Below, piece after piece: positions 1 through 64,000 of a DNA stretch of 64,000 nucleotides. A program made the position numbers and the translations under genes. Positions within the stretch are counted from its first letter, which is position 1. Each line of letters opens with the position of its first letter. Below the pieces are notes generated by a model. It searched no databases, was not told the origin of the DNA, and worked only from the letters and a program-made list of their open reading frames with translations. This stretch comes from Ectocarpus siliculosus (taxonomy: Eukaryota; Sar; Phaeophyceae; Ectocarpales; Ectocarpaceae), in contig FN649750.1 of the NCBI GenBank assembly GCA_000310025.1, positions 2,342,168-2,406,167 of the forward strand. Direction: 5' to 3'.

Positions 1-344
1 AGATGAGGAAGGGGATAAGAGCGGTGTCAAAGATGTGGTCGAAGGAAGGGAAAGGGGCAGGGGCGAAGCTAAAACCGGAAGAGTTCGCGTTACCTTCGGG
101 AAGGATAGGTGGGGCGACGAGGCTGGCCGCGAAAGGGGTACCGGAGGCTGTGATAAAGAAGGAAGGGAGGTGGTCGTCGATAGCATTCATGGCATACGTG
201 AGGGCGAATATGCAAGACCCAGCATGGGTGTCGGCGGTGTTGGAAGAAGGGGAAGGGGTATTGGAGAGACAGTCGGGGCAAGGGACGGAATGGGGAAGAA
301 ATCGGGAAGAGGGATCCAGAAGTAAGAAGAACAAGACTTGGTGA
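1..344 (+). mobile_element. Tyrosine-recombinase element, C-terminal end of recombinase (fossil, cut by window edge)
   Basis: The frame at 3-344 ends with a tyrosine-recombinase C-terminal pattern: an R-I-G-G-A-T box at about residues 35-40, a G-R-W-S-S turn, then the Y-V-R region that should carry the nucleophile. The same order occurs in the longer recombinase frame at 32451-34181 (minus), including the shared tail ending near G-T-x-W-G. The start lies outside the window. Directly after the stop come the repeats at 348-1419. I call it the 3' end of a DIRS/PAT/TOC-like or related YR element. Treated as a fossil. Confidence 0.75.
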
Positions 345-347
345 TGG

Positions 348-547
348 GGAGGTTTGTGTCCAAGCTGGGCGACCAGCGGAATGTGGTCAGCCTGGTTCTT
401 ATTACTTAAGGAATCGTGTGGATTCCTGGGTAGGCTTAAGGGCCCGGAGGGAGGGAGGGCCGCGAGGGAGGGAGAGAGTTCCACCTCCAAGACCCGGCCT
501 TTGCGCGGCGACACAATAATAAAAATGGCATTTTTCGGGAAGTGAGA
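348..547 (+). repeat. B1 repeat of the YR element
   Basis: A block of about 200 bp starts four bases after the recombinase stop and recurs with high identity at 1237-1419. Both copies end in the same A-rich stretch followed by GGGAAGTGAGA. The repeat-spacer-repeat layout right after the recombinase matches split direct repeats (B1-A2-B2) known from PAT/Kangaroo/TOC elements; assignment to that class is inferred. Confidence 0.7.
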
Positions 548-1236
548 GACCAAAGTGGAAGGTTGTGTTGTACAACCTGGTGTTTTGTCAGTACGGTTAG
601 AAAGATCAAAGGGGGCACCGTAGGTAAGAGAGAATTGATAGGTAGGCATGTGTAACGGAATAAAAAGAAAAAGAAAGATGCACCTTGCTCACAACAGAAA
701 AAACATCTGAACGAAAGAGCAAGACAACAAAAAACAAAAGGAGGAGTAAAAGAGAGACAGAGGGGGAAGAAGAAGTAAGCGAGTGTACGGAAGGGAGGAG
801 ACAGACAGAGAAAGAGAGCAAGAGCATCGTCGGTTCGTTTTTTGTTTTGTTTTTTTGAAGCCGAGGTAAGCGTGTCTCGGACGGAAGCTAGACATGGGTA
901 GCGTGTTCTAGGCTGAAGCAGGGCATGGGAAGGCAAATGATGGTGGTGTACAAATAGGGTCAAGGTAAGCGTGTCTCTGGCTGCTGAACAGCAGGGCACG
1001 GAACGACCGGTTAAGCCGAGGTAAGCATGTTGTTGGCGAGAGCGAGACATGGAAAGACCAGAAGGTTGAGGAAGCATGTTCTAGGCTTGAGCAGGGCATG
1101 GAAAGGCTGAATAATGCGAGGGGTGTGGTCAAGGTAAGCGTGTCTCTGGCCGAAGGGCAGGACACGGAACGACCGGTAAGCCGAGGTAAGCGTGCTCGGG
1201 CAAAAGCGAAGGCTTGAGCAGAGCATGGAAAGGCAT
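548..1236 (+). repeat. A2-like spacer with internal tandem units of about 155-165 bp
   Basis: This lies between the two B repeats. Its right half holds tandem units that start with GCCGAGGTAAGC at 860, 1015 and 1180, and each contains AAGCAGGGCATGG-like and GGAACGACCGG-like motifs. The matching A1 copy expected at the other end of the element is outside the window. Long minus-strand frames here are byproducts of the repeats and show no known domain. Confidence 0.6.
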
Positions 1237-1419
1237 GGAGGTTTGTGTCCAAGCTGGGCGACCAGCGGAATGTGGTCAGCCTGGTTCTTATTACTTAAGG
1301 AAGCGTGTGGATTCCTTAGTAGGCTTAAGGGCCGGGAGGGAGGGAGAGAGTTCCACCTCCAAGACCCGGCCTTTGCGCGGCGACACAATAATAAAAATGG
1401 CATTTTTCGGGAAGTGAGA
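1237..1419 (+). repeat. B2 repeat of the YR element
   Basis: Second copy of the 348-547 block, shorter by one internal purine-rich stretch of about 16 bp and otherwise nearly identical. It marks the probable right end of the element. Confidence 0.7.
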
Positions 1420-2159
1420 TACAAAATTCGGAGTATGTGCGGACACACGGGAGTGGTCTCACCATTTTCTTACCTTTTTGTGTAATTTCGTGTCGTTAGA
1501 TGTGCAAATGGCACGGGAGAACATTCCTTCATCATTGCCTCCTGACGTGGTCGCCGATAGAGGCGTGTGGTTGAGGTTTCATCACCGATGTGTTATATGC
1601 AGTGGGTATGGTTACCTATCTCGCCAGTGTGTAGGCAGAAGGTATGGCTACCTCTCCCATTAGTAGGCAGCGGGACCACAAGTAAAGACAGGGTCTATCA
1701 TTTAATGTATGCTACATCATTTGTATTTGGCATGAGAGGAATAAGAGGTTGTTCTAGTTCGTAAGCAATTTTGACGGTGTATGGGCAGGGGGAGTACTCC
1801 CTGTGTCCGTGTTGTACCCAGGTGTTGTCGCATCAGTTGTCGCATCAGTTGGCAGCATGTGTCATGGACAGGTAGACGTGGAATGGCGGCGACAGGTGAA
1901 GGCAGCTGCAGTATGTTGTGCATGGTGGCATGTTGGGCTTGTACATAGCGTAGTCCATCCTTCGACCACACATAAAAGAGTTTGTTCGTACCTGTGGGGA
2001 TTTTTCGGAGTCCTGGGCCAGCCAAAAGCAGCAGCAAGGAGCAGACGCAGTATGCTACTACAGCTTTACAGTCCGTCCTCCTCAAGTCGTATCGGAGATG
2101 ATTAGTATCGCACAACGGCTGGATCCGAAATGCCGGCTAGCTCCGCAATCCAAGAGAGG
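1420..2159. other. No gene recognised
   Basis: Short open frames only. At about 1580-1625 (+) there is a C-x2-C-x4-Y-x4-C pattern resembling a degraded zinc knuckle, followed by a partial tandem copy of the same bases. This is too little to name an element. Confidence 0.4.
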
Positions 2160-2771
2160 TGGGTGGCTGAGCTAAAAACGCTATTTCTCTTTTTCTCTTT
2201 TTTCTCTTTGTCGCTCTTTTTTCTCTCTTTTTCTGTGACAGATGGCCTTGTCTCTGCTTGCGTGTGAAACACCGAGATCGAACCAAGGGGGTGTACCTCT
2301 TTCTCTCTGGCCCGTGGTGCTGACTCCTAGTCTCAGTTCTTACCTCGCATAGCGCGCAGAGGGCGCGGAGGACTCCAGAATGTCTGTCGTTGATTTCTCT
2401 TGACTTGCGGACCCCTCGGGGCCAGTTTGTTTGAGCGTACCTTTTTAGGGTAAGTTAGCCTGTGACCACGGGAATCGACCGCGTCAAGTGTTGGATCAGT
2501 ACGGACATATGAAGGTACTGGGTAGAGAGAGATCGGAACGGTTTTTTATATATGAACACAAACAACAACAACAAGGGCGCCCTTCTCTGGACAGGGAACA
2601 GGGAACAGGGAACTCGGAATTATTGTCTGATTGGCTGGTCACACAAAATAACTTTCTTCCTGGCAAAAAGAAATGCCACAGACGTTCCCCGTTCGAGGTA
2701 GTTACGCCGCATACAAGTTCATTAATTAGCCAACTGGGTAGAGATAGATCGGAACGGTTTTTAATGTGAAG

Positions 2772-2813
<42 letters not shown>

Positions 2814-2816
2814 ACA
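2160..2816 (+). repeat. Interspersed SINE-like repeat with (AAC)n tail, two tails in tandem
   Basis: The block runs from a CT-rich stretch (2180-2240) through GTGACCACGGGAATCGACC at about 2463 (similar to a tRNA B box) to a GGTAGAGAGAGATCGGAACGG motif and an AAC microsatellite. The same order recurs at 27740-28136. A second GGTAGAGATAGATCGGAACGG plus AAC run at 2738-2816 shows either a nested truncated copy or a local duplication. No coding potential. The tRNA origin is inferred from the box only. Confidence 0.6.
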
Positions 2817-3814
2817 GACCATGGGCAACGTGGAACACGGGCTCTTCGGTGGCAATTCAGGACGTGGTGGGATGTCTCGGGCATGTGGCTGCTACAGGCT
2901 GCATGCTACCAGTTCAAGCAGTATATACAAGCATTGCCGCCATCATCACGTGTCTCGCTTGAACTCGCATGCAAAAAAAAACGGCGGCGGATGATCGCGA
3001 GGCCGTTGTATGGGGGAAAATAAAGTGTCAAGGAAACGTCAAGCTGCAATGGACCACAACTCAAAAAGCAAGCCTTCCAGAGCACTGCTGTCGAGGGTGC
3101 GGATTGCATGACGAGCACCGCCTGTTCCTGCCGATACCTAGCACATGTATTTCATGTGCACGCTCGTCAACAGGTTCCTTCGAAACCTACACCACCTCCT
3201 TCTTCCTCCTACCCCCCACTCGTCTTTCTCATCCGATGGCTGTATTTGTTACCTTTGAGGACATGCGGGCCGCACGCGCGCGCTCAAGTGCTCCAGTTCA
3301 CTGTATGTGTACAGAAGTTCAGTACAAAAATTGTACAAATATTCTATTCTTCCAATACTTCGAAAAGTGCTAAAATACCGATGCAGATCTAGATTTTAAT
3401 ATTTTCTAGAGTGGAAAGATCCACCCTCTTTGGGTGGTCATTTCGGAGAGAGCTTGTGGCGAGTGTTCCTGCCACAGGACTGTAGAGGTACTTCCCCGCC
3501 CTTGGCCTTCTCCTTGCTATCTACTTGTCGTTGTTATCCTTCCTTGCTGTATCCGCCAACCCTTCCGTTCGCGTACAACAAGGAGCGTAGTTCCTCGAAC
3601 CGAGAGGACCTGAACCTCTGTAAGTGGCGATGTTTGCACGACTCCGGCCTACCGCCGTTGCCGCCTTCCTCTTTGCTCGATACGTCGTCGATTGGTACGT
3701 TTAGGCGAGGCACTGCTCTACAGCCTTGGCTTCCGATGCTCCCACGTAGTCTACAGTATAAGGTACACCAATCAACCTACAGTGCCCGCTCGAGATATAA
3801 CCGGAACCACAGTC
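2817..3814. other. No gene recognised
   Basis: Only short frames in several phases. No motif, repeat partner or splice-consistent exon was seen. Confidence 0.4.
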
Positions 3815-4310
3815 GAAGGGGGTGGGGGGGGTTTAGTCATGGTCGTGCATGCCGTACAGTAGTCGTTTGACCCCTCAAAGCCGGGACAGAGCACGCCGGG
3901 TTCTCACCGGACCAGGCTCTCACATCATCAACTGCAAAGCGCCGTGAGGATTTGACTATCTATGTGGAGGGTGCGCTGCATCCTGCTATGGGTGTTTGGC
4001 ATCTTGCGCTTACTTGCTTGCAACGGATTGCCAGCTGCGAATGACTTAAATTATTATGTTCTTCCAGAGACAGTAATAAGCACAATAAGCACTCTGTGTT
4101 GGGTAACAGCCTCGAGGGTGCTTGGCCATATTTAACACAACGTGGTGCGATCATCCCCTTTGCGCGGAGTGAGCTCGACCCCGCACAACAGATTCTACTC
4201 GACCACCGCTGTAACAGTAGATTACCGCGAAAAAAAACAAAGAAAAATATGTATGGTAATTGATGGTAACCTGGTTGTCGAGCTCACGAAGCGAATATAG
4301 TTACCGAGAC
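3815..4310 (-). mobile_element. LINE-type 3' end, copy 1 (reads on minus, ends at a G run on plus)
   Basis: On the minus strand this ends in a C run (G run at about 3819-3831 on plus). It aligns over about 450 bp with 48003-48480 and with 27373-27631, sharing blocks such as GCCGGGACRGAGCACGCCGGG and CACAACGTGGTGCGATCATCCCC. No intact frame is present. It is grouped with the LINE at 26100-26806 because their last ~60 bp before the C run are alike. Confidence 0.65.
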
Positions 4311-5199
4311 ACGTTGTCACAAGTTGGGCTATCCCCTCTTTCACATTCCTGGTGCAGAGAGGGACGTTCCTCTTCCTCCCCTATCTCGTTAAATATCCCT
4401 CATATCCCTGAATAGCGCAGGTACCCGCCTTATATAGGGTATTTCGAACCCTGAATAGGGCTTAATTGCGTCCTTCAGGCCAGATTCTATATTGGGCGGG
4501 TGCCCCGTATTGGGCGGGTGAATCGGTCAGGCGTATGCCCGCCTTAGGGAGGGCCTATGACTGTAGTGCAAATCTCATTGCACTGCCGTCGTCGGCAGGA
4601 TGCAGCTCCTCAAAATACAATGCTCGCTCGACAGGATCCGGTGGCGACTGCTGGCTTGACACCAAATTTGGCGACAACAACCGCGGAAGGCTACAGTAAT
4701 ACACCACGCGATGTGCACAGCTAGGCGTCGGAGGCGGCTATGGACGATGGTGCGCCCGTCATATAACCATCGAGCAAACGCTTGAAAGAACATACACCTG
4801 GTTTAGGACAAAGGCGGTCACCGCATTGGGGGTGGCCTGGAAACATCCGAGTCCGTCGATACTGCAGTTTCGAAATCTTTTGATCTGTATGCAACGGTTC
4901 AGGTGCCGTCTCCCGCACTTCCAGCCCATTACCCATGCGGGGCAAGCTGACGTCGACTCCTGCGCCCGTGGGTTCCCGCCACCGTTCCACTCCCACCACA
5001 GGTTCCGCCGGGAATACTGCCATGGCGGAACCGTGTGCCGACACGCAGTCCAACGGTCCTGGCGCTCGTGGGTAGCTGTCAGTATCTAAAAGAAGCCCCC
5101 GCCGTCATCTTCGCGGCTACAAGTTGCCACGGTGCCCTTCCCGGGACCGATGTTGCCATGGGTGACGTTGATTCAACTCCTGATCGCCGCTCATGCCTG
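4311..5199. other. No gene recognised
   Basis: GC-rich sequence with short frames. At 4391-4530 there are repeats of TAGGG/GGGCGGGTG-type words. The right part may be the 5' region of the following retroelement, but no terminal repeat was found. Confidence 0.3.
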
Positions 5200-8100
5200 G
5201 CGGCTACCTCACCCCGGCAGCCTGGACAGCAAATTCGGTCGCTGACCGCCGTCGGATGCTCGACCAACAGCACGTGTTTTTCCAAAGCGTTGGGCAAACC
5301 CAATAACAGGCGGGAAAACGCCCGTCGATCCCCCAATTGAGGAGGTGAAACAACAGCGGGTGCGCGAGGCAGCTGCGAAGTTGGATGCCGACAATGTCGA
5401 AGAACTCCGTCCGCAGAAGGAACTCCTGCAAACGCAGGAGCAGACCCGCGGAGTGGCCATCAAGAAGGTTGAATCCGGTAGGAAGGTAGAAGCTGCAGCA
5501 GCATCCGACGAGGCCAAGCTTGCCTTGCAACACCGCCGCAGGGACAACACCCTGCAGGATTGGTTCCTACCGCTCGCCCACTCGCAAGAAATTGGTTTTG
5601 AGCACGCGCTCGACGGTCCTCCGGGATTCGGTCCGCAGCATCACCACTTCCTGCCGACTCTAACGAATGTGGCTCCTAGCCCACGCTCGCTGGCCCTTCA
5701 AGATAAGGTTTGAAGCCCGCTCGCACCTCTCCTTCGGGATTTTTTTTTTTTTTGTTCTTCACTTCAAATCAGCGCTCACAGCACTAGTGCCGTTTATTCC
5801 AACCCGTGGTCACACAGAAGAGCCTCTCTCTACCCTCCCCTCCTGCGGTACTTCGCCTTCAATTTTTAATGCGAGAAGAGTTCAGCGGGATACGGCCCGC
5901 TGAGTCACTAGCTCACCGACTCGAACGAGTTCCGTTTGCAGCAACAGCTCGCTGACCCTGCGGGGTCAGGTTCGAAGCTCACTTCGCTCACCGCTCACAC
6001 GAGCTTGGTTCGAAGCTGCAGCACACCGATCCCCCGGGACACAGTGAGCAGACGCAACAGCGCGGCCTGATGCTGAAGGCACCCGTCATCCTGACAACCT
6101 GACAGGGCAAGGTTATGCGTTCGAGAAGCCGCCCTTTAGCCAAACGGCAAGCGGCCCGACGGATCTTATCTTCCGACACGGCGACGATTGTTTCATCAAC
6201 GTGCCGATCACACAGTTCGCGTCGTTCGTGAACCAACCCTTCTCTTCTTTCACGAAGATCATTGTAAGCCGATCATCATAGCAGCGGCATCTCTGGCGGC
6301 GCAGCTGGGCCAAGAGGACAATGAATCTACTACGCTCCGAAACCTTCCTTGTTCGTGTTCAGCGCTCCCGAAATCCAACCCTGTTGGATTTTTTTCAAGA
6401 ACTCTTATTTGATCCCGAGGATGGCATGCGCCAACAAGTTCAAAGGTGGTTTTCGCCCTGACAGGTCACCTGGTACGTCCCGTCCACACTGTCGCCTGTT
6501 GGCGCATCTGCCGCGCACGGCCACTCCCACGGTGATTTCCTGACCGTGACAAAGCACAAGCACAAGAAGGAGTGCGAGACCGATAGCAGTGGCAGCTCCC
6601 ACAGCCAGAGCAGCCGTGGACGCGGTTCTTCCCGCGGCCGACGCAGACAGGGTCACCAGCAGCAAGGCAAAAAGATCATTCGAGCGAACTGTTGAACACA
6701 CCGGAGGGCGCAGGCATCGTGGTTCGCACTCGTCGGCTACCAAGGACAGCGACTCGGCCGCATCCACGACGAGCATCACCCGTAGGTCACGGACTCGTGG
6801 CAAGAAGCGATCCAGCTCCACGGGTCAGAAACCCTCGCAGGGTGCGCGCGCGGAGTGTCAGCAAGCTCGACATGAAACAACACAGAGGTTTTCGCGTCAT
6901 GCGACCACAGCCATAGCCCTCGAAGAAGACCCCGCAAGTACGATTCGAATGCTCTTTTACATCCGCGGCGTTAGATGTCTTGCATCAGGCTGACCCTTTC
7001 ATCGAATTTGAAAACTCCGATACGTGCGTTCGTGGTTGGGAACAAGCGCTCAAAAAGGCCAATATTTATGGCACCGAACAGTAACACCCCTGGTGACCTC
7101 ATTGGTTCTTTCAATGGTATGTTTGTGCAGGTAAAGGGTGAAGCAACGGTATGAACGGAGGAGACGCCTTCAAGCATCTTCTTCGTCTAGTAGCGTTCCA
7201 CTTCAAGCATGAAGACTGTAGAGACGCCTTGACAACGCTGAGTGCGTTTGGCGTTCCCCATCGAAGTACGTTTGGAGAGTTTCGGCGCCAGTACCGTACT
7301 CAGTCACGAACATCACGCATTATATCAGTCTGTTTAGCCTTGACGAGACTTGGGTTGTGGGGATCACTAGGAAGTTGTCGGCGATCAGTTTTTGGTGATG
7401 ATGCCCGACTGTTTCCCGGGTGAAAAGCGTGCCGCTGCAGAGCCGTAAAGCGATCTGGATGATAAGTGGAGAGTTTAATACCAGCTCACGACCGCGAAAA
7501 CTTACTCCTGAAAATACCGAGCAAAATGCTTCGCTGTCGCTTGCTGGTTTATCTCTGCATTCACATCGTGTTTGTCGTTGTCAGGTACGTTCTGTGGCGC
7601 CGTCGGAGCGGTCTTGTAGCTCCCAGGGTCCCCGTAGTAAATCGGTCATGCGAGTTATGCCTGAGTGGGTCAATTTGTTCTTCGCGTTAGCTACGACGGC
7701 TGGCCTCCGATGAATAGTGGGAGACAGTGCATAATGTTGGTAACCTTGGGTTCAAACGACAACTGCCCCCTCTCTGGACACCGCTCCTAAGAACCAGAGC
7801 CGGCCGCCCACAAGCTTTCAATGAGAGTGCTGATCGTTGTCATAGGTCTGGTCATCTAGTCAAACACTGCGACCAACCTTTCACCGACACGGGTGGTGTG
7901 CCGAGCCCAGAATTTGCTGTATTCCATCATGGTGGCGACACGTTTCGTTTGGCCTGTGGCAAGAGTGCATGAACTCCTCGAGAACTATACCCAATACTGC
8001 CCTAACACACAACACACGAACTCGTGCGCTCCATATCAGAGCCGCCGGCGGCCCCAGAGTACAGCACACCGGTTCGCCGTGGCTATCCCAAGCGCGGTCA

Positions 8101-11100
8101 CCACAGGGCCTGGTGCAATCAAACGCAACCGCCCTCAACAGCACACGTTGATGGCATACCTAGTGCCGGGTTCTCCTTCCACGTCCACAACACAGACGAA
8201 GCTGAACATGAGAACCAACTCTCGGCTCCTCGTAGGCTCCAACCCCAATTGCCCCCATTCCTGGTACCCGCCCTCCTGACGGCCAAACGACGGCTCGTCA
8301 TTGCTTCCCGACCCGCCGATGGCAGGGAGCAGAAATATTCGTTTCACAGGATGCGCGTATCGCAGGTAGGTACGGTCAAGTTTGAGACTCCCGTTCCTCC
8401 TCCTGACACTCCGCCACAAGAGGTACAGTGCTTCGGCACCGTTGGGTGCAGCTGGTGTAGACCACCCTCCCGACGGCGGCAGCTTCAGTGCTTTCATCAA
8501 CACGCAAACCCCGAGAATAGGTTCTCACGAGGCGGCCTCTCTCGAACGTGGCTCCCCGTGTACAAACAGCGCTCGAGCAGCTTGCCCGACCCAAGATTAC
8601 ACCACGCTATCGCCCGCCACCAGGCGTGTTGGCTAAACTGATGCAAGGGTCGGGTTGAGGTGCGGGTACGGTAGGTCGGGATCGTCGAGCATGTCCAACA
8701 GTGTCCGCTCTGACGTCCTCGTATGAGACCGTTAGGAAAATACGTTGTCGGCCAAAGATCAAGCGTCGCCAGAACTAACCATCCCGAGCGATGTTGTGGA
8801 AAAGGTTCACCTCGTACGCTTCATTGACAACCTACCGCGATGTGACTGATGTCATTCGAAACGGTGATCAAAGCCACTCACCGCATGGTGAGGCGAGTGC
8901 TCACGATCGCGTGACATCCCACACGCGTCTATTTCCCGTGGTCAGCCATTCGTCGAGCTGTAACGACAAGACCCCAACCGCAACCTCGGAGGTGCTGACG
9001 ACACTGTATTCGGAGGACTCTCCAATTGCTCCCCTCGTTGAACAAACATCGAACCCTCGTCGGGCGGGGTCCGTTGTGTCTCCACCTGATGGCTCCTTGC
9101 GAGAGCCCTACAGACTATTAACCCCCGTTGGTTGCACTGTAGGAAGAGTCGAGGAACCGGGGTAGTATCAGAGAGCCTCCGTACTAGTGCTGGTATTCGC
9201 ATGTACCCTCCTCCTCTGGCCGACGTCCGGTATGATCCACCCACATTTGAACCGACGATGAAGTATTGATACGGTGTTTTTCTGGCAAGAGCCTTCGGCT
9301 TTCGCGCAATGGACGCCTCCAATGTTTGCCGTGGATTGTGTTGAATTCTCGTGCGGTGAAGAGTTCTTCGCGGCTGCCACAGCTCGCCGTTTTGACGACC
9401 GAGAATGCGTTCCAACGTATTTTGCGTGTTTCCGACCCGATAAACAAAATGGGTTGGGTCGCGAGGAGAAAAGAAGCAGTGTGGGAGCGCGAGTGGGAAA
9501 ATGTGGTACGTGTGGTCTCCTGTTACTATTTTTCGCAAGCTGACGCAAGGTGGAAACATCTTTTGCGCACCGGCGACAAAATGCTTGTCGAAGCTAGCCC
9601 ACACGATGCCATTGTGGGGTATTGGGCACTGAGCAGATGACTCTCCTGCACTCCAGCTCTCAACTTGGCGAGGCTCCGATGTGCTTCGCGAGTGCCTGAA
9701 GGTTGTTTTCAACCTCCTCCGAGAGCACGCGCCAACGCCGACACTTCCACCGCAAGTTTAGTCCCACGCACGGCTCGGAATATAACTCATGAGGTGAGCC
9801 CTGAAGCGCAAGAGTGTATTTTCGACGGCTGCCGCGAGGCCGCAGCTTCGTCAGGTTACCAAAACAAAGCCAGCGTGATCACAGCGCTGAAGTCCTCGCG
9901 GTTACGTCCGCTGAGTATGATGATGGATAGTCGTGTGCCAATGTTCGCTGATGATAGTCCTTGTCCTCATGGGTGGCAGTGTTACAGTTGACGACGCTTC
10001 ATCTACGACTCGAGTCAAATCCCACGCTGGGCCGGCCAAATCGCAATATGGCTGTGCTGCCCTGCTGGATACAGAGTCACCGGATGCGATAACAAACAGC
10101 TGCGCTGTTGGTACACTCAAAGATCATGGGAGAAATTTCAGAGGTTTGCATCTCGCATGGTAACGCCCGTCGTTGGGGAGGTTAGGGTAAATCTGAATCT
10201 GTCCAGACCTCGAATCCGTACAGTCCGTTTGAGTGGGAGACGTTTCAACGTTTTTTCGCCCTCGGCTTTCTTCTCCATTTGGGCGCACATCGTACCTTCA
10301 AACATGATTCAGCTTCTCATCCTTTTGGGACGCGATATTTTCGTGCGGTTTATTACTCGCACGTGCAGTACAGTGCCCCCGAGGCCGTCGGACAATCGTA
10401 TTAGTGATTATTCGCTCGCCCATCAGGATATTTCTGGTGCATTCGCGCATGTGCCCGATTTCTTAAGCCCCGGCGGACGAGTTCCATCTCCATTATGCGG
10501 GGCCGACGCGTACATCATTGCCAGACGACCAACAACTGGTTCAAGTCAACTTGGTGCGTTCCAACGGCACACCGGCTCTGACCGGTCAATACCTTGCCGA
10601 TACATTTACCTGATAATTCGTCGAACGAAGAAATGTTTGTCTCCTGCGGACATCAGTGTGTGCCGCTCGCGGGCACCGTAGAACTGGAGCCAGGCGACCT
10701 GCTTGGTAACTCTTACCGCCCCGCTGATGCGTGTGCATGTAGCGCATTTACAAGAATAGTTCGGCGACAAAACCGATAGAATAGGGGTCCCGGAATAATG
10801 CCGGTGCGATCCGGCCGATTTCGCCGACAAGATACAGAGCAACCGGCATCATTCGACCGACGTTATACCAGGACCACTACTAGTGTTCCGTGCCTGGATC
10901 TATTTTGGGTTCTACCGACGTTGGCGCGGACAAGACCGCCGATCCGCAGATGAGTTGTAACGATCCTTTGGTGAACGATCTCAGGACCGACGGTACACCT
11001 GTGCCAGACCCGGGGTATCCAGTCCCAGCCGACCCGTCTCCGCCAACAATTCGCCCTCGACGCCACCACAGCATGTGATAGAGCGGTTTGAGCGCTGAAG

Positions 11101-12420
11101 AAAGACTTAGCTGCGAGTCCTTGTGGAACCGCTTGCCATCACACCGGGAGACGGTTATGTTTGATCTACACAGTCCTGGGATTGGTCACCAGAGTTTATC
11201 ACAGAACTTAGCGATCTTTTGCATGACTTCCCCAGACGTTTTTCCATATCCTCGACGGATTTGGGGTTGTGTTCCATGATTCCGTTCGAGATCAAAGTGC
11301 CTGTGGGGTGTCCCCCAGTGGCGTCAAAACCGTACCGTATGAACCCTTTGGTCGCGAAGAAAGTGGATCCCGTTTGTTTTCGAGTACTACGAGCTAGCGC
11401 GTGAACAAGATGCACTCGGGGCTGCCCGTATGGAACGATGGAACTCGAAACTGTCTGACACCTTGGGCAAACTACCCGTTTACGCTACGGGTGGTTGGGT
11501 ATGGGTGTTCACTCCTGCGGCTGCCATCCGCCGGGCTTCCAAATTAGCTTCCAAGGCCCGCGCAGATACTGACTCCCAGGTGCATAAGGAGATGTCCTTG
11601 ATTTGAACAGGTCCTCTAACAAACATCGCAGCCGGTCTTTGCGACAAGGCTCCCGATGGCCGCCCGATAGCTGACAACCTCCTGTGCTTGGATCTTCCCT
11701 CCGACATGCCCGGAGCGGATACCAAGGGACGAGTTCCAGTCCCTTGTTGCAAACCGTGCCCGAACCCGCACGATGGCGACGACAAGTTTAATATTTTCCT
11801 GGCTGCCTCATGCAGTATGATGTCAACATCTACACGTCGAAGACTTTACTGCGGATGATGTTTCAGAGCCTGTCCGTAGGCTACATAGAGGTTGAGAAAA
11901 CCACGGGACACCCGTCGGTCGGTTCACGGACTTCGCAGGGTCCTCGCCGTTATATACGAGACCCACTGGAAATACCATATGCGCCCCTCTTGGGAACGTA
12001 AAATGAACCTCCCACACTCCCACAAGCGTATGCTTCTGTGTTGGGCTGGGAGCCTCGACCAACACGGACAGCCCAACCGTCTGTATCGGCACATGCGCAT
12101 TGGCGCGGCGGAACGTGAACTGTCTCGCATCAACGGCGAGCGGTCCTCGTCGCCTGGGCACGAAAATGTTCCCCGCGATGTTTGGGTTCGCCGTGTTCGC
12201 AACGCCGTGCTGCCTACACGCGTCTGGTGCAAAGCTCAAGACACGTATACATGTATGTGGCTAGGAAATATCTCCGGGCATACTCCAAGGTTTTCAAATG
12301 TGTTCCTTTTTTGCTTCCTGGACGACCCTTAGACCTGTCAAGATCGCCCTCTCCCCATAGCGCTACACGACAGCTTTGGGAGCTGTGTGTGGACTTGGTG
12401 CCTTCAGCTGCACCGTAGTA
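5200..12420 (+). mobile_element. Ty3/Gypsy-type LTR retrotransposon, fossil, internally deleted
   Basis: Parts in order. A gag-like coiled-coil stretch rich in E, Q and A lies at 5345-5713. A CHRSGHLVKHC zinc-knuckle remnant lies near 7833-7875. A protease trace with an LLDT-S-P box lies near 10060-10100, followed by LLGRD near 10320. The start of reverse transcriptase (I-x-x-G-x-P-P then P-Y-R-M-N-P) lies at about 11280-11350. The integrase C-terminal region is at about 11410-12410: G-G-W-V-W-V-F-T-P, a P-D-G-R-P-I-A-D box, and a long tail including YW/WE-type residues typical of Gypsy elements with chromodomain-like ends. Most of RT, RNase H and the integrase core is missing, and the rest carries many breaks. 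No LTR pair was recognised. A SINE piece sits inside at 5744-5880. It looks old. Confidence 0.75.
5744..5880 (-). mobile_element. SINE 3' part (minus), inside Gypsy remains
   Basis: The reverse complement is nearly identical over about 135 bp to the 3' part of the tRNA-like SINE at 31016-31330, including the common segment that ends GATTTGAAGTGAAGA followed by an A run (a T run on plus at 5744-5755). The tRNA-like head is absent, so this is a 5'-truncated copy. Its closeness to the other copy suggests recent activity compared with the surrounding fossil. Confidence 0.85.
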
Positions 12421-13050
12421 GTGCCTTCATAACAACAAGTAATCTACTCAGCCTCGAATCATGCAAGCAGTATGTCCTCATCAGAGCGGCTCTTTATCCT
12501 TTACGCCATTCAGTCCGCCAGTTGACCGGACAATGCATCATTTCCTTCGTGTATTTCGATGTCCCCTTCCCGGCCAACTCCAAAATCCGCCAACTCCAAC
12601 CTGTGTACCCAACACGTCTGTGTACTCGTACGGCCCCGGCCAAAAGCCCTCTACAGTAATTTAGGTCTTCGTCAATCCCGTCGTGACGCCAGCCGTTCTG
12701 CCCCAAACCAAGGATTTGAGCGAATCATAGATAGATTTCAGCCTGGACTCGTTGCTGTTAAACGGTCGTCGAAGGACAGGCATCTGCAGCGAGTCGTGTG
12801 CCATCGGGCCGCTGCGCCTGTAAAATAAAAATACCCGTCTTGAATGAGAGGTTTTCGAGCTGCCCACAAGCATCAACCCGTCCATAACCCGGCTCGTTCC
12901 GCTCGCCCTTAGAATATAAGCATGCCGAACGAGGTTGCTTGATGAACGCAAACATCAAGACTGGCTTCACAAGATTGATCGATCTCCCTTGCACCGCCCT
13001 GTTTCCATGCTTGCTTGCCGTACCCCAACAAAGCCTCAGCCGTCGGGTGC
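12421..13050 (-). other. 3' flank of SDR gene, duplicated at 38.5-39.13 kb
   Basis: The reverse complement of about 12480-13050 aligns with 38485-39130. Both contain a short conserved frame around a GWSW/WRTxWxKG pattern (minus 12494-12706; plus 38841-39128). That frame is conserved between copies, but I do not recognise it. It may be a 3' UTR/flank or part of an unknown neighbouring gene. Confidence 0.5.
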
Positions 13051-16000
13051 TTAAGCCTTGATGGCCCAGCCGCCGTCCATCGTGTAGGTGGAGCCGGTGA
13101 CCATGGCGGCGTCCTCCGAAGCCAAGAATATCACCACGTTCGCAATCTGCGAGATCGTGGACAACAGATCCAAAATTCAGTGATTATGCCCTTCAGAACA
13201 TATCACGAAAACTTCTGTACCGAAGGCAAGTTTGTAGGTGCTAGCGGATTTGGCGACAGGGTGTGGGTTGTGCTGACGGCGCTTCGACCATGCCCGGTGA
13301 ACATAAAATCGGTGGGTTTGAACTATTTATCGACAGGCGGCGGCGCGGGCGAATATGGGTGTCTGTAGTTCCTTCGACAGGACGGTGTCCACCTCTCGTT
13401 TCGGTTCAGAAATCCACACCTTTCCGCTTACACAACGCCAGTCATTCAACTGGCTGAATGTTTGTGGTTCAAACACGGCATCGGGTTGAAGTCTGAGCAA
13501 GTCACTACAATAATACCAGCAAGCTCCCGCAACGCCCATTGCCCGCCCTTTCGACGTGGATGGGCCTCGCAACGAACCAATTCTCTGCGTTTCCGCGGTA
13601 CCGCCTGACCCACTCCGGCACCCACCCGTAAGCCTACCAGAATTGGAACAGAAGGGACAACGTGCCACTCTGCGATGCATGGTAACAGCGACATGGCACC
13701 TCTTCCCAAGGAACACACAGACGAAGAACTCGGGGTTGGAGTTAGGGTTTAGGGCTCAGCTTAGTCGGGCTCCCGTGTCGTGGTAGGCAGAGGGCTGGAA
13801 ACCTGGGGCATGTCTATGCCCTTATCTACCCCCACAACTACATCAACCCCGAACACTCTTGCTTGGACACCACCCTTTCTATGCCAAGTCTGGCGTGCGC
13901 TGGGTTCACTCCACATCAAAATCACGGTATTCGCGGAACAACATAGTTATGAAGAAAGAGGATGTGGTATCTTACGTGTGATACATACGGTACGTGTCTC
14001 ACCTCCTCGGGCTTGATGGGCCTCGCGATAAGCTGCGTGGTTCCGGTGACGGCCACCAGAGTCTCGCGGGGCATCTCGCCGTAGATGGGCGTCTCCACGT
14101 GCCCAGGCGAGACGGAGTTCACCCGCACGCCCGACGCCGCGCCCTGCGGAGAAGCAAACGAGTAGGGACGTCCACAGGGGGGGGGGGGGGTATCCGTAAG
14201 CGTTGCACACGAGCGAACGCTTGAGAACGAGTAGATCCAAAAATGGTGCGGTGACAGTGCCGAAATCAACAAGGCCGTACGATTCTTCACGACGTACCGC
14301 TGCGAGGGCCAGTATTTCATGGAAGACTGTGCCTTCTACAGACAAACCAACGCATGAGGGGGCATACACATTCCAGGATTCGTACACTACCAGCACCGGG
14401 CGTCATGCATCCCCACGGACCGTGACCAGTCTTATGCCCCGACGCAGGGTAAACAAACATTCGTTCCATTCCACCTAGTTTTCGGTAGAACCTCTGGACA
14501 CCCGCCCTTACTCCGTTACGGTCGAGCTTACGCTGTATCACCCGAGTTGCATAAGATGCACTCCGAAAACTTTAACAGGTACACAAGAAGACGGCCGTCA
14601 AGTTCATCACTCAGGACAATATCACCACAGAGAAGGTCATGCTATTAATAGTATGTAGTATTCGTCTCGTCGGAGCCCAAAGGCAAACAAGTTCGACATT
14701 ACACAATCAATCGCGGTCATGGGATGTTGGATTCATGCGCGTATATTTCACGTCGTAGTGCATGCGAGGGGTATCGATTCGAACCCCCGGATGCAATCAG
14801 AGGCATAGGCGAGACAAGTGAAGAGTCCACGAACCTCAATGGCGGCATACTTCATGAGCATTTCCGCGGCCGCTTTCGAAGCCGAGTACATGCCGCCTCC
14901 CGCCATCCCCGGCAAGGCTGTCGTCCTCAAGGCCGTGGATGAGGTGTTGACGATGATGGAGCCCTTTCCTCCTGCGGTGTTCTTCATGGCAGGGATCTGC
15001 AACGGCAGGCGGCAGGGGTGCAGGCGGCTACTCAGGACCTCGCCTGTCACAGCTTAAGGAAAATTGAGTGGTGGATGAACCGTTGCCCAAACATCGAAAC
15101 ACATTACCTTATCCCATTGTTCCCCAATTGCAAAATTGGGGTTTCAGCCAGCGCAATCCCGAAAAAAGCAATAAAGAAATCCTGTCAAGTGTTTTAAACT
15201 CACTGTTTTCGTCTGCGCCAACATGCACAAAAGCGTCATTTCTCGCGTTGCCCTCTATTCGGACAAAACTACAGCAGGACCTGCCCCAGACACAACCGTC
15301 ACCACTACTGCTGCGTGTGTCCACTGTGTCCACTGGTATGTGCTCCCACAAGATGTCGTGCGTCCTACACTGACTGCTGTCTCCCACCATGTAGTGTGCA
15401 ACCTCGCTGCAACACAGCAGTCTGCTGTATGCACAGGCATGGGTCTGGATGAAAGTTGTCGCGATGATGGCAGCGACTCCAGCGCCTCTGCCACCAGACA
15501 ACAAACAACATACTGATGGACAGCTGTGTTTGCTGTGTGCTCCCACACTGCTGTGTGCTCACACACTGCTGTGTGCTGCCACACACTGGGGTGTCGACAC
15601 GCTAGTGTCAGCAAGGAGCGAAACAACACCAACAACGGCCTTCATGTGTGTCACGCGTTCTAAACTCAAACTTTTTTTGGTCTGCCCCAACATGCACAAT
15701 CTTTTCGGACAAGACTACAGCAGCACCGGCCCCAGACACAACATTCACCACTACTGCTGCGTGTGTCCATTGCTGTTATTATGTGCTCCCACAAGATGTC
15801 CTGCGTCCTACACTGACTGCTGTGTCCCACCATGTAGCGTGCAATCTCGCTGCAACACAGCAGTACTGCTGTATGCAGGCGTGGGTCTGGATGAAAGATT
15901 GTCGCGATGATGGCAGCGACCCCAGCGCCTCTGCCACCAGACAACAAACAACATTGCACACTTATAATGTACAGCAGTGTGGGAGCACAGCTGACTACGA

Positions 16001-18857
16001 GAACTTCATTCAGCAAAAAATGGGTCAAATTAAATTCCAATCAATTGGGGAAGCAGCCGTGGGCACACGGCAATCTATCTGAAAAAATCGATATTGATTT
16101 ACTGTGATTGGTCGACATTGCTCGGGGATTCTCGGTGGAGGAAGTACAACGCGAGACTCGCGCAGCGCACAACAACATATTATATTCGCCATTACAGTTC
16201 TGTAATATCCATCATTCATCTCTATGAACGTTTCACAGAAAATACTTGTTCCCATCCTTACATCTATTCAGCAGTTTCAACAACAAAAAAAGTATCAAGG
16301 AATTAACGAAGGGGGTCGGGTCAATGTAACAAACTGCATACACACTTCGGTGTTGGGAGTTCACTTGGGACGTTCCATAGAATGCCCATGGAACGACCGG
16401 GACGGACTGTAAGACGTCGCATTGGACGGCCCACTACGTGTACAACTGTTACACTCATCCTACGAGGCTGACGCATACACGTAGATGTAGGTAGGTGGGA
16501 TGCTTCGGGCTTCTAGTAGTCTCTCACTCACGGCGTGGCTTGGAAATATATGGTAATTTCACGAAAAAATCAACTCAGTGGACATCTATGGAACGGCGTG
16601 GGACGGTTCATCGGAACGATCCCCTTAGGTCTTGTTGGGGTTAGGGTTGGACCCACCCATGGAACGAGTGGGACGGTCCATCGGACGCAATGAATGCCTG
16701 GGCTGTTCCATCAGCGTCGAGTGGAACGTCCATGGCTCCCCAAAATGTAGCCATACTCCATGACACTCGGGGCTCGCATGCCCCGCTCGACAGGATACAT
16801 ATTATTAATATTTTGCATACCTGATACTTGAAGCACCAGGCGAGCGACTTGACGTTGATGTTGAGCAGGTCGTCGATGGTATCTTCCGTGATGTCCGCGA
16901 AAGGGACCGCCCTGAAAACGCCCGCGTTGTTGAAGGCCACGTGTAGCCCGCCGAACTTCTCGATCGCCGTGTCCACCATCTTCTTGCAGTCCGCTTCCTG
17001 TGTACGGGGGGGAGACGGGAGTAGTAGCAGACGTCGCGGGTGTCACGGGTCGGGCGTGTGACGAGTGGGCCCGCCGTGGAGTACCACAACGCATATTGGG
17101 GCGCTATGAAATACTGTAGCGACAAAAAAGCAAAAACGGAATTCAGATTTCACAGGAGGTATTGCGGTCGAGAAAAACAGCTCTAATCTGGGATAGGAGG
17201 CAAGAAATATCCAAACAACAATCAGGGGCAATCGATGCCCCCGAGACGCCAACGCATTAGCCTAGTGATCCGGGGGAGCACTCGACACCCCAGTTTTTTT
17301 GCTATACTGCCGCCTCCTACGTTGGCGGCCACTGCTGTCCTTCCTTCTCTTCGCACGCTCTGCAGCTTCCGCTCGTTACTCGACGTACTACACCCCTTCG
17401 CGCTCTCTTCCATGCGGAATGACAAGGAAGAGGGTTGGCCTTTCTTCCCCTCGTGACCCCAGGAGTTTCCGAACAATAGGCTAATGAAACTTCAATCCGC
17501 TGTTCTACCAATAGTCTAAACGCCATTGTTTGATGTCTGTTCGACGCATTGAAACTCCTGATTTCACATGAGGTATTGCGATTGAGAAAAACAGTTCTAA
17601 TCTGGGCTAGGAGGCAAGAAACATCCAAACAACATCAGGAGCAATAGATGCCCCCCAGACGCCAAGGCATTGACCTAGAGATCCGGGGGGGAGCACTCGA
17701 CACAACCCCACAATATTCCGCCTAGTTTGGACTTGTGTACTTTGTTCTCTCCTTCCGTCTTATCGCTAACCTTGCCCCCCCTCCCTCTCCGTGTACGTTG
17801 TTAGTTCTGGTGTAAGTGGCAGAATATGCGGCAACTTCGCAACCGAGAGGAAAACACGTCGGGGGCGGGGCGTGGTCTGCTCGGGGCATATCAAGATGAA
17901 GGGTGTGGAAGGTAAACATTTGTTACACGTCCTGCAGGCTTGACAACGGGATGATCGTTGTGCGCTAGCTAAGATGTTTGCTTTAAGCGGTTTCAGTACC
18001 ACACCCGGCCCGCTTAAACCTGTTGTATTCGCCCTCTTTTGGGCCACGTTTAAATTCGAAGGGGTAAAGGACGCTGAAGGACGCTGCAAGTCGAAGCGGG
18101 GAGGGACCAGCACTCTCGTATACACAGACTATATGCCTATCTACAGTATTAGGAAACATAAATACAAACACAGAAATACTACACATTCCTATCTATATTG
18201 CCTCTCCCTTTTTGGCTGGCTGGCGGGGGCGAACGAATTTTCGGGAAAAGCTTCTAGGGTTGTCGGGCATCTCGCCCCGCGGCTGGAGGAGACTATGAAT
18301 GCATGAAGCCTGAGGTGCTGTGGCTGTCTGTCGTGCGCACCTTTGAGGCGTCGCCCACCGCAAGCGCAACGTCTCCCCCGGCCGCCTTGATTTCGTCGGC
18401 CACTTCCTTCAGCTTGTCCTCGCGCCTTGCTGCAATCACCACCTGTGCGTAGGCACGCCGAGAAATGCGGACAACAGCGACAGCAGTGCAGTTCGGTTTC
18501 AGGAGACGGCGATTATGCCGTCTTGAGCTACATAGTGGTACGCAACTTTCCGCAACACAGCAATCGGTGCCAACGGCAGATCAGACATTTGGTGCAAGCT
18601 ACTTCTAGGATGCTGCTCCTGGATTCTTCTGCAGGTGAAACACAGCCCCCGCGTCCAACCCTGCATGATCTAATCGGCATGAGCATGATGCCCAGAGAAA
18701 CAGTGGGCACGCCCTTTCTCTACACATGGACAAGACACTCGTTCGATGCGCACATGTATCATACCTTGGCTCCTTCCTTGGCGAAGGCAATGGCGGTAGA
18801 TTTTCCGATGCCCCCAGAGGCACCGGTCACCAGCGCGACGCACCCTTCAAGCTTCAT
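13051..18857 (-). CDS. Short-chain dehydrogenase/reductase (SDR), complete, six exons
   Basis: Exons on the minus strand: 18857-18765, 18442-18341, 16997-16821, 14996-14835, 14143-14003, 13146-13051. All five introns are GT-AG and phase 0. They give 256 codons plus TAA, a normal length for a classical SDR. Domain order: Rossmann start with TGASGGIGK at residues 11-19, an AARRED cofactor-binding turn at 34-39, N-N-A-G at about 88-91, N-T-S-S catalytic Ser region in exon 4, Y-S-A-S-K (Y-x3-K) active site late in exon 4, S-P-G-H-V-x-T-P in exon 5 and a D-G-G-W C-terminus. These show an NAD(P)-dependent oxidoreductase; the R-R after beta-2 would favour NADP(H). No targeting peptide is visible and a cytosolic location is likely. 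The substrate is unknown. Relatives include 3-oxoacyl-ACP reductase-like and glucose dehydrogenase-like enzymes. It lies head-to-head with a broken copy 1.8 kb away. Confidence 0.93.
15192..15990 (-). repeat. Tandem duplication in SDR intron 3
   Basis: A block at about 15192-15525 recurs at about 15655-15960 with high similarity, including a shared CACCACTACTGCTGCGTGTG word and AACACAGCAG near the end. Between them lie short CTGTGTGCTC-type repeats (15530-15590). Frames on both strands are shared by the two copies but carry no known domain. It is intronic in the SDR gene. Confidence 0.75.
16320..16745. repeat. GGGACGG/CCATGGAACG-rich segment in SDR intron 3
   Basis: Repeated short words such as CCATGGAACGA, GGGACGGTCCATCGGA and their reverse complements recur several times. 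The composition recalls the GGGAC/GTCCC-rich tract at 28330-28890. Function unknown. Confidence 0.5.
17137..17714 (-). mobile_element. Small LTR-like element, B-A-B, in SDR intron 2
   Basis: Two direct repeats of about 150-160 bp (17137-17297 and 17562-17714) flank about 264 bp. The spacer shares about 100 bp with the A2 spacer of the YR element (about 31912-32040). In the mirrored SDR copy the same intron holds only one B repeat (about 22232-22412), with the outer flanks of both sides preserved. It therefore behaves like a short non-autonomous element with terminal direct repeats. No coding capacity. Fossil. Confidence 0.75.
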
Positions 18858-20652
18858 GGTCACGATTGTGTCTGGAGATGTCTGGGTTTTGAGGGGTGTG
18901 GTGGTCGAGTTGAGGAGAGGAGACTGTTGGACTGCTGTTGAAGGAGTTGTGAAGTGAGTGTGGAGCAGTGTGGGAGTGGGAGCCCGGGCACTGCAGGAAA
19001 GCGGGGAGAACAGATCGGAAACGCCCCGCGGGCTATTTGTTCGCAGTGATTCGCGGATGAAAAACGAAAAACAAAAAAAAATGGTGGCGGAAGGTTCTCG
19101 AACTTTGCTCAACATACATGGTAGCATACCGTCATCAGCCATCAACGTCTACGCACGTATCCGTATCTAGCAGAACAGAGACAACGTGCTGTGGGAACAA
19201 TCCCTCCCGGGACTGTCAGTTTTCGCGTGGCCCTATTGGCACGCGTGCGTATATACGTTTTTTTCTGTTCCGACGCAGTACCGCACGCAGCTCCTGGAAG
19301 TATGTGGTAGACATGAAAGTTTGTTGTCGAAGACCGAATGTGCACGAAAGAATTCGGAACATCTCCCAGATCTACGGTTGTATTTGGGTTCTTGTTGTGC
19401 CGCCCCGGAGGCGTGTTGGTTGGGTTGTCTTGGTTTTGTTTTCTGGGGTCTTACAAAAAGAAGGTCTCACGGAGTTCTCATTCTGCTGCCTCGCTGCTCC
19501 TGCATCAAGAGTTTGATGGACGCGTGTCTACTGGACCAAGGGCCACGTGTTGAGGAATGCACAGTGTGTAACACGCAGCCCGCGTCGGAATCACGCGGGA
19601 AGGAGGGCAGCAGCTAGCTACATCGAAGAGGTTGGACCCGTAGCTAGCAGAAATTCGTAGCTTTTCTCCCGCCAACCCACCCCTTTTCTTTCGAAGGTGG
19701 GGGATAGGAGATGTTACGAGTGAGGACTCACCTTGGAGAGGCATCTTAATATTTCTGTGACTCGGAATTGGTGCAACCGTTTGCCACGTAGAAGTATGCG
19801 CATATGGCGTAGCATAGGGGTGTTTTGGGGTGTTTTCTGAATGGTAGTGCGTACCATTGGGAAGCTCAATCGTCCGAGACTGCTACTGTGCAACAGTTTC
19901 GTCCCGTCTGGTAGTATTCGGAGGGATTTTTTGCGTTTTAGAAGCAGAGACACGTTAGGATACCGCAGAGGCTTTGTGCCGTGCGGAACGTGTGGTACGG
20001 GGGATATCTCCCTCCGTAGGCCACAGAAATATTAACCAAGGCAATTCGAAAGAAAACAATAAACTACCCATTCATCATGTACCTATGGGCTGTCCATGTT
20101 CTTCGACGTATGTGCTTACAGTAGACCGTTCTCTTCGTCGAGTACATTACGAGCCAAGGGACCAGAGGGTTAAAAGTAGATTGTCCAGCGATCTGAACAA
20201 TCAAAGTAAGTCAAACACATCCTCCTCCTCTACGACAGTCCGGTCCGCCCGCATATCGCAAATCACATGACAACAGCAGTAACTGCCGAAGTGCACAGAT
20301 ATCGGAACAAACATCAAACGTCGAAGATCTGTGTACAGCCGACAAAGCGAGATGCTACCAGTTGTACAATATGTGTACGTAGGTTTTTCTTTTTCTTCCG
20401 CTTTCCCGCGAATAAGGCCACTCTTTCACGACTCCTCGAATAAAACCCGCGCGGGGTGTTGCGGGTGTGTTCCCCGCGGGGCGTTGCCGATTTATTCCCC
20501 GCGTTCTTGCACGTCTCCATCTATGATCATTCTTGCCTGGGTCCCGTCTCCCATTCTCCATCCACACTCACTCCACACCTTCCTTCAACGTCCTCTCCAA
20601 GTCGACCCACACTCCCCTCAAATCCTAGACACCTCCAGACACAAACACGACC
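18858..20652. promoter_or_regulatory. Shared intergenic region between the divergent SDR copies
   Basis: The 5' flanks of the two copies are inverted homologues. The reverse complement of 18858-19040 aligns with about 20460-20652, including CTCCA-rich leaders ending in ACGACCATGAAGCTT / GTGACCATGAAGCTT. A CGCGGGG-rich patch occurs on both sides (19022-19034; 20450-20485). It must hold the promoter of the intact gene. No TATA box or defined site could be fixed. The middle (19100-20300) has no recognised gene, though about 19640-19700 resembles the left edge of the YR A2 spacer. Confidence 0.5.
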
Positions 20653-23600
20653 ATGAAGCTTTAAGGGTGCGTCGCGCTGGAGACTGGTGCTTCTGCGGGC
20701 ATGGGGAAAACTGCCGCCATTGCCTTCGCCAAGGAAGGAGCAGTATGATTGCCTACATTTGCACATCCGCAAGACGAAGGGTGTAGATAAAGGGCGTGCC
20801 CATTGTTTCTCTCGTCCATCATACTCATGCAGAATACAACTACATAATTGTACTGAAGTACAGTGTCTAGAGGGAATCCACGTGCTGTTGAAATGACGTG
20901 AAAGATTGACATTTCAGGAAGTTTTGACGTGACGAGGTTACGCCGCGTTTTTGGAGGCAAACTCTGACGGCTAAATTTTGTGAAAAAGCGTCAAAACTTA
21001 AACCGACGCGAAGAGATTGACACCCCGAAAATTAGAGGCCCCGTGCCCCCACCAAGTCACCCCCCGGCACCCGATTTCGTTTATTCATAGTATGCACACG
21101 CTGTGTCTTGAAGTCTTTCGCTTGTACCCTTGCAGCAATGGTCTTGGGTTGAGGAAGTCCTGTCCATAATCCTTCATTTATTTGTGTTTTTTCACGTGTA
21201 AAAGCAGCTACTGTATGTGCTGGCACCCCCGCCCTGATCTGCCGTTGGGACCGGCTACCGTTTTGTCGAGATCAACCAAGGGTTGCCCTTCAGGCGACAA
21301 CTACTTCAAGACGCCAGTATCACCGTCATATGAAACCGAACTGCACTGCTGGCTGTTGTCCGCATTTCCCGACATCCCTACAACACGCAGGTGGTGATTG
21401 CAGCAAGGCGCGAGGACAAGCTGAAGAAATCAAGGCGGTCGGGGGAGACGTTGCGCTCGCGGTGGGCGACGCCTCCAAAGTGCGCACGACAGACGCACAC
21501 AGCACTTACGAAGAGTCCTCGGGCATTCACGGTCTGATCTGGGCCGTGGAGCAAGATGCCCGACAACCCTAAGCTTTTCCCGAAAATTCGCTCACCCCCG
21601 CCAGCTACAGTATAAGGGAGCCACAATGCCAGATATATACAGAGAGGGGGCCTCAACAACGCTGGTTGAATAACGTATGCGCCGGTGAAGATGCTAGGCA
21701 CAGACTGAACCACCAAGTCATTCTGAACTTTTGACTATTGTCGCCGGTCCCTCTCAATGGATTCGGTCGAGGGTATACACCGGCGTATTAAGGGCACGCA
21801 CTGCACAAAAAAGGGCGCGCTCCTCCCTCGCTTCGAGTTGCGGCGTCCTTTACTCCTTCGACTTTGAACGGGGACCCTCGAGAGAAGAGGGTGGGCACGG
21901 AAGAAGTTAACGGGCCGCGTTGGTAGCGTTGAAACTGCAGATCGAACAAAAAACAAATTGTCGAAGTGCTCTCAAGGAATAGCCGTTCGTTGTCAAGCCT
22001 GCACGACGTGCAACAAATGTTGGGGAGCCAGTGCTCCCTTCTGGCTCTATGCTTCCCACGCTATCATTTTTCCCAACCCCGAGAAGACCCGGACGTGTTT
22101 TCCTCTCAGATGTGAGGTCGCCGCATATACCCTCGCTTCACACCAGAATGAACGCACACTGGTATGAGGGACGGCAGAGAGGGATAGCGATGAGACGGAA
22201 GAGGGGGAAACCATAACCAGTATAAACTGGGTGGAACGATGTGGGAGTGCTCCCCCGGATCACAAAATATCTTAATTCGTTGGCCCCTCCGGGGCATCGG
22301 TCGCTCCTGGTTGTTGTTTGGATATTGTTGCCTCCTACCCCAGCTTAAGTAGAGCCAGCCGAGTATCTCGAAGGCAATAATATACCTAATGTGAAATCTG
22401 AGCACCGTCTAAGCTTTTCACATGTTTTTTCCTATTTCAGAGGGCCCCACAGGCGTTGTCCTGTAGTTCTCCAGCGGCGGACCCGCTCGTCACATGCCTC
22501 ACCCGTGACATCCGCGACGTCTGCTACTGCTCCCGCCCGCCCCCCGCACACAAGAAGCAGTATGCAAGAAGATGGTGGACACAGCGATCCAAAAATTCGG
22601 CGGGCTGCACGTGGCCTTCAACAACGCCGGCGTGTACAGATCGGCGCCTTTCGCGGACATCATGGAAGACACCATCGACGACCTCCTGAATATCAACGTC
22701 AAGTCACTCGCCTGGTGCTTCAAGTATCAGGTGTGTGTGCAAGCGGCGCACACAACAAGTGGAGCCCCGAGTTTCGTGAAATGTTTCCGACCGGGCTCGG
22801 GACAAGAAACATCAAAATGGGTCGACTCAATTTCATATTCCATCACTTCGAGCACAGGTTGATACATACGGTAGATTGGCGTCTAGGATCCACCGTTGAT
22901 CTGTGTTTGTTTGCTCTATTTTCTTGTTTTCGTGAAAAATCTGATGCTTCCAGAGTCGTAATGAATATTCTGTACCATCGGTACATCTTAAAACCCGTAG
23001 TCTATGTGAAACAGTTCCGATTGCACTTTTACTTTCGGTCTGCAGATACATTGACCGCCAAACACGCAAACATGACGTCTCCCCAGTGCTGTACCATAAT
23101 TTCCGCCGTATTCGTGTTCGTGTACATTTACGATTGTGTGCACGCGTGTAACATATCTTGGGGCATATATGTCTTCCAAGAGTCTTGGTGAGAGGGGAAT
23201 ATATTCAAGAATCAGATTCAATCAGTCACACGGTATATTCCATGGTCTGGACTATTCGTTGATTCGTTGACCACACGTACCTGGCGGTCTTGTTGTTGTA
23301 CCTGCTGCGTAGACCAGCAGATGTGATTCATATTCACGGTAGCACATATGCTGTAGTAATAGGAGTGAATCGAAAAAACGGGGACGGTTTTCTCTCTAAA
23401 AGTATGGTTTTCACGAGAGCACATTGTGGTGCAAACTGACGCTGGGACCTTCCGAATCCGGAAGAAGCAAACTATACGAAGAGCACACATTTTTACCCCA
23501 AAACGTTCTTTGAATTTCTCAATTTTGCTCCTATTATCTAGTACCAAAACACAGATCATCACAACAGAAGAGGAATAGATTCGCGCTGTGCGGCTAGATT

Positions 23601-25237
23601 CCTTATTCTTCATCAAGAATCCCACTCACAAGGCAACGTATCTTGATGTCGAAGCGATTCTCTCTGAGGGTTGTGAGATACAACTTTTGAATATAACGTG
23701 GGGCCGAAACTGCCATTCAATTCCGCCAATGAGTTGGGGCGCACTATGTTGAGTAACCGCCCGCGCCCCTGCCGCTTACCGTTCCAGATCCCTGCCATGA
23801 AGGACAGCGCAGGAGGAAAGGGCTCCATCATCGTCAACACCTCATCCACGGCGTTGCGTCCGTCAGCCTCGCCAGGGATGACTGGCTCTGGAATGTACGC
23901 AGCTTCCAAAGCGGCGGCGGAATTGCTGATGAAGTATGCCGCCATTGAGGTTCGTTGGATTGTTATCTCGCCCAAAGCAATAAACTGTGATTGAATCCTC
24001 GTGTTCGAATCGATGCGTCACTCAAGCGCAACGACGCAATTCATTCGCGTAGTGCGCGCATAGATATTCCAAACGAGAAGTGCTATCATCGCGATATACC
24101 GCTGCAGTACGTGTCCAACTTGTTGGTCTTTGGACGGAAACTGGCAAGAGCGACACAGGATATATGACTCTCCAACCCCAGCCTATAATTTCAGGTTTTA
24201 TTGCTCTAAAAAAGACACCCCCGAACGGTGTGCCGAATACCACCACCCCACACACCGCAGCACGCCGAGTAACAGCGGTCACGTCACGACACACCCCTTG
24301 GGCACTACGAAATCGAAGGCAGTATTGGATTCCCCTAGATGTCGCGAGGAAATGAATGCGTCGCCTTCGAAGCCTTTTGCGCAGCTACAAGTGGCATGAA
24401 ACACTTGGACCCAACCCTCTTTAATCCGCGAGACTGCCCCGTGAACGTCTCTGCCGCTCGAATCTCGACAGGGCGCGGCGTCAGGGGTGCGGGTGAACTC
24501 CGTCGCCCGTGGCCTTGTGAAAACGCCCATCTTCGGCGACATGCCCGACGAGACTCTGGTCGCCTTCGCCGGAGCGACGTAGCTCGTCCCGAGGCCCTGC
24601 ACGCCCGAGGATGTGAGACGCGTACAGCTGACGTTATGGAATTCCCCCGCATGTACAGCTGCACAGGCCATCAGTTAGAAGAAACCATAAGAACGGCGGG
24701 CATGGCGCCGCCGCGAGGAAATAGACGGGTAGTGCGTCTTCACGCGCGTCCATCGAGAGTAGCCCACTCTTGATTGTTACTTCGCGGGGCATGGGGACGG
24801 AAACATCGTCACATCGTCCTTATCCCGGACCTACCGTCGGCGATATAAGATACCACACCCCCTACAGTAGACCGATTTTCAAAGCTTCATGAACTTCTGA
24901 AATAGTATACACAAGCTAGAGAGGGGTGGTGCCGAAATTGGTGCCGTTGGAACCGCCTCGTCGAGAGGTTTACGAGACCACATCGCTTGGCTGATACCAT
25001 TCCTCTTCGTCGGGAAGTAGGCGAGGTTGGGGAATTGGTCCACGTGGCGTGATATGTCATCATGTCACCTACGGTAAGCAATGAACAACCTACATGCAAC
25101 CTCTTTATGATAGTCGTTTGGTTATCTTCACGTGGTCACAGATTGCCAAGGTGGTGATATTCTTGGTCTCGGAGGACGCTACCGTGGTCACCGGCTCCAC
25201 CTACACGATGGACGGCGGTTGGGCGATGAAAGCCTAG
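20653..25237 (+). pseudogene. SDR copy 2, broken inverted duplicate
   Basis: Six exon equivalents match the intact gene: 20653-20742, 21391-21479, ~22555-22730, 23788-23949, 24472-24612, 25142-25237. Exons 4, 5 and 6 keep exact lengths (162, 141, 96 bp). Damage visible by comparison: codon 4 is TAA instead of GAA; the last codon of exon 1 is lost; exon 2 has a 13-bp deletion that shifts the frame; the exon 3 acceptor reads AA instead of AG; and exon 5 has an in-frame TAG. Motifs still readable are N-N-A-G, N-T-S-S, Y-A-A-S-K and the D-G-G-W end. Introns are also homologous to those of the intact gene, so the copy arose by DNA duplication, not retroposition. Confidence 0.93.
22232..22412 (+). 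repeat. Solo B repeat in intron 2 of the SDR pseudogene
   Basis: It aligns with either B repeat of the element at 17137-17714 in inverted orientation, and sits about 140 bp before exon 3, as in the intact gene. Upstream flank (AAACTGGGTGGAAC...) and downstream flank (GTGAAATCTGA...) match the outer flanks of the full element. This is the pattern left by recombination between terminal repeats. Confidence 0.75.
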
Positions 25238-26099
25238 TTTTCCGTCTCCAAGTTCTGCTTGGCAAGCACGGAAGGGCGGCAAGGAAGATCGGTCATTCTC
25301 CCGAAGCCAGTCTATAATGTTCATATCCAGCAAGAAACGTCGTCACGGGAACCTTCGAAGAGTGAGATAGAAGAGAGCTTGGTTGCGGTCTACTTCTATA
25401 CGTGGGCTCGATCTCTCCCATTCAAGATATGGTATGCTAAGACGTAGATTATATCGTTTCGAGCACGGTGAGCTGGGGCTGGCCCCGCCACGCTACTACC
25501 GAGGCAGTACTACGCTACTTCCGTTTCATACGAGGTAGTCGTAGTGTAGGCTGCCGGTCGATCGCTCGCAAATCCTATATGTTGGGCGGCTGGGATAATG
25601 AAAAAGCGCTCGGAAGAACACATGTAGATGCTGGGGGGTGTTGAAAAACCCGCGTATTAGAATGTATAGGTTTGTCTTGTTTGGAGGTACGAATCCGTTG
25701 CGTTGAAATTGCTTGTCGTGTACCAGAAACGTTTGCTCCTACATCACGTGCATGGATGCCTGCCTAAAGGGTTGTTCTTGTTGACTATTTTTATAACATG
25801 GAGTACAGATTCAAATAGTAAAACAAGAATATAAATATCTGTTGCATGTTTCGCAGGTGGCCGGGTCATTTTCTTGCCGGAGTCTACGAGAATATTGACC
25901 AAAACGCACGTCCACAGCGCGACTCAAAGTGAGTAAGCCCACAGCCTTATGAACTCATAGGGAAGGAGACACAATCGGACAGACAGCCCATACGGCGAGG
26001 AGAGACAGGAAACCCGAAGACGCGGACCGAGTGGCGCGAAATACTGTGCTGGATTCAACCCCGTGCTTGACTTATCCCCCCCCTCCCCCCCCCTCTGGT
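25238..26099. other. No gene recognised; left part is SDR 3' flank
   Basis: About 25238-25370 aligns with the 3' flank of the other two SDR copies (GCAAGC...CGATC...CCAGTCT...TTCAT order). The rest is AT-richer sequence with no frame or motif of note. Confidence 0.45.
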
Positions 26100-26806
26100 T
26101 GGAAGTCGTAGAGGCAGTCCGGAAAGGAGTAAAAGTAGGGCACACGGAAACTTCAAGGAGGGCCTGCAGGGGTTCAAGGAGAAGATATCTGTTGCTTGTG
26201 CCGAGAGAGAAGAACATAATCTAAGGAAAGAAACCAAGGATATGGAGGGTCTAGAAGTGTACGGAATGTTGAAAGAAGGAATAGGGTTCAAGGATTACCT
26301 ACATGGACCAATGGATGCAGGGACAAAGCCTAAGGTCAAATTCAAGACCGGCGACATAGGCCTTCGAGAACGTCGACGAAGACATAGGACAGTAGACGGC
26401 GAAGACGACAAGTTCAAATGTGATTGCGGCTTCGAATGCGAAGACCGTGTTCATGTAGTCGCGGAATGTCCCTGGTACGAAGAGGAGAGGGAAGTGTACA
26501 TGACTGAGCTGGATAAATACAAGGGACGTACAGGGATATGTTTGAGGCATGGAATAGAGAGGAGAGGACGGTAGCTGTACTGGGGAGTAGGAAGTGGTTT
26601 GAAAAAGGCGGGAAGGGACATCGGTAGGATAGACAAACTAGGGAAGACATTTTTGAGCCACCTTTGGCAAAGTAGGAAGGAACGATTGGCCATCGGTGAT
26701 CGGTCCCGTGGGAACAATGCTCCGTCCTCTCGAGGACGCGTGGTCAATGGTCTAACCGCTAAGGCGTGCAAAACATAAGAGTACGCCTCCCTCCCCCCCC
26801 CCCCCC
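26100..26806 (+). mobile_element. LINE (non-LTR retrotransposon) 3' end with ORF2 C-terminus
   Basis: An open stretch running from about 26160 to 26574 encodes a charged region followed by a C-D-C-G-x(7)-H-x(5)-C motif near residues 55-75 of the frame starting at 26242. This is the Cys/His knuckle common at the C-terminus of LINE ORF2 proteins, followed by a P-W-Y-x-E-E-R-E turn. A further piece at 26600-26780 resembles the LINE end at 57750-58027: an I-D-K-L-G-K block, a W-Q-x-R-K-E block, then R-V-V-N-G. The 3' end is GAGTAC plus a C-rich run at 26790-26806. Truncated at the 5' side, as LINEs often are. Confidence 0.75.
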
Positions 26807-27272
26807 GGTTTCGTCGCGTGGCAACCACGTTTTAACACAAACCCATCACTCCCTGAGCTCCACAACCCGGGTACCCCTCTTTTTATTTTAACCTTTTTTT
26901 TTTTTTTTGGGGAACCCCCAAAGGGGGGCCAATAACTTATGTTTTGGGGGGGCCAAAAACCCCCCTCCCCCCCAGGGGGAAAAACCCCCCCCCCTGTGTT
27001 TAATTTGGCCAGCCCTCTCCAAAAAACTACCAAATGGTTTCCACTGTCTCTAAAAATGAAAACCCCCAAAAAAATATTATGTCCTACCCCACTGTCCTCC
27101 CTACCCCAGGGAATAAACCCCCAAAGCCCAAAACCCTTTACAGGAAGCCGCGCACCCCTTCTACCACTCCCCCAAAACCTCCCGGGGCTTCCCGCTTGGG
27201 GAAATGAGAACCCGGGCCCGGGAAAAATCCGCGTGGTCCCTCCCCACTTTTTAAGGATGCGAGGGCCAAGGG
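26807..27272 (+). other. Low-quality sequence; partly a noisy duplicate of 27373-27573
   Basis: The text is full of inflated homopolymers. From about 26990 to 27272 it can be aligned base by base with the LINE tail, following the reverse complement of about 48310-48060, and with 27373-27573 right of the gap, as if each base had slipped toward its neighbour. This is the signature of a poor read end and not of natural DNA. Any frame here should be ignored. Confidence 0.85.
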
Positions 27273-27372
27273 NNNNNNNNNNNNNNNNNNNNNNNNNNNN
27301 NNNNNNNNNNNNNNNNNNNNNNNNNNNNNNNNNNNNNNNNNNNNNNNNNNNNNNNNNNNNNNNNNNNNNNNN
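27273..27372. other. Assembly gap, 100 N
   Basis: Exactly 100 Ns, the usual placeholder for a gap of unknown size. Because the two sides repeat each other, the true gap may be zero or negative. Confidence 0.99.
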
Positions 27373-27631
27373 GCACCAGAAAATATATTATGTCATACGC
27401 AGCTGTCATCCGTACGCAAGGAAGTAAGCACCAGATGCCGAACACCCTTAGCAGGATGCAGCGCACCCTTCATACGACTCGCCGAATACCTCACGGCGCT
27501 TCGCGCTTGGTGATGTGAGAGCCTGGCCCGGTGAGAACTCGGCGTGCTCCGTCCCGACTTTGTAGGGATGCGAGGTCAATGGTCTAACGACTACGGCGTG
27601 CACGACTTGAGTACCCCCCCCCCCCCCCCCC
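27373..27631 (+). mobile_element. LINE-type 3' end, copy 3, ending in C run
   Basis: Nearly the same sequence as the reverse complement of 48014-48262. Blocks: ATGTCATACGCAGCTGTCAT, TCACGGCGCTTCGCGCTTGG, GGTCAATGGTCTAACGACTA, then GAGTAC and 18 C (27614-27631). The flank after the C run is unrelated. The 5' end is lost in the gap. Confidence 0.75.
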
Positions 27632-27739
27632 AGCACTGCATCATTGCACCAATCCCCCGCTAACGATGACGTGCAATTGCTGGCTCGGGTGGTCCGCATT
27701 GTGTTTTGTTGTTGGTGCTGGCTTGTGCTATTCTGTTTG

Positions 27740-28078
27740 TTTGTCTGTTCTTTGTCGCTACGGCGTGTGTCTTTCTCTGTCTGTGTCATTCTCCATTTCT
27801 CTTTCCCTTGTCTCCATCTATCTACTCTCTTCTTTTCCTTTTTCTTTCTTTTTCCAATATAGGGTTACCCCGCATAGCGTGTAGAGACGAGCGGAATGGC
27901 CTAGACTATCTGTCATTGACTTCTATTGGCTTGCAGAATCTTCGGGTCTATATCTTCGTATACCATTTTTGGGTAAGTTTGCCTGTGACCACGGGAATCG
28001 ACCCCGTCAAGTGTTAGACTAGTACGGACAGAAGAAGGTGCTGGGCAGAGAGAATGGAACGGTTAATATGAAGACAAT

Positions 28079-28127
<49 letters not shown>

Positions 28128-28136
28128 GCAGCAGCA
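27740..28136 (+). repeat. SINE-like repeat with (AAC)n tail, second copy
   Basis: Same order as 2160-2560: CT-rich start, CGCATAGCG, GTGACCACGGGAATCGACC, then GCAGAGAGAATGGAACGG and an uninterrupted AAC run (about 28073-28125). Divergence from the first copy is moderate, so these are not recent twins. Confidence 0.65.
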
Positions 28137-28329
28137 ATATCTACCTTACCAAAGTCTACATCTACCTTACCAAAGTCACACCTAACGCGAAGAAGAAATA
28201 GACAAGGGTGTGGATTTCAAACAAAAGCGCCGCCAATCAGCAGCGCGCAGGCGGGACTGAATTCTCCATCTGTATATTGCAGGCGTTCATCGTTTTATGC
28301 AAACACATCTGGTCCTGACATGCTGAAAG

Positions 28330-28890
28330 TTCCCATTTGACGTCCAATGGCTATCCCATGGGACACTTCCCATGGGACCGCGCTTCGGACGTCCCGCGCG
28401 ACGGTCAGATGAGGCGCGTGGGGTGTCCCAGTGGGACGTTACTTCGGTGCTAACACCCAGACGCATAGACGCAAACCCGTGATATTAGATAACAACAGAT
28501 ATATATAGGATGCATGGAAAGGTAATTAAGACGCGACTAACTGCACCCAAACCGAAAAAATTAGCAACGGGCGTGTAATGGGCGGGTGTCCCATCCGGCG
28601 TCCCAGGCGTCCGATGGGACAGCCATTGGATGTACGTCGAACGTCCCACGTGTCCCATGGGACAGCCATTGGACGTCCCGTGGGACACGTCGGACGTCCA
28701 AAGGCATCCGTCCGACACCCCGTGGGACGCCTGGGACGGCCAATGTGTGTCTACACGTCTCACGAACGTCCCACAGCGTCCCAGGACATGACCCGAACGC
28801 ACAATTTGGATCCTCTAGACTATCTAACGTTGTTTCCACCCACGGCGAAGGGAAGGCATGGCATATTTTGGACGTTTCATGGGCGTCCCA
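28330..28890. repeat. GTCCC/GGGAC-rich tract with many short palindromes
   Basis: The words CCCATGGGAC, GTCCCATGGGACAGCCATTGG and CGTCCCGTGGGAC recur on both strands at irregular spacing, giving dense hairpin potential. Open frames through it are composition effects. Origin unknown; possibly a decayed satellite or foldback element. Confidence 0.6.
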
Positions 28891-28899
28891 TCCCGGACC

Positions 28900-31010
28900 A
28901 GTTTACAAATCAGTTTACCAACCAGAGTTGGGATGCCGAGTCACCGGAATCTCGCGCACGATGGGACACCTTAAAAGCCGTGACGACCTCCATCGCGGAA
29001 GCGCAGGCGAACGCTGACGCCAGCGCAGCCGCTCTCCTCCAGGAACAAGTTCCGCGTCAGCGTGCAGAAGCCGAGGCAAAACCACACGACTTGCGTCGCC
29101 GGTGCGCACCGTCTGCTGCGGAGCTCTTTAGCAGAGAGATTCTCAACAGGCGTCTTTTGCCCAACACGAGTCGGACAGACGCACACTCACGGAGCGGCTC
29201 CTCGCCGAGGAAGTCTGGCTCAAACACGACCTTGCCGCTCAACACGAGCAGTTAGCAAGGTTCCGATGGTGGCGGCCACACGCGTCGGCGTTCGGGGGCC
29301 GCCAAGAACAAGCGCGCGACATAGATCAAGAGAGACCGCCGCTCAGGCAGCCACCCTTTCACCCTCGGCTACGGCCGACGTCCCTTGGGGACAAGCACCC
29401 CTCGTCGATGGCGACGAAACACCCGCCGCGCGCGCCGCGTCCCCGCCGCGGTTTGCCCACGCCGCGCGTGTTGACAAGCACGGCCTTGGGTTCCCCGAAA
29501 CGTTCGTCATGACGTTGCGCTTCCGGCCAGGAGATGAGCATGAACTTCCTCGGTGACGAGCTTGGCGACGTCGTTTTCGGCTCCCGCCCGGACGGGACAC
29601 ATGCACACCGACGCGGCGGCTTTCCACTTCGGCTCGGCACTGTAGCCATGGCCACGCAACAGCGGCAACACGCATCTATCCAGGTGGGGTTGAAGGGTAA
29701 GCTCCTCAATGCTTACGGCTTGTTCCAGACCATCCGTGAGGGTCGTGCGGTCGCCAAACGAGAGGGGCACACATTCCAACCTCGCATGCGGCGATTGACC
29801 CATGTCGGGGCCTCCCAAGAACGCCAACGGCTGCAACTGCTCCGATAGCGGCTCCGCATCCAGTGCTTTCGCTCGCGGTCGAGGAGCCTCTCGCTCCACA
29901 AACGTCTCTCGACATGACCTTGTCGGGTGAACCTACCACGCACGCGCGACAAGCTCCACGATCAGGACGCCAACGGCGGCCGCAGGAAGAAGCAAACGCC
30001 GCATCTACCGCCCCGACCCGGGGACTCGCCGGTCTGCCAAGGAGGCGAAGGCCGCACGTGCAGACTCCTCTCGCCATGACGAGGGAGGATCCATCAAGAG
30101 CCAAGTACTCCACACCACCTCACCACAACCACAATCGCAGCCACAGCCCCGGCAGAGACCGCCAACGCTCTCGCCGTGACCGCAGCAACCGCGCCAACAG
30201 CGATATCAGCCGCTCCAGCGACAACAGCACAGTTGCTAGTGAGGACCGCTGCCTGGCGACAGCGACCGCAGCTGCAGCCGCAGCGCTTCGAACACAGGCA
30301 AGTTTATTCGCTGTCGGAAGTAGCTTCCGGCAATAGACTACGCGCAAATTTCTGATTGCATCTCCTCTCGCGAACAAGCGTCGCTCGCCCGATCCCCACC
30401 TTGCACAGACCCACACCAGCGGGCAGCTGCAGAAGCCGAAGAAGCCGGTGCGGGTGTCTCAAAGAAAGGTGAACAGCAACTTTGGTATCTTGGACTTGCG
30501 TAAGGTAGAACGCATAAGCCCTTCGCTGCCATTCGTGTCGACTCTGAAAGACACCGATGCACCGCAACAGCTCAAAGCGTAGTCTCAAAGACACGATGGA
30601 AAGTATCCTCGACTTCACTGACGATCGTGCGTACACAGCCTCCGGAGATTGGAAATCAGTACGGATGAACATCCCTTCCGTAAGATGATCACAAGGGCGA
30701 CCATCCCTAACCTGCCTTCGACTCTCTGATTACCGGCGTTTTCCACGAACTGTTTGAACAGCTCCAAAAATTACTAAGGGACGGGGGGACGGGGTCGGAC
30801 GCTTTGAAGGGTTTTCTGCAAGGTGTGGCACGGCACTTTGATGGCAGCACGCAGAGCGACTCTTTCGAGAAGTTTGGGATTTGCTCTCCGTGAGCAGAAG
30901 AACGGTTTGACGTGCGGAAACTGGGGTACAGGAACATCGGGCACACAGTGGACGCCCATTTCCGAATTCCTCATACAAGCCGGTGATGAAGTTTCTTCGG
31001 TTCATTTCAA
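28900..31010 (+). mobile_element. Ty3/Gypsy gag region, fossil
   Basis: Frames between 28950 and 29260 show Q/A/E/R-rich coiled-coil-like stretches typical of gag N-termini. 30040-30240 is S/R-rich. 30720-30880 holds a D-S-L-I-T-G-V-F...L-K-G-F-L-Q-G stretch followed by H-F-D-G, typical of a gag core. No protease or RT follows directly: a SINE (31016) and a YR element (31602-34570) come next, and RNase H/integrase remains appear at 35758. It carries many breaks. Gag assignment is by composition and order, so moderate. Confidence 0.5.
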
Positions 31011-31015
31011 TACCG

Positions 31016-31330
31016 GTCGCCCCGGTGGTCTAGTCGGTAACCTCGACACCTTCTAGAGGTCAGGTCAGGGGTTCGAATCCCGGCGTAAGCGAGCTTTTCT
31101 TGCAAAGTGAGTTTTTCTCTCGCTTCCGCTCCTGGCCTACCTAGTGGATAGCGCTAGCTCGTGTGTACACAGAGGGAAGAGAGTGATGAACTCTTCTCGC
31201 ATTAAAAATCGGAGGCAAAGTACCGCAGGAGGGGAGGGTAGAGAGGGGCTCTTCTGTGTGACCACGGGTTGGAGTAAACGGCACTAGTGCTGTGAGCGCT
31301 GATTTGAAGTGAAGACAAAAAAAAAAAATG
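31016..31330 (+). mobile_element. tRNA-derived SINE
   Basis: The head at 31018-31086 looks like a tRNA gene: CGGTGGTCTAGTCGGTAAC (A-box region) and GGGGTTCGAATCCCGG (B box and T arm), the two boxes about 50 bp apart. The body continues to a conserved 135-bp 3' part shared with 5744-5880 and ends in a run of A (31318-31328). Transcription would be by RNA polymerase III from the internal boxes. Structure looks whole. Confidence 0.85.
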
Positions 31331-31601
31331 CCTCCCCGCCAGATTCTATACATGCTGGCAAATTTCGAAGGCAACAAACAACCAGCATCACCATTAACGC
31401 TTGTGGCACAGGTAAGGACCAAGACCTCCTCGCATCGCGTTAGTACCTCTGTGTCCAGCACACTCGCAGCTACGCGTGCTCTGTCGACGACGGGGAATCG
31501 AGTGATGAATGAGACAGAAGTCACGAAAGTGCCGGCTACACCGCCACTGTTACCCCCATCAATGGCACCCCACTGCAATTCGGGCAGAAAGGAAGGCTGC
31601 G
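31331..31601. other. No gene recognised
   Basis: An open frame (+) starting 31328 runs through Ser/Thr-rich residues into the repeat at 31602. No motif is seen. Confidence 0.35.
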
Positions 31602-31839
31602 TTTATTTTGTTTTCTTTCGAATTGCTTCATTATTTCTTCGGTTTCTAGGCTACGTGTTGGGGAGAGAGACGCACGAAACGCTCATCGTCTCTCCGGCCG
31701 CGTTAGCTGCAAAGGCCGGCGTCAACTCTTACAAATCCATCTCTCTCCCCACAAATACTAGCCGGGGGACTACGACTGCAAACGCAGGAGTCCCAAAACT
31801 GACCAAGTCCTCAAATGGTACACACCATTCTACAACACC
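31602..31839 (-). repeat. B2 repeat, 238 bp
   Basis: By eye this is identical to 32172-32409 over 238 bp, at an offset of exactly 570 bp. The identity indicates either a recent insertion or ongoing homogenisation. Confidence 0.9.
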
Positions 31840-32171
31840 TGACTAGATACCGAATATTCCCGAACTTATGCCCCCACCTTCGAAAGAAAAGGGATGGGAG
31901 GGCGGGATTTTCTAAACTGCCGCCGCTACTGCGTTAGGCGGCTGCTGCTGTCCTTCCGTTGCTTCACGCGCTCTGTAGCTGTCACACGTTACCCGACTTT
32001 GCTACAGCCCCTGCGTGGACTCGATCACGGAATGACACCCCCAACTACCAGACTAATAATTCCAAACACCGTGACCCTGGGTTTCCGGTAGAAAATGAAG
32101 CCAAATTCTAATTCGACTCTTACAAAATAAACACCAGTTTATTCTATCTGCTTCGACGAACAAACCTTCCT

Positions 32172-32409
32172 TTTATTTTGTTTTCTTTCGAATTGCTTCA
32201 TTATTTCTTCGGTTTCTAGGCTACGTGTTGGGGAGAGAGACGCACGAAACGCTCATCGTCTCTCCGGCCGCGTTAGCTGCAAAGGCCGGCGTCAACTCTT
32301 ACAAATCCATCTCTCTCCCCACAAATACTAGCCGGGGGACTACGACTGCAAACGCAGGAGTCCCAAAACTGACCAAGTCCTCAAATGGTACACACCATTC
32401 TACAACACC
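32172..32409 (-). repeat. B1 repeat, 238 bp
   Basis: Partner of 31602-31839. It begins 41 bp past the recombinase stop, in the same relative position as B1 of the element at the window start. Confidence 0.9.
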
Positions 32410-32450
32410 CACATCGAGGTCAGTTTCTGGACGACCACCGAATAAGTCAA

Positions 32451-34181
32451 CTATCCGTTCCCCCAGACGGTCCCCTCCCCCGGCTGTCTCGATACGATCC
32501 TACTGCCGTCTGTAAGTTTCCGTGACACTCGCCGCGAATCCTCTACATTGTTTCGCGCGTACGGCTTGTATGCATCCGACCTCCACTTCCCTTCTCTCTG
32601 AATCACTCGTTCTGCGATGTCCCCGCCCGATGCAAGAGCCGTCGCGCCTCCAATTCGCAACGAGTGCAACGCGTACTCCTGGGGGTTACGCCCCGACTTC
32701 GCTACCACTTCTCTGACTGCACGGAGGGCAGCAGTATACCTCACTACTCTCACTGCTCTTCCACTACGGTACGAAGCCAACGGTGCGGAGTCAGGCAACG
32801 TCGCATGACACGATAACAGCTCCACCACAAGAGCCACCGCGCCGCCGCGTGCTCTCACACCTGACTGCGGTCCGGTGACTTCGTCTCGCGTACGAACCCG
32901 TATGTTTCCTTTCTGCTCTTGATCGGCCTTGTGCCCTCTAAACCTCATTTCGACACGGTCTGCTCTACGATAGTGACTAAAGACTAATTGCGTCTCGCCA
33001 GCAAACAATGCTACGTCCGCCCTCGTAAGACAGTGTGCCTCATGCACCCTGCCCGCATCATTCGCGAACACCTCATCAGACCGTGTGATAAAGAGATAGG
33101 ACAAGCACAGACACAGCCACATCACTCTGCCCCCTTCCCCCCAGTTCTGGCTTGCGCTTTCCCCGTCCAGCAGCATACGCCAAGACACAGGCAGGCGCAC
33201 ACGGCGTATCGTCCCCACAGCCACGTGGTTCCTCGCAATCCCCCTTAGCGCACATTTCAACATCGGAGACGACAAGTCTAGCTCGACAGAAGCTTCCAGC
33301 CTATGAAAATGTTGTACAGCCGTGAGTTTTCCGGATATTGTACTCGCTAGATTACCCTCAGACTCGAAACACCAGGCTACGAAGTCTATCAACTCCCACA
33401 CATGAAGGTGCCCGGCACGTTGCCCTAGGAACTTGGGCTTCTCCGTCAGCCTGCGAAACGTGCACCAAGAGTTGAAGCCTGACGTGTAAGTCCTTCTAGA
33501 CGAAGACGCAACTGAGTGCTCGACGAGCTGCATGCCAAGACGTCGGTAACAAAGTCCCGTCCTGCCTGTCCCGGGTCCTGAACCTGCTGATAGCCCTGGA
33601 GCCAACCTCGTGTAGACCGGCGTGCTGCCGTTCGATTTAGCCGCAGGTGCGCTGCCATCCGAGGTAGGCCCCCCCGCTACGCGGGGAGAGCCCGCACCCC
33701 TATTTGTCTTTCCCGTGGGTGAAGAAGCCAGCGGCCTTGGGTCTCGCGCCGCCCTCGCCAGCGGCGCGCGCCTCTCCTCCGCGCCCTCCCCCGTTGCCGT
33801 GGCCAACGCCGCGCGCGCCGGTTGCCGGAGTTTCGGACGCTCCGCGCCTAGCGTGGGAAGGGTTCTGGGCGTGGATGTGTGGGCAGTTACGATCATGGCA
33901 ACCGGACGACGAGTTGAAGGCGAAGCAGTAACCACGAGCGTGTCGAGCGATGCCGCCACTTTCTCTGTCACCAGGACGCCTTTGCGAAGCAAGGATTGCC
34001 ACTCCATCTGCGACAGTTTTGAAACTGCCGGAGGCCACCCCAGGATGAGCCACGCTTTTACCCGGCGGAGGTCCCCCCATATCCGCGCTCTATCCTTTGC
34101 CGTAGCCTTAGCCGCCTCGGCGCTGGGTGTAGCGGGGGCCCGAGAGGCCGATGGTGGGGCGGTTGTGCCCACCAGTTGCAC
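32451..34181 (-). CDS. Tyrosine recombinase of the YR element (576 aa frame)
   Basis: The N-terminal third is low complexity (A/S/P/R). A core-binding-like domain follows (S-S-R-R-T-Y-T-S-G-F-x-S-W, about residues 230-250). The catalytic domain shows I-T-R-S-D-E (first catalytic Arg, about 363), an H-K-A-D-Q-E-Q-K-G stretch (Lys, about 415), L-H-S-L-R-I-G-G-A-T (H-x-x-R box, about 513-522), then G-K-W-R-S-D-A-Y-x-x-Y-A-R (Trp and nucleophile Tyr, about 537-549). Together these are the R-K-HxxR-W-Y set of tyrosine recombinases, which integrate circular DNA by strand exchange through a Tyr-DNA bond. The start codon is uncertain because the upstream frame overlaps. An element gene, not a host gene. 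Confidence 0.85.
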   Translation of the reverse strand: MQLVGTTAPPSASRAPATPSAEAAKATAKDRARIWGDLRRVKAWLILGWPPAVSKLSQMEWQSLLRKGVLVTEKVAASLDTLVVTASPSTRRPVAMIVTAHTSTPRTLPTLGAERPKLRQPARAALATATGEGAEERRAPLARAARDPRPLASSPTGKTNRGAGSPRVAGGPTSDGSAPAAKSNGSTPVYTRLAPGLSAGSGPGTGRTGLCYRRLGMQLVEHSVASSSRRTYTSGFNSWCTFRRLTEKPKFLGQRAGHLHVWELIDFVAWCFESEGNLASTISGKLTAVQHFHRLEASVELDLSSPMLKCALRGIARNHVAVGTIRRVRLPVSWRMLLDGESASQNWGEGGRVMWLCLCLSYLFITRSDEVFANDAGRVHEAHCLTRADVALFAGETQLVFSHYRRADRVEMRFRGHKADQEQKGNIRVRTRDEVTGPQSGVRARGGAVALVVELLSCHATLPDSAPLASYRSGRAVRVVRYTAALRAVREVVAKSGRNPQEYALHSLRIGGATALASGGDIAERVIQREGKWRSDAYKPYARNNVEDSRRVSRKLTDGSRIVSRQPGEGTVWGNG

Positions 34182-34570
34182 CCCCCCCCGGAAGGCCAGG
34201 TCCTGCTGCTTGGGTGGCGATCAGGTCGTCGATCGTTGCTTGAAAGCTGCTGGCGATCGCCGGCAGCCTCATCGCGCTTCCGCTGCAGCTCCTCCCTCAG
34301 GCCGTCCACCAGCCCGCGGAGAGAAGCGAGCTCAGTCTCATCAGCGGGGGGGTCGCCGCGGGTGCCTGTCCCTGGCGCTCGCGAGGAGGATACCGCTCGA
34401 CGCCTCGCGGGAGTACGTGATCCGCTGCGCGTCGAGGGGCGAGCCGTCGAGCTCGCCACCGATCGCGCGGTAGACCTCCTCGTGCGTGGTGTCGAAGGTG
34501 TCGCCGCCCGACCTCGCCCTGCTTGCCCACCCGCTGCCCTGCCGCTCCGCGTGGAGGCCCGTGTCGGCAT

Positions 34571-34960
34571 CTGGTCGCGGTTGGAGTCGTATAAGCAGCG
34601 GACCGGCGGCAGGCGGCGGGCGAGCGTCAGGGCGGCGTTGCGGGAACACTTCTTTTCCTCTTCATCGTGGGCGTAGTCGATCGCGCGCCTGGATCTGCAG
34701 TTAGAATGGTCTACAAATCCTATCTTCGGGCGAAACTATCTGGCGTGGGTTTTCGTCGGGCCCAGAACGACGCGTTGTTATATCGCGAGCTCGCGTTAGT
34801 TCGTTCTCGACGCCTGTGGATTGAACGGAGTGATTATTGCTGCTGACGCTACGGTCACCGGACGTCGACCAATCCCGAATATTTCTCTCTTTGGAACACT
34901 AGCGATGGTTTCTCTTTTTTTTTTTTTATACATATATTTTCTTGGATTCGGTGAACCCCG
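34571..34960. other. No gene recognised
   Basis: The right boundary of the YR element should lie here, but no A1-type copy of 31840-32171 was found. It contains a T run (34915-34928). Confidence 0.4.
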
Positions 34961-34964
34961 GTTC

Positions 34965-35757
34965 GCCATCGGCACGGGTGCTTCCACTCATTGGCGCGTC
35001 CCGTGCTGATACGTGTTTTTTTTTTTTTTTTTCGATGCGTTGGATACGGTGAACTCCACTTGCCAACAGCGCGGGTGCTTCCACTCATTGGCGCGTCCCT
35101 CGCTGAAACTGACAGCACATATGCAGCACGGGTGCTTCCACTCATTGGCGCGACCCGTACTGATACTTGTACGCAGCGCGGGTGCTTCCACTCATTGGCG
35201 CGTCCCTTGCTGAAACTGACAACACATATGAGCACGGGTGCTTCCACTCATTGGCGCGTCCCGTACTGATACGTGTATGACTTCGTTTTCGATGCGTGGA
35301 GATCGGTTAATTCTACTCGCCAACAGCACGGGTGCGTCCACTCATTGGCGCGTCCCGTACTGATACGTGTACGGCGTTTTTGTTCTTTCTTTTTGAGATC
35401 GGTTAACTCTACTCGCCAACAGCACTCATTGGCGCGTCCCTTGCTGAAACTGACAACACATATGCAGCACGGGTGCTTCCACTCATTGGCGCGTCCCGTA
35501 CTGATACGTGTACGACTTCGTTTTCGATGCGTGGAGATCGGATAATTCTACTCGCCAACAGCACGGGTGCGTCCACTCATTGGCGCGTCCCGTGCTGATA
35601 CGTGTACGGCGTTTTGTTCTTTCTTTTTGAGATCGGTTAACTCTACTCGCCAACAGCACTCATTGGCGCGTCCCGTACTGATACGTGTACGACTTCGTTT
35701 TCGATGCGTTGAATTCGGTTAACTCTACTCGCCAACAGCACGGGTGCGTCCACTCAT
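34965..35757. repeat. Minisatellite, ten copies of a CACTCATTGGCGCG core
   Basis: Ten full copies of a core reading ACGGGTGCTTCCACTCATTG and then GCGCGTCCC occur, with an eleventh cut at 35757. Spacers are of at least three types: CTGATACGTGTACG, CTGAAACTGACAACACATATG, and a longer one with TTCGTTTTCGATGCGT and TACTCGCCAACAG. Types alternate in a higher-order pattern. The cut last unit abuts Gypsy remains. Confidence 0.9.
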
Positions 35758-37740
35758 GCCCGCAGTGCGGCAGCGCATCGGGATCCTGGTCTGGTTCTAC
35801 ATTGTCTCCCGCACACGCACCTGCACCCCACAAGGATGAGGTAGCGTTGTACAGCTGCCGTTAATACCGCCGACACACGAGCACCCCCCCTGCTAGAGCA
35901 TGGCTCTTGTCTGGCTGGCGCCGTAGTTACCGTCGACAGCGGCACTTTGAGCGCTACTGTGCGGTTTAATTTTTCTCATCTGGCCAAACCGCCTATCTTG
36001 GTGTACCCCAACTGGGATGCAGTCGAGGACGGCACCCGCCCTTTCCGCTCTACACCGATGCTATGTAGTTTCAATGGCCTCGGTTCGACTCTATTTTGAG
36101 CCAAACAGGATGACGGCGAGATTCGCCCTATCGTGTTTATCAGCCGTGTATTCTCGGTTCCGAACGCAATTGGACAGATCTGGACTTAGAAGTTAGTGCC
36201 ATTGTGTGGAATATCAAACACCTTCGTGCCTATCCAACGGTCACGCACTTCCGTATTGTTCGCACAAAAACATTGCTGGGAAAGCCTTTCCAAATTTCGC
36301 GCGAACACAGCCCTCGCGAATATTGCTGGCTAGAATGACGTGCTACAGTTACACGCCCGCCCAAGTACCGCAAAGGTGCCTCCAACGGCAACGCCGATTC
36401 ACGCCTGCCTCTCCCCGCCACGGAGCAAGACCGCCCCGCTCGACGCCGACCCACGGAAGAAGATGAGGTGGGCATTTTCCTTGTACGCGGTTGCGGACGT
36501 TCACATACCGGCACCCACGCACCGGGCGTTGGTCTTAGTAGGCCAGTGCCCCGACACCCCAGTCGCGACAGCGTCGCTTTGGGTGGGCTACCCGTTACCC
36601 ACGCAACGTAATACGCTTTCGGAAACACCAACCCCAAATGAGAATTGACGACCTCGACGCTCCACAGTGAGCATTCGCGGCCCGTGCGGCAACCGACGTT
36701 ACCCACATTCCTCCGGTACCCCGCCGACAACCACGGCGCCCTCGACGGCTCAGGCGTCCTGGTGTCTGTCGTATCTGTACAACCCTCAAAGCGACGCACA
36801 GACTTCGGATGCGGGCATAGACACAGCAGTGCTGCCAGCTTCAATGTCGCCTCTGCAAGAACACCGTCTCGATTTCCCCTGATCCATCGCCGCTGTCCGT
36901 CTGTTCAGTCAGTCCGGCCGCGCATGAATCCATTAAACTTTGTTTCCACGCGTACACCCTGCCGATCGGCCAGTGCTGCGGGACGGTCCCAGCCTTCAGT
37001 GCACTAACTACACTAGAAACGCCGCGGCACCGCCTGCGATCCAACAAACGGCCTCCCGGGCGCGAGTCGCGCCTAACGTTTCCACGCGTCCGCCGGCTTC
37101 GGTCGCTCAGCCAAAGACGCCGACCTCACGCGTACAGTACCCTCGGTATCGACAGACACGGGGACCCACCGACGTCCGTGGCGCCGTCGCCGCTCCTGGG
37201 CACGCTCCGCACGCCAAACCTGTCTCGCGGCATCGCCACCGGTTCCTCGGCACCGCCGTTGTCCGCCACGGAACTGGATGTCCATCAATCCGTCTCGCGT
37301 TACACCCTTTGGGATAGTCCCGTGAACATAGAACCGAACCCGCCTGCAAGGCGAATGTGCGTATAATCGTCTTAGGGTGTCCAACGACCCTTCTCCAAGA
37401 TACGCTGGATTTCCTCCACGAATCCTTTTCGGCATCACGCCCGTCGCGTGGGGACATCTACGCTCTTTCGCGAAAGCACCTTGTCATTAACGATGACGAA
37501 GGCAACGCACACCTTGTGCACCGGCTAACGAAGCCCCCTTCGTTTACATCGGGACGGCCTGGTGGTCGCTCTTCGCGCCTCCTTAATGACAAGCCCACGC
37601 GCGTCTGCGTCCCGATGCGTTTGCGACAATGGGTCCTGCCAGCATGCCATGCCGACGTTCGTTGCCACCTCGGGACTTCTCGCACGTTATTGATGCTTGA
37701 GAGGTTCCATCGGTGGATCGGTAGAGTATAACATATGCGG
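35758..37740 (+). mobile_element. Ty3/Gypsy RNase H and integrase zinc-finger region, fossil
   Basis: At 35970-36060 a stretch reading L-A-K-P-P-I-L-x-Y-P-N-W then F-R-L-Y-T-D-A matches the RT/RNase H junction of Ty3/Gypsy Pol. At 36110-36240 come G-E-I-R-P-I-V-F-I-S-R and A-I-V-W-N-I-K-H-L-R-A-Y, the usual RNase H blocks. At 37600-37735 R-V-C-V-P-x-x-L-R, H-A-D-V-x-x-H-L-G and R-T-L-L-M-L fit the integrase N-terminal HHCC finger. It has many breaks and no LTR was recognised. It is in the same orientation as the gag remains at 28.9-31.0 kb. Confidence 0.75.
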
Positions 37741-38139
37741 CACAAGACTCCAAACCCTGGGAAAACATATTGGCCGTAAACAACCATATCGCAGGTTGTG
37801 TCACTCTGTGGGGGGTGTGCTCTCTTGTGGAACTCGGGTGATCAAGGGCAGGTATAGTGAGAGCAATGAAGGGGACCCAGGGGGTGTGCTACGGCTGCGG
37901 CATACTCGCAGGAACCAAAATTGTGTGAGCACTGCCTGCAAAATATTACTTACCACGCCTGGGGGCCACATGTGTAGGGGGGTTGGTATAGAGGGGGTGT
38001 ATGCAAAAACCTACCGTCCCCCTGTCACAAATGAGAGTGCGCCTAAAAGGTGGGGAGATAAGTAAATGGATTCGGATTGGAATGCTGGGTGTTTCCCCGT
38101 ACTCAGAGGGTGTGTTGCGCATGTCCCATGCTGGGCCAT
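37741..38139. other. No gene recognised
   Basis: A GGGGGTGT-rich stretch recurs (37810-38000). No frame or motif of note. Confidence 0.35.
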
Positions 38140-39130
38140 CATGCCTGTCATCGGGGACCACTGTGCCGAAGGAAAGATAGACACACAAATTAGCCGCGCC
38201 GCGCGTGTCGATAGATAGTTCAAATCTCCCAATTTATGTCCGCCGAGCATGATCGAAGCACCATCGGCGCAAACCACATCCTGACGTCAATACCGTTAGC
38301 ACCTACAACCGTATGTGGTAGTTTTAGCGACAAGTTCTAAAGGGCATTATCCCAGACTTTTGGATCTGTTGTCCACGTTGTCACAGGCTGCCAACTTGGT
38401 GATATCTTTGGCTTCGGAGGACGCTACCATGGTCACCGGCTCCACCTGCACGATGTACGGCGGCTGGGCGAACCCTAGGCACCCGTCCGGACAGCTGAGG
38501 CTTTGTTGGGGTACGGCAAGCAAAGACGGAGGCAGGGTGGTGCGAGGGGGATCGATTAATCGTCGGAAACCAGTCTTTGTTGTCTACGTTCATCAAGCAA
38601 CCTAGATCGGTATGTTAATCTTCGAAGAGCGGGCAAAACGAGAGCCAGGTTATGATCGGGTTGATGCTTGTGGACTCGACAACCTCTCAATCAAGACGGG
38701 GATTATTTTTGTTTCATGTTTAGGCGCAGGGGATGCCCGATGGCACACGATTTGCTGAAGATGACTGCGCTTCGACGACCGTTTCACGACAGTCGAGTCT
38801 AGGCTAATATCTTCAGCAAGTCGACGATCCGCTCAAATTCTTGCACAACAGACGGAGTGATGATATTCGAAATTATTCTGTAGAGATCGCGTGGCAACGA
38901 CCAAATGATTTGGGAAGATATGCCGTAGAGGGCATTTTGTCGGGGGACTTACGATTGGACCATGGTAGTGGTTTGGGGTACAAAGGTTGGAGTTGGGGAA
39001 TATGGAGTTTGCCGGAAGAAGCGTGGGAGGGGGGCAGAAATGCGTTTTCATACACCAAGATATTGATGCAATGTCCGGTCGACTGGCGGACTGCATGGCT
39101 GAAAGGACAAAGAGCCACCCTGGCATAGCA
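38140..39130 (+). pseudogene. SDR 3' fragment (exon 6 plus flanks)
   Basis: An acceptor and exon equivalent at 38387-~38480 encode the SDR exon 6 blocks (L-A-S-E-D-A-T-M-V-T-G-S-T and G-G-W), but the reading passes the usual stop because of an indel after G-G-W-A. Both the upstream part (38140-38386, intron 5) and the downstream part (38485-39130) align with the reverse complement of about 13390-12480. Exons 1-5 are absent, so it cannot make an enzyme. Confidence 0.88.
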
Positions 39131-40224
39131 TTCATGCTGCGATTCAAGACTGAATAAGAACTACAGCTATAGTTGGCAGCACTGCATGTGTTAGTTCCTC
39201 TTTTTCCTTTCCGTCTGTGGGGTATGGGTTTGGCCCTACCGTGTCTGGGTGTACATGGCTTGATGTAATACGGTGCTTGAGGTGATCTGGGAAGACAGAC
39301 TATTCACTACACTGCTGGTTACCGAATAACACCTCAATATTTTTCATGCACGCACTCGCGGATTATTGCGCGGACAATTTATTCGGCGCAAACAGAGGGG
39401 GGCGGGGGGGCACAAGTTGTGCCTTGAGGGGAGGTAGCAGGGCAGGGCGCAACATGTTTTCAGCTGGGCGCGTGTGGATAAGTCATTCGTGGTGGAATAG
39501 AGAGTACACCACGCACAACACCAGGCGGGTGATGATGTGGCGCATGGATGTGGGATCCGGCTGGGTCATATCTGTCGAGGAAATCAAATGCTGGTGAAGC
39601 CCATTCAGATTCGAGAAATTTTTGGTGTGTTCGCAAAAGTCCACGAATATTCAATTCAGCCTTTGCTGGAACTTTGGGCCGCTGACGGAAGTTGGGTAAC
39701 AGATGGTTAAAGTAGGACAACATTTTGATAAAAGAACTGTCAGAGTCAAGAGAGGGCACGTCCATGCTGCAACGATATGCTGCTGAATTAGTTACATAGA
39801 CACGGGATTAATGCAGATTCGACTATGTCCGTTGATGACAGATAGGAAGAGTCTAGAGCGTGAGCGCGAGACCCCCTTCCCCGTCACTCTTCCAGCGATC
39901 AACGAAGAAAGCTGCCAGAACATCTCGTCTATGCACTACGTACGATTGGCGGAGCCGCCCCATACTGCAATCACATTACTTGTACATTTATCGCGACAAA
40001 GTTTTCACTCATCCATCCCATTGTCTCGCCGATCGTAAAGCCGAAGCGAGTACCTCTTTTGGGCGAGGCTCAAACCTTACAGCTACACCAATGAGTGAGC
40101 AAAGGTTTCTACATTTATTGAAGTTACACGCCGGCCGCTATTCAATTTCTTCGGCATTTCTTCTTAATCTTGTGCCTCGGTTTCATACGAAAGTAGATGT
40201 AGTTCTTTCGAGCGGGCCGGCTCT
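39131..40224. other. No gene recognised
   Basis: An open frame on minus (39765-39460) and short plus frames are present, none with a known domain. A G run (39399-39410) is not next to LINE sequence. Confidence 0.35.
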
Positions 40225-40345
40225 TACTTACTGTTGACGATCTACCAGAGCGCCCTCTGCTACAGATTACTGGAAGGAACCTAGCGGCAGAGAGAATCGA
40301 ACCCCCACTCTGGCGCCAGGGAGTCGTGCAGAGTGACCACTTTGA
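40225..40345 (-). mobile_element. tRNA-like SINE head (minus)
   Basis: The reverse complement reads TAGTCAAAGTGGTCACTCTG (A-box like) and, about 30 bp on, GTGGGGGTTCGATTCTC (B box/T arm). No tRNA cloverleaf with a 7-base anticodon loop could be drawn, so a SINE or tRNA pseudogene is preferred over a working tRNA gene. Confidence 0.5.
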
Positions 40346-41029
40346 CTACAGTAGTACCATTTTGAAGAAAGTTCATCCAACGAGCCGAGAGGGGCAGTTC
40401 GGTTTTCGCAACCAGCAGTTAGTTTCAAAAATTTCAGGTCTTGAGATTTCGGACTTGCTCCCGACTTCGAAGACCAATACCAAAGTCAACTCCGAAAACA
40501 ACCTACACAGTAGCACGTTCTCCTGCCCAAGAGGTCAAACATTGGCAGGAAATCGGAGAATGAAAATAAATTCCCGCGTGACCTGTGTGAAGCGGTTCGG
40601 ACCCAGGGTGCCCGAAAAATGTTACTCCGATCACCTATTCAAAAATGTAGGTCTGTTCGAATATTTGCTTCAGGAAACGTATCTCCTGGGTGTCCGAGGC
40701 GAGGAACTGAATCTAGGCGGGCAAGAATCCAGGCGGGCAAACTCCACCTGCTAAGTTTCGTCCCTTCGTCGACTGTTTGACAGCAGCAATCCAAACCACA
40801 AAGCCTACAGCTGTCGGTCACCACTCACTGTGCGTAGTCTGTCGTGTGGCGATTTGCCCGATACGTTCCGACTTTTTCGTGCTGCCTCTTCCTGCAGCGG
40901 CATCGACCATGTCATCATTTGGAAGAGAGCTACGGTTGGCAGTTCTCGCAAGACGACGGCCGAGTAAAACAAGTATTTCTCCTAGAGAAGAAGCTCTACA
41001 CTGCAAGTTGATGATGCGTGCTTGTTCGT

Positions 41030-41425
41030 GGAATGGTCATGCGGTGTACTGTACACAATCTCCCCCCACCTTCTCTTCTTGCATCGCACCCACCCTCGCG
41101 GACAACCTTTCATTCCTGACAACCGTACACCCCACACGTCGCACATCGACCCCATCCTTCTGGCTAGGACGACGACCGAAATGAAGCGAAGATCTGTCTC
41201 GGAGAGAACGATGGGCAAATAAACTCCACTGCTTATCCCATGGTTGATGATGCGTCCTGCTTGCTGTTGAAACGTTCTCCGGAACCGTCGTGCGATGGAA
41301 CACTAAAAAAATGTTTTCCCGACCTTCTCCTACTTACCACCCAAACCACACCACGTGGACAACCCTTCACTCCCAACAACCGCACACCCCACGCGTCGCA
41401 CATAGACCCCATCCTCTCTTCACCA
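41030..41425 (+). repeat. Tandemly duplicated promoter-proximal block of CYP74-like copy 1
   Basis: A block with GACAACC-TTCA-TC-C-ACAACCG then ACACCCCAC-CGTCGCACAT and GACCCCATCC occurs at about 41095-41160 and again at about 41352-41415. The same block occurs once upstream of copy 2 (reverse complement of about 59225-59310). Conservation beside two diverged genes suggests a 5' UTR or promoter element. The tandem copy is unique to copy 1. Confidence 0.65.
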
Positions 41426-41684
41426 CCTACCCCTCTCCCACTTCCATACTACTTTCTCCTGCGACTAGGCTGAAAGACGCAGAGAAGGTGCCTAACAACA
41501 ACAACCGCATGCGGCTACTCTATTTTGTTGTCCTTGGTGGTGGTCCGCTTCTGGTCGCATCGGCCTTCACTATACTTGCCGTCTCCTCCTCCAACGTGCA
41601 GGAGCTGCTTCCTCCATCTCTTCGTCGCGGCAAGCTTCGACCACAACGCCGCCGATTCCCACCCCTTCACACCACAAAGTCAAG

Positions 41685-44600
41685 ATGGCCGCTGCTGCAA
41701 CGACGGCGGCTGAACCAGATCTTCTCGAGCCTACCGGCGTTCACCACCCGTTTCACAGCTTGTCTCCACTCACCGAAGCGCGGGCATGGGCGGCGAGGGA
41801 AGGACAGTACTTCAACGGCCTCATCGAGGCCAACGGCGGTGCATCGGTGTCCAAGGGGCACCCGGATCTTGCTGTCACGTTCTTGACAGATCACGCCAGC
41901 TGTGAATGGTTTTTCAGCCAGCGCCAAGAGGTCTTGGACCGGCAGGTATGTTGAGCATATGCATCCGCATCTAGTATACATGTTGACTATACGCGAACAT
42001 GCTCGTGCCGGAGATCAGGTGTTGTTTTCTATTCTTGCTTCCGCGCTTCAATGTTTTCAAACTAAAGTGTCGTGTTTGTGGGCCTGTGGCTTCGGCTCAC
42101 GATGGCATGGATAATGAGAGTGCTTGGTTTCCCCTTCGCATACAGTACGAAACGAATTGGATGACACGCATCTCAGAATTGAGCAATTTCGCCAAATTCT
42201 CCGCATTTTGGAAAAATAGTGCCGAGAAGACATTCCCGCCTCTGTTCGGGGCTCTCGTGTTCCACGCACGGGGAAGAAGCACAGTCACGTATATCCTCCC
42301 TTCTGTTTATTGAAAGTGTTGAGAATCACCATGGCTATTGACTACCAGTCAGCGCTGACTGGTACATATTCCAGTGGTCATCGTGCTTCTCGACGAAACG
42401 TTCGGACAGAAGCGACAGATTCCCGCAGGGACAAACTATAGAATGTGTATTGAACTCGAATTCGGCAATAAGATTGACCAAGACTTCTTCAATACATCCC
42501 TTCGACTGGGCTATTATCTCCGACAGATACAACGCCTTCCAGTAACTTCATGCAGCATATATATTTTTACACGCACCCAAGATCCGATGTCGTACGTCAG
42601 CCGTACATTCACCTTGTTCTCGATGTAGAATTGTTCACTGACTCGCGTTGATCGCGAACGGTTTTGTATGTGTCTTGTCATCCCACCAAGTTTATCCCAC
42701 CTCTCTTTCGCCATTCGCGCCCATGCGTGTCTGTTTGTACTTCACTCCCACGTGCGACGCGGGCGCAGGACGGGGCGTACTTCGGCCCTCTAAAGTGCAA
42801 GAAGCAGTACATCGGCGAGTCGCTACCCACTCTCGCCAGCAACCAGAAAGAGTCGCACCAAGTCCTCCGCGAACACAAACTCAGAGTATTCCGATCAAGG
42901 GTCCCCTTCGCGCAGTCGGCCATGACTAACGCTACCGACACCTTCTACAAGAATCTCAGGGACAACGGTACGTGAAGAGGCGCCCAAAATCCGCAAAACA
43001 AGCACGAGGGACCCAGCTCGACCGATGCCGATATTGGGTGTCTCCTTGGGGGGGGGGGGGAGCTGAGCAGTCCTGTTGCCACAAACAAGTCATCCACTTT
43101 GACGACGAAAACGTCCACCACCTAGGTTGGCCTATCCAGAATATGTAGGCCTACGGAGTTTACCGCAGGCTTTGTGGAGCGCGAAAACAAATGCTGAGCT
43201 ACATACAGTGTTGAATACCCCGCTGATGATTGTGTCCCTACCCCACTCTACTGCCGGGTCCTTCCCTCCCTCTTCTCTCCTCCTCGGACTGGTAAAGGCC
43301 TGGGGGAGTACACCTTGGCTTAAGGCTTCTTTCTGCAGCAGACGACACATTTCTTGCATGAGTGGATCTACGGCATGGGGGTGGAGGGTGGCCAGCCCCT
43401 CCCGCCCTTCAAGGACTTCATCAACGCTATCCCACTCGATGTCTCCGTGTAAGTGAGGCCTCGGATTGCGCTAGTGCAGATGACAAGGCGCTCTCGACAG
43501 GCGAAGTGCTTCGAAATCGGGTTCAGTTCGTTACACGTCTGTCTTATATGTAGTCCACTTTGTTGAGCAATGTTCGGCACGTGTATCTATATGTGGTTTA
43601 CTGTACAGCCTGTTCTGCTTGGTGCTCCACCGACGGAGCGAAGCCATTTCTTGTCCATTCGTCGTCCTACGAACTTGGTAACGTCGTTGTCGTCAACGAA
43701 ACGTCCGATCGCTCCAGACTGCTCGAGCTCGAGATGGACACCCCTCTTGCGCAGCTCGCGGCCACGTTCGCCCGAAAGTCGAAGAAGGCGTCCGCCGAGC
43801 AGCTTGCCTCCGTGGAGTCCATCGTCGAGTCCATCCGCTCGTCCGAGGTCTGGGCCGGCTTCGCGGAGATGCTCGAGGGCTCCAATGTGCGTACAGCTGT
43901 TGCTTCACGCAGAACAGGCTGTCTTTCGCGTTGATTCGTATTACCCTTTGTTGGGGAGCCGTGCATACCGTAGTCTTAGACATTGACCTCACATCCCTAG
44001 GAAGCGGGGACGGGTTACGCCGGGGGGGTGTTGTATATGTGTTTGTCTTCAGCACGGCAGACGTGTTGTGAACCATGCTCATGCTGCTGTCTTGTGTTTC
44101 TTGCTCAACCAATCCCCGTTGCCAGAGAGTTACCACCGAATAGCTCCGATCCCTGCAAACGAGCAACCGCCGCCAACATCAATACTACAAATGCCGGAAA
44201 CGACGACCTTTCAGCAGCCCCGTGCATTGCGGTCGCCCTTGCCACTGTTCCCACCTGTACAGCAACGGTCAGGTGAACACCAAGGATCTGGAGCGAGAGT
44301 TCATGTTCATCACGAACTTCCAGGCGGCAGCGGGGATGGCCAAGATCATGACTATCGTAGTTGCTACCCTGACGAACAACCCGGAGTTCCTAGAGAAGCT
44401 GAGGAAGGAGGTCGATAGAAAGGTATGTTGTGGGTTTATCTGCAGGAAATCAACAAGAAAAACATTGTTGATTTTATTACAGGGTGCACTGTAGCGTACG
44501 GCGTGCTTTCACGTCTATCAAAGTTGTTTTTTTTGTGCTAAACGTCTCCCGTGTTAAGGATACGCTGCCACATGACCGTCGTTACACCGCCGCAAATTGT

Positions 44601-46970
44601 TGGAGGATCGCACCGCCCCAGAGCACTATCTCAATCACTTTACTCACCTTCCGGTAATGACTTTCTCTCTTCTGCGGCAACGTATGTCAGGATTTGACGT
44701 TCGAGACGGTCAAGGGCGTAGAAAACTTCCCGCTGCTTGACAGTTTCCTCTGGGAGATCAACCGGGTGTTCCCCGTCCCAGCGTTCACCGCAAAGGTGAG
44801 AAACGCATGTTGCACTCCATCGTAGGTGTGTCATTTCGTCTATGGACATCCGGGTGTGTTTGGTGCTGAATAGTCGTGCTATCCACCACCTCCACCGTGA
44901 AACGCGTCATTTTCGAAGACGAGGAGGGACGGACGAAAACGGGGAGCTCAGTCCAATACTGGTGGGGGGAGAACTTTCTAACCAGCACATGACATGTAGG
45001 CACAGCATTACTCCCAGTACAGCGAAGGGTTTGGAGTCACACATCATACCATTCTGGAGGTGCCATCGCGTTGTCGTGAGTTCACCGCTCGCGGTACCTC
45101 CGCTCGACGTTGCCTGCGCACGCGCTGGTTGGTTGCCCCTGGCTTGCAGGAAGCCAAGATGGATGTCGTCGTGCCCTCCAGCTCCGACAGGAAGTACAAG
45201 GTGCGTGTGCTTGAAAAGGGCGAGTTGGAAGAGATCTCGGCTTGACGTAGGTAGCACTTCAGTCGCAGCACGTCGTCCACAGAAGCGGCGAAAATGTTCT
45301 TGTCCTTGGGTTCCAGTGTGTGTTTTATTGCTTTGTTTGCATCGACCGTGTTAATCGGTTGATCAATGAAAAGACGCCAGTCTCGGTGCGATTGCACACA
45401 CAAAAAAACTCTAAATATCTGCTTGTGGATGTAGAGATGTCCGGGTCGTCTGTTCCCTCTCTTCTTCACCCAGAGGAAGGTGGCAGTGCGTGTCCGTGTT
45501 CTGATCCGGCCATTATTAGAACCTTTTAGAAGGAGGTCTGATGACAACTGAGAAACCAACTGCATCGATCGGACACCAGGAGACGGGGTCGACGTACAAG
45601 TTTCCGGAAAATCAGATTGCTTCCCTCTCGGGAGCAATGGCAACATCGGCTTGTGCGTGTGTATTACTTCTACTTCTTTGTGTGGATATTGCTTCACGCA
45701 GGTCAAGAAGGGAGATGTGCTCATGTGCGAACAGGCCCTCGGGCAGATGGACCCGTCCGTCTTCGGCCCTGATGCCCGGGAGTTCAAACCCGAGCGCTTC
45801 GTGGGTAACCCGGAGCTCAAGAAAAAGGTGAAACCGACATTAGAATAATATGTAGATGATTTTGTTGAAGCGTGTTGTGGAGCGCGCCGTATGTTGCCAG
45901 TACCTCGCAAAACGGAGGGGTTCAATGTCGATTGTGCTCCATGTTTAGGTTGATGAGGGGCGGGCCGAATGATGACACCGCGATTCACCATGACCACGAA
46001 CGTGTGGTGACACAGAACTGATCCGCTGTAGATTGGTGAGGATCATGCAGCGTAAGATGTGCCGCGTGCTCGAACGTACCCAAAGCGTACTTTTTCCCGA
46101 GAATCGAAAACACTATTGCCCGTAGCATTACGTGCGGCACCCCTGTAAGATGAGCTTCAAGTTTCGACCGCGAACGTTCGTTGTGTCGATTATGTTGCTG
46201 ATATATGTTATGATGCAAGCTTCCTGCAACAAAGCGTTGAAATTGGTGTTCGTACCTCGAATGTATTTGGAAGTACCTGGACGTTGATAACGGTCGTACG
46301 CCGATTACCTGCTGATGACGTCGACGACGACCATGCCGCACGCTCGGCACAGGTCTTCGCCTACGGGTACGCCGACCACGACAAGGTAGACGGCGTGTGG
46401 GGATGCGCGGCCCACGCCGTCGGGCTGCTCGACGGTGTCCTCAAGATCGTTTACGGAAGGTGAGGCCAATGCGCAAGAACGTAGAATGTACTCCTAGATT
46501 TACCAAGCAGAATGTGCCTACATTAGGGGTTGGCGTGGGACACGAGCGAAACATTAGACGCTCGTGACATCGACGCCCCCGCTTCAGACCTAACGTTCGG
46601 TAGAGACCCCGGAGAAGAGATGCCTGTGCGTCAGATGGGAAGGGGGCCGGAGTTAAGGCAGGTGTGATTCTCTGTTCAACGGCGACTCAGCGAAAATAAA
46701 TAACGATGAGGAGAACCGACGGTCACAGCAACCCTCCCCCCTCGTTCTGCGACCCCGTCCGGGCATCCCTCACGGAACCCCTCATATCTCTCCTTCTAGC
46801 CCCCATGCGCACGAACAACGACCCGCCCTGTTTCACCCGTGTGCGGCAGGTGGGTGCAGGAGGCCGAGTGGGAGCTGACGAGTGTGCCGGTGATCTCTCC
46901 TGATGCGTTTGTCGCAACGGTCGGTCCGGCGGACCTGTCCTTCGCGAAAGTCACGTCGCGCAAGAAGTAA
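41685..46970 (+). CDS. CYP74-clan cytochrome P450, copy 1, ten exons
   Basis: Exons: 41685-41945, 42769-42967, 43325-43448, 43718-43886, 44273-44422, 44691-44795, 45150-45200, 45702-45827, 46353-46459, 46850-46970. They are phase-consistent and give 470 aa; the exon 3 start is the least certain, and the rest are supported by copy 2. Motifs: an I-helix T-N-F-Q-A-A-A-G in exon 5, K-helix E-I-N-R (E-x-x-R) in exon 6, D-P-S-V-F then P-E-R-F in exon 8, and a haem loop in exon 9 where G and the Cys ligand are separated by 12 residues (G-x12-C, W-G-C-A). That long loop is the hallmark of CYP74 enzymes, which rearrange fatty-acid hydroperoxides without O2 or reductase (allene oxide synthase, hydroperoxide lyase, divinyl ether or epoxyalcohol synthase). 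Product class cannot be told. An upstream leader (41488-41684) is out of frame with exon 1. Confidence 0.85.
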
Positions 46971-47439
46971 ACGGAGTCCTCAGACGCGGACAAACGTGCG
47001 GCGCCACAGCAAGGCGCGACTGACTGTGGCACGAAACACAACCAAATAATACGGGAGATGAGAAGCAAACATGTCTGCGTGCGTGTCCCGCAATACCAAA
47101 AATCCCGAGACCAGACCATTGGTTGTTGAATGTGTTGATATTGTAGACCCATTCTCTTTGTGATACTATGGCCATATTTCCGAAGTTATCGTGCTGACGG
47201 AACCAGGCGCGAATGTCCACCCCATGATGTGGATCTGGAAGCAGGAAGTTCAGAGGGCCCGCAGGTTACCTGGTTCTCGACACTGCAGCCAATCGGGCCA
47301 GCTTGTCGAGCCTAGGCAACGGAGGATCTATCACGAACATCGACTCCCCTCACCTATCCTCTAGGTGTTTGCTAGAACGCGTGACACGCCTAGAACGAGG
47401 TCTGGTCTTGTGAATGCCCGTCCTTTGGTGTGCATAGGT
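46971..47439. other. 3' flank of CYP74-like copy 1
   Basis: No gene recognised. Right flank of the last exon; part of the large inverted duplication ends or diverges here. Confidence 0.4.
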
Positions 47440-47940
47440 AGACCAAAGGTTGTACTGTGTGCATGATGTTTCGAAGCTAAGATACGTCCGGACCAAGATT
47501 TTGTTGTGCATGATGGTTCAACGCTGTGATGCGTACTGTTTCATGTGGCGTGTAAATGCGGCGGTTTCGCGAACGAAAAAGGGTTGATACATGCCAAGTA
47601 CTGGAGGTCAACGGAGTGTCCCTCGTCGAATCGTGGGTTTTTGAGGTATCTCGCCGATTTGCACAACAAAATGAGGATCGCGTGTTGCGTATTCGAGGGG
47701 ATGTATTTTCTCCGGTACCAACGAAGTGTTTGGTGTATCTTTCGTTCGGTTCTGTTCATCTATGGTGTCCGCGTGTGGTGGTCGTTGTCGTCGTCAAATC
47801 GTTGTGTTGAAGTTGGTGACGTAGTTGCGCGTAACCGTGGGGTTGTTCGCGTTGTTTCATACGCTTCTTCGACCGTAACTCTCGTAAACGGTTAGAGTTC
47901 AAGGTACACCTATACTGGACGGGAGGTTACCCTACGGTGT
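47440..47940 (+). repeat. Inner arm segment of the large inverted duplication (left)
   Basis: It aligns with the reverse complement of about 53230-53610. Shared words include TGTTTCGAAGCTAAGAT, GTCGAATCGTGGGTTT, TTCGAGGGGATGT and TTCGGTTCTGTTC. No frame is conserved, so this is duplicated flank and not a gene. Confidence 0.8.
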
Positions 47941-48002
47941 TTTGCCACCAAATAAGGTGGTTCCCAGTCCAATTTTGGGTTGATGACCTATACCTCTAGA
48001 GG

Positions 48003-48480
48003 GGGGGGGGGGGGGGGGGTACCCATAGTCGTGCATGCGGTAGTCCTTTGACCATTGACCTCCCATCCCTACAAAGCCGGGACGGAGCACGCCGGGTTCT
48101 CACCGGACCAGGCTCTCACATCACCAAGCGCGAAGCGCCGTGAGGTATTTGGTGAGTCGCATGAAGGGTGAGCTGCATCCTGCTAAGGGTGTTCGGCATC
48201 TTGTGCTTACTTCCTTGCGTACGGATGACAGCTACGTATGACTTAATTTACTTTCTGGTGCTTTTACTTCCAGAGACAGTTGTAAGCACTGTGTAACTGC
48301 CTCGAGGAAGCTTGACCATTTTAACACAACGTGGTGCGATCATCCCCCGTTGCGCGGAGTGAGGTTTCTCCACCCCGCACAACATGATCTACTCGACCAC
48401 CATTATGGTTACCGCCAAAAAAAAAAACGAGGTAAAAAAAAAAACGGTAACCTGGTTGCCGAGTTCACGAAGTGAATTGG
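48003..48480 (-). mobile_element. LINE-type 3' end, copy 4 (minus, G run on plus)
   Basis: It begins on plus with 19 G (48001-48019), then GTACCCATAGTCGTGCATGC and the shared tail, and extends to about 48480 where it meets the tandem array. It aligns with 3815-4310 over the whole length and with 27373-27631. It sits in the left arm of the inverted duplication and has no counterpart at the matching place of the right arm (near 53.1 kb), so it arrived after the duplication. Confidence 0.75.
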
Positions 48481-48676
48481 CTTGTTTTACAACGTCGTTG
48501 CCAAGCGACGAAAACCCAATCCCGATGGCAAACACCGAGTGGGGGGCTTGTTTTACAACGTCGTTGCCAAGCGACGAAAACCCAAACCCCGATGGCAAAC
48601 ACCGGGGGGGGCGGCTTGTTTTACAACGTCGTTGCCAAGCGACGAAAACCCAACCCCGATGGCAAACACCGGGGGG
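48479..48676 (+). repeat. Three tandem units of about 66 bp with built-in hairpin
   Basis: Units start at 48479, 48545 and 48613, each with GGCTTGTTTTACAACGTCGT followed by TGCCAAGCGACGAAAACCC and then ATGGCAAACACCG plus a G run. CGTCG and CGACG around TTGCCAAG, with GTTTT and AAAAC outside, form an imperfect hairpin in every unit. Confidence 0.85.
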
Positions 48677-48739
48677 AGAGCAGAAAATCAAACACAGACT
48701 CCCTATTCCTCTTATGTATGCATGTGAGGGCGTCTTTTT

Positions 48740-49460
48740 CTCCTGGTGTTCGAGGTGGGAACCGAACGACGCAGAGATCAGGGCAAGGTGCGTCATATTG
48801 TCCAGTTTGTGGTCTTCAGACGCACACTCTGGGGCATCTTGTGCCGAAGCTGTGCTAAAAATTGCGGCAATATTTGTCGCTTAGGATATATATGGACATG
48901 CACAGGTAAACGTTCTTCGATCGACTGCTCTTCTCTGGGCGTGTCCCAGGCCATGTTGTGTGTTCCTGCGTGGTGCATGTTGATCAGGTTGGTGACGCGT
49001 AAGTCCTCCTGCGTGGGTGGTGTGTCTTTCGGCGTCAGCTGGCGAAACGCTCAAAGCCGTGGCTGTCTATTCTGAATTCTTGACGATATTGTGCAAACTC
49101 GAGGCTCTCGGCGGGTGATGTCGCCTGGCTGTTGTGGTTGGAACACCACCTAGGGATTATCGGTGTATTGGACGGCAGCACGATCACGAGCATCACCCAC
49201 CTTTGCCTATCTGTGCCCAAGATTGACGTGTCTGTCGATGGTAGCACATCCGGTAAACACAACGAAACGGCCCACACCCCGACAGTCCACTTTGGCAACC
49301 AAAAGTGTGTGCGCAAGGGCTGCGCCTGGTTTGGGAGAAGGTACATACTGTAGGTAGCACGCCGGGCTGAGCCGCTGTGGTGGCCTTACCACAAGTGCTC
49401 GCTGAGAATCAAGACAGTAGTCAGTTCGGGAGGCGCAGCGCAAATTTGTGAGTGAGGCTG
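48740..49460 (+). other. Conserved unknown segment, left arm (C-P-V-C-G-L frame)
   Basis: It aligns with the reverse complement of 52070-52890. Near 48786 a frame reads C-P-V-C-G-L-Q-T-H-T; the right copy reads C-P-V-C-G-L-E-T-R-T. Further conserved protein-like blocks are W-L-E-H-x-L-x-I-I-G-V and V-R-K-G-x-A-W-F. The frames carry several shifts. I do not recognise the family; it may be a decayed gene with a zinc-binding start, duplicated with the P450s. Confidence 0.55.
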
Positions 49461-50530
49461 CAGAACAGGCGCGCAGTTACGAAAAAACTGATCGAGGCCC
49501 ACTCCATTATTTTGGTCGAAGACGAGCCCAAGTCGTCCATATTCTTCAAAGATTTTCTTGTTATTGGGCTGTTGCACCCTGTTGACTTTCGTATTTCTTG
49601 CTAACAATACAATACGCAACAACTCATTCCGCATTATCCCGAAAACATGGTGTGGCGAACATTGATGGGAGTTATCGCCCTCCGGGACTCCCTGACTCTC
49701 TCCTGGTCGTGATCCTCCAGCAGCCCCAACGACCGCGCGTTCGTCATCCGTGCTGCACGACTCCAAATGGACTAGCTTGGTTAGGGGGAGTGGGTAGCGT
49801 AGGTGGAGGAGTGGCGGTATTTCTTGGTCGACACACTCCCAAAGCTACCCCGATTCAAGTGTATGGTGTATCGTTCGGTACTTCATTCATAATACAACAA
49901 CACGATTTCCTTGCTGTAACCGGACCCGTTCTGTACGCATGTGGAGCCACTCAGAACGATGAGATAAATGGCGCTGTTACTCCTGGATGACCCCAGGACC
50001 ACGGGTTGATGGTTGAAGATGAGAGTGAGGGAGAGGCAGCCTGGCCATCCGTCTCTCGAGAAAACCATGACAGCATCTATCGCTAAGCATGGCCCCAAAG
50101 AATCAACCGCCTACATTGCTCGGTGTCCCTTGGAAGCTGTGTTCGCGATGATAGCTTTTCGTCCTAAGGCTGCTTGGCCCTTCTTCTTCCTTGGGTCCGA
50201 AGGTGCTGCGTCTGTCCACCGCAATGCCGGAGATGGATTCCAGCCTCCGATGCTGGAAAGAATTTGCCCCGGTGTGAGCGAGGCGGTCGTTGCTCTAGCA
50301 GATGCGTAATGTCCACACATTTCTGCATTCCGCGCTGTTGCCGAGTACTCTCCGCGGCCCAGCGTATCAGTTTGGGTGAGACCCAAGGGGCACCAGTCTA
50401 TTCTTCTGTATCATTTTCCCGCAGCGTCGGCGGAGCCACTCCAACCTGCAACCAATTAAATTACAACCATGACTATTCTGGTTCTCTGCAATGGCAGAGG
50501 CATGAAATCGACTGAATCCTAACGCGAACC
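49461..50530. other. No gene recognised; no partner in the right arm
   Basis: Open frames at 49598-49990 (+), 49766-49386 (-) and 50013-50309 (+) have no domain I know. The segment has no inverted counterpart between 51.3 and 52.1 kb, so it looks like an insertion in the left arm or a deletion in the right. Confidence 0.4.
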
Positions 50531-50534
50531 CTAA

Positions 50535-51270
50535 CCCCAAACCCAACGCGACAGGTGCTATGTTGGCGCTGGGTCGATAAGGTCTAGGTTGTTTTGTTGT
50601 CCTTGGCGCTAGATTGGTGTTGATCGGACAATGTGAGGTGAATGGGGCGGCAAAGATGTAGGTTAGCCTTGGTGCGATAGATCGGGTTAGGGTTTCTGCT
50701 TGGACAGATGCTTTGTAGGTTTGTTCCGTTCCTGACGCGGGTGGGTGCTACTGCTGTAGGTTGGCGGTCCTACGCATAGGTCAAGGTGGGTCTTGGGTGG
50801 TAAACTGTGCTCGCGCGAGTGTGGGTGCATGGCTAATGTGCACACCCCTGGGTGTATCAAATATTTTCCCATCTCCAAAGATACTGAAGGAAAGAATGCC
50901 GGGCTCCCCGTATCCTTTCCCCCGCTACCCTAGAGCTAACGAGAGGTTGATATTCGATACTCCCACACTTGGCAGTTCCACGTATTCAGACCTGCGCGAG
51001 CACCGCTTACCACCCAAGCGCGACCCAGGTCTACTCCAAGCGCCACCCAACTTAGCACCCACCCACGTCAGAAACAACCTATTGTCGCAACTCTCTGAGC
51101 AAATACCAACCTATGCAGATTTTATCATACCAACACCAACGTAGCACCAATACCGGCCCATCCACTTAGACTGTCCCATCAACGCCAACCTACAGTAGGG
51201 TCAATGCCGCCACAACAACCTAGAACTTACCCACCCGGCGCCAACCTACAGCAGTAGTACCTGTCTGGGC
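50535..51270. repeat. Centre of the large inverted duplication
   Basis: About 50540-50670 aligns with the reverse complement of about 51130-51255. Shared words: GTTGGCGC, TCTAGGTTGTT and TTGGTGTTG, many built on TAGGTTGGCG. About 450 bp of unrelated spacer lies between. Short CCCTAAC/TTAGGG-like words occur nearby (50520-50545, 50683-50695) but do not form an array. Confidence 0.65.
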
Positions 51271-52069
51271 CACGGAGAGTCCTCGGCAACCGCGCGGAAC
51301 GCAGGCGTATGCGGAACGTGTGGACCTCCCGTATCTACGAAAAAGACAACCGCCTCGCTCACCACCGGAAATTGTTTCTACAATGGGAAACAATATCAAT
51401 CCCCGGGACTGCAGCAGACGGACGCAACACCTGTGGACTCAAGGAGGAGGAAGGGCGAAAAAGCCAGAGACTACAAAGCGATATCGCAAACATATTGCCA
51501 GGGGATCTCAAGCTGTGTAGGCGACTGATTCGTCGGGCAGGGTTAGATTGGCCGTAGATGTTGTCATTGTTTTCTCGAGATACAGAGAGGGAGACACACA
51601 GAGAGAGAGAGAGAGAGGGAGAGAGAGAGGGAGAGAGAGGACCAGCGCGCCTCTCCCGCTCACCCTAACCTTCCACCATCATCCCTGGGGTCCCACGCAG
51701 TGTTTTTTCCCACCGTTCTGAGGGTCACCGCATGCCGACAGAATGGGACCGCTGAGCGAACAAAAAACATTCTTGGTGACAAGATTTGAAGCGTTTCATC
51801 GAGAAATTGGAGCGAACCGAGGTGGCTAGGGAGTGTGTCATATAAAAAACATCACCACTCCTCCACCCGCTCTACCCACACCCCCCAGCTAAATTAGTTG
51901 CATTTGGATCGTGTGCCGCGGGTGGCGAAGGAGCTGGCGTTGGGGCGTGGGTGATGCTAGAGGTGCACCATGAGGGGCGAATCAGGGAGTCTAGGAGGGC
52001 GACAACCTGTCCGCCACGCCAAGGTTCCGGGTAAATCCCGCATGAAGGCTTTTGGTGTATCGTGTTCTC
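51271..52069. other. No gene recognised; (GA)n microsatellite
   Basis: A GA-rich run occupies about 51580-51640. Otherwise only short frames. Confidence 0.5.
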
Positions 52070-52890
52070 AGTTAGCAAGAAACACGAGGCATCAACAGGA
52101 TGCGACAAGCCCAAGAACCTCTTTCTATATAGGACGACTCGGACGGTCCTTCGACCCAATAATTCGAATTGGGCCTCGGCCCGCTGGTGACGTTTCTTAG
52201 CTCCGGCCCTGTTCTGTCACTACACGTTCGTACTCCGCAACCCCCAGAACTGAGCAGACTGTCTTGCGTCTGCAGCGAGCACCTGCGGAAAGCTTGCCAC
52301 AGCGGCTCAGTCCGACGCGCCACCAACCTATGATATCGCTTAAACCAGGCGCCGCCCTTCCGCACAATGGTTTGGTCACCAAGAGTGCTATCGGGCGTAG
52401 ACTGTCCATCCACATTCTGTCTTCCAGCGTATGCTACATGGGCACAGACAGGCAGAGTCGCGTGATGCGCCTGGTGGTGTTGCTCTTCACGACACCGATG
52501 ATCACTAGGTTGTGTTCCAACCACAACCACTCGGCGGCGCTCCCACCTAGAGCCTAGGGATTGCACAACACCATCACAATACTGAGAATAGATGGCCTCA
52601 GGCGCTTGTGTTTTTGCCAGCTCACGCCGAACGACTATGCTAACACGCTCGCTACAGGCACAAACTCGATCAACATGCACGCAGGAACACAAAACATGGC
52701 CTGGGACCAACTCAGAGAGGGGCAGTCCATGAAAGACGTCTACCCAAGTATCCAGACATACACATACTGTACGTGCTATTTGGCCCGCTATTATTATCGC
52801 TGGACGAAAATGAGAAAGACGGCTTCTGCACAAGACAGTCGTGCGGGTCTCAAGACCACACACTGGACAATGATACACCTCGCCCTACCA
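52070..52890 (-). other. Conserved unknown segment, right arm
   Basis: Inverted partner of 48740-49460. The minus frame from 52878 is open for 268 codons and starts with C-P-V-C-G-L-E-T-R-T. It also keeps the G-G-A-W-F and A-R-R-x-E-P-L-W blocks. Longer open than its partner, but the two copies agree only in parts, in changing frames. Not recognised. Confidence 0.5.
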
Positions 52891-53099
52891 TCAGCGCAGT
52901 TGCGTTCCCACCCTCAACACCCGGAGCAAAGGCGCTCTCATATACATACATACGAAGAAGCCCAGTAGGCGAAGTATATCCCATTTCCTGCTCTCCCTCG
53001 AGGGGGCATCAGCCCACAATTTCGCAGGGTACGGACGATACCTTTCTTTGGTGGAAATACCACGGAGCGCAAAACCAAGACAGTACTTTGAACACTAAT

Positions 53100-53612
53100 G
53101 TCGCAACCAATACAGTACACCTTGCACACTAACGTCGCGAGACTCCTCTCCGCAGGTACTTGGACATTCACCTTGTACCGGTCTCGGTCGAACAAGTATT
53201 TGATACAGCACAAAGGTCACCACTACAAACAACAACACCAACAACGCCAACAACGCCAATAAAATGATGACGACGACGACAACCGCACGAGAACACCATA
53301 CGTGGAACAGAACCGAACAATACGTAAAGCACTTCGTTGCCACCTGAAAACATACTTCACATCCCCTCGAACACACAATAAACGATCTACATGAAACGTA
53401 CAAACTGGAGTGACACCTCAGAAACCCACGATTCGACGAAGGACCCCGTCGACACTCGATACTTCACGCGTGTGGCCCTTTTTCCTTCGCAAAATCGCCC
53501 ATTGCACCTCACATGAAACCGGACGCACATCTTAGCTTCGAAACACCATGCACACCACACAGTCTTTGGTCGATGTATGCAGACCAAATGACAGGCATTC
53601 ACAAGACCCGGC
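53100..53612 (-). repeat. Inner arm segment of the large inverted duplication (right)
   Basis: Partner of 47440-47940. A GAC/AAC-type triplet run (about 53220-53280) interrupts it. No gene. Confidence 0.75.
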
Positions 53613-54098
53613 CTTGCAATAGCGTTTCACACGATAATTTACAGTTGACTCTAGCAAACGGTAGGTGGGCGGGGGAATTTGGTCTTCGCCATAGACCCTC
53701 AGTTGCCCTAGGCTCGACAAACTGGCCCATTTCGCTGCAGATTCCAGCAACCAGCGATTTTCGGGTCCCCTACACTTCCTATTTCAAGACCCCAAGACGC
53801 GGAGTGGACAACACATGTCTTCTCGTGTCTGGTTCCACCAGCACGACATATGGCCTCAGTTTCTCAAAGAGAATGGCCCAATTAGACACAACCTTATGTA
53901 GTCAATTGTCTGGTCTCCGATATTTTTCATCGTGGAGCACACACACAGGACGTTTCAGAACACCGCCAAACTAAGCTGGCTGGCTGGCTGCGCCTTCTTG
54001 TCTTGCTTATATACATCTCCGTTTTTCTGTTTCTGTCTTGTGCCACAGTCAGTCGCCTTCCGTGACGCAGCTACTTCGTCTGCGCCTTAGGTTCCCGC
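53613..54098. other. 3' flank of CYP74-like copy 2; no gene recognised
   Basis: Short frames only. Confidence 0.4.
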
Positions 54099-57000
54099 TT
54101 ACATCTTCTTACGGGACGTGACTTTCGCGAAGGACATGTCCGCCGGACCGACCTCTGCGAGAAACTCGTCAGGAGAGATCACCGGCACGCTCGTCAGTTC
54201 CCACTCTGCCTCCTGCACCCACCTACCGCACACGGGCGAAGCAGGGGGCGGGGGGGTCATTATACAAGTACGCGTTCATGGGGGATAGAACGAGAGAGAG
54301 AGAGAGAGAGAAGGGTTCCTTGAGGGGTGCCCGGACAGGAGGGCAGAACGAGGGGGCCATCGGTTCTCCTCATTGTTATTTGTGTTAGCTGAATCACCGT
54401 TGAACAGAGAATCACACCTGCCTTAACTCCTACCCCGATCCCGACCCCACGCACAGGCGTCCCTTCTCTGGGCTATCAATATCGAACGTTAGGTCTGCAG
54501 CGGGGGCGTCAATGACACCGGCGTCTAATGTTTCGCGCAAATTCCACACCGATCCCTACGGTGGGCGCTTTCTGCTTGGCAATCTAGTACAGTCGTACGT
54601 CCTTGCACACGGATTCACCTTCCGTAGATGATCTTGAGGATGCCGTCTAGCATTCCTATGGCGTGCGCCGCGCATCCCCATTGGCCGTCTACCTTGTCAT
54701 GGTCGACGTACCCGTAGGCGAAGACCTGTGCGGGGTTGTGCGGCACGGTCGTCATCATCAGGTGGCGTGCGACCGTAATCAACGTGCTCTTGTTGGGTAC
54801 GAACATCACGACCAAAGCGTTATGATGGGAACCTTGTACACACCATACCTCAGCAACATCATCGATACCGAGAACGTTCACAGCCAGAAATATGAGGAGC
54901 ACATCTACTCACAGGGGGTGCTGCAGGCCATGCTACTGGCGGTAGTCTGTTCGACCCGGAACGAAACCTACACTGGTCGGCCCACTCCTCATCAGCCTAA
55001 ACGTAGGGCGCAATCAACATCCAATCCCCACATACAGCCAGGTGCTGGAAACATGCGGCATTCCAGCGCGCACCACGACCACTTCAACAAAGGCCTCTGC
55101 GTTTGTTACATATTGTTGGTGGATTCACCTTTTTCTTGAGCTCCGGGTTGTCCACGAAGCGCTCGGGGTTGAACTCCCGGGCGTCAGGGCCAAAGACGGA
55201 CGGGTCCATCTGCCCGAGGGCCTGTTCCATCATGAGTAATTCGCCCTTCTTGACCTGCGTGAAGGAACAAACACGCGGAGAGTACGAAGTCACACACATG
55301 CGCACGAGCCGATGTAGCTATTGCTTGCAAGGGAACCCATCCGTTTCCGCGGAATTTGTACGTGGAAGCGTTGTCCGGTCTGTGACGGTTGGTTTCTCGC
55401 TTCTGTTTCGCGGCTTGATTGAGGCAGGCTCTGTTATCAGACTTCGTCGCAAACGGTAGTCTTGTCTGTAAATAAAGCCAGATCAGAAGACCGGACACTC
55501 GCTGTCACCGTTCTCTGTGTCAGGGAAAGAGGGTATCAACCCGGTCAAGCAAACGCACATACACAAAACACATACCTTCAGGACGGAGAGGACGAGATAT
55601 TTTTCGCGGCTTCTGTGGACGTACTGCGACTGATGTGTTGTATACGGTTAGCCCCTAGAACCTCTGTCAACTCGTCCTTTTCTAGGGCACGCACCTTGTA
55701 CTTCTTGCCGGAGCTGGTGGGCACGACGAGATCCATCTTCGCTTCCTGCGAGCCAGGGGCAACCAGCGTGAGTGCGGACGGAGGAGGAGCGAATTCACGA
55801 CAAAGAGCTGGCAACGTCCCTGAAGAAAGCTATGCTGCGAAGTGTTGTTGTAACCATAGGCCATGTGCTGGTTACGGGATTGTTCCCCTAACCCTATTGG
55901 CCCGAGCTACCCGTTTTCTTTCGTCCCTCCTCTCCTTTGAAAAATAGGCACTTTACGGTGGAGATGGATAGCACGACTACGTATCAGCACCAAACAGGCC
56001 TCGATGCCCAATGTATCGAAAAGGCACACCTGCTATAGAGTGTTATGCATTTCTCACCTTCACAGTAAACGCAGGGGCCGGGAACATCCGGTTGATCTCC
56101 CAGTGGAAGCTGTCGAGCAGCGGGAAGTTTTCGGCGCCCCTGATAGACTGGAACGTCAAATCCTGAGGTTGGTGGTCACAGAGCAGAGAAGAAGATTGGC
56201 GAAATGTGTGAAATACCAGTTGGTTTGTGATAGGTGTTTGCGGCAGTGCTCCTACAACAAGCTGGCGTCGGCGGTAAACTCTACGAGGGAGACGGTGATC
56301 ATACGGCGGCGTAGCCTTAACACTGGAGACATTCGGCACAATATCAATTCTTGAGAGATGTGACGCACGTAGAACGCTACAGCAGAACCCGTGATAATCG
56401 AGATATGTTGTTCTTTTTATCCTGCATTTAACCCCACACTCTACCTTGCCGTCGACCTCCTTCCTCAGCTTCTCTAGGAACTCCGGGTTGTTCGTCAGGG
56501 TGGCAACTACGGGCATCATGCCCTTCGCTATCGCCCCCGCCGACTGGAAGTTGGTGGTGAACATGAACGATCGCTCCAGATCCTTGGTGTTTACCTGGCT
56601 CGTCGTCGTACAGGTGGGAACAGCAGTGGCAGGGATAACGACAGTGCACGGGGCTGCTGTGAGGTCGTCGTTTCTGGCATTTGTAGTGTGACTGTTGGCG
56701 GTGGTCGTGGGGTTGATCGGCTCGAGCCTTGGCAGGGATAGGAGTGTTTCGGGTGCAATCTTCGGGCTGTTTGACTGCCGGCGGGGATTGATTGAGCAAA
56801 CAAACAAGAGACAGCAGGACAAGCATCGTCCACAGCCAAGCGCAAACCGCCTAATGCTGCGTGAAGCACGTACGTTGGAGTCCTCGAGCATCTCCACGAA
56901 GCCGGCCCAGACGTCGGACGAGCGGATGGCCTCGGCGATGGACTCCACGGAGGCAAGCTGCTCGGCGGACGGCTTCTTCGACCTTTGGGCGAGCTTCGCC

Positions 57001-59163
57001 GCGAGATTCGCAACAGGGGTGTCCATCTCGAGCTCGAGCAGTCTGGAGCGAGCGGAGTATTCGTTGACGACAATGACGTTGTCAAGTTCGATGGACGATA
57101 AATGAATGAGGGATCGTTTCGTTGCGTAGGTAGAAAACCGAGCAGAATAGGTTGTGACCACTCAAAGAAAAACAACGAATATCACTGTAGTCTGGTCCAC
57201 CGTAGGTGCACGTTCCGGAGTTTGTTCACCAAAAGGGGCTACAGCACAGACCGGAGTGTATGGGACTGAAAGGGCCTCTCAGTCAATCCCTTCGCCTGCG
57301 GGTCGCTCAAAAACACAGTCATATCATCAGCACTATCGTAGTCCGCGGCCTCACTTACACGGAAACGTCGAGTGGGTTAGCGTTCATGAAGTCCTTGAAG
57401 GGCGGGAGGGGCTTGCCACCCTCCACCCCCAGGCCATAGATCCACTCGTGCAAAAAGTGTATCGTCTGCTGCAGAAAGAAGTCGTAAACCAAGGTGTACT
57501 CGCCAAGGCCTTTACCAGTCCCAAGAGGAAAGAAGAGAGGGACGGAGGGGGCGTGGGAGAACAGTGATAGGGTAGGGACACAATCATCAGGAAAATGTGG
57601 GTAGCTCAGTCAGTTATTTTCGCACTCCACAAAGCCTGCGGCAAACTCTAAAACACTAGGAGCAGTTAGGTGGTGAGGTGGTGGCGTCGTCATCAACGTG
57701 GATGACTTGCTTGTGGCACCAGGACTGCTCAACCCCCCCCCCCCCCCCCTCTAGGAGGAAATGAAACAAAAAGGGTGTGACATGGACAAATTTGGTAAAT
57801 TAAACAACAGCGAAAAAACGATCGCGATAATTGGGGATAGATGGTGGGCACAAGAGGCCCTAAAGGACGGGGATAAGATGTGCAAGAAATTTTTATGGAG
57901 TTTGTGGCAGAAACGTAAAGAGCTCCCAAATGTTGGTGGTGTCTCTAGTAGGGGTAGGAACGGTGCTCCGACTCGAAAGGGACGCGTGGTCAATGGTCAA
58001 ATGACTACGGCAAGCAACAAATGAGTACCCCCCCCCCCCCCCCCCCCACCCATTGGNNNNNNNNNNNNNNNNNNNNNNNNNNNNNNNNNNNNNNNNNNNN
58101 NNNNNNNNNNNNNNNNNNNNNNNNNNNNNNNNNNNNNNNNNNNNNNNNNNNNNNNNGGAGAGAAGCAACCCATTGCGGAGAGAAGCAGCTCACTCCCGCT
58201 GACCATATGTCCTGAACTCAATTGAGTCAGTCTACAGTATGTTGAGAAGCACACTGGACTTTGGACCAGTCAGCGCTGACTGCTACAGTCCAGTGGTCAT
58301 CAACGTGCTGCTCTACACTCTCAATAAACAGCACGGAATAATCTACATGACTGCTTCTCCATGTGTGGTGCGCCAGGCCCCGAAAAGCACAACGCGGTGT
58401 CGGCAAATATTTCCGAAAAAGCGGGGAAGCGGAGAAATAGGCGAAATTGCTCAAATCTGTGGGCATGCCAGCGTTTGATCCGTCTCGTGTTGTATGCGGA
58501 GAGGAGAGCTGGCACGCTCGGTATCCATGCCGCGGCGAGCGGAAGCCACAGGCACGCGCATATCCGACTTGCCGACACAAACTCAACCCTTTTGTTTGAA
58601 AGAAATTGATGAGCGGAAGCAACAAACACATGTGGATATCTCTACAGCAGTCAGGCTGTTCGCGTACATGTGGTGCAAGCATGATTTACCTGCCGATCCA
58701 AGACATCTTGGTTCTGGCTGAGGAACCATTCGCAGCTGGCGTGATCTGTCAAGAACGTGACAGCGAGACCCGGATGCCCCTTGAACACCGATGCGCCGCC
58801 GTTGGCCTCGATGAGGCCGTTGAAGTACTGCCCTTCCCTCGCCGCCCATGCCTTCGCCTCGGATAGTGGAGACAAGCTATGAAACGGGTGGTGAACGCCG
58901 GTAGGCTCGAGAAGACCTGGTTCGGCAGCTGTTTCGGCCGTCTTGACTCTGTGGTGGGGAGATGTCGTGGGAATCGGCGGCGCTGCCGTCGAAGCTTGCA
59001 GCAACGGGCAGTTGGAAGAAGCAGCGCCTACACGCGGCTTGGGGGAGGTGGAGACGTTGCGCGCGGTAAGTGCCGATGCCGCGAGAAGCAGACCACCACC
59101 AAGGAGTACCAAAAAGAGCGGCCGCTGCAGCGGCCGTGAGCGGTTGTTGTTGTTGTTAGGCAT
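54099..59163 (-). CDS. CYP74-clan cytochrome P450, copy 2, exon 2 missing in assembly
   Basis: Exons on minus: 59163-58690, [exon 2 not found], ~57482-57359, 57042-56874, 56594-56445, 56162-56058, 55745-55695, 55254-55129, 54725-54619, 54222-54099. Exons 4-9 have exactly the lengths of copy 1. All keep GT-AG ends and no stop was seen inside them. Motifs are retained: E-I-N-R, D-P-S-V-F, P-E-R-F, and the haem loop G-x12-C. Exon 1 has a full N-terminus: M-P-N-N-N-N-N, a hydrophobic run F-L-V-L-L-G-G-G-L-L-L-A-A-S-A-L, then a Pro/Ser-rich stretch, which suggests a signal or bipartite plastid leader. Exon 2 (66 codons in copy 1, containing the substrate-channel N-terminal helices) should lie where a LINE tail and a 100-N gap are. 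Whether the locus is functional depends on the gap. Confidence 0.8.
54293..54312. repeat. (GA)n microsatellite in last intron of copy 2
   Basis: A short GA run between exons 9 and 10 of the minus-strand P450, absent from the matching intron of copy 1. Confidence 0.7.
57733..58047 (+). mobile_element. LINE 3' end, copy 5, flanked on both sides by C runs
   Basis: A 17-C run (57733-57749) precedes a frame (57761-58024) with D-K-F-G-K-L, L-W-S-L-W-Q-K-R-K-E and G-R-V-V-N-G blocks matching the LINE C-terminus at 26600-26780. The stop is followed by GAGTAC and a 20-C run (58028-58047). It is antisense to the P450, in the intron that followed exon 2. In P450 copy 1 the same intron has just one 13-G run (43048-43060) and no LINE. 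Confidence 0.85.
58057..58156. other. Assembly gap, 100 N
   Basis: Placeholder gap. ACCCATTG occurs directly left of it and again 12 bases to its right, followed on the right by a GCGGAGAGAAGCA/GGAGAGAAGCA repeat, so the two contig ends may overlap or be a collapsed repeat. Confidence 0.99.
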
Positions 59164-60712
59164 CTTTCGCTGCGTCTTTCGGTCTCGTCGGAGGGGGAGA
59201 AAGCAGAATGGAAGGGGTGGAAGGGTGAGCGAAGAGGGAATGGGGTCGATGTGCGACGTGTGGGGTGTGCGGTTGTCGGGAATGAAGGGTTGTCCGCGTG
59301 GGCGGTGTGGTAACCACGAGCTCTCGGGAGATTTTTAGTCAACCTCACCACAGTTTCCGAGAATATTCCAGGAGCACACGAACGCACCCTCCACCATGAA
59401 ATACCGCAGTAGAGATTATTTCCTCGTCGCCCTCTTCTCCCCTCACTCGGCTACCGTCTTGCTAGGACTCCCTACCGTAGCTCTCTTTGATGCGGCGAAT
59501 GCCACTCTGCAGGGGGACAAGCACCGAAACGTCTAAACGCATCGTACCGGCCGCCATCGGAGAGACCACACAAAAAACTGACAGTCCAGTGCTGAAAAAT
59601 CCCGCCGACAGATCTCCCGAACCCACCCTTCTGGGCGTGTTCACCATAGGAGCAAGCGTCAATGTGAGTTACATTCGGTCTTTCCTCTTCACCTGCCGCC
59701 GTCCTGTCGATGGTATCTTGCTACCGGGGGGGGTCTCTCAGCGAAGTCCGTACTAATATGATGATATCCCTGCGCCTGTGACCCCAAGGGTTCTGCTGGG
59801 ATTTTCTTTTGATCAGAAAAGGAGCAAGCAACGTTCTGAATCCCGTGCAAATATATAGACCAGTGTTCCGATTTGTGTTCAACCACGAAGAAGACGGGAC
59901 GTGGGTGTGGGTGTGTGTGCAGAACGTTTTGTGTGGCTTCCTGTGGCCGTTATGTCTGCCAGGGAGTGTGGATTGCCTGCAGCGTGAAGCTTCGAGCGTG
60001 GCAGTGTAAAGTTTCGCCAGCGGCTTGGCTACTCCGAATGGGGCGATGCTCCATTGCAAAGCTTGAGGACGCCAAATCCAGCCGAGCCCCCCTCCCTGCA
60101 TAACTAGGACTCGCTTTCTCATATCATGTCCGACTCCGAGCCCGGTGAATCAATACTCAGAAATCACTTGTCGTTGTGGGGCGCACGTATAGAGACAAAA
60201 CGGTCCTTTGCCCAACTTCACAGCTCTCAAATGTATGAAGGGAGAGGGGGTTGGGCAGACAATTTTCTGTTCAGGGGGAAAAAGCGCCGTCCGTACAACG
60301 TAACGGCCGTAAGTTACTCTGTAGCGGTGTTAAGGTTTGCGAGGTCACGCACTAGACGACTGGGGCGGCCGACGTGCTCGTAGCCACTCGAAAAAAAAAA
60401 AGAAGAGCCAGAAGCTGACATTTTTTTAATGTTGTGCGCGGTTTGCACTCCCAAATCCCCACACGCTACAATCACACATTTTGTGTCGGGGCACAAACAT
60501 AACGTTCACAGTTCACAACGGTATTATTTTCGTTTGCTTTCGATGCTCAAGGTTCAACAACACTGAAACCCAGTTCGCAACCCTACCAAGAACCAAAGCT
60601 CTTCTTGTACAGTAGAGGTACCAAGGGTACGAAGAATATGCGTAGGAACATGTGGCGAAAATCTCCCTGCAGGTGGAGATGCAACTTCCGAAGGTACAAC
60701 TAACGCGAAGGC
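59164..60712. other. 5' flank of CYP74-like copy 2, then no gene recognised
   Basis: 59225-59310 is the conserved leader block shared with 41095-41160. From 59400 to 60712 only short frames in mixed phases were seen. Confidence 0.45.
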
Positions 60713-61407
60713 GGTGAGGTTTGAACCACACCTCCCCCCCCCTCTGCAGCTACGGCCCTCCATAGTTCAGTCTTCCAACAGCAGCAAGGCAACAACAGCG
60801 CACGCAATGCCTCTCGCTTGCCGAGTTAACAAACAAGCAAGAGCCTGCGTTGATCGACAAACGCGGGTCCTGTGCATCTCGGATCCGGCTTGTGCGGTTG
60901 TGGCGATGTCGGTGCGACCAGCGGCGATGGCGCCAGTCCCGTCTTCAACGGCGGCGGGAGCTTCAGCAGCTACCGTAGCGACAGCGGGTATTCTTCTCTG
61001 CTGAGCAGCGCCCAGGGCGAGGGCGGACCGCGCTTGGGAATCGATGCGTACAACATGGGGACGACCCACCTCACAGCACGACTGTTCACACGGCGCAGTC
61101 GGTTTGCCTCGAAACGGCTCTCATCCCTCGGCTAAAGTTTCCACCAAAAAAGCGGCCGTGGCGCCATCTAACTCAATACAAGCCTTCATCACACTTGGTA
61201 ATGAACCGACCAGTATTAGCCGCCCTCGAAGGAATACCGTAATTGCATTGCCGGGAACCCTTCTCAACAACAAAAAAGCGAAAAATGTTCACTTGCAGTA
61301 CAACACTTTATGGGAAGAAAAAATCTGAGAGAGAACAAGATAAGTCCATGCGGCAAACCTCAGAACAACCTTCTTTGCCGACCGTGGCCGGATAGACGGT
61401 ACATGCT
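60713..61407. other. Unassigned frames between P450 and REX1B-like genes
   Basis: The plus frame 60872-61135 begins G-S-G-L-C-G-C-G and continues with Gly/Ser-rich residues. The composition looks protein-like, but no domain, start or splice model could be supported. Confidence 0.3.
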
Positions 61408-63364
61408 TCACTCTAGCCCCTCCGCCTCGTAACGTAACTCCTCTAGCAACTCCGATACCGCGGCTGCCTCCCCCTCGGCACGCCGCAACAAGTCGCCCAC
61501 GGCGTCGCTCAGCAAGCGGTCTTGGGAAGGGGACGCTGCCCCCGCGTCCCCTTGTCCTCCGGAGTGCACCGACATGCCCGGCCCCATGCCTAGCGCGCGG
61601 GCTTCTCGCATAGACTCCAGGTGGTGTGCCGCAGTCTGGGGGGCATCGACAGAATCGGGAAACGCTTAAAAGAGAGTGAAACGGCCGCGGGTATGGAGTA
61701 TGCCAGAAGGAACGGCAATGTTTCACACGCCCTGTACAACACCGCAAACAAATTCAAGTATTTTACGCTGGGATATCTCTCTGTATGTGGTACCCGCTAG
61801 TTGATTTGTAAACAACTGGTCGCCCACGATTCTGAGCCAGTGTTTGGCTGCAACCAACTGCTGATCGAGATTGAGAGCCAGCAGTTGGTCGGCAAAACAA
61901 ATACGACAAAAAACAGTTGTACAGGGTGTGGACCGTTTCACCCGCGGAGAGGCTAAAGCATGTTTTGGGAAAAAGAGGGAGACCTGCGCGATGCGTTCAT
62001 TTTTTGCCGAGGGGCGAAGAAGAACCTTCTCCTGTATTGGGAGACACATACGTTCTGAAAGCGCAGTTCCGACTAGAACTGACCGGACGGCGGCGTACAG
62101 GGCAGGGGGGGATAACTCATGTTTTTGCATGCCGTAGTTCTTTGACCATTGACCCCGATGGGGGAAGGGGGGCACGTGATCGGCACCGGACCGAGCCAAA
62201 AGTCCCTCGGAAACCCAAACCGCCACACGGCACAACGGAAAAGTTTTTTTTTTTCCCTACATGGCGCGAGAGGGTTGTTGCGTCTGCGGTGAAAAAAATA
62301 AATGTCTACACCATAGAGTCCGTCGCGCACCCCCCCACCACTTTGAGGTAGTGTTTACGCACTGCCCTGCCACAGACAGCGAAACGTTCCATCCATTCGA
62401 AATCCCATCCGTGCGCCCACCACGGAAATACTCGGAGCATTGGCTACAATAGGCCGTGTCCATGCGACCTGGCATGTCCTTGTACATTTCAAGCGCTACA
62501 ACACATAAAAAAAAACTCCTCGGAAAAACACCCAATATGTGAACCAGGTACCGTCACTACTGTTGTTGTCGTGCCCCGACGTGACATTCTTGAGTTTGTT
62601 AAGGTCGTCTGAGGTTTGGCCTCTCATAGTGAACCAGGCACTTGTCACTACTGTCGATACCGTGCCCTGACGTGACATTCTTGAGTATGATAAGGTCTTA
62701 AATTTGGCCTCTCACCACCGTCAACTTCTCGCGCTCGTGCTCCTGCACCCGGCGGATGATGCCTGCCAACGCTTTCGTCTCGCTGTCTTTCCCCAGCGTG
62801 GCCTGTAGCGGCGACGCCAGCACAAACACAAAAACAAGTCAACCAACGAGACGCGAAAAACGCGAAAACATGCAGAGGGGGTCGCTGTTCGGTGCCGGCA
62901 TTTGCCCAGAAAATTCACTGGCAATACACCGGACCGGCACTATCCAAAGTACTGACAATGACTTGGAAATTCTTGTGTGCCCGACGAAAACACCAGCACT
63001 ATACCGGGCATTGGCACTATTCAACTGGCACTAAACAGGGACCCCCTCTGCATACAATTGAGAAGGGTGCGGCGGGGAGGGCGGGGCACTTTGTCGTTCC
63101 GCAGAAAGCCTTATCTTGAAACGAGTAGAAACGCCTCCTGTGATTGGGTTTCAGCAACCTGTCTTTTGACTTTTGTTGGGAGGGGGGGTCATGGCCAGCC
63201 AAAGTGTATTCAGTTCGTTTTTCGGAGGCTCATGGTCAGCTGTAGATGCCCTGTCCTCCCCCCCTACCCCTTGCGGGGTAGATGCTGCTATGCAGGCGTG
63301 CCAGTCACCTCGATAGCGTTGATGGCTTTGCTCAGGACGGAGAACCCTGCCGTCACCTCGCAAC
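61408..63364 (-). CDS. Probable REX1B-domain protein, last three exons (5' end beyond window or not found)
   Basis: Exons on minus: 63364-63309, 62802-62716, 61635-61408 (TGA). Splice sites are GT-AG and phases fit (two bases, then 18, 29 and 76 codons). The joined exons read T-A-G-F-S-V-L-S-K-A-I-N-A-I-E, A-L-A-G-I-I-R-R-V-Q-E-H-E-R-E-K-L-T-V and T-A-A-H-H-L. This fits the pattern I know for the REX1B family (required for excision 1-B; UV-damage repair in Chlamydomonas): an F-x-x-x-S-x-x-I-x-x-I-E helix, a hydrophobic I-x-x-Q-x-x-E-x-x-K-L helix, then T-A. The last exon adds a Gly-rich linker and an acidic coiled coil (about 30 residues to the end). The N-terminal exon was not found up to position 64000. 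Family call moderate; the gene model itself is firmer. Confidence 0.6.
62105..62165 (-). mobile_element. LINE-type 3' end, copy 6, very short
   Basis: A 7-G run followed by GATAACTCATG...TTGCATGCCGTAGTTCTTTG and ACCATTGACC matches the last ~55 bp of the other LINE ends. It lies in the last intron of the REX1B-like gene. Confidence 0.65.
62540..62716 (-). repeat. Tandem duplication at the 5' end of the REX1B-like intron
   Basis: Two units of about 88 bp (62632-62716 and about 62540-62631) share GTGACATTCTTGAGT, AAGGTC, GTCACTACTGT and TGAGAGGCCAAA. The first begins at the splice donor GTGAGAGGCC. In the second the same place reads TATGAGAGGCC, so it is not a second donor. Confidence 0.75.
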
Positions 63365-63867
63365 CTGAGGGAAAAAAAGAACGGTGTGTGGGATGTAGGG
63401 ATATAGGGGGGGAAGGGCGTCTTAGCTGGCAATGAACATCCGAACAAAAACATTATTCCGGAGGTATCTACTGGGTAGAGAGCGAGATCAGAATGTCTCT
63501 ACAACTCCGTGCAAGATTCCTTGCGTAAAGAAACAGACAGGATACAGCCGGTCGAAAATTCCCCGTAACCTATAGAGAGGGGGCTCCAATCGCTGGGAAA
63601 AAGCTTGGTACGGAGAAAACGAAAGTGAGTGAGGCACATCAGTGGTGATCCAGGCAGAGGTGCGCCCTGGCGCGGGGGCGGCGTCGTTGGGGAAAGCCAC
63701 AGCAGGACAGGAGCGACCACGAAACTCCCTATCCTTGCTACATACGTATCGTCAGCAGGAAATTGCCCGCGGGGCACGCTCTCCAATTCGAGATGTTGTT
63801 TTTCCTGTGATTCGCAGGCTTTTCGGTTCAGGGTTCCAGAGAACGACATCATCTACAGTACCGTAAG
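63365..63867. other. Upstream intron or flank of REX1B-like gene; no exon found
   Basis: Frames on minus (63852-63499) show no REX1B N-terminal pattern. Confidence 0.4.
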
Positions 63868-63954
63868 AGTCGGAGAGATGGCACCGGGTGCGATCGCTTT
63901 TCAAAATGGATTTCTTGGTGGTATTTGTCGCACCCCGGTGCGATATCTCCGACC
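63868..63954. repeat. Inverted repeat, about 26-bp arms
   Basis: GTCGGAGAGATGGCACCGGG (left) and the reverse complement of GTCGCACCCCGGTGCGATAT plus CTCCGAC (right) pair with few mismatches around a loop of about 35 bp. The right arm contains its own palindrome. Could be a small foldback element or the end of one cut by the window. Confidence 0.55.
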
Positions 63955-64000
63955 GGTGCGATGCCCAACGAAACACACACAGCGGCCTTTACTATTGTAT

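Follow-up and report, generated by a model that had tools for sequence, protein, structure and literature searches.

Two P450 genes lie tail-to-tail in the genome of the brown alga Ectocarpus siliculosus, within a 64,000-nucleotide stretch of contig FN649750.1 (the window; all positions are those of the window). This arrangement raises the question of how a mirror-image gene pair came about, and whether its two members can be counted as two enzymes.

An old inverted duplication holds one P450 gene in each arm

The region from 41,064 to 59,435 is confirmed to be an old inverted duplication with one P450 gene per arm. From the blocks of a self-BLASTN comparison, the left arm spans 41064–50906 on the forward strand (~9.8 kb) and the right arm 50908–59435 on the reverse strand (~8.5 kb). 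The main inverted blocks have 67–77% identity and are collinear from 41,064/59,435 to the centre, which bears out the large inverted duplication with tail-to-tail genes described in an initial annotation of this DNA: 41203–42376/59435–58252 (71.6%), 43048–43892/57747–56868 (75.4%), 44067–45306/56834–55589 (71.4%), 45589–45968/55366–54977 (77.3%), 46104–47875/54954–53185 (68.7%), 48706–49856/52959–51814 (67.0%) and 50048–50362/51586–51265 (71.0%). Outside the main arms, a weak 43-bp inverted block is found at 40,923/59,487. Similarity restricted to exons, the outcome against which the annotation had asked to be checked, is excluded, as the arms also match in the introns (72.3% over 2,911 aligned bases), the proximal 3' flank (70.8% over 908 bases), the distal arm (67.9% over 1,915 bases) and, more weakly, the 5' flank (61.5% over 434 bases). 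The 5' leader DNA at 41090–41155/59305–59240 is 92.4% identical between arms. Around exon 2 of copy A the arms do not match (30.3% over 317 bases in the gap region and 45.9% over 157 bases in the exon, both pairings forced by the global aligner), and the insert at 48.0–48.7 kb likewise has no matching counterpart (51.4% over 138 bases, again a forced pairing).

The private insertions that had been noted in the arms are also real. Nine alignment gaps of at least 50 bases separate the arms, eight being sequence absent from B and one sequence absent from A. The insertion at 48001–48676 (forward strand), a gap in the alignment of arm B, is a young repeat with 39 long matches besides itself that are 97–98% identical (40 scored out of 2,386 candidates). 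Nothing in the 3' flank and distal part of arm A (46971–50906), homologous to 50908–54098, points to a coding frame. The possibility that the distal arm (47–50.9 kb) holds a second gene was rejected: the matches fall in many frames and on both strands, and the mismatches are without strong codon periodicity.

At the centre (50550–51265, axis at ~50,907), no spacer is detectable. When 50,550–51,265 is aligned with its own reverse complement, the identity is 72.5% with a score of 186 (BLASTN: 64.6% over 728 columns). The scores of 100 mononucleotide shuffles did not exceed 27, and those of up to 60 further positions in the window, N-containing ones being skipped, did not exceed 61. Homology of the arms, in non-coding DNA as well, thus continues right to the axis, and the "centre repeats" annotated near 50540 and 51250 are the opposite halves of the palindrome's centre. 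Neither a short priming inverted repeat nor a few-base loop is visible at the axis, where the centre is only 72.5% self-identical; because the axis has decayed, its original few bases are not recoverable.

Divergence of the arms points to a single duplication

The Jukes-Cantor distance between arms is 0.346 in the introns, 0.37 in the proximal 3' flank and 0.418 in the distal arm, and dS between copies A and B is 0.27 (NG86) or 0.38 (YN00). Introns and silent sites have diverged to a similar extent, which points to a single event without recent gene conversion. The two copies share 83.6% amino-acid identity over 396 codons with a dN/dS of 0.33 or 0.21, and the exons of both are still constrained overall. 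Derived residues number 20 in A and 10 in B, a difference that is not significant (p = 0.10), with 34 of the 64 differences unpolarised.

Copy A carries an in-frame stop and copy B an assembly gap

Gene A (41685–46970, forward strand) was modelled with ten exons: 41685–41945, 42769–42967, 43298–43448 (or 43325–43448), 43718–43886, 44273–44422, 44691–44795, 45150–45200, 45702–45827, 46353–46459 and 46850–46970. The gene models, and the predicted fate of copy A, derive from splice-site and homology reasoning; splice sites and frames define the exons, and the start of exon 3 was placed by comparison with B and with a paralog on C34. A later start of exon 3 (43,325 in A, an internal CAG in B) was set aside once the C34 paralog revealed the earlier one. 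Translated from there, A reads GLGEYTLA*, B GLGEYTLVYD and the C34 paralog GMGDYTTVYD, so that B and C34 agree on V-Y-D and the in-frame stop of A falls at the exon start common to both. The stop lies within the first 27 bases of the exon (43298–43324), and an alternative AAG acceptor at their end, just past the stop, could skip them with the frame kept. The short exon would remove residues that are conserved in B and C34. Upstream, an out-of-frame ATG is present at 41509, and the leader of copy A (41509–41684, forward strand; hydrophobic, MRLLYFVVLGGGPLLVASAF) is shown by the arm alignment to be out of frame with the enzyme through a 7-base difference. The leader DNA is common to A and B; the C34 paralog starts at the internal Met of A and has a stop just upstream of this Met, with no visible leader. 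These features suggest that copy A is decaying, or else is rescued by the 27-base exon skip. With dN/dS below 1 and an alternative acceptor that keeps the frame, A may still be functional.

Gene B (54099–59163, reverse strand) has nine visible exons, defined by splice sites and frames: 59163–58690, 57509–57359, 57042–56874, 56594–56445, 56162–56058, 55745–55695, 55254–55129, 54725–54619 and 54222–54099. Its leader (MPNNNNNRSRPLQRPLFLVLLGGGLLLAASALTA) is in frame and would suit a secretory or plastid route. The ten- and nine-exon counts of the initial annotation were reproduced, but the nine of copy B reflects a run of 100 N (58057–58156) at the expected place of exon 2, one side of which is a poly-G run and repeat terminus (57978–58046). 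Exon 2 of B was not found in the assembly; a genome protein search located it in A and C34 alone. B is likelier to be the intact copy provided that the gap contains its exon 2; the exon may instead have been deleted, in which case neither copy would be intact. The SRS-1 region, which has been named as a product determinant (PMC10813956), should fall in this exon.

Relationship to peroxide-rearranging P450s

Judged by sequence, both genes encode a P450. The spliced 470-aa protein of copy A, with the short exon 3, served as query in the Pfam, solved-structure and genome protein searches, and matches Pfam p450 at 45.4 bits (cut-off 22.8, E = 6.3e-12). None of the 18 matches listed by an exon-by-exon Pfam p450 scan of the genome lies in the window, and no NCBIfam match of the three members (A, B and C34) was stronger than E = 0.06. 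The protein search identified three genes of this type in the genome, two in the window and one on C34. With motifs placed by eye, A and B share an ExxR motif EINR and a haem region WGCAAHA (EILR and WGCAAH in C34).

The nearest solved structures are CYP74A allene oxide synthase (2rch and related entries) and prostacyclin synthase (3b98, 3b99), in an order that depends on the query. Copy A alone places CYP74A first (1.7e-7; prostacyclin synthase 2.9e-7, among the best 60 of 162 matches), and a profile of A, B and C34 places prostacyclin synthase first (5.4e-9) and CYP74A second (1.1e-8, among the best 60 of 123). Both enzymes rearrange peroxides. CYP74A aligns to residues 259–390 of A, covering the I-helix, ExxR and PERF stretch. 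Read by eye, the I-helices (TNFQAAAGMAK and TNFQSAGAIAK) lack an acidic-Thr pair, and a helix I without the monooxygenase acid-alcohol pair is a feature of the CYP74 clan. In place of the Asn of the CYP74 family proper (FNxxGG; FNTWGG in CYP74A), Gln is observed at the aligned position (FQAAAG), and the gene is therefore not filed in that family. The haem stretch KVDGVWGCAAHA also departs from the CYP74 consensus. Membership of the CYP74 clan, as had been proposed for the pair, is accordingly plausible but not proven: CYP74A is one of the two top solved relatives, yet the two score nearly equally and prostacyclin synthase is ahead in the profile search. The enzyme may rearrange fatty-acid hydroperoxides as CYP74-clan P450s do.

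The CYP5164 name applies at roughly >40% sequence identity to CYP5164A3 or CYP5164B1. Its use for the window genes would be a guess. Both of these named enzymes are CYP74-related P450s of E. siliculosus that act on fatty-acid hydroperoxides, CYP5164B1 (EsEAS) being an epoxyalcohol synthase and CYP5164A3 (EsHPB) a hydroperoxide bicyclase, and CYP74-clan enzymes are already published from brown algae (PMC10813956, PMC12843491, PMC10864609); a separate clan, CYP5164, has since been set up for CYP5164B1 together with the bicyclases (PMC10813956). The available portions of the literature on them do not mention a mirror-image pair.

Origin and fate of the pair

We consider it probable that one mirror-image copying, followed by divergence under constrained exons, with B the likelier intact copy and A decaying or rescued, accounts for the whole locus. 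A segment that carried a single P450 gene in the ancestor would have been duplicated as a mirror image in one event, with no visible spacer, when a nascent or broken strand copied itself after folding back or, at a short inverted repeat, switching to the opposite strand. Both copies would then have diverged neutrally outside the exons (~0.35 substitutions per site in introns) and gathered private insertions, the exons staying under overall purifying selection. Template switching or fold-back is also the basis of ODIRA and related models of inverted duplication. Unlike the inverted triplications attributed to ODIRA in yeast, the product here is an old, fixed two-copy palindrome in an algal chromosome.

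That one locus was assembled twice in opposite directions might be suggested by the run of N inside arm B; this is refuted, as the arms differ at ~28% of intron sites and at about one-quarter to two-fifths of aligned sites outside exons, and carry private inserts. A direct tandem duplication with later inversion of one copy would fit a genome that also has direct tandem paralogs (20 of 39 neighbouring pairs). It is nonetheless improbable: homology crosses the axis with neither spacer nor residual direct segment, which means that an inversion breakpoint would need to hit the copy border exactly, and a light-harvesting (LHC) gene array on C16 would require the same coincidence repeatedly. Still more improbable is that the layout has been kept because the P450 genes are regulated by double-stranded RNA formed from convergent transcripts. 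The genes are tail-to-tail with homologous 3' flanks, but these flanks and the distal arm have diverged about as much as the introns, and no long perfect duplex is left.

The remaining alternative concerns fate: both copies would be functional with split roles, their products differing through the I-helix changes and their cell location through the B leader and the internal Met of A. Consistent with this, dN/dS is 0.21–0.33, both copies keep EINR and WGCAAHA, the I-helices differ (A, FMFITNFQAAAGMAK; B, FMFTTNFQSAGAIAK), the C34 paralog starts at the position of the internal Met of A, and the in-frame acceptor lets A avoid its stop. We regard it as rather unlikely, as it requires a shortened exon 3 without the conserved residues, an out-of-frame ATG lies upstream in A, and exon 2 of B is not seen. 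The I-helix and leader differences that the initial annotation reported are genuine, the leader being frame-shifted in A and in frame in B, but its suggestion that the pair makes different oxylipins is not supported, given the stop and shifted leader of A and the absence of B exon 2 from the assembly. With one copy damaged and the other interrupted by an assembly gap at an exon, the pair informs on gene duplication in this genome and is not proof of two working enzymes; for oxylipin biology, caution is warranted against counting A and B as two before transcripts and the missing exon have been seen.

Mirror-image duplication elsewhere in the genome

The single mirror-image copying favoured for the P450 pair has parallels. 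One SDR pair in the same window and two further P450 pairs are also mirror images. The LHC array on C16 comprises ten genes on strictly alternating strands, with one palindromic centre within the 20 kb read; this second, nearly spacerless palindrome indicates that the duplication process recurs in the genome. In a small, self-chosen sample drawn by family searches, 19 of 39 neighbouring paralog pairs are inverted, compared with a published share elsewhere of ~6–28%. HSP70 (no close paralog pair by eye) and PF19114 (a repeat domain) were left out of this sample, and a PAP2 family search of the genome gave no matches.

It is possible, although we stop short of calling it probable, that mirror-image, near-spacerless duplication is a main route of gene-family growth here, with end-over-end repeats giving alternating arrays and the P450 and SDR pairs of the window as aged products. 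This would set the brown-algal genome apart from animals and plants, where direct tandem is the rule. Brown-algal P450s of this sort and inverted duplication are both known already; the frequency of mirror-image duplication is the more interesting lead. Why inverted tandem duplicates are scarce in vertebrates has been called an open question, with the instability of long inverted repeats suggested as a reason (PMC2547482); if about half of neighbouring paralogs are inverted in this genome, with palindrome centres of several ages readable, that question becomes testable. The LHC array is probably the counterpart of the Ectocarpus LI818 cluster (Esi_12 to Esi_22, supercontig 0085, linkage group 16), for whose close, highly similar LHC genes concerted evolution and/or recent duplications have been invoked (PMC3008699). 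The main text of that paper uses neither "orientation" nor "inverted", whereas the C16 array is strictly strand-alternating.

A P450 gene in an old palindromic duplication

Comparison of the window with itself reveals ordered inverted blocks that run from 41,064/59,435 inward to an axis at about 50,907, with arm A at 41,064–50,906 and arm B at 50,908–59,435. At the centre, 50,550–51,265 aligns with its own reverse complement (72.5% identity, score 186; maximum of 27 in 100 mononucleotide shuffles and of 61 at up to 60 random window positions, N-containing ones skipped), and no recognisable spacer is seen in this self-alignment. The large inverted duplication proposed in the initial annotation is thus real, old and palindromic. 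Each arm carries one P450 gene, tail-to-tail: copy A (+ strand) has ten exons and copy B (− strand) nine visible ones, and every internal border is GT-AG, so that the splice borders reproduce both exon counts proposed earlier. Besides the exons, the inverted arms match in introns and flanks. The block midpoints shift from about 50.2 to 50.9 kb along the arms because insertions are more numerous in arm A; eight of the nine alignment gaps of at least 50 bases are sequence missing in B and one is sequence missing in A. A private repeat of the left arm (48,001–48,676) belongs to a young family, with 39 long matches besides itself, each 97–98% identical, among the 40 of 2,386 first-look candidates that were scored.

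The identity between arms is 72.3% in introns (2,911 aligned bases, Jukes-Cantor distance 0.35), 70.8% in the proximal 3′ flank (908 bases, 0.37), 67.9% in the distal arm (1,915 bases, 0.42) and 61.5% in the 5′ flank (434 bases, 0.54); these figures leave out the surroundings of exon 2 and the 48.0–48.7 kb insert, where unrelated sequence was force-aligned. The intron, proximal 3′ flank and distal arm distances are close to the dS between the copies (0.27 by NG86, 0.38 by YN00), which is consistent with a single old event without recent gene conversion. The form of the product suggests that the mirror-image copy could have arisen by template switching, a process backed for inverted junctions in yeast (PMC10766183). 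A direct tandem duplication followed by precise inversion of one copy is a possible route to the same arrangement, but it requires a coincidence.

The duplicated gene probably encodes a hydroperoxide-rearranging P450

The spliced protein matches the Pfam p450 model (E 6.3e-12), an exon-by-exon Pfam p450 scan of the genome lists no match in the window, and ExxR and the haem Cys are found in the predicted proteins. Against solved structures, copy A retrieves two CYP74A sequences on top (1.7e-7), followed by prostacyclin synthase (2.9e-7) and also BM3-type P450s (best 60 of 162 matches). When the query is a profile built from A, B and a third gene of this type on another contig, C34, prostacyclin synthase ranks first (5.4e-9) and CYP74A second (1.1e-8; best 60 of 123). 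An NCBIfam search gave no match with E below 0.06. Of the earlier proposal of two CYP74-clan P450s, the P450 assignment stands, and the clan is not settled by sequence alone, CYP74A being first or second depending on the query. Both CYP74A and prostacyclin synthase rearrange peroxides without the use of outside oxygen. This shared chemistry of the top relatives fits a hydroperoxide-rearranging enzyme, and the duplicated gene is probably a P450 of this kind. By eye, the I-helix lacks an acid-alcohol pair; CYP74A has Asn in this helix, whereas Gln occupies the same position here.

The C34 gene (487.7–501.5 kb) was the only other clear relative found by genome search; one more row, a P450 on C17, has E 0.79. 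Its pieces are 39–65% identical to A, and over 391 sites it shares 56.0% identity with B and 53.5% with A. Over 396 codons, the amino-acid identity between copies A and B is 83.6%, and dN/dS is 0.33 (NG86) or 0.21 (YN00). Earlier publications describe CYP5164B1 and CYP5164A3 from Ectocarpus siliculosus.

State of the two copies

At the expected site of exon 2 in copy B lies a run of 100 N (58,057–58,156), with poly-G sequence and the end of a repeat beside it. In the protein search of the genome, exon 2 was found in A and C34 only; in B, this exon may lie inside the gap or be lost. The leader of copy B is in frame and hydrophobic (MPNNNNN...FLVLLGGGLLLAASALTA), and its ASAF/ASAL presumably resembles heterokont plastid-targeting cleavage motifs. 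At the position of B's start codon, copy A has GTG, and a 7-base difference then shifts the leader frame. An in-frame ATG is present at 41,685 in A, with ACG at the matching site in B; the C34 paralog starts close to the Met that matches this ATG and has a stop codon upstream. Comparison with C34 places the first base of exon 3 at 43,298 in copy A; in copy B it is 57,509. The translation from this point reads GLGEYTLVYDFFLQQ in B, GMGDYTTVYDLFLQQ in C34 and, with an in-frame stop, GLGEYTLA*GFFLQQ in A. Use of an AAG acceptor just past this stop would drop 27 bases and keep the frame. Of the 64 A/B differences at 391 sites, C34 places 20 on the A side, 10 on the B side and 34 on neither, and A looks more relaxed than B, a difference that is not significant (p = 0.10). 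The earlier idea that the pair could make different oxylipins is weakened, and it is unproven.

Inverted paralog pairs in the genome

Neighbouring paralog pairs were counted across 189 Mb in 492 contigs with seven queries (P450, LHC, SDR, lipoxygenase, sulfatase, sulfotransferase and CYP74-type), the families being our own choice and the distance limits fixed after the matches were known. Within 25 kb, 19 of 39 pairs are inverted (17 of 25 on C1–C33), and within 10 kb, 14 of 26 (14 of 18 on C1–C33). One array accounts for nine of the 19 inverted pairs, and LHC genes on three small contigs for 11 of the 20 direct ones; neighbouring pairs may stem from more than one duplication. Of 67 SDR candidates, 18 were scored, and a direct lipoxygenase pair on C8 falls narrowly beyond the 25-kb limit. 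The SDR pair in the window itself does not enter the count, since a match was obtained for only one of its two genes. PAP2, HSP70 and PF19114 were searched and left out of the count. PF19114, the EsV-1-7 Cys-rich motif typical of brown algae, has at least 150 matches in the genome (150 of 880 candidates scored) and none in 14 prokaryote control genomes. PMC2547482 puts parallel orientation among tandem duplicates at 72–94% for vertebrates, about 80% for Arabidopsis and 88% for rice, shares that rest on definitions unlike those of the 19/39 count.

Two further P450 pairs are tail-to-tail, at C17:348460–355660 (spacer about 3 kb, short matching pieces only) and C167:56385–71878 (spacer about 9 kb). 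At C16:240–282 kb, ten LHC genes (PF00504) alternate strictly in strand, an array similar to the LI818 cluster on linkage group 16 of Ectocarpus. Together with the PF19114 matches, this array makes a brown alga the likely source of the genome. In the 20 kb compared (C16:238001–258000, four of the ten genes), inverted axes lie near 243.5, 247.8 and 252.3 kb; at the last, the sole axis self-aligned, 251,412–253,162 is self-palindromic (84.7%), with a weakly matched innermost part. These observations are suggestive of mirror-image duplication being recurrent in this genome, which is not established, and this recurrence is the part of the result worth following. Among the listed papers on brown algae, Ectocarpus and Phaeoexplorer, which exclude most subscription papers, no title or abstract opening presents mirror-image duplication as a mode in brown algae, and the Ectocarpus transposon paper PMC12477816 contains neither "palindrom" nor "gene duplicat".

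In contrast to the alternating C16 array, LHC genes on the small contigs C92, C232 and C488 are mainly in direct order; 18 of their 19 rows have one PF00504 score, 127.6 bits.

Other duplications and repeats in the window

A second inverted duplication is observed by self-comparison at 12,929–25,343, where two genes that we take to be SDRs from their motifs stand head-to-head (left −, right +). A PF13561 match at C25:2358988, on the contig whose positions 2342168–2406167 form the window, agrees with this naming. The arms are 70–80% identical in blocks of at least 190 bases, and the axis lies at about 19.1–20.0 kb, with a centre decayed across ~1.5 kb. Overlapping the left SDR arm, 12,482–13,379 has an inverted match of ~0.9 kb (72%) to 38,164–39,122, which may be a repeat or a fragment of a third gene. 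Two identical 238-base direct repeats (31,602–31,839 and 32,172–32,409) adjoin a 589-aa open frame (32,451–34,220, − strand), judged by eye to resemble a mobile-element gene of the tyrosine-recombinase type. Finally, 34,942–35,757 is a minisatellite-like array of diverged direct repeats.
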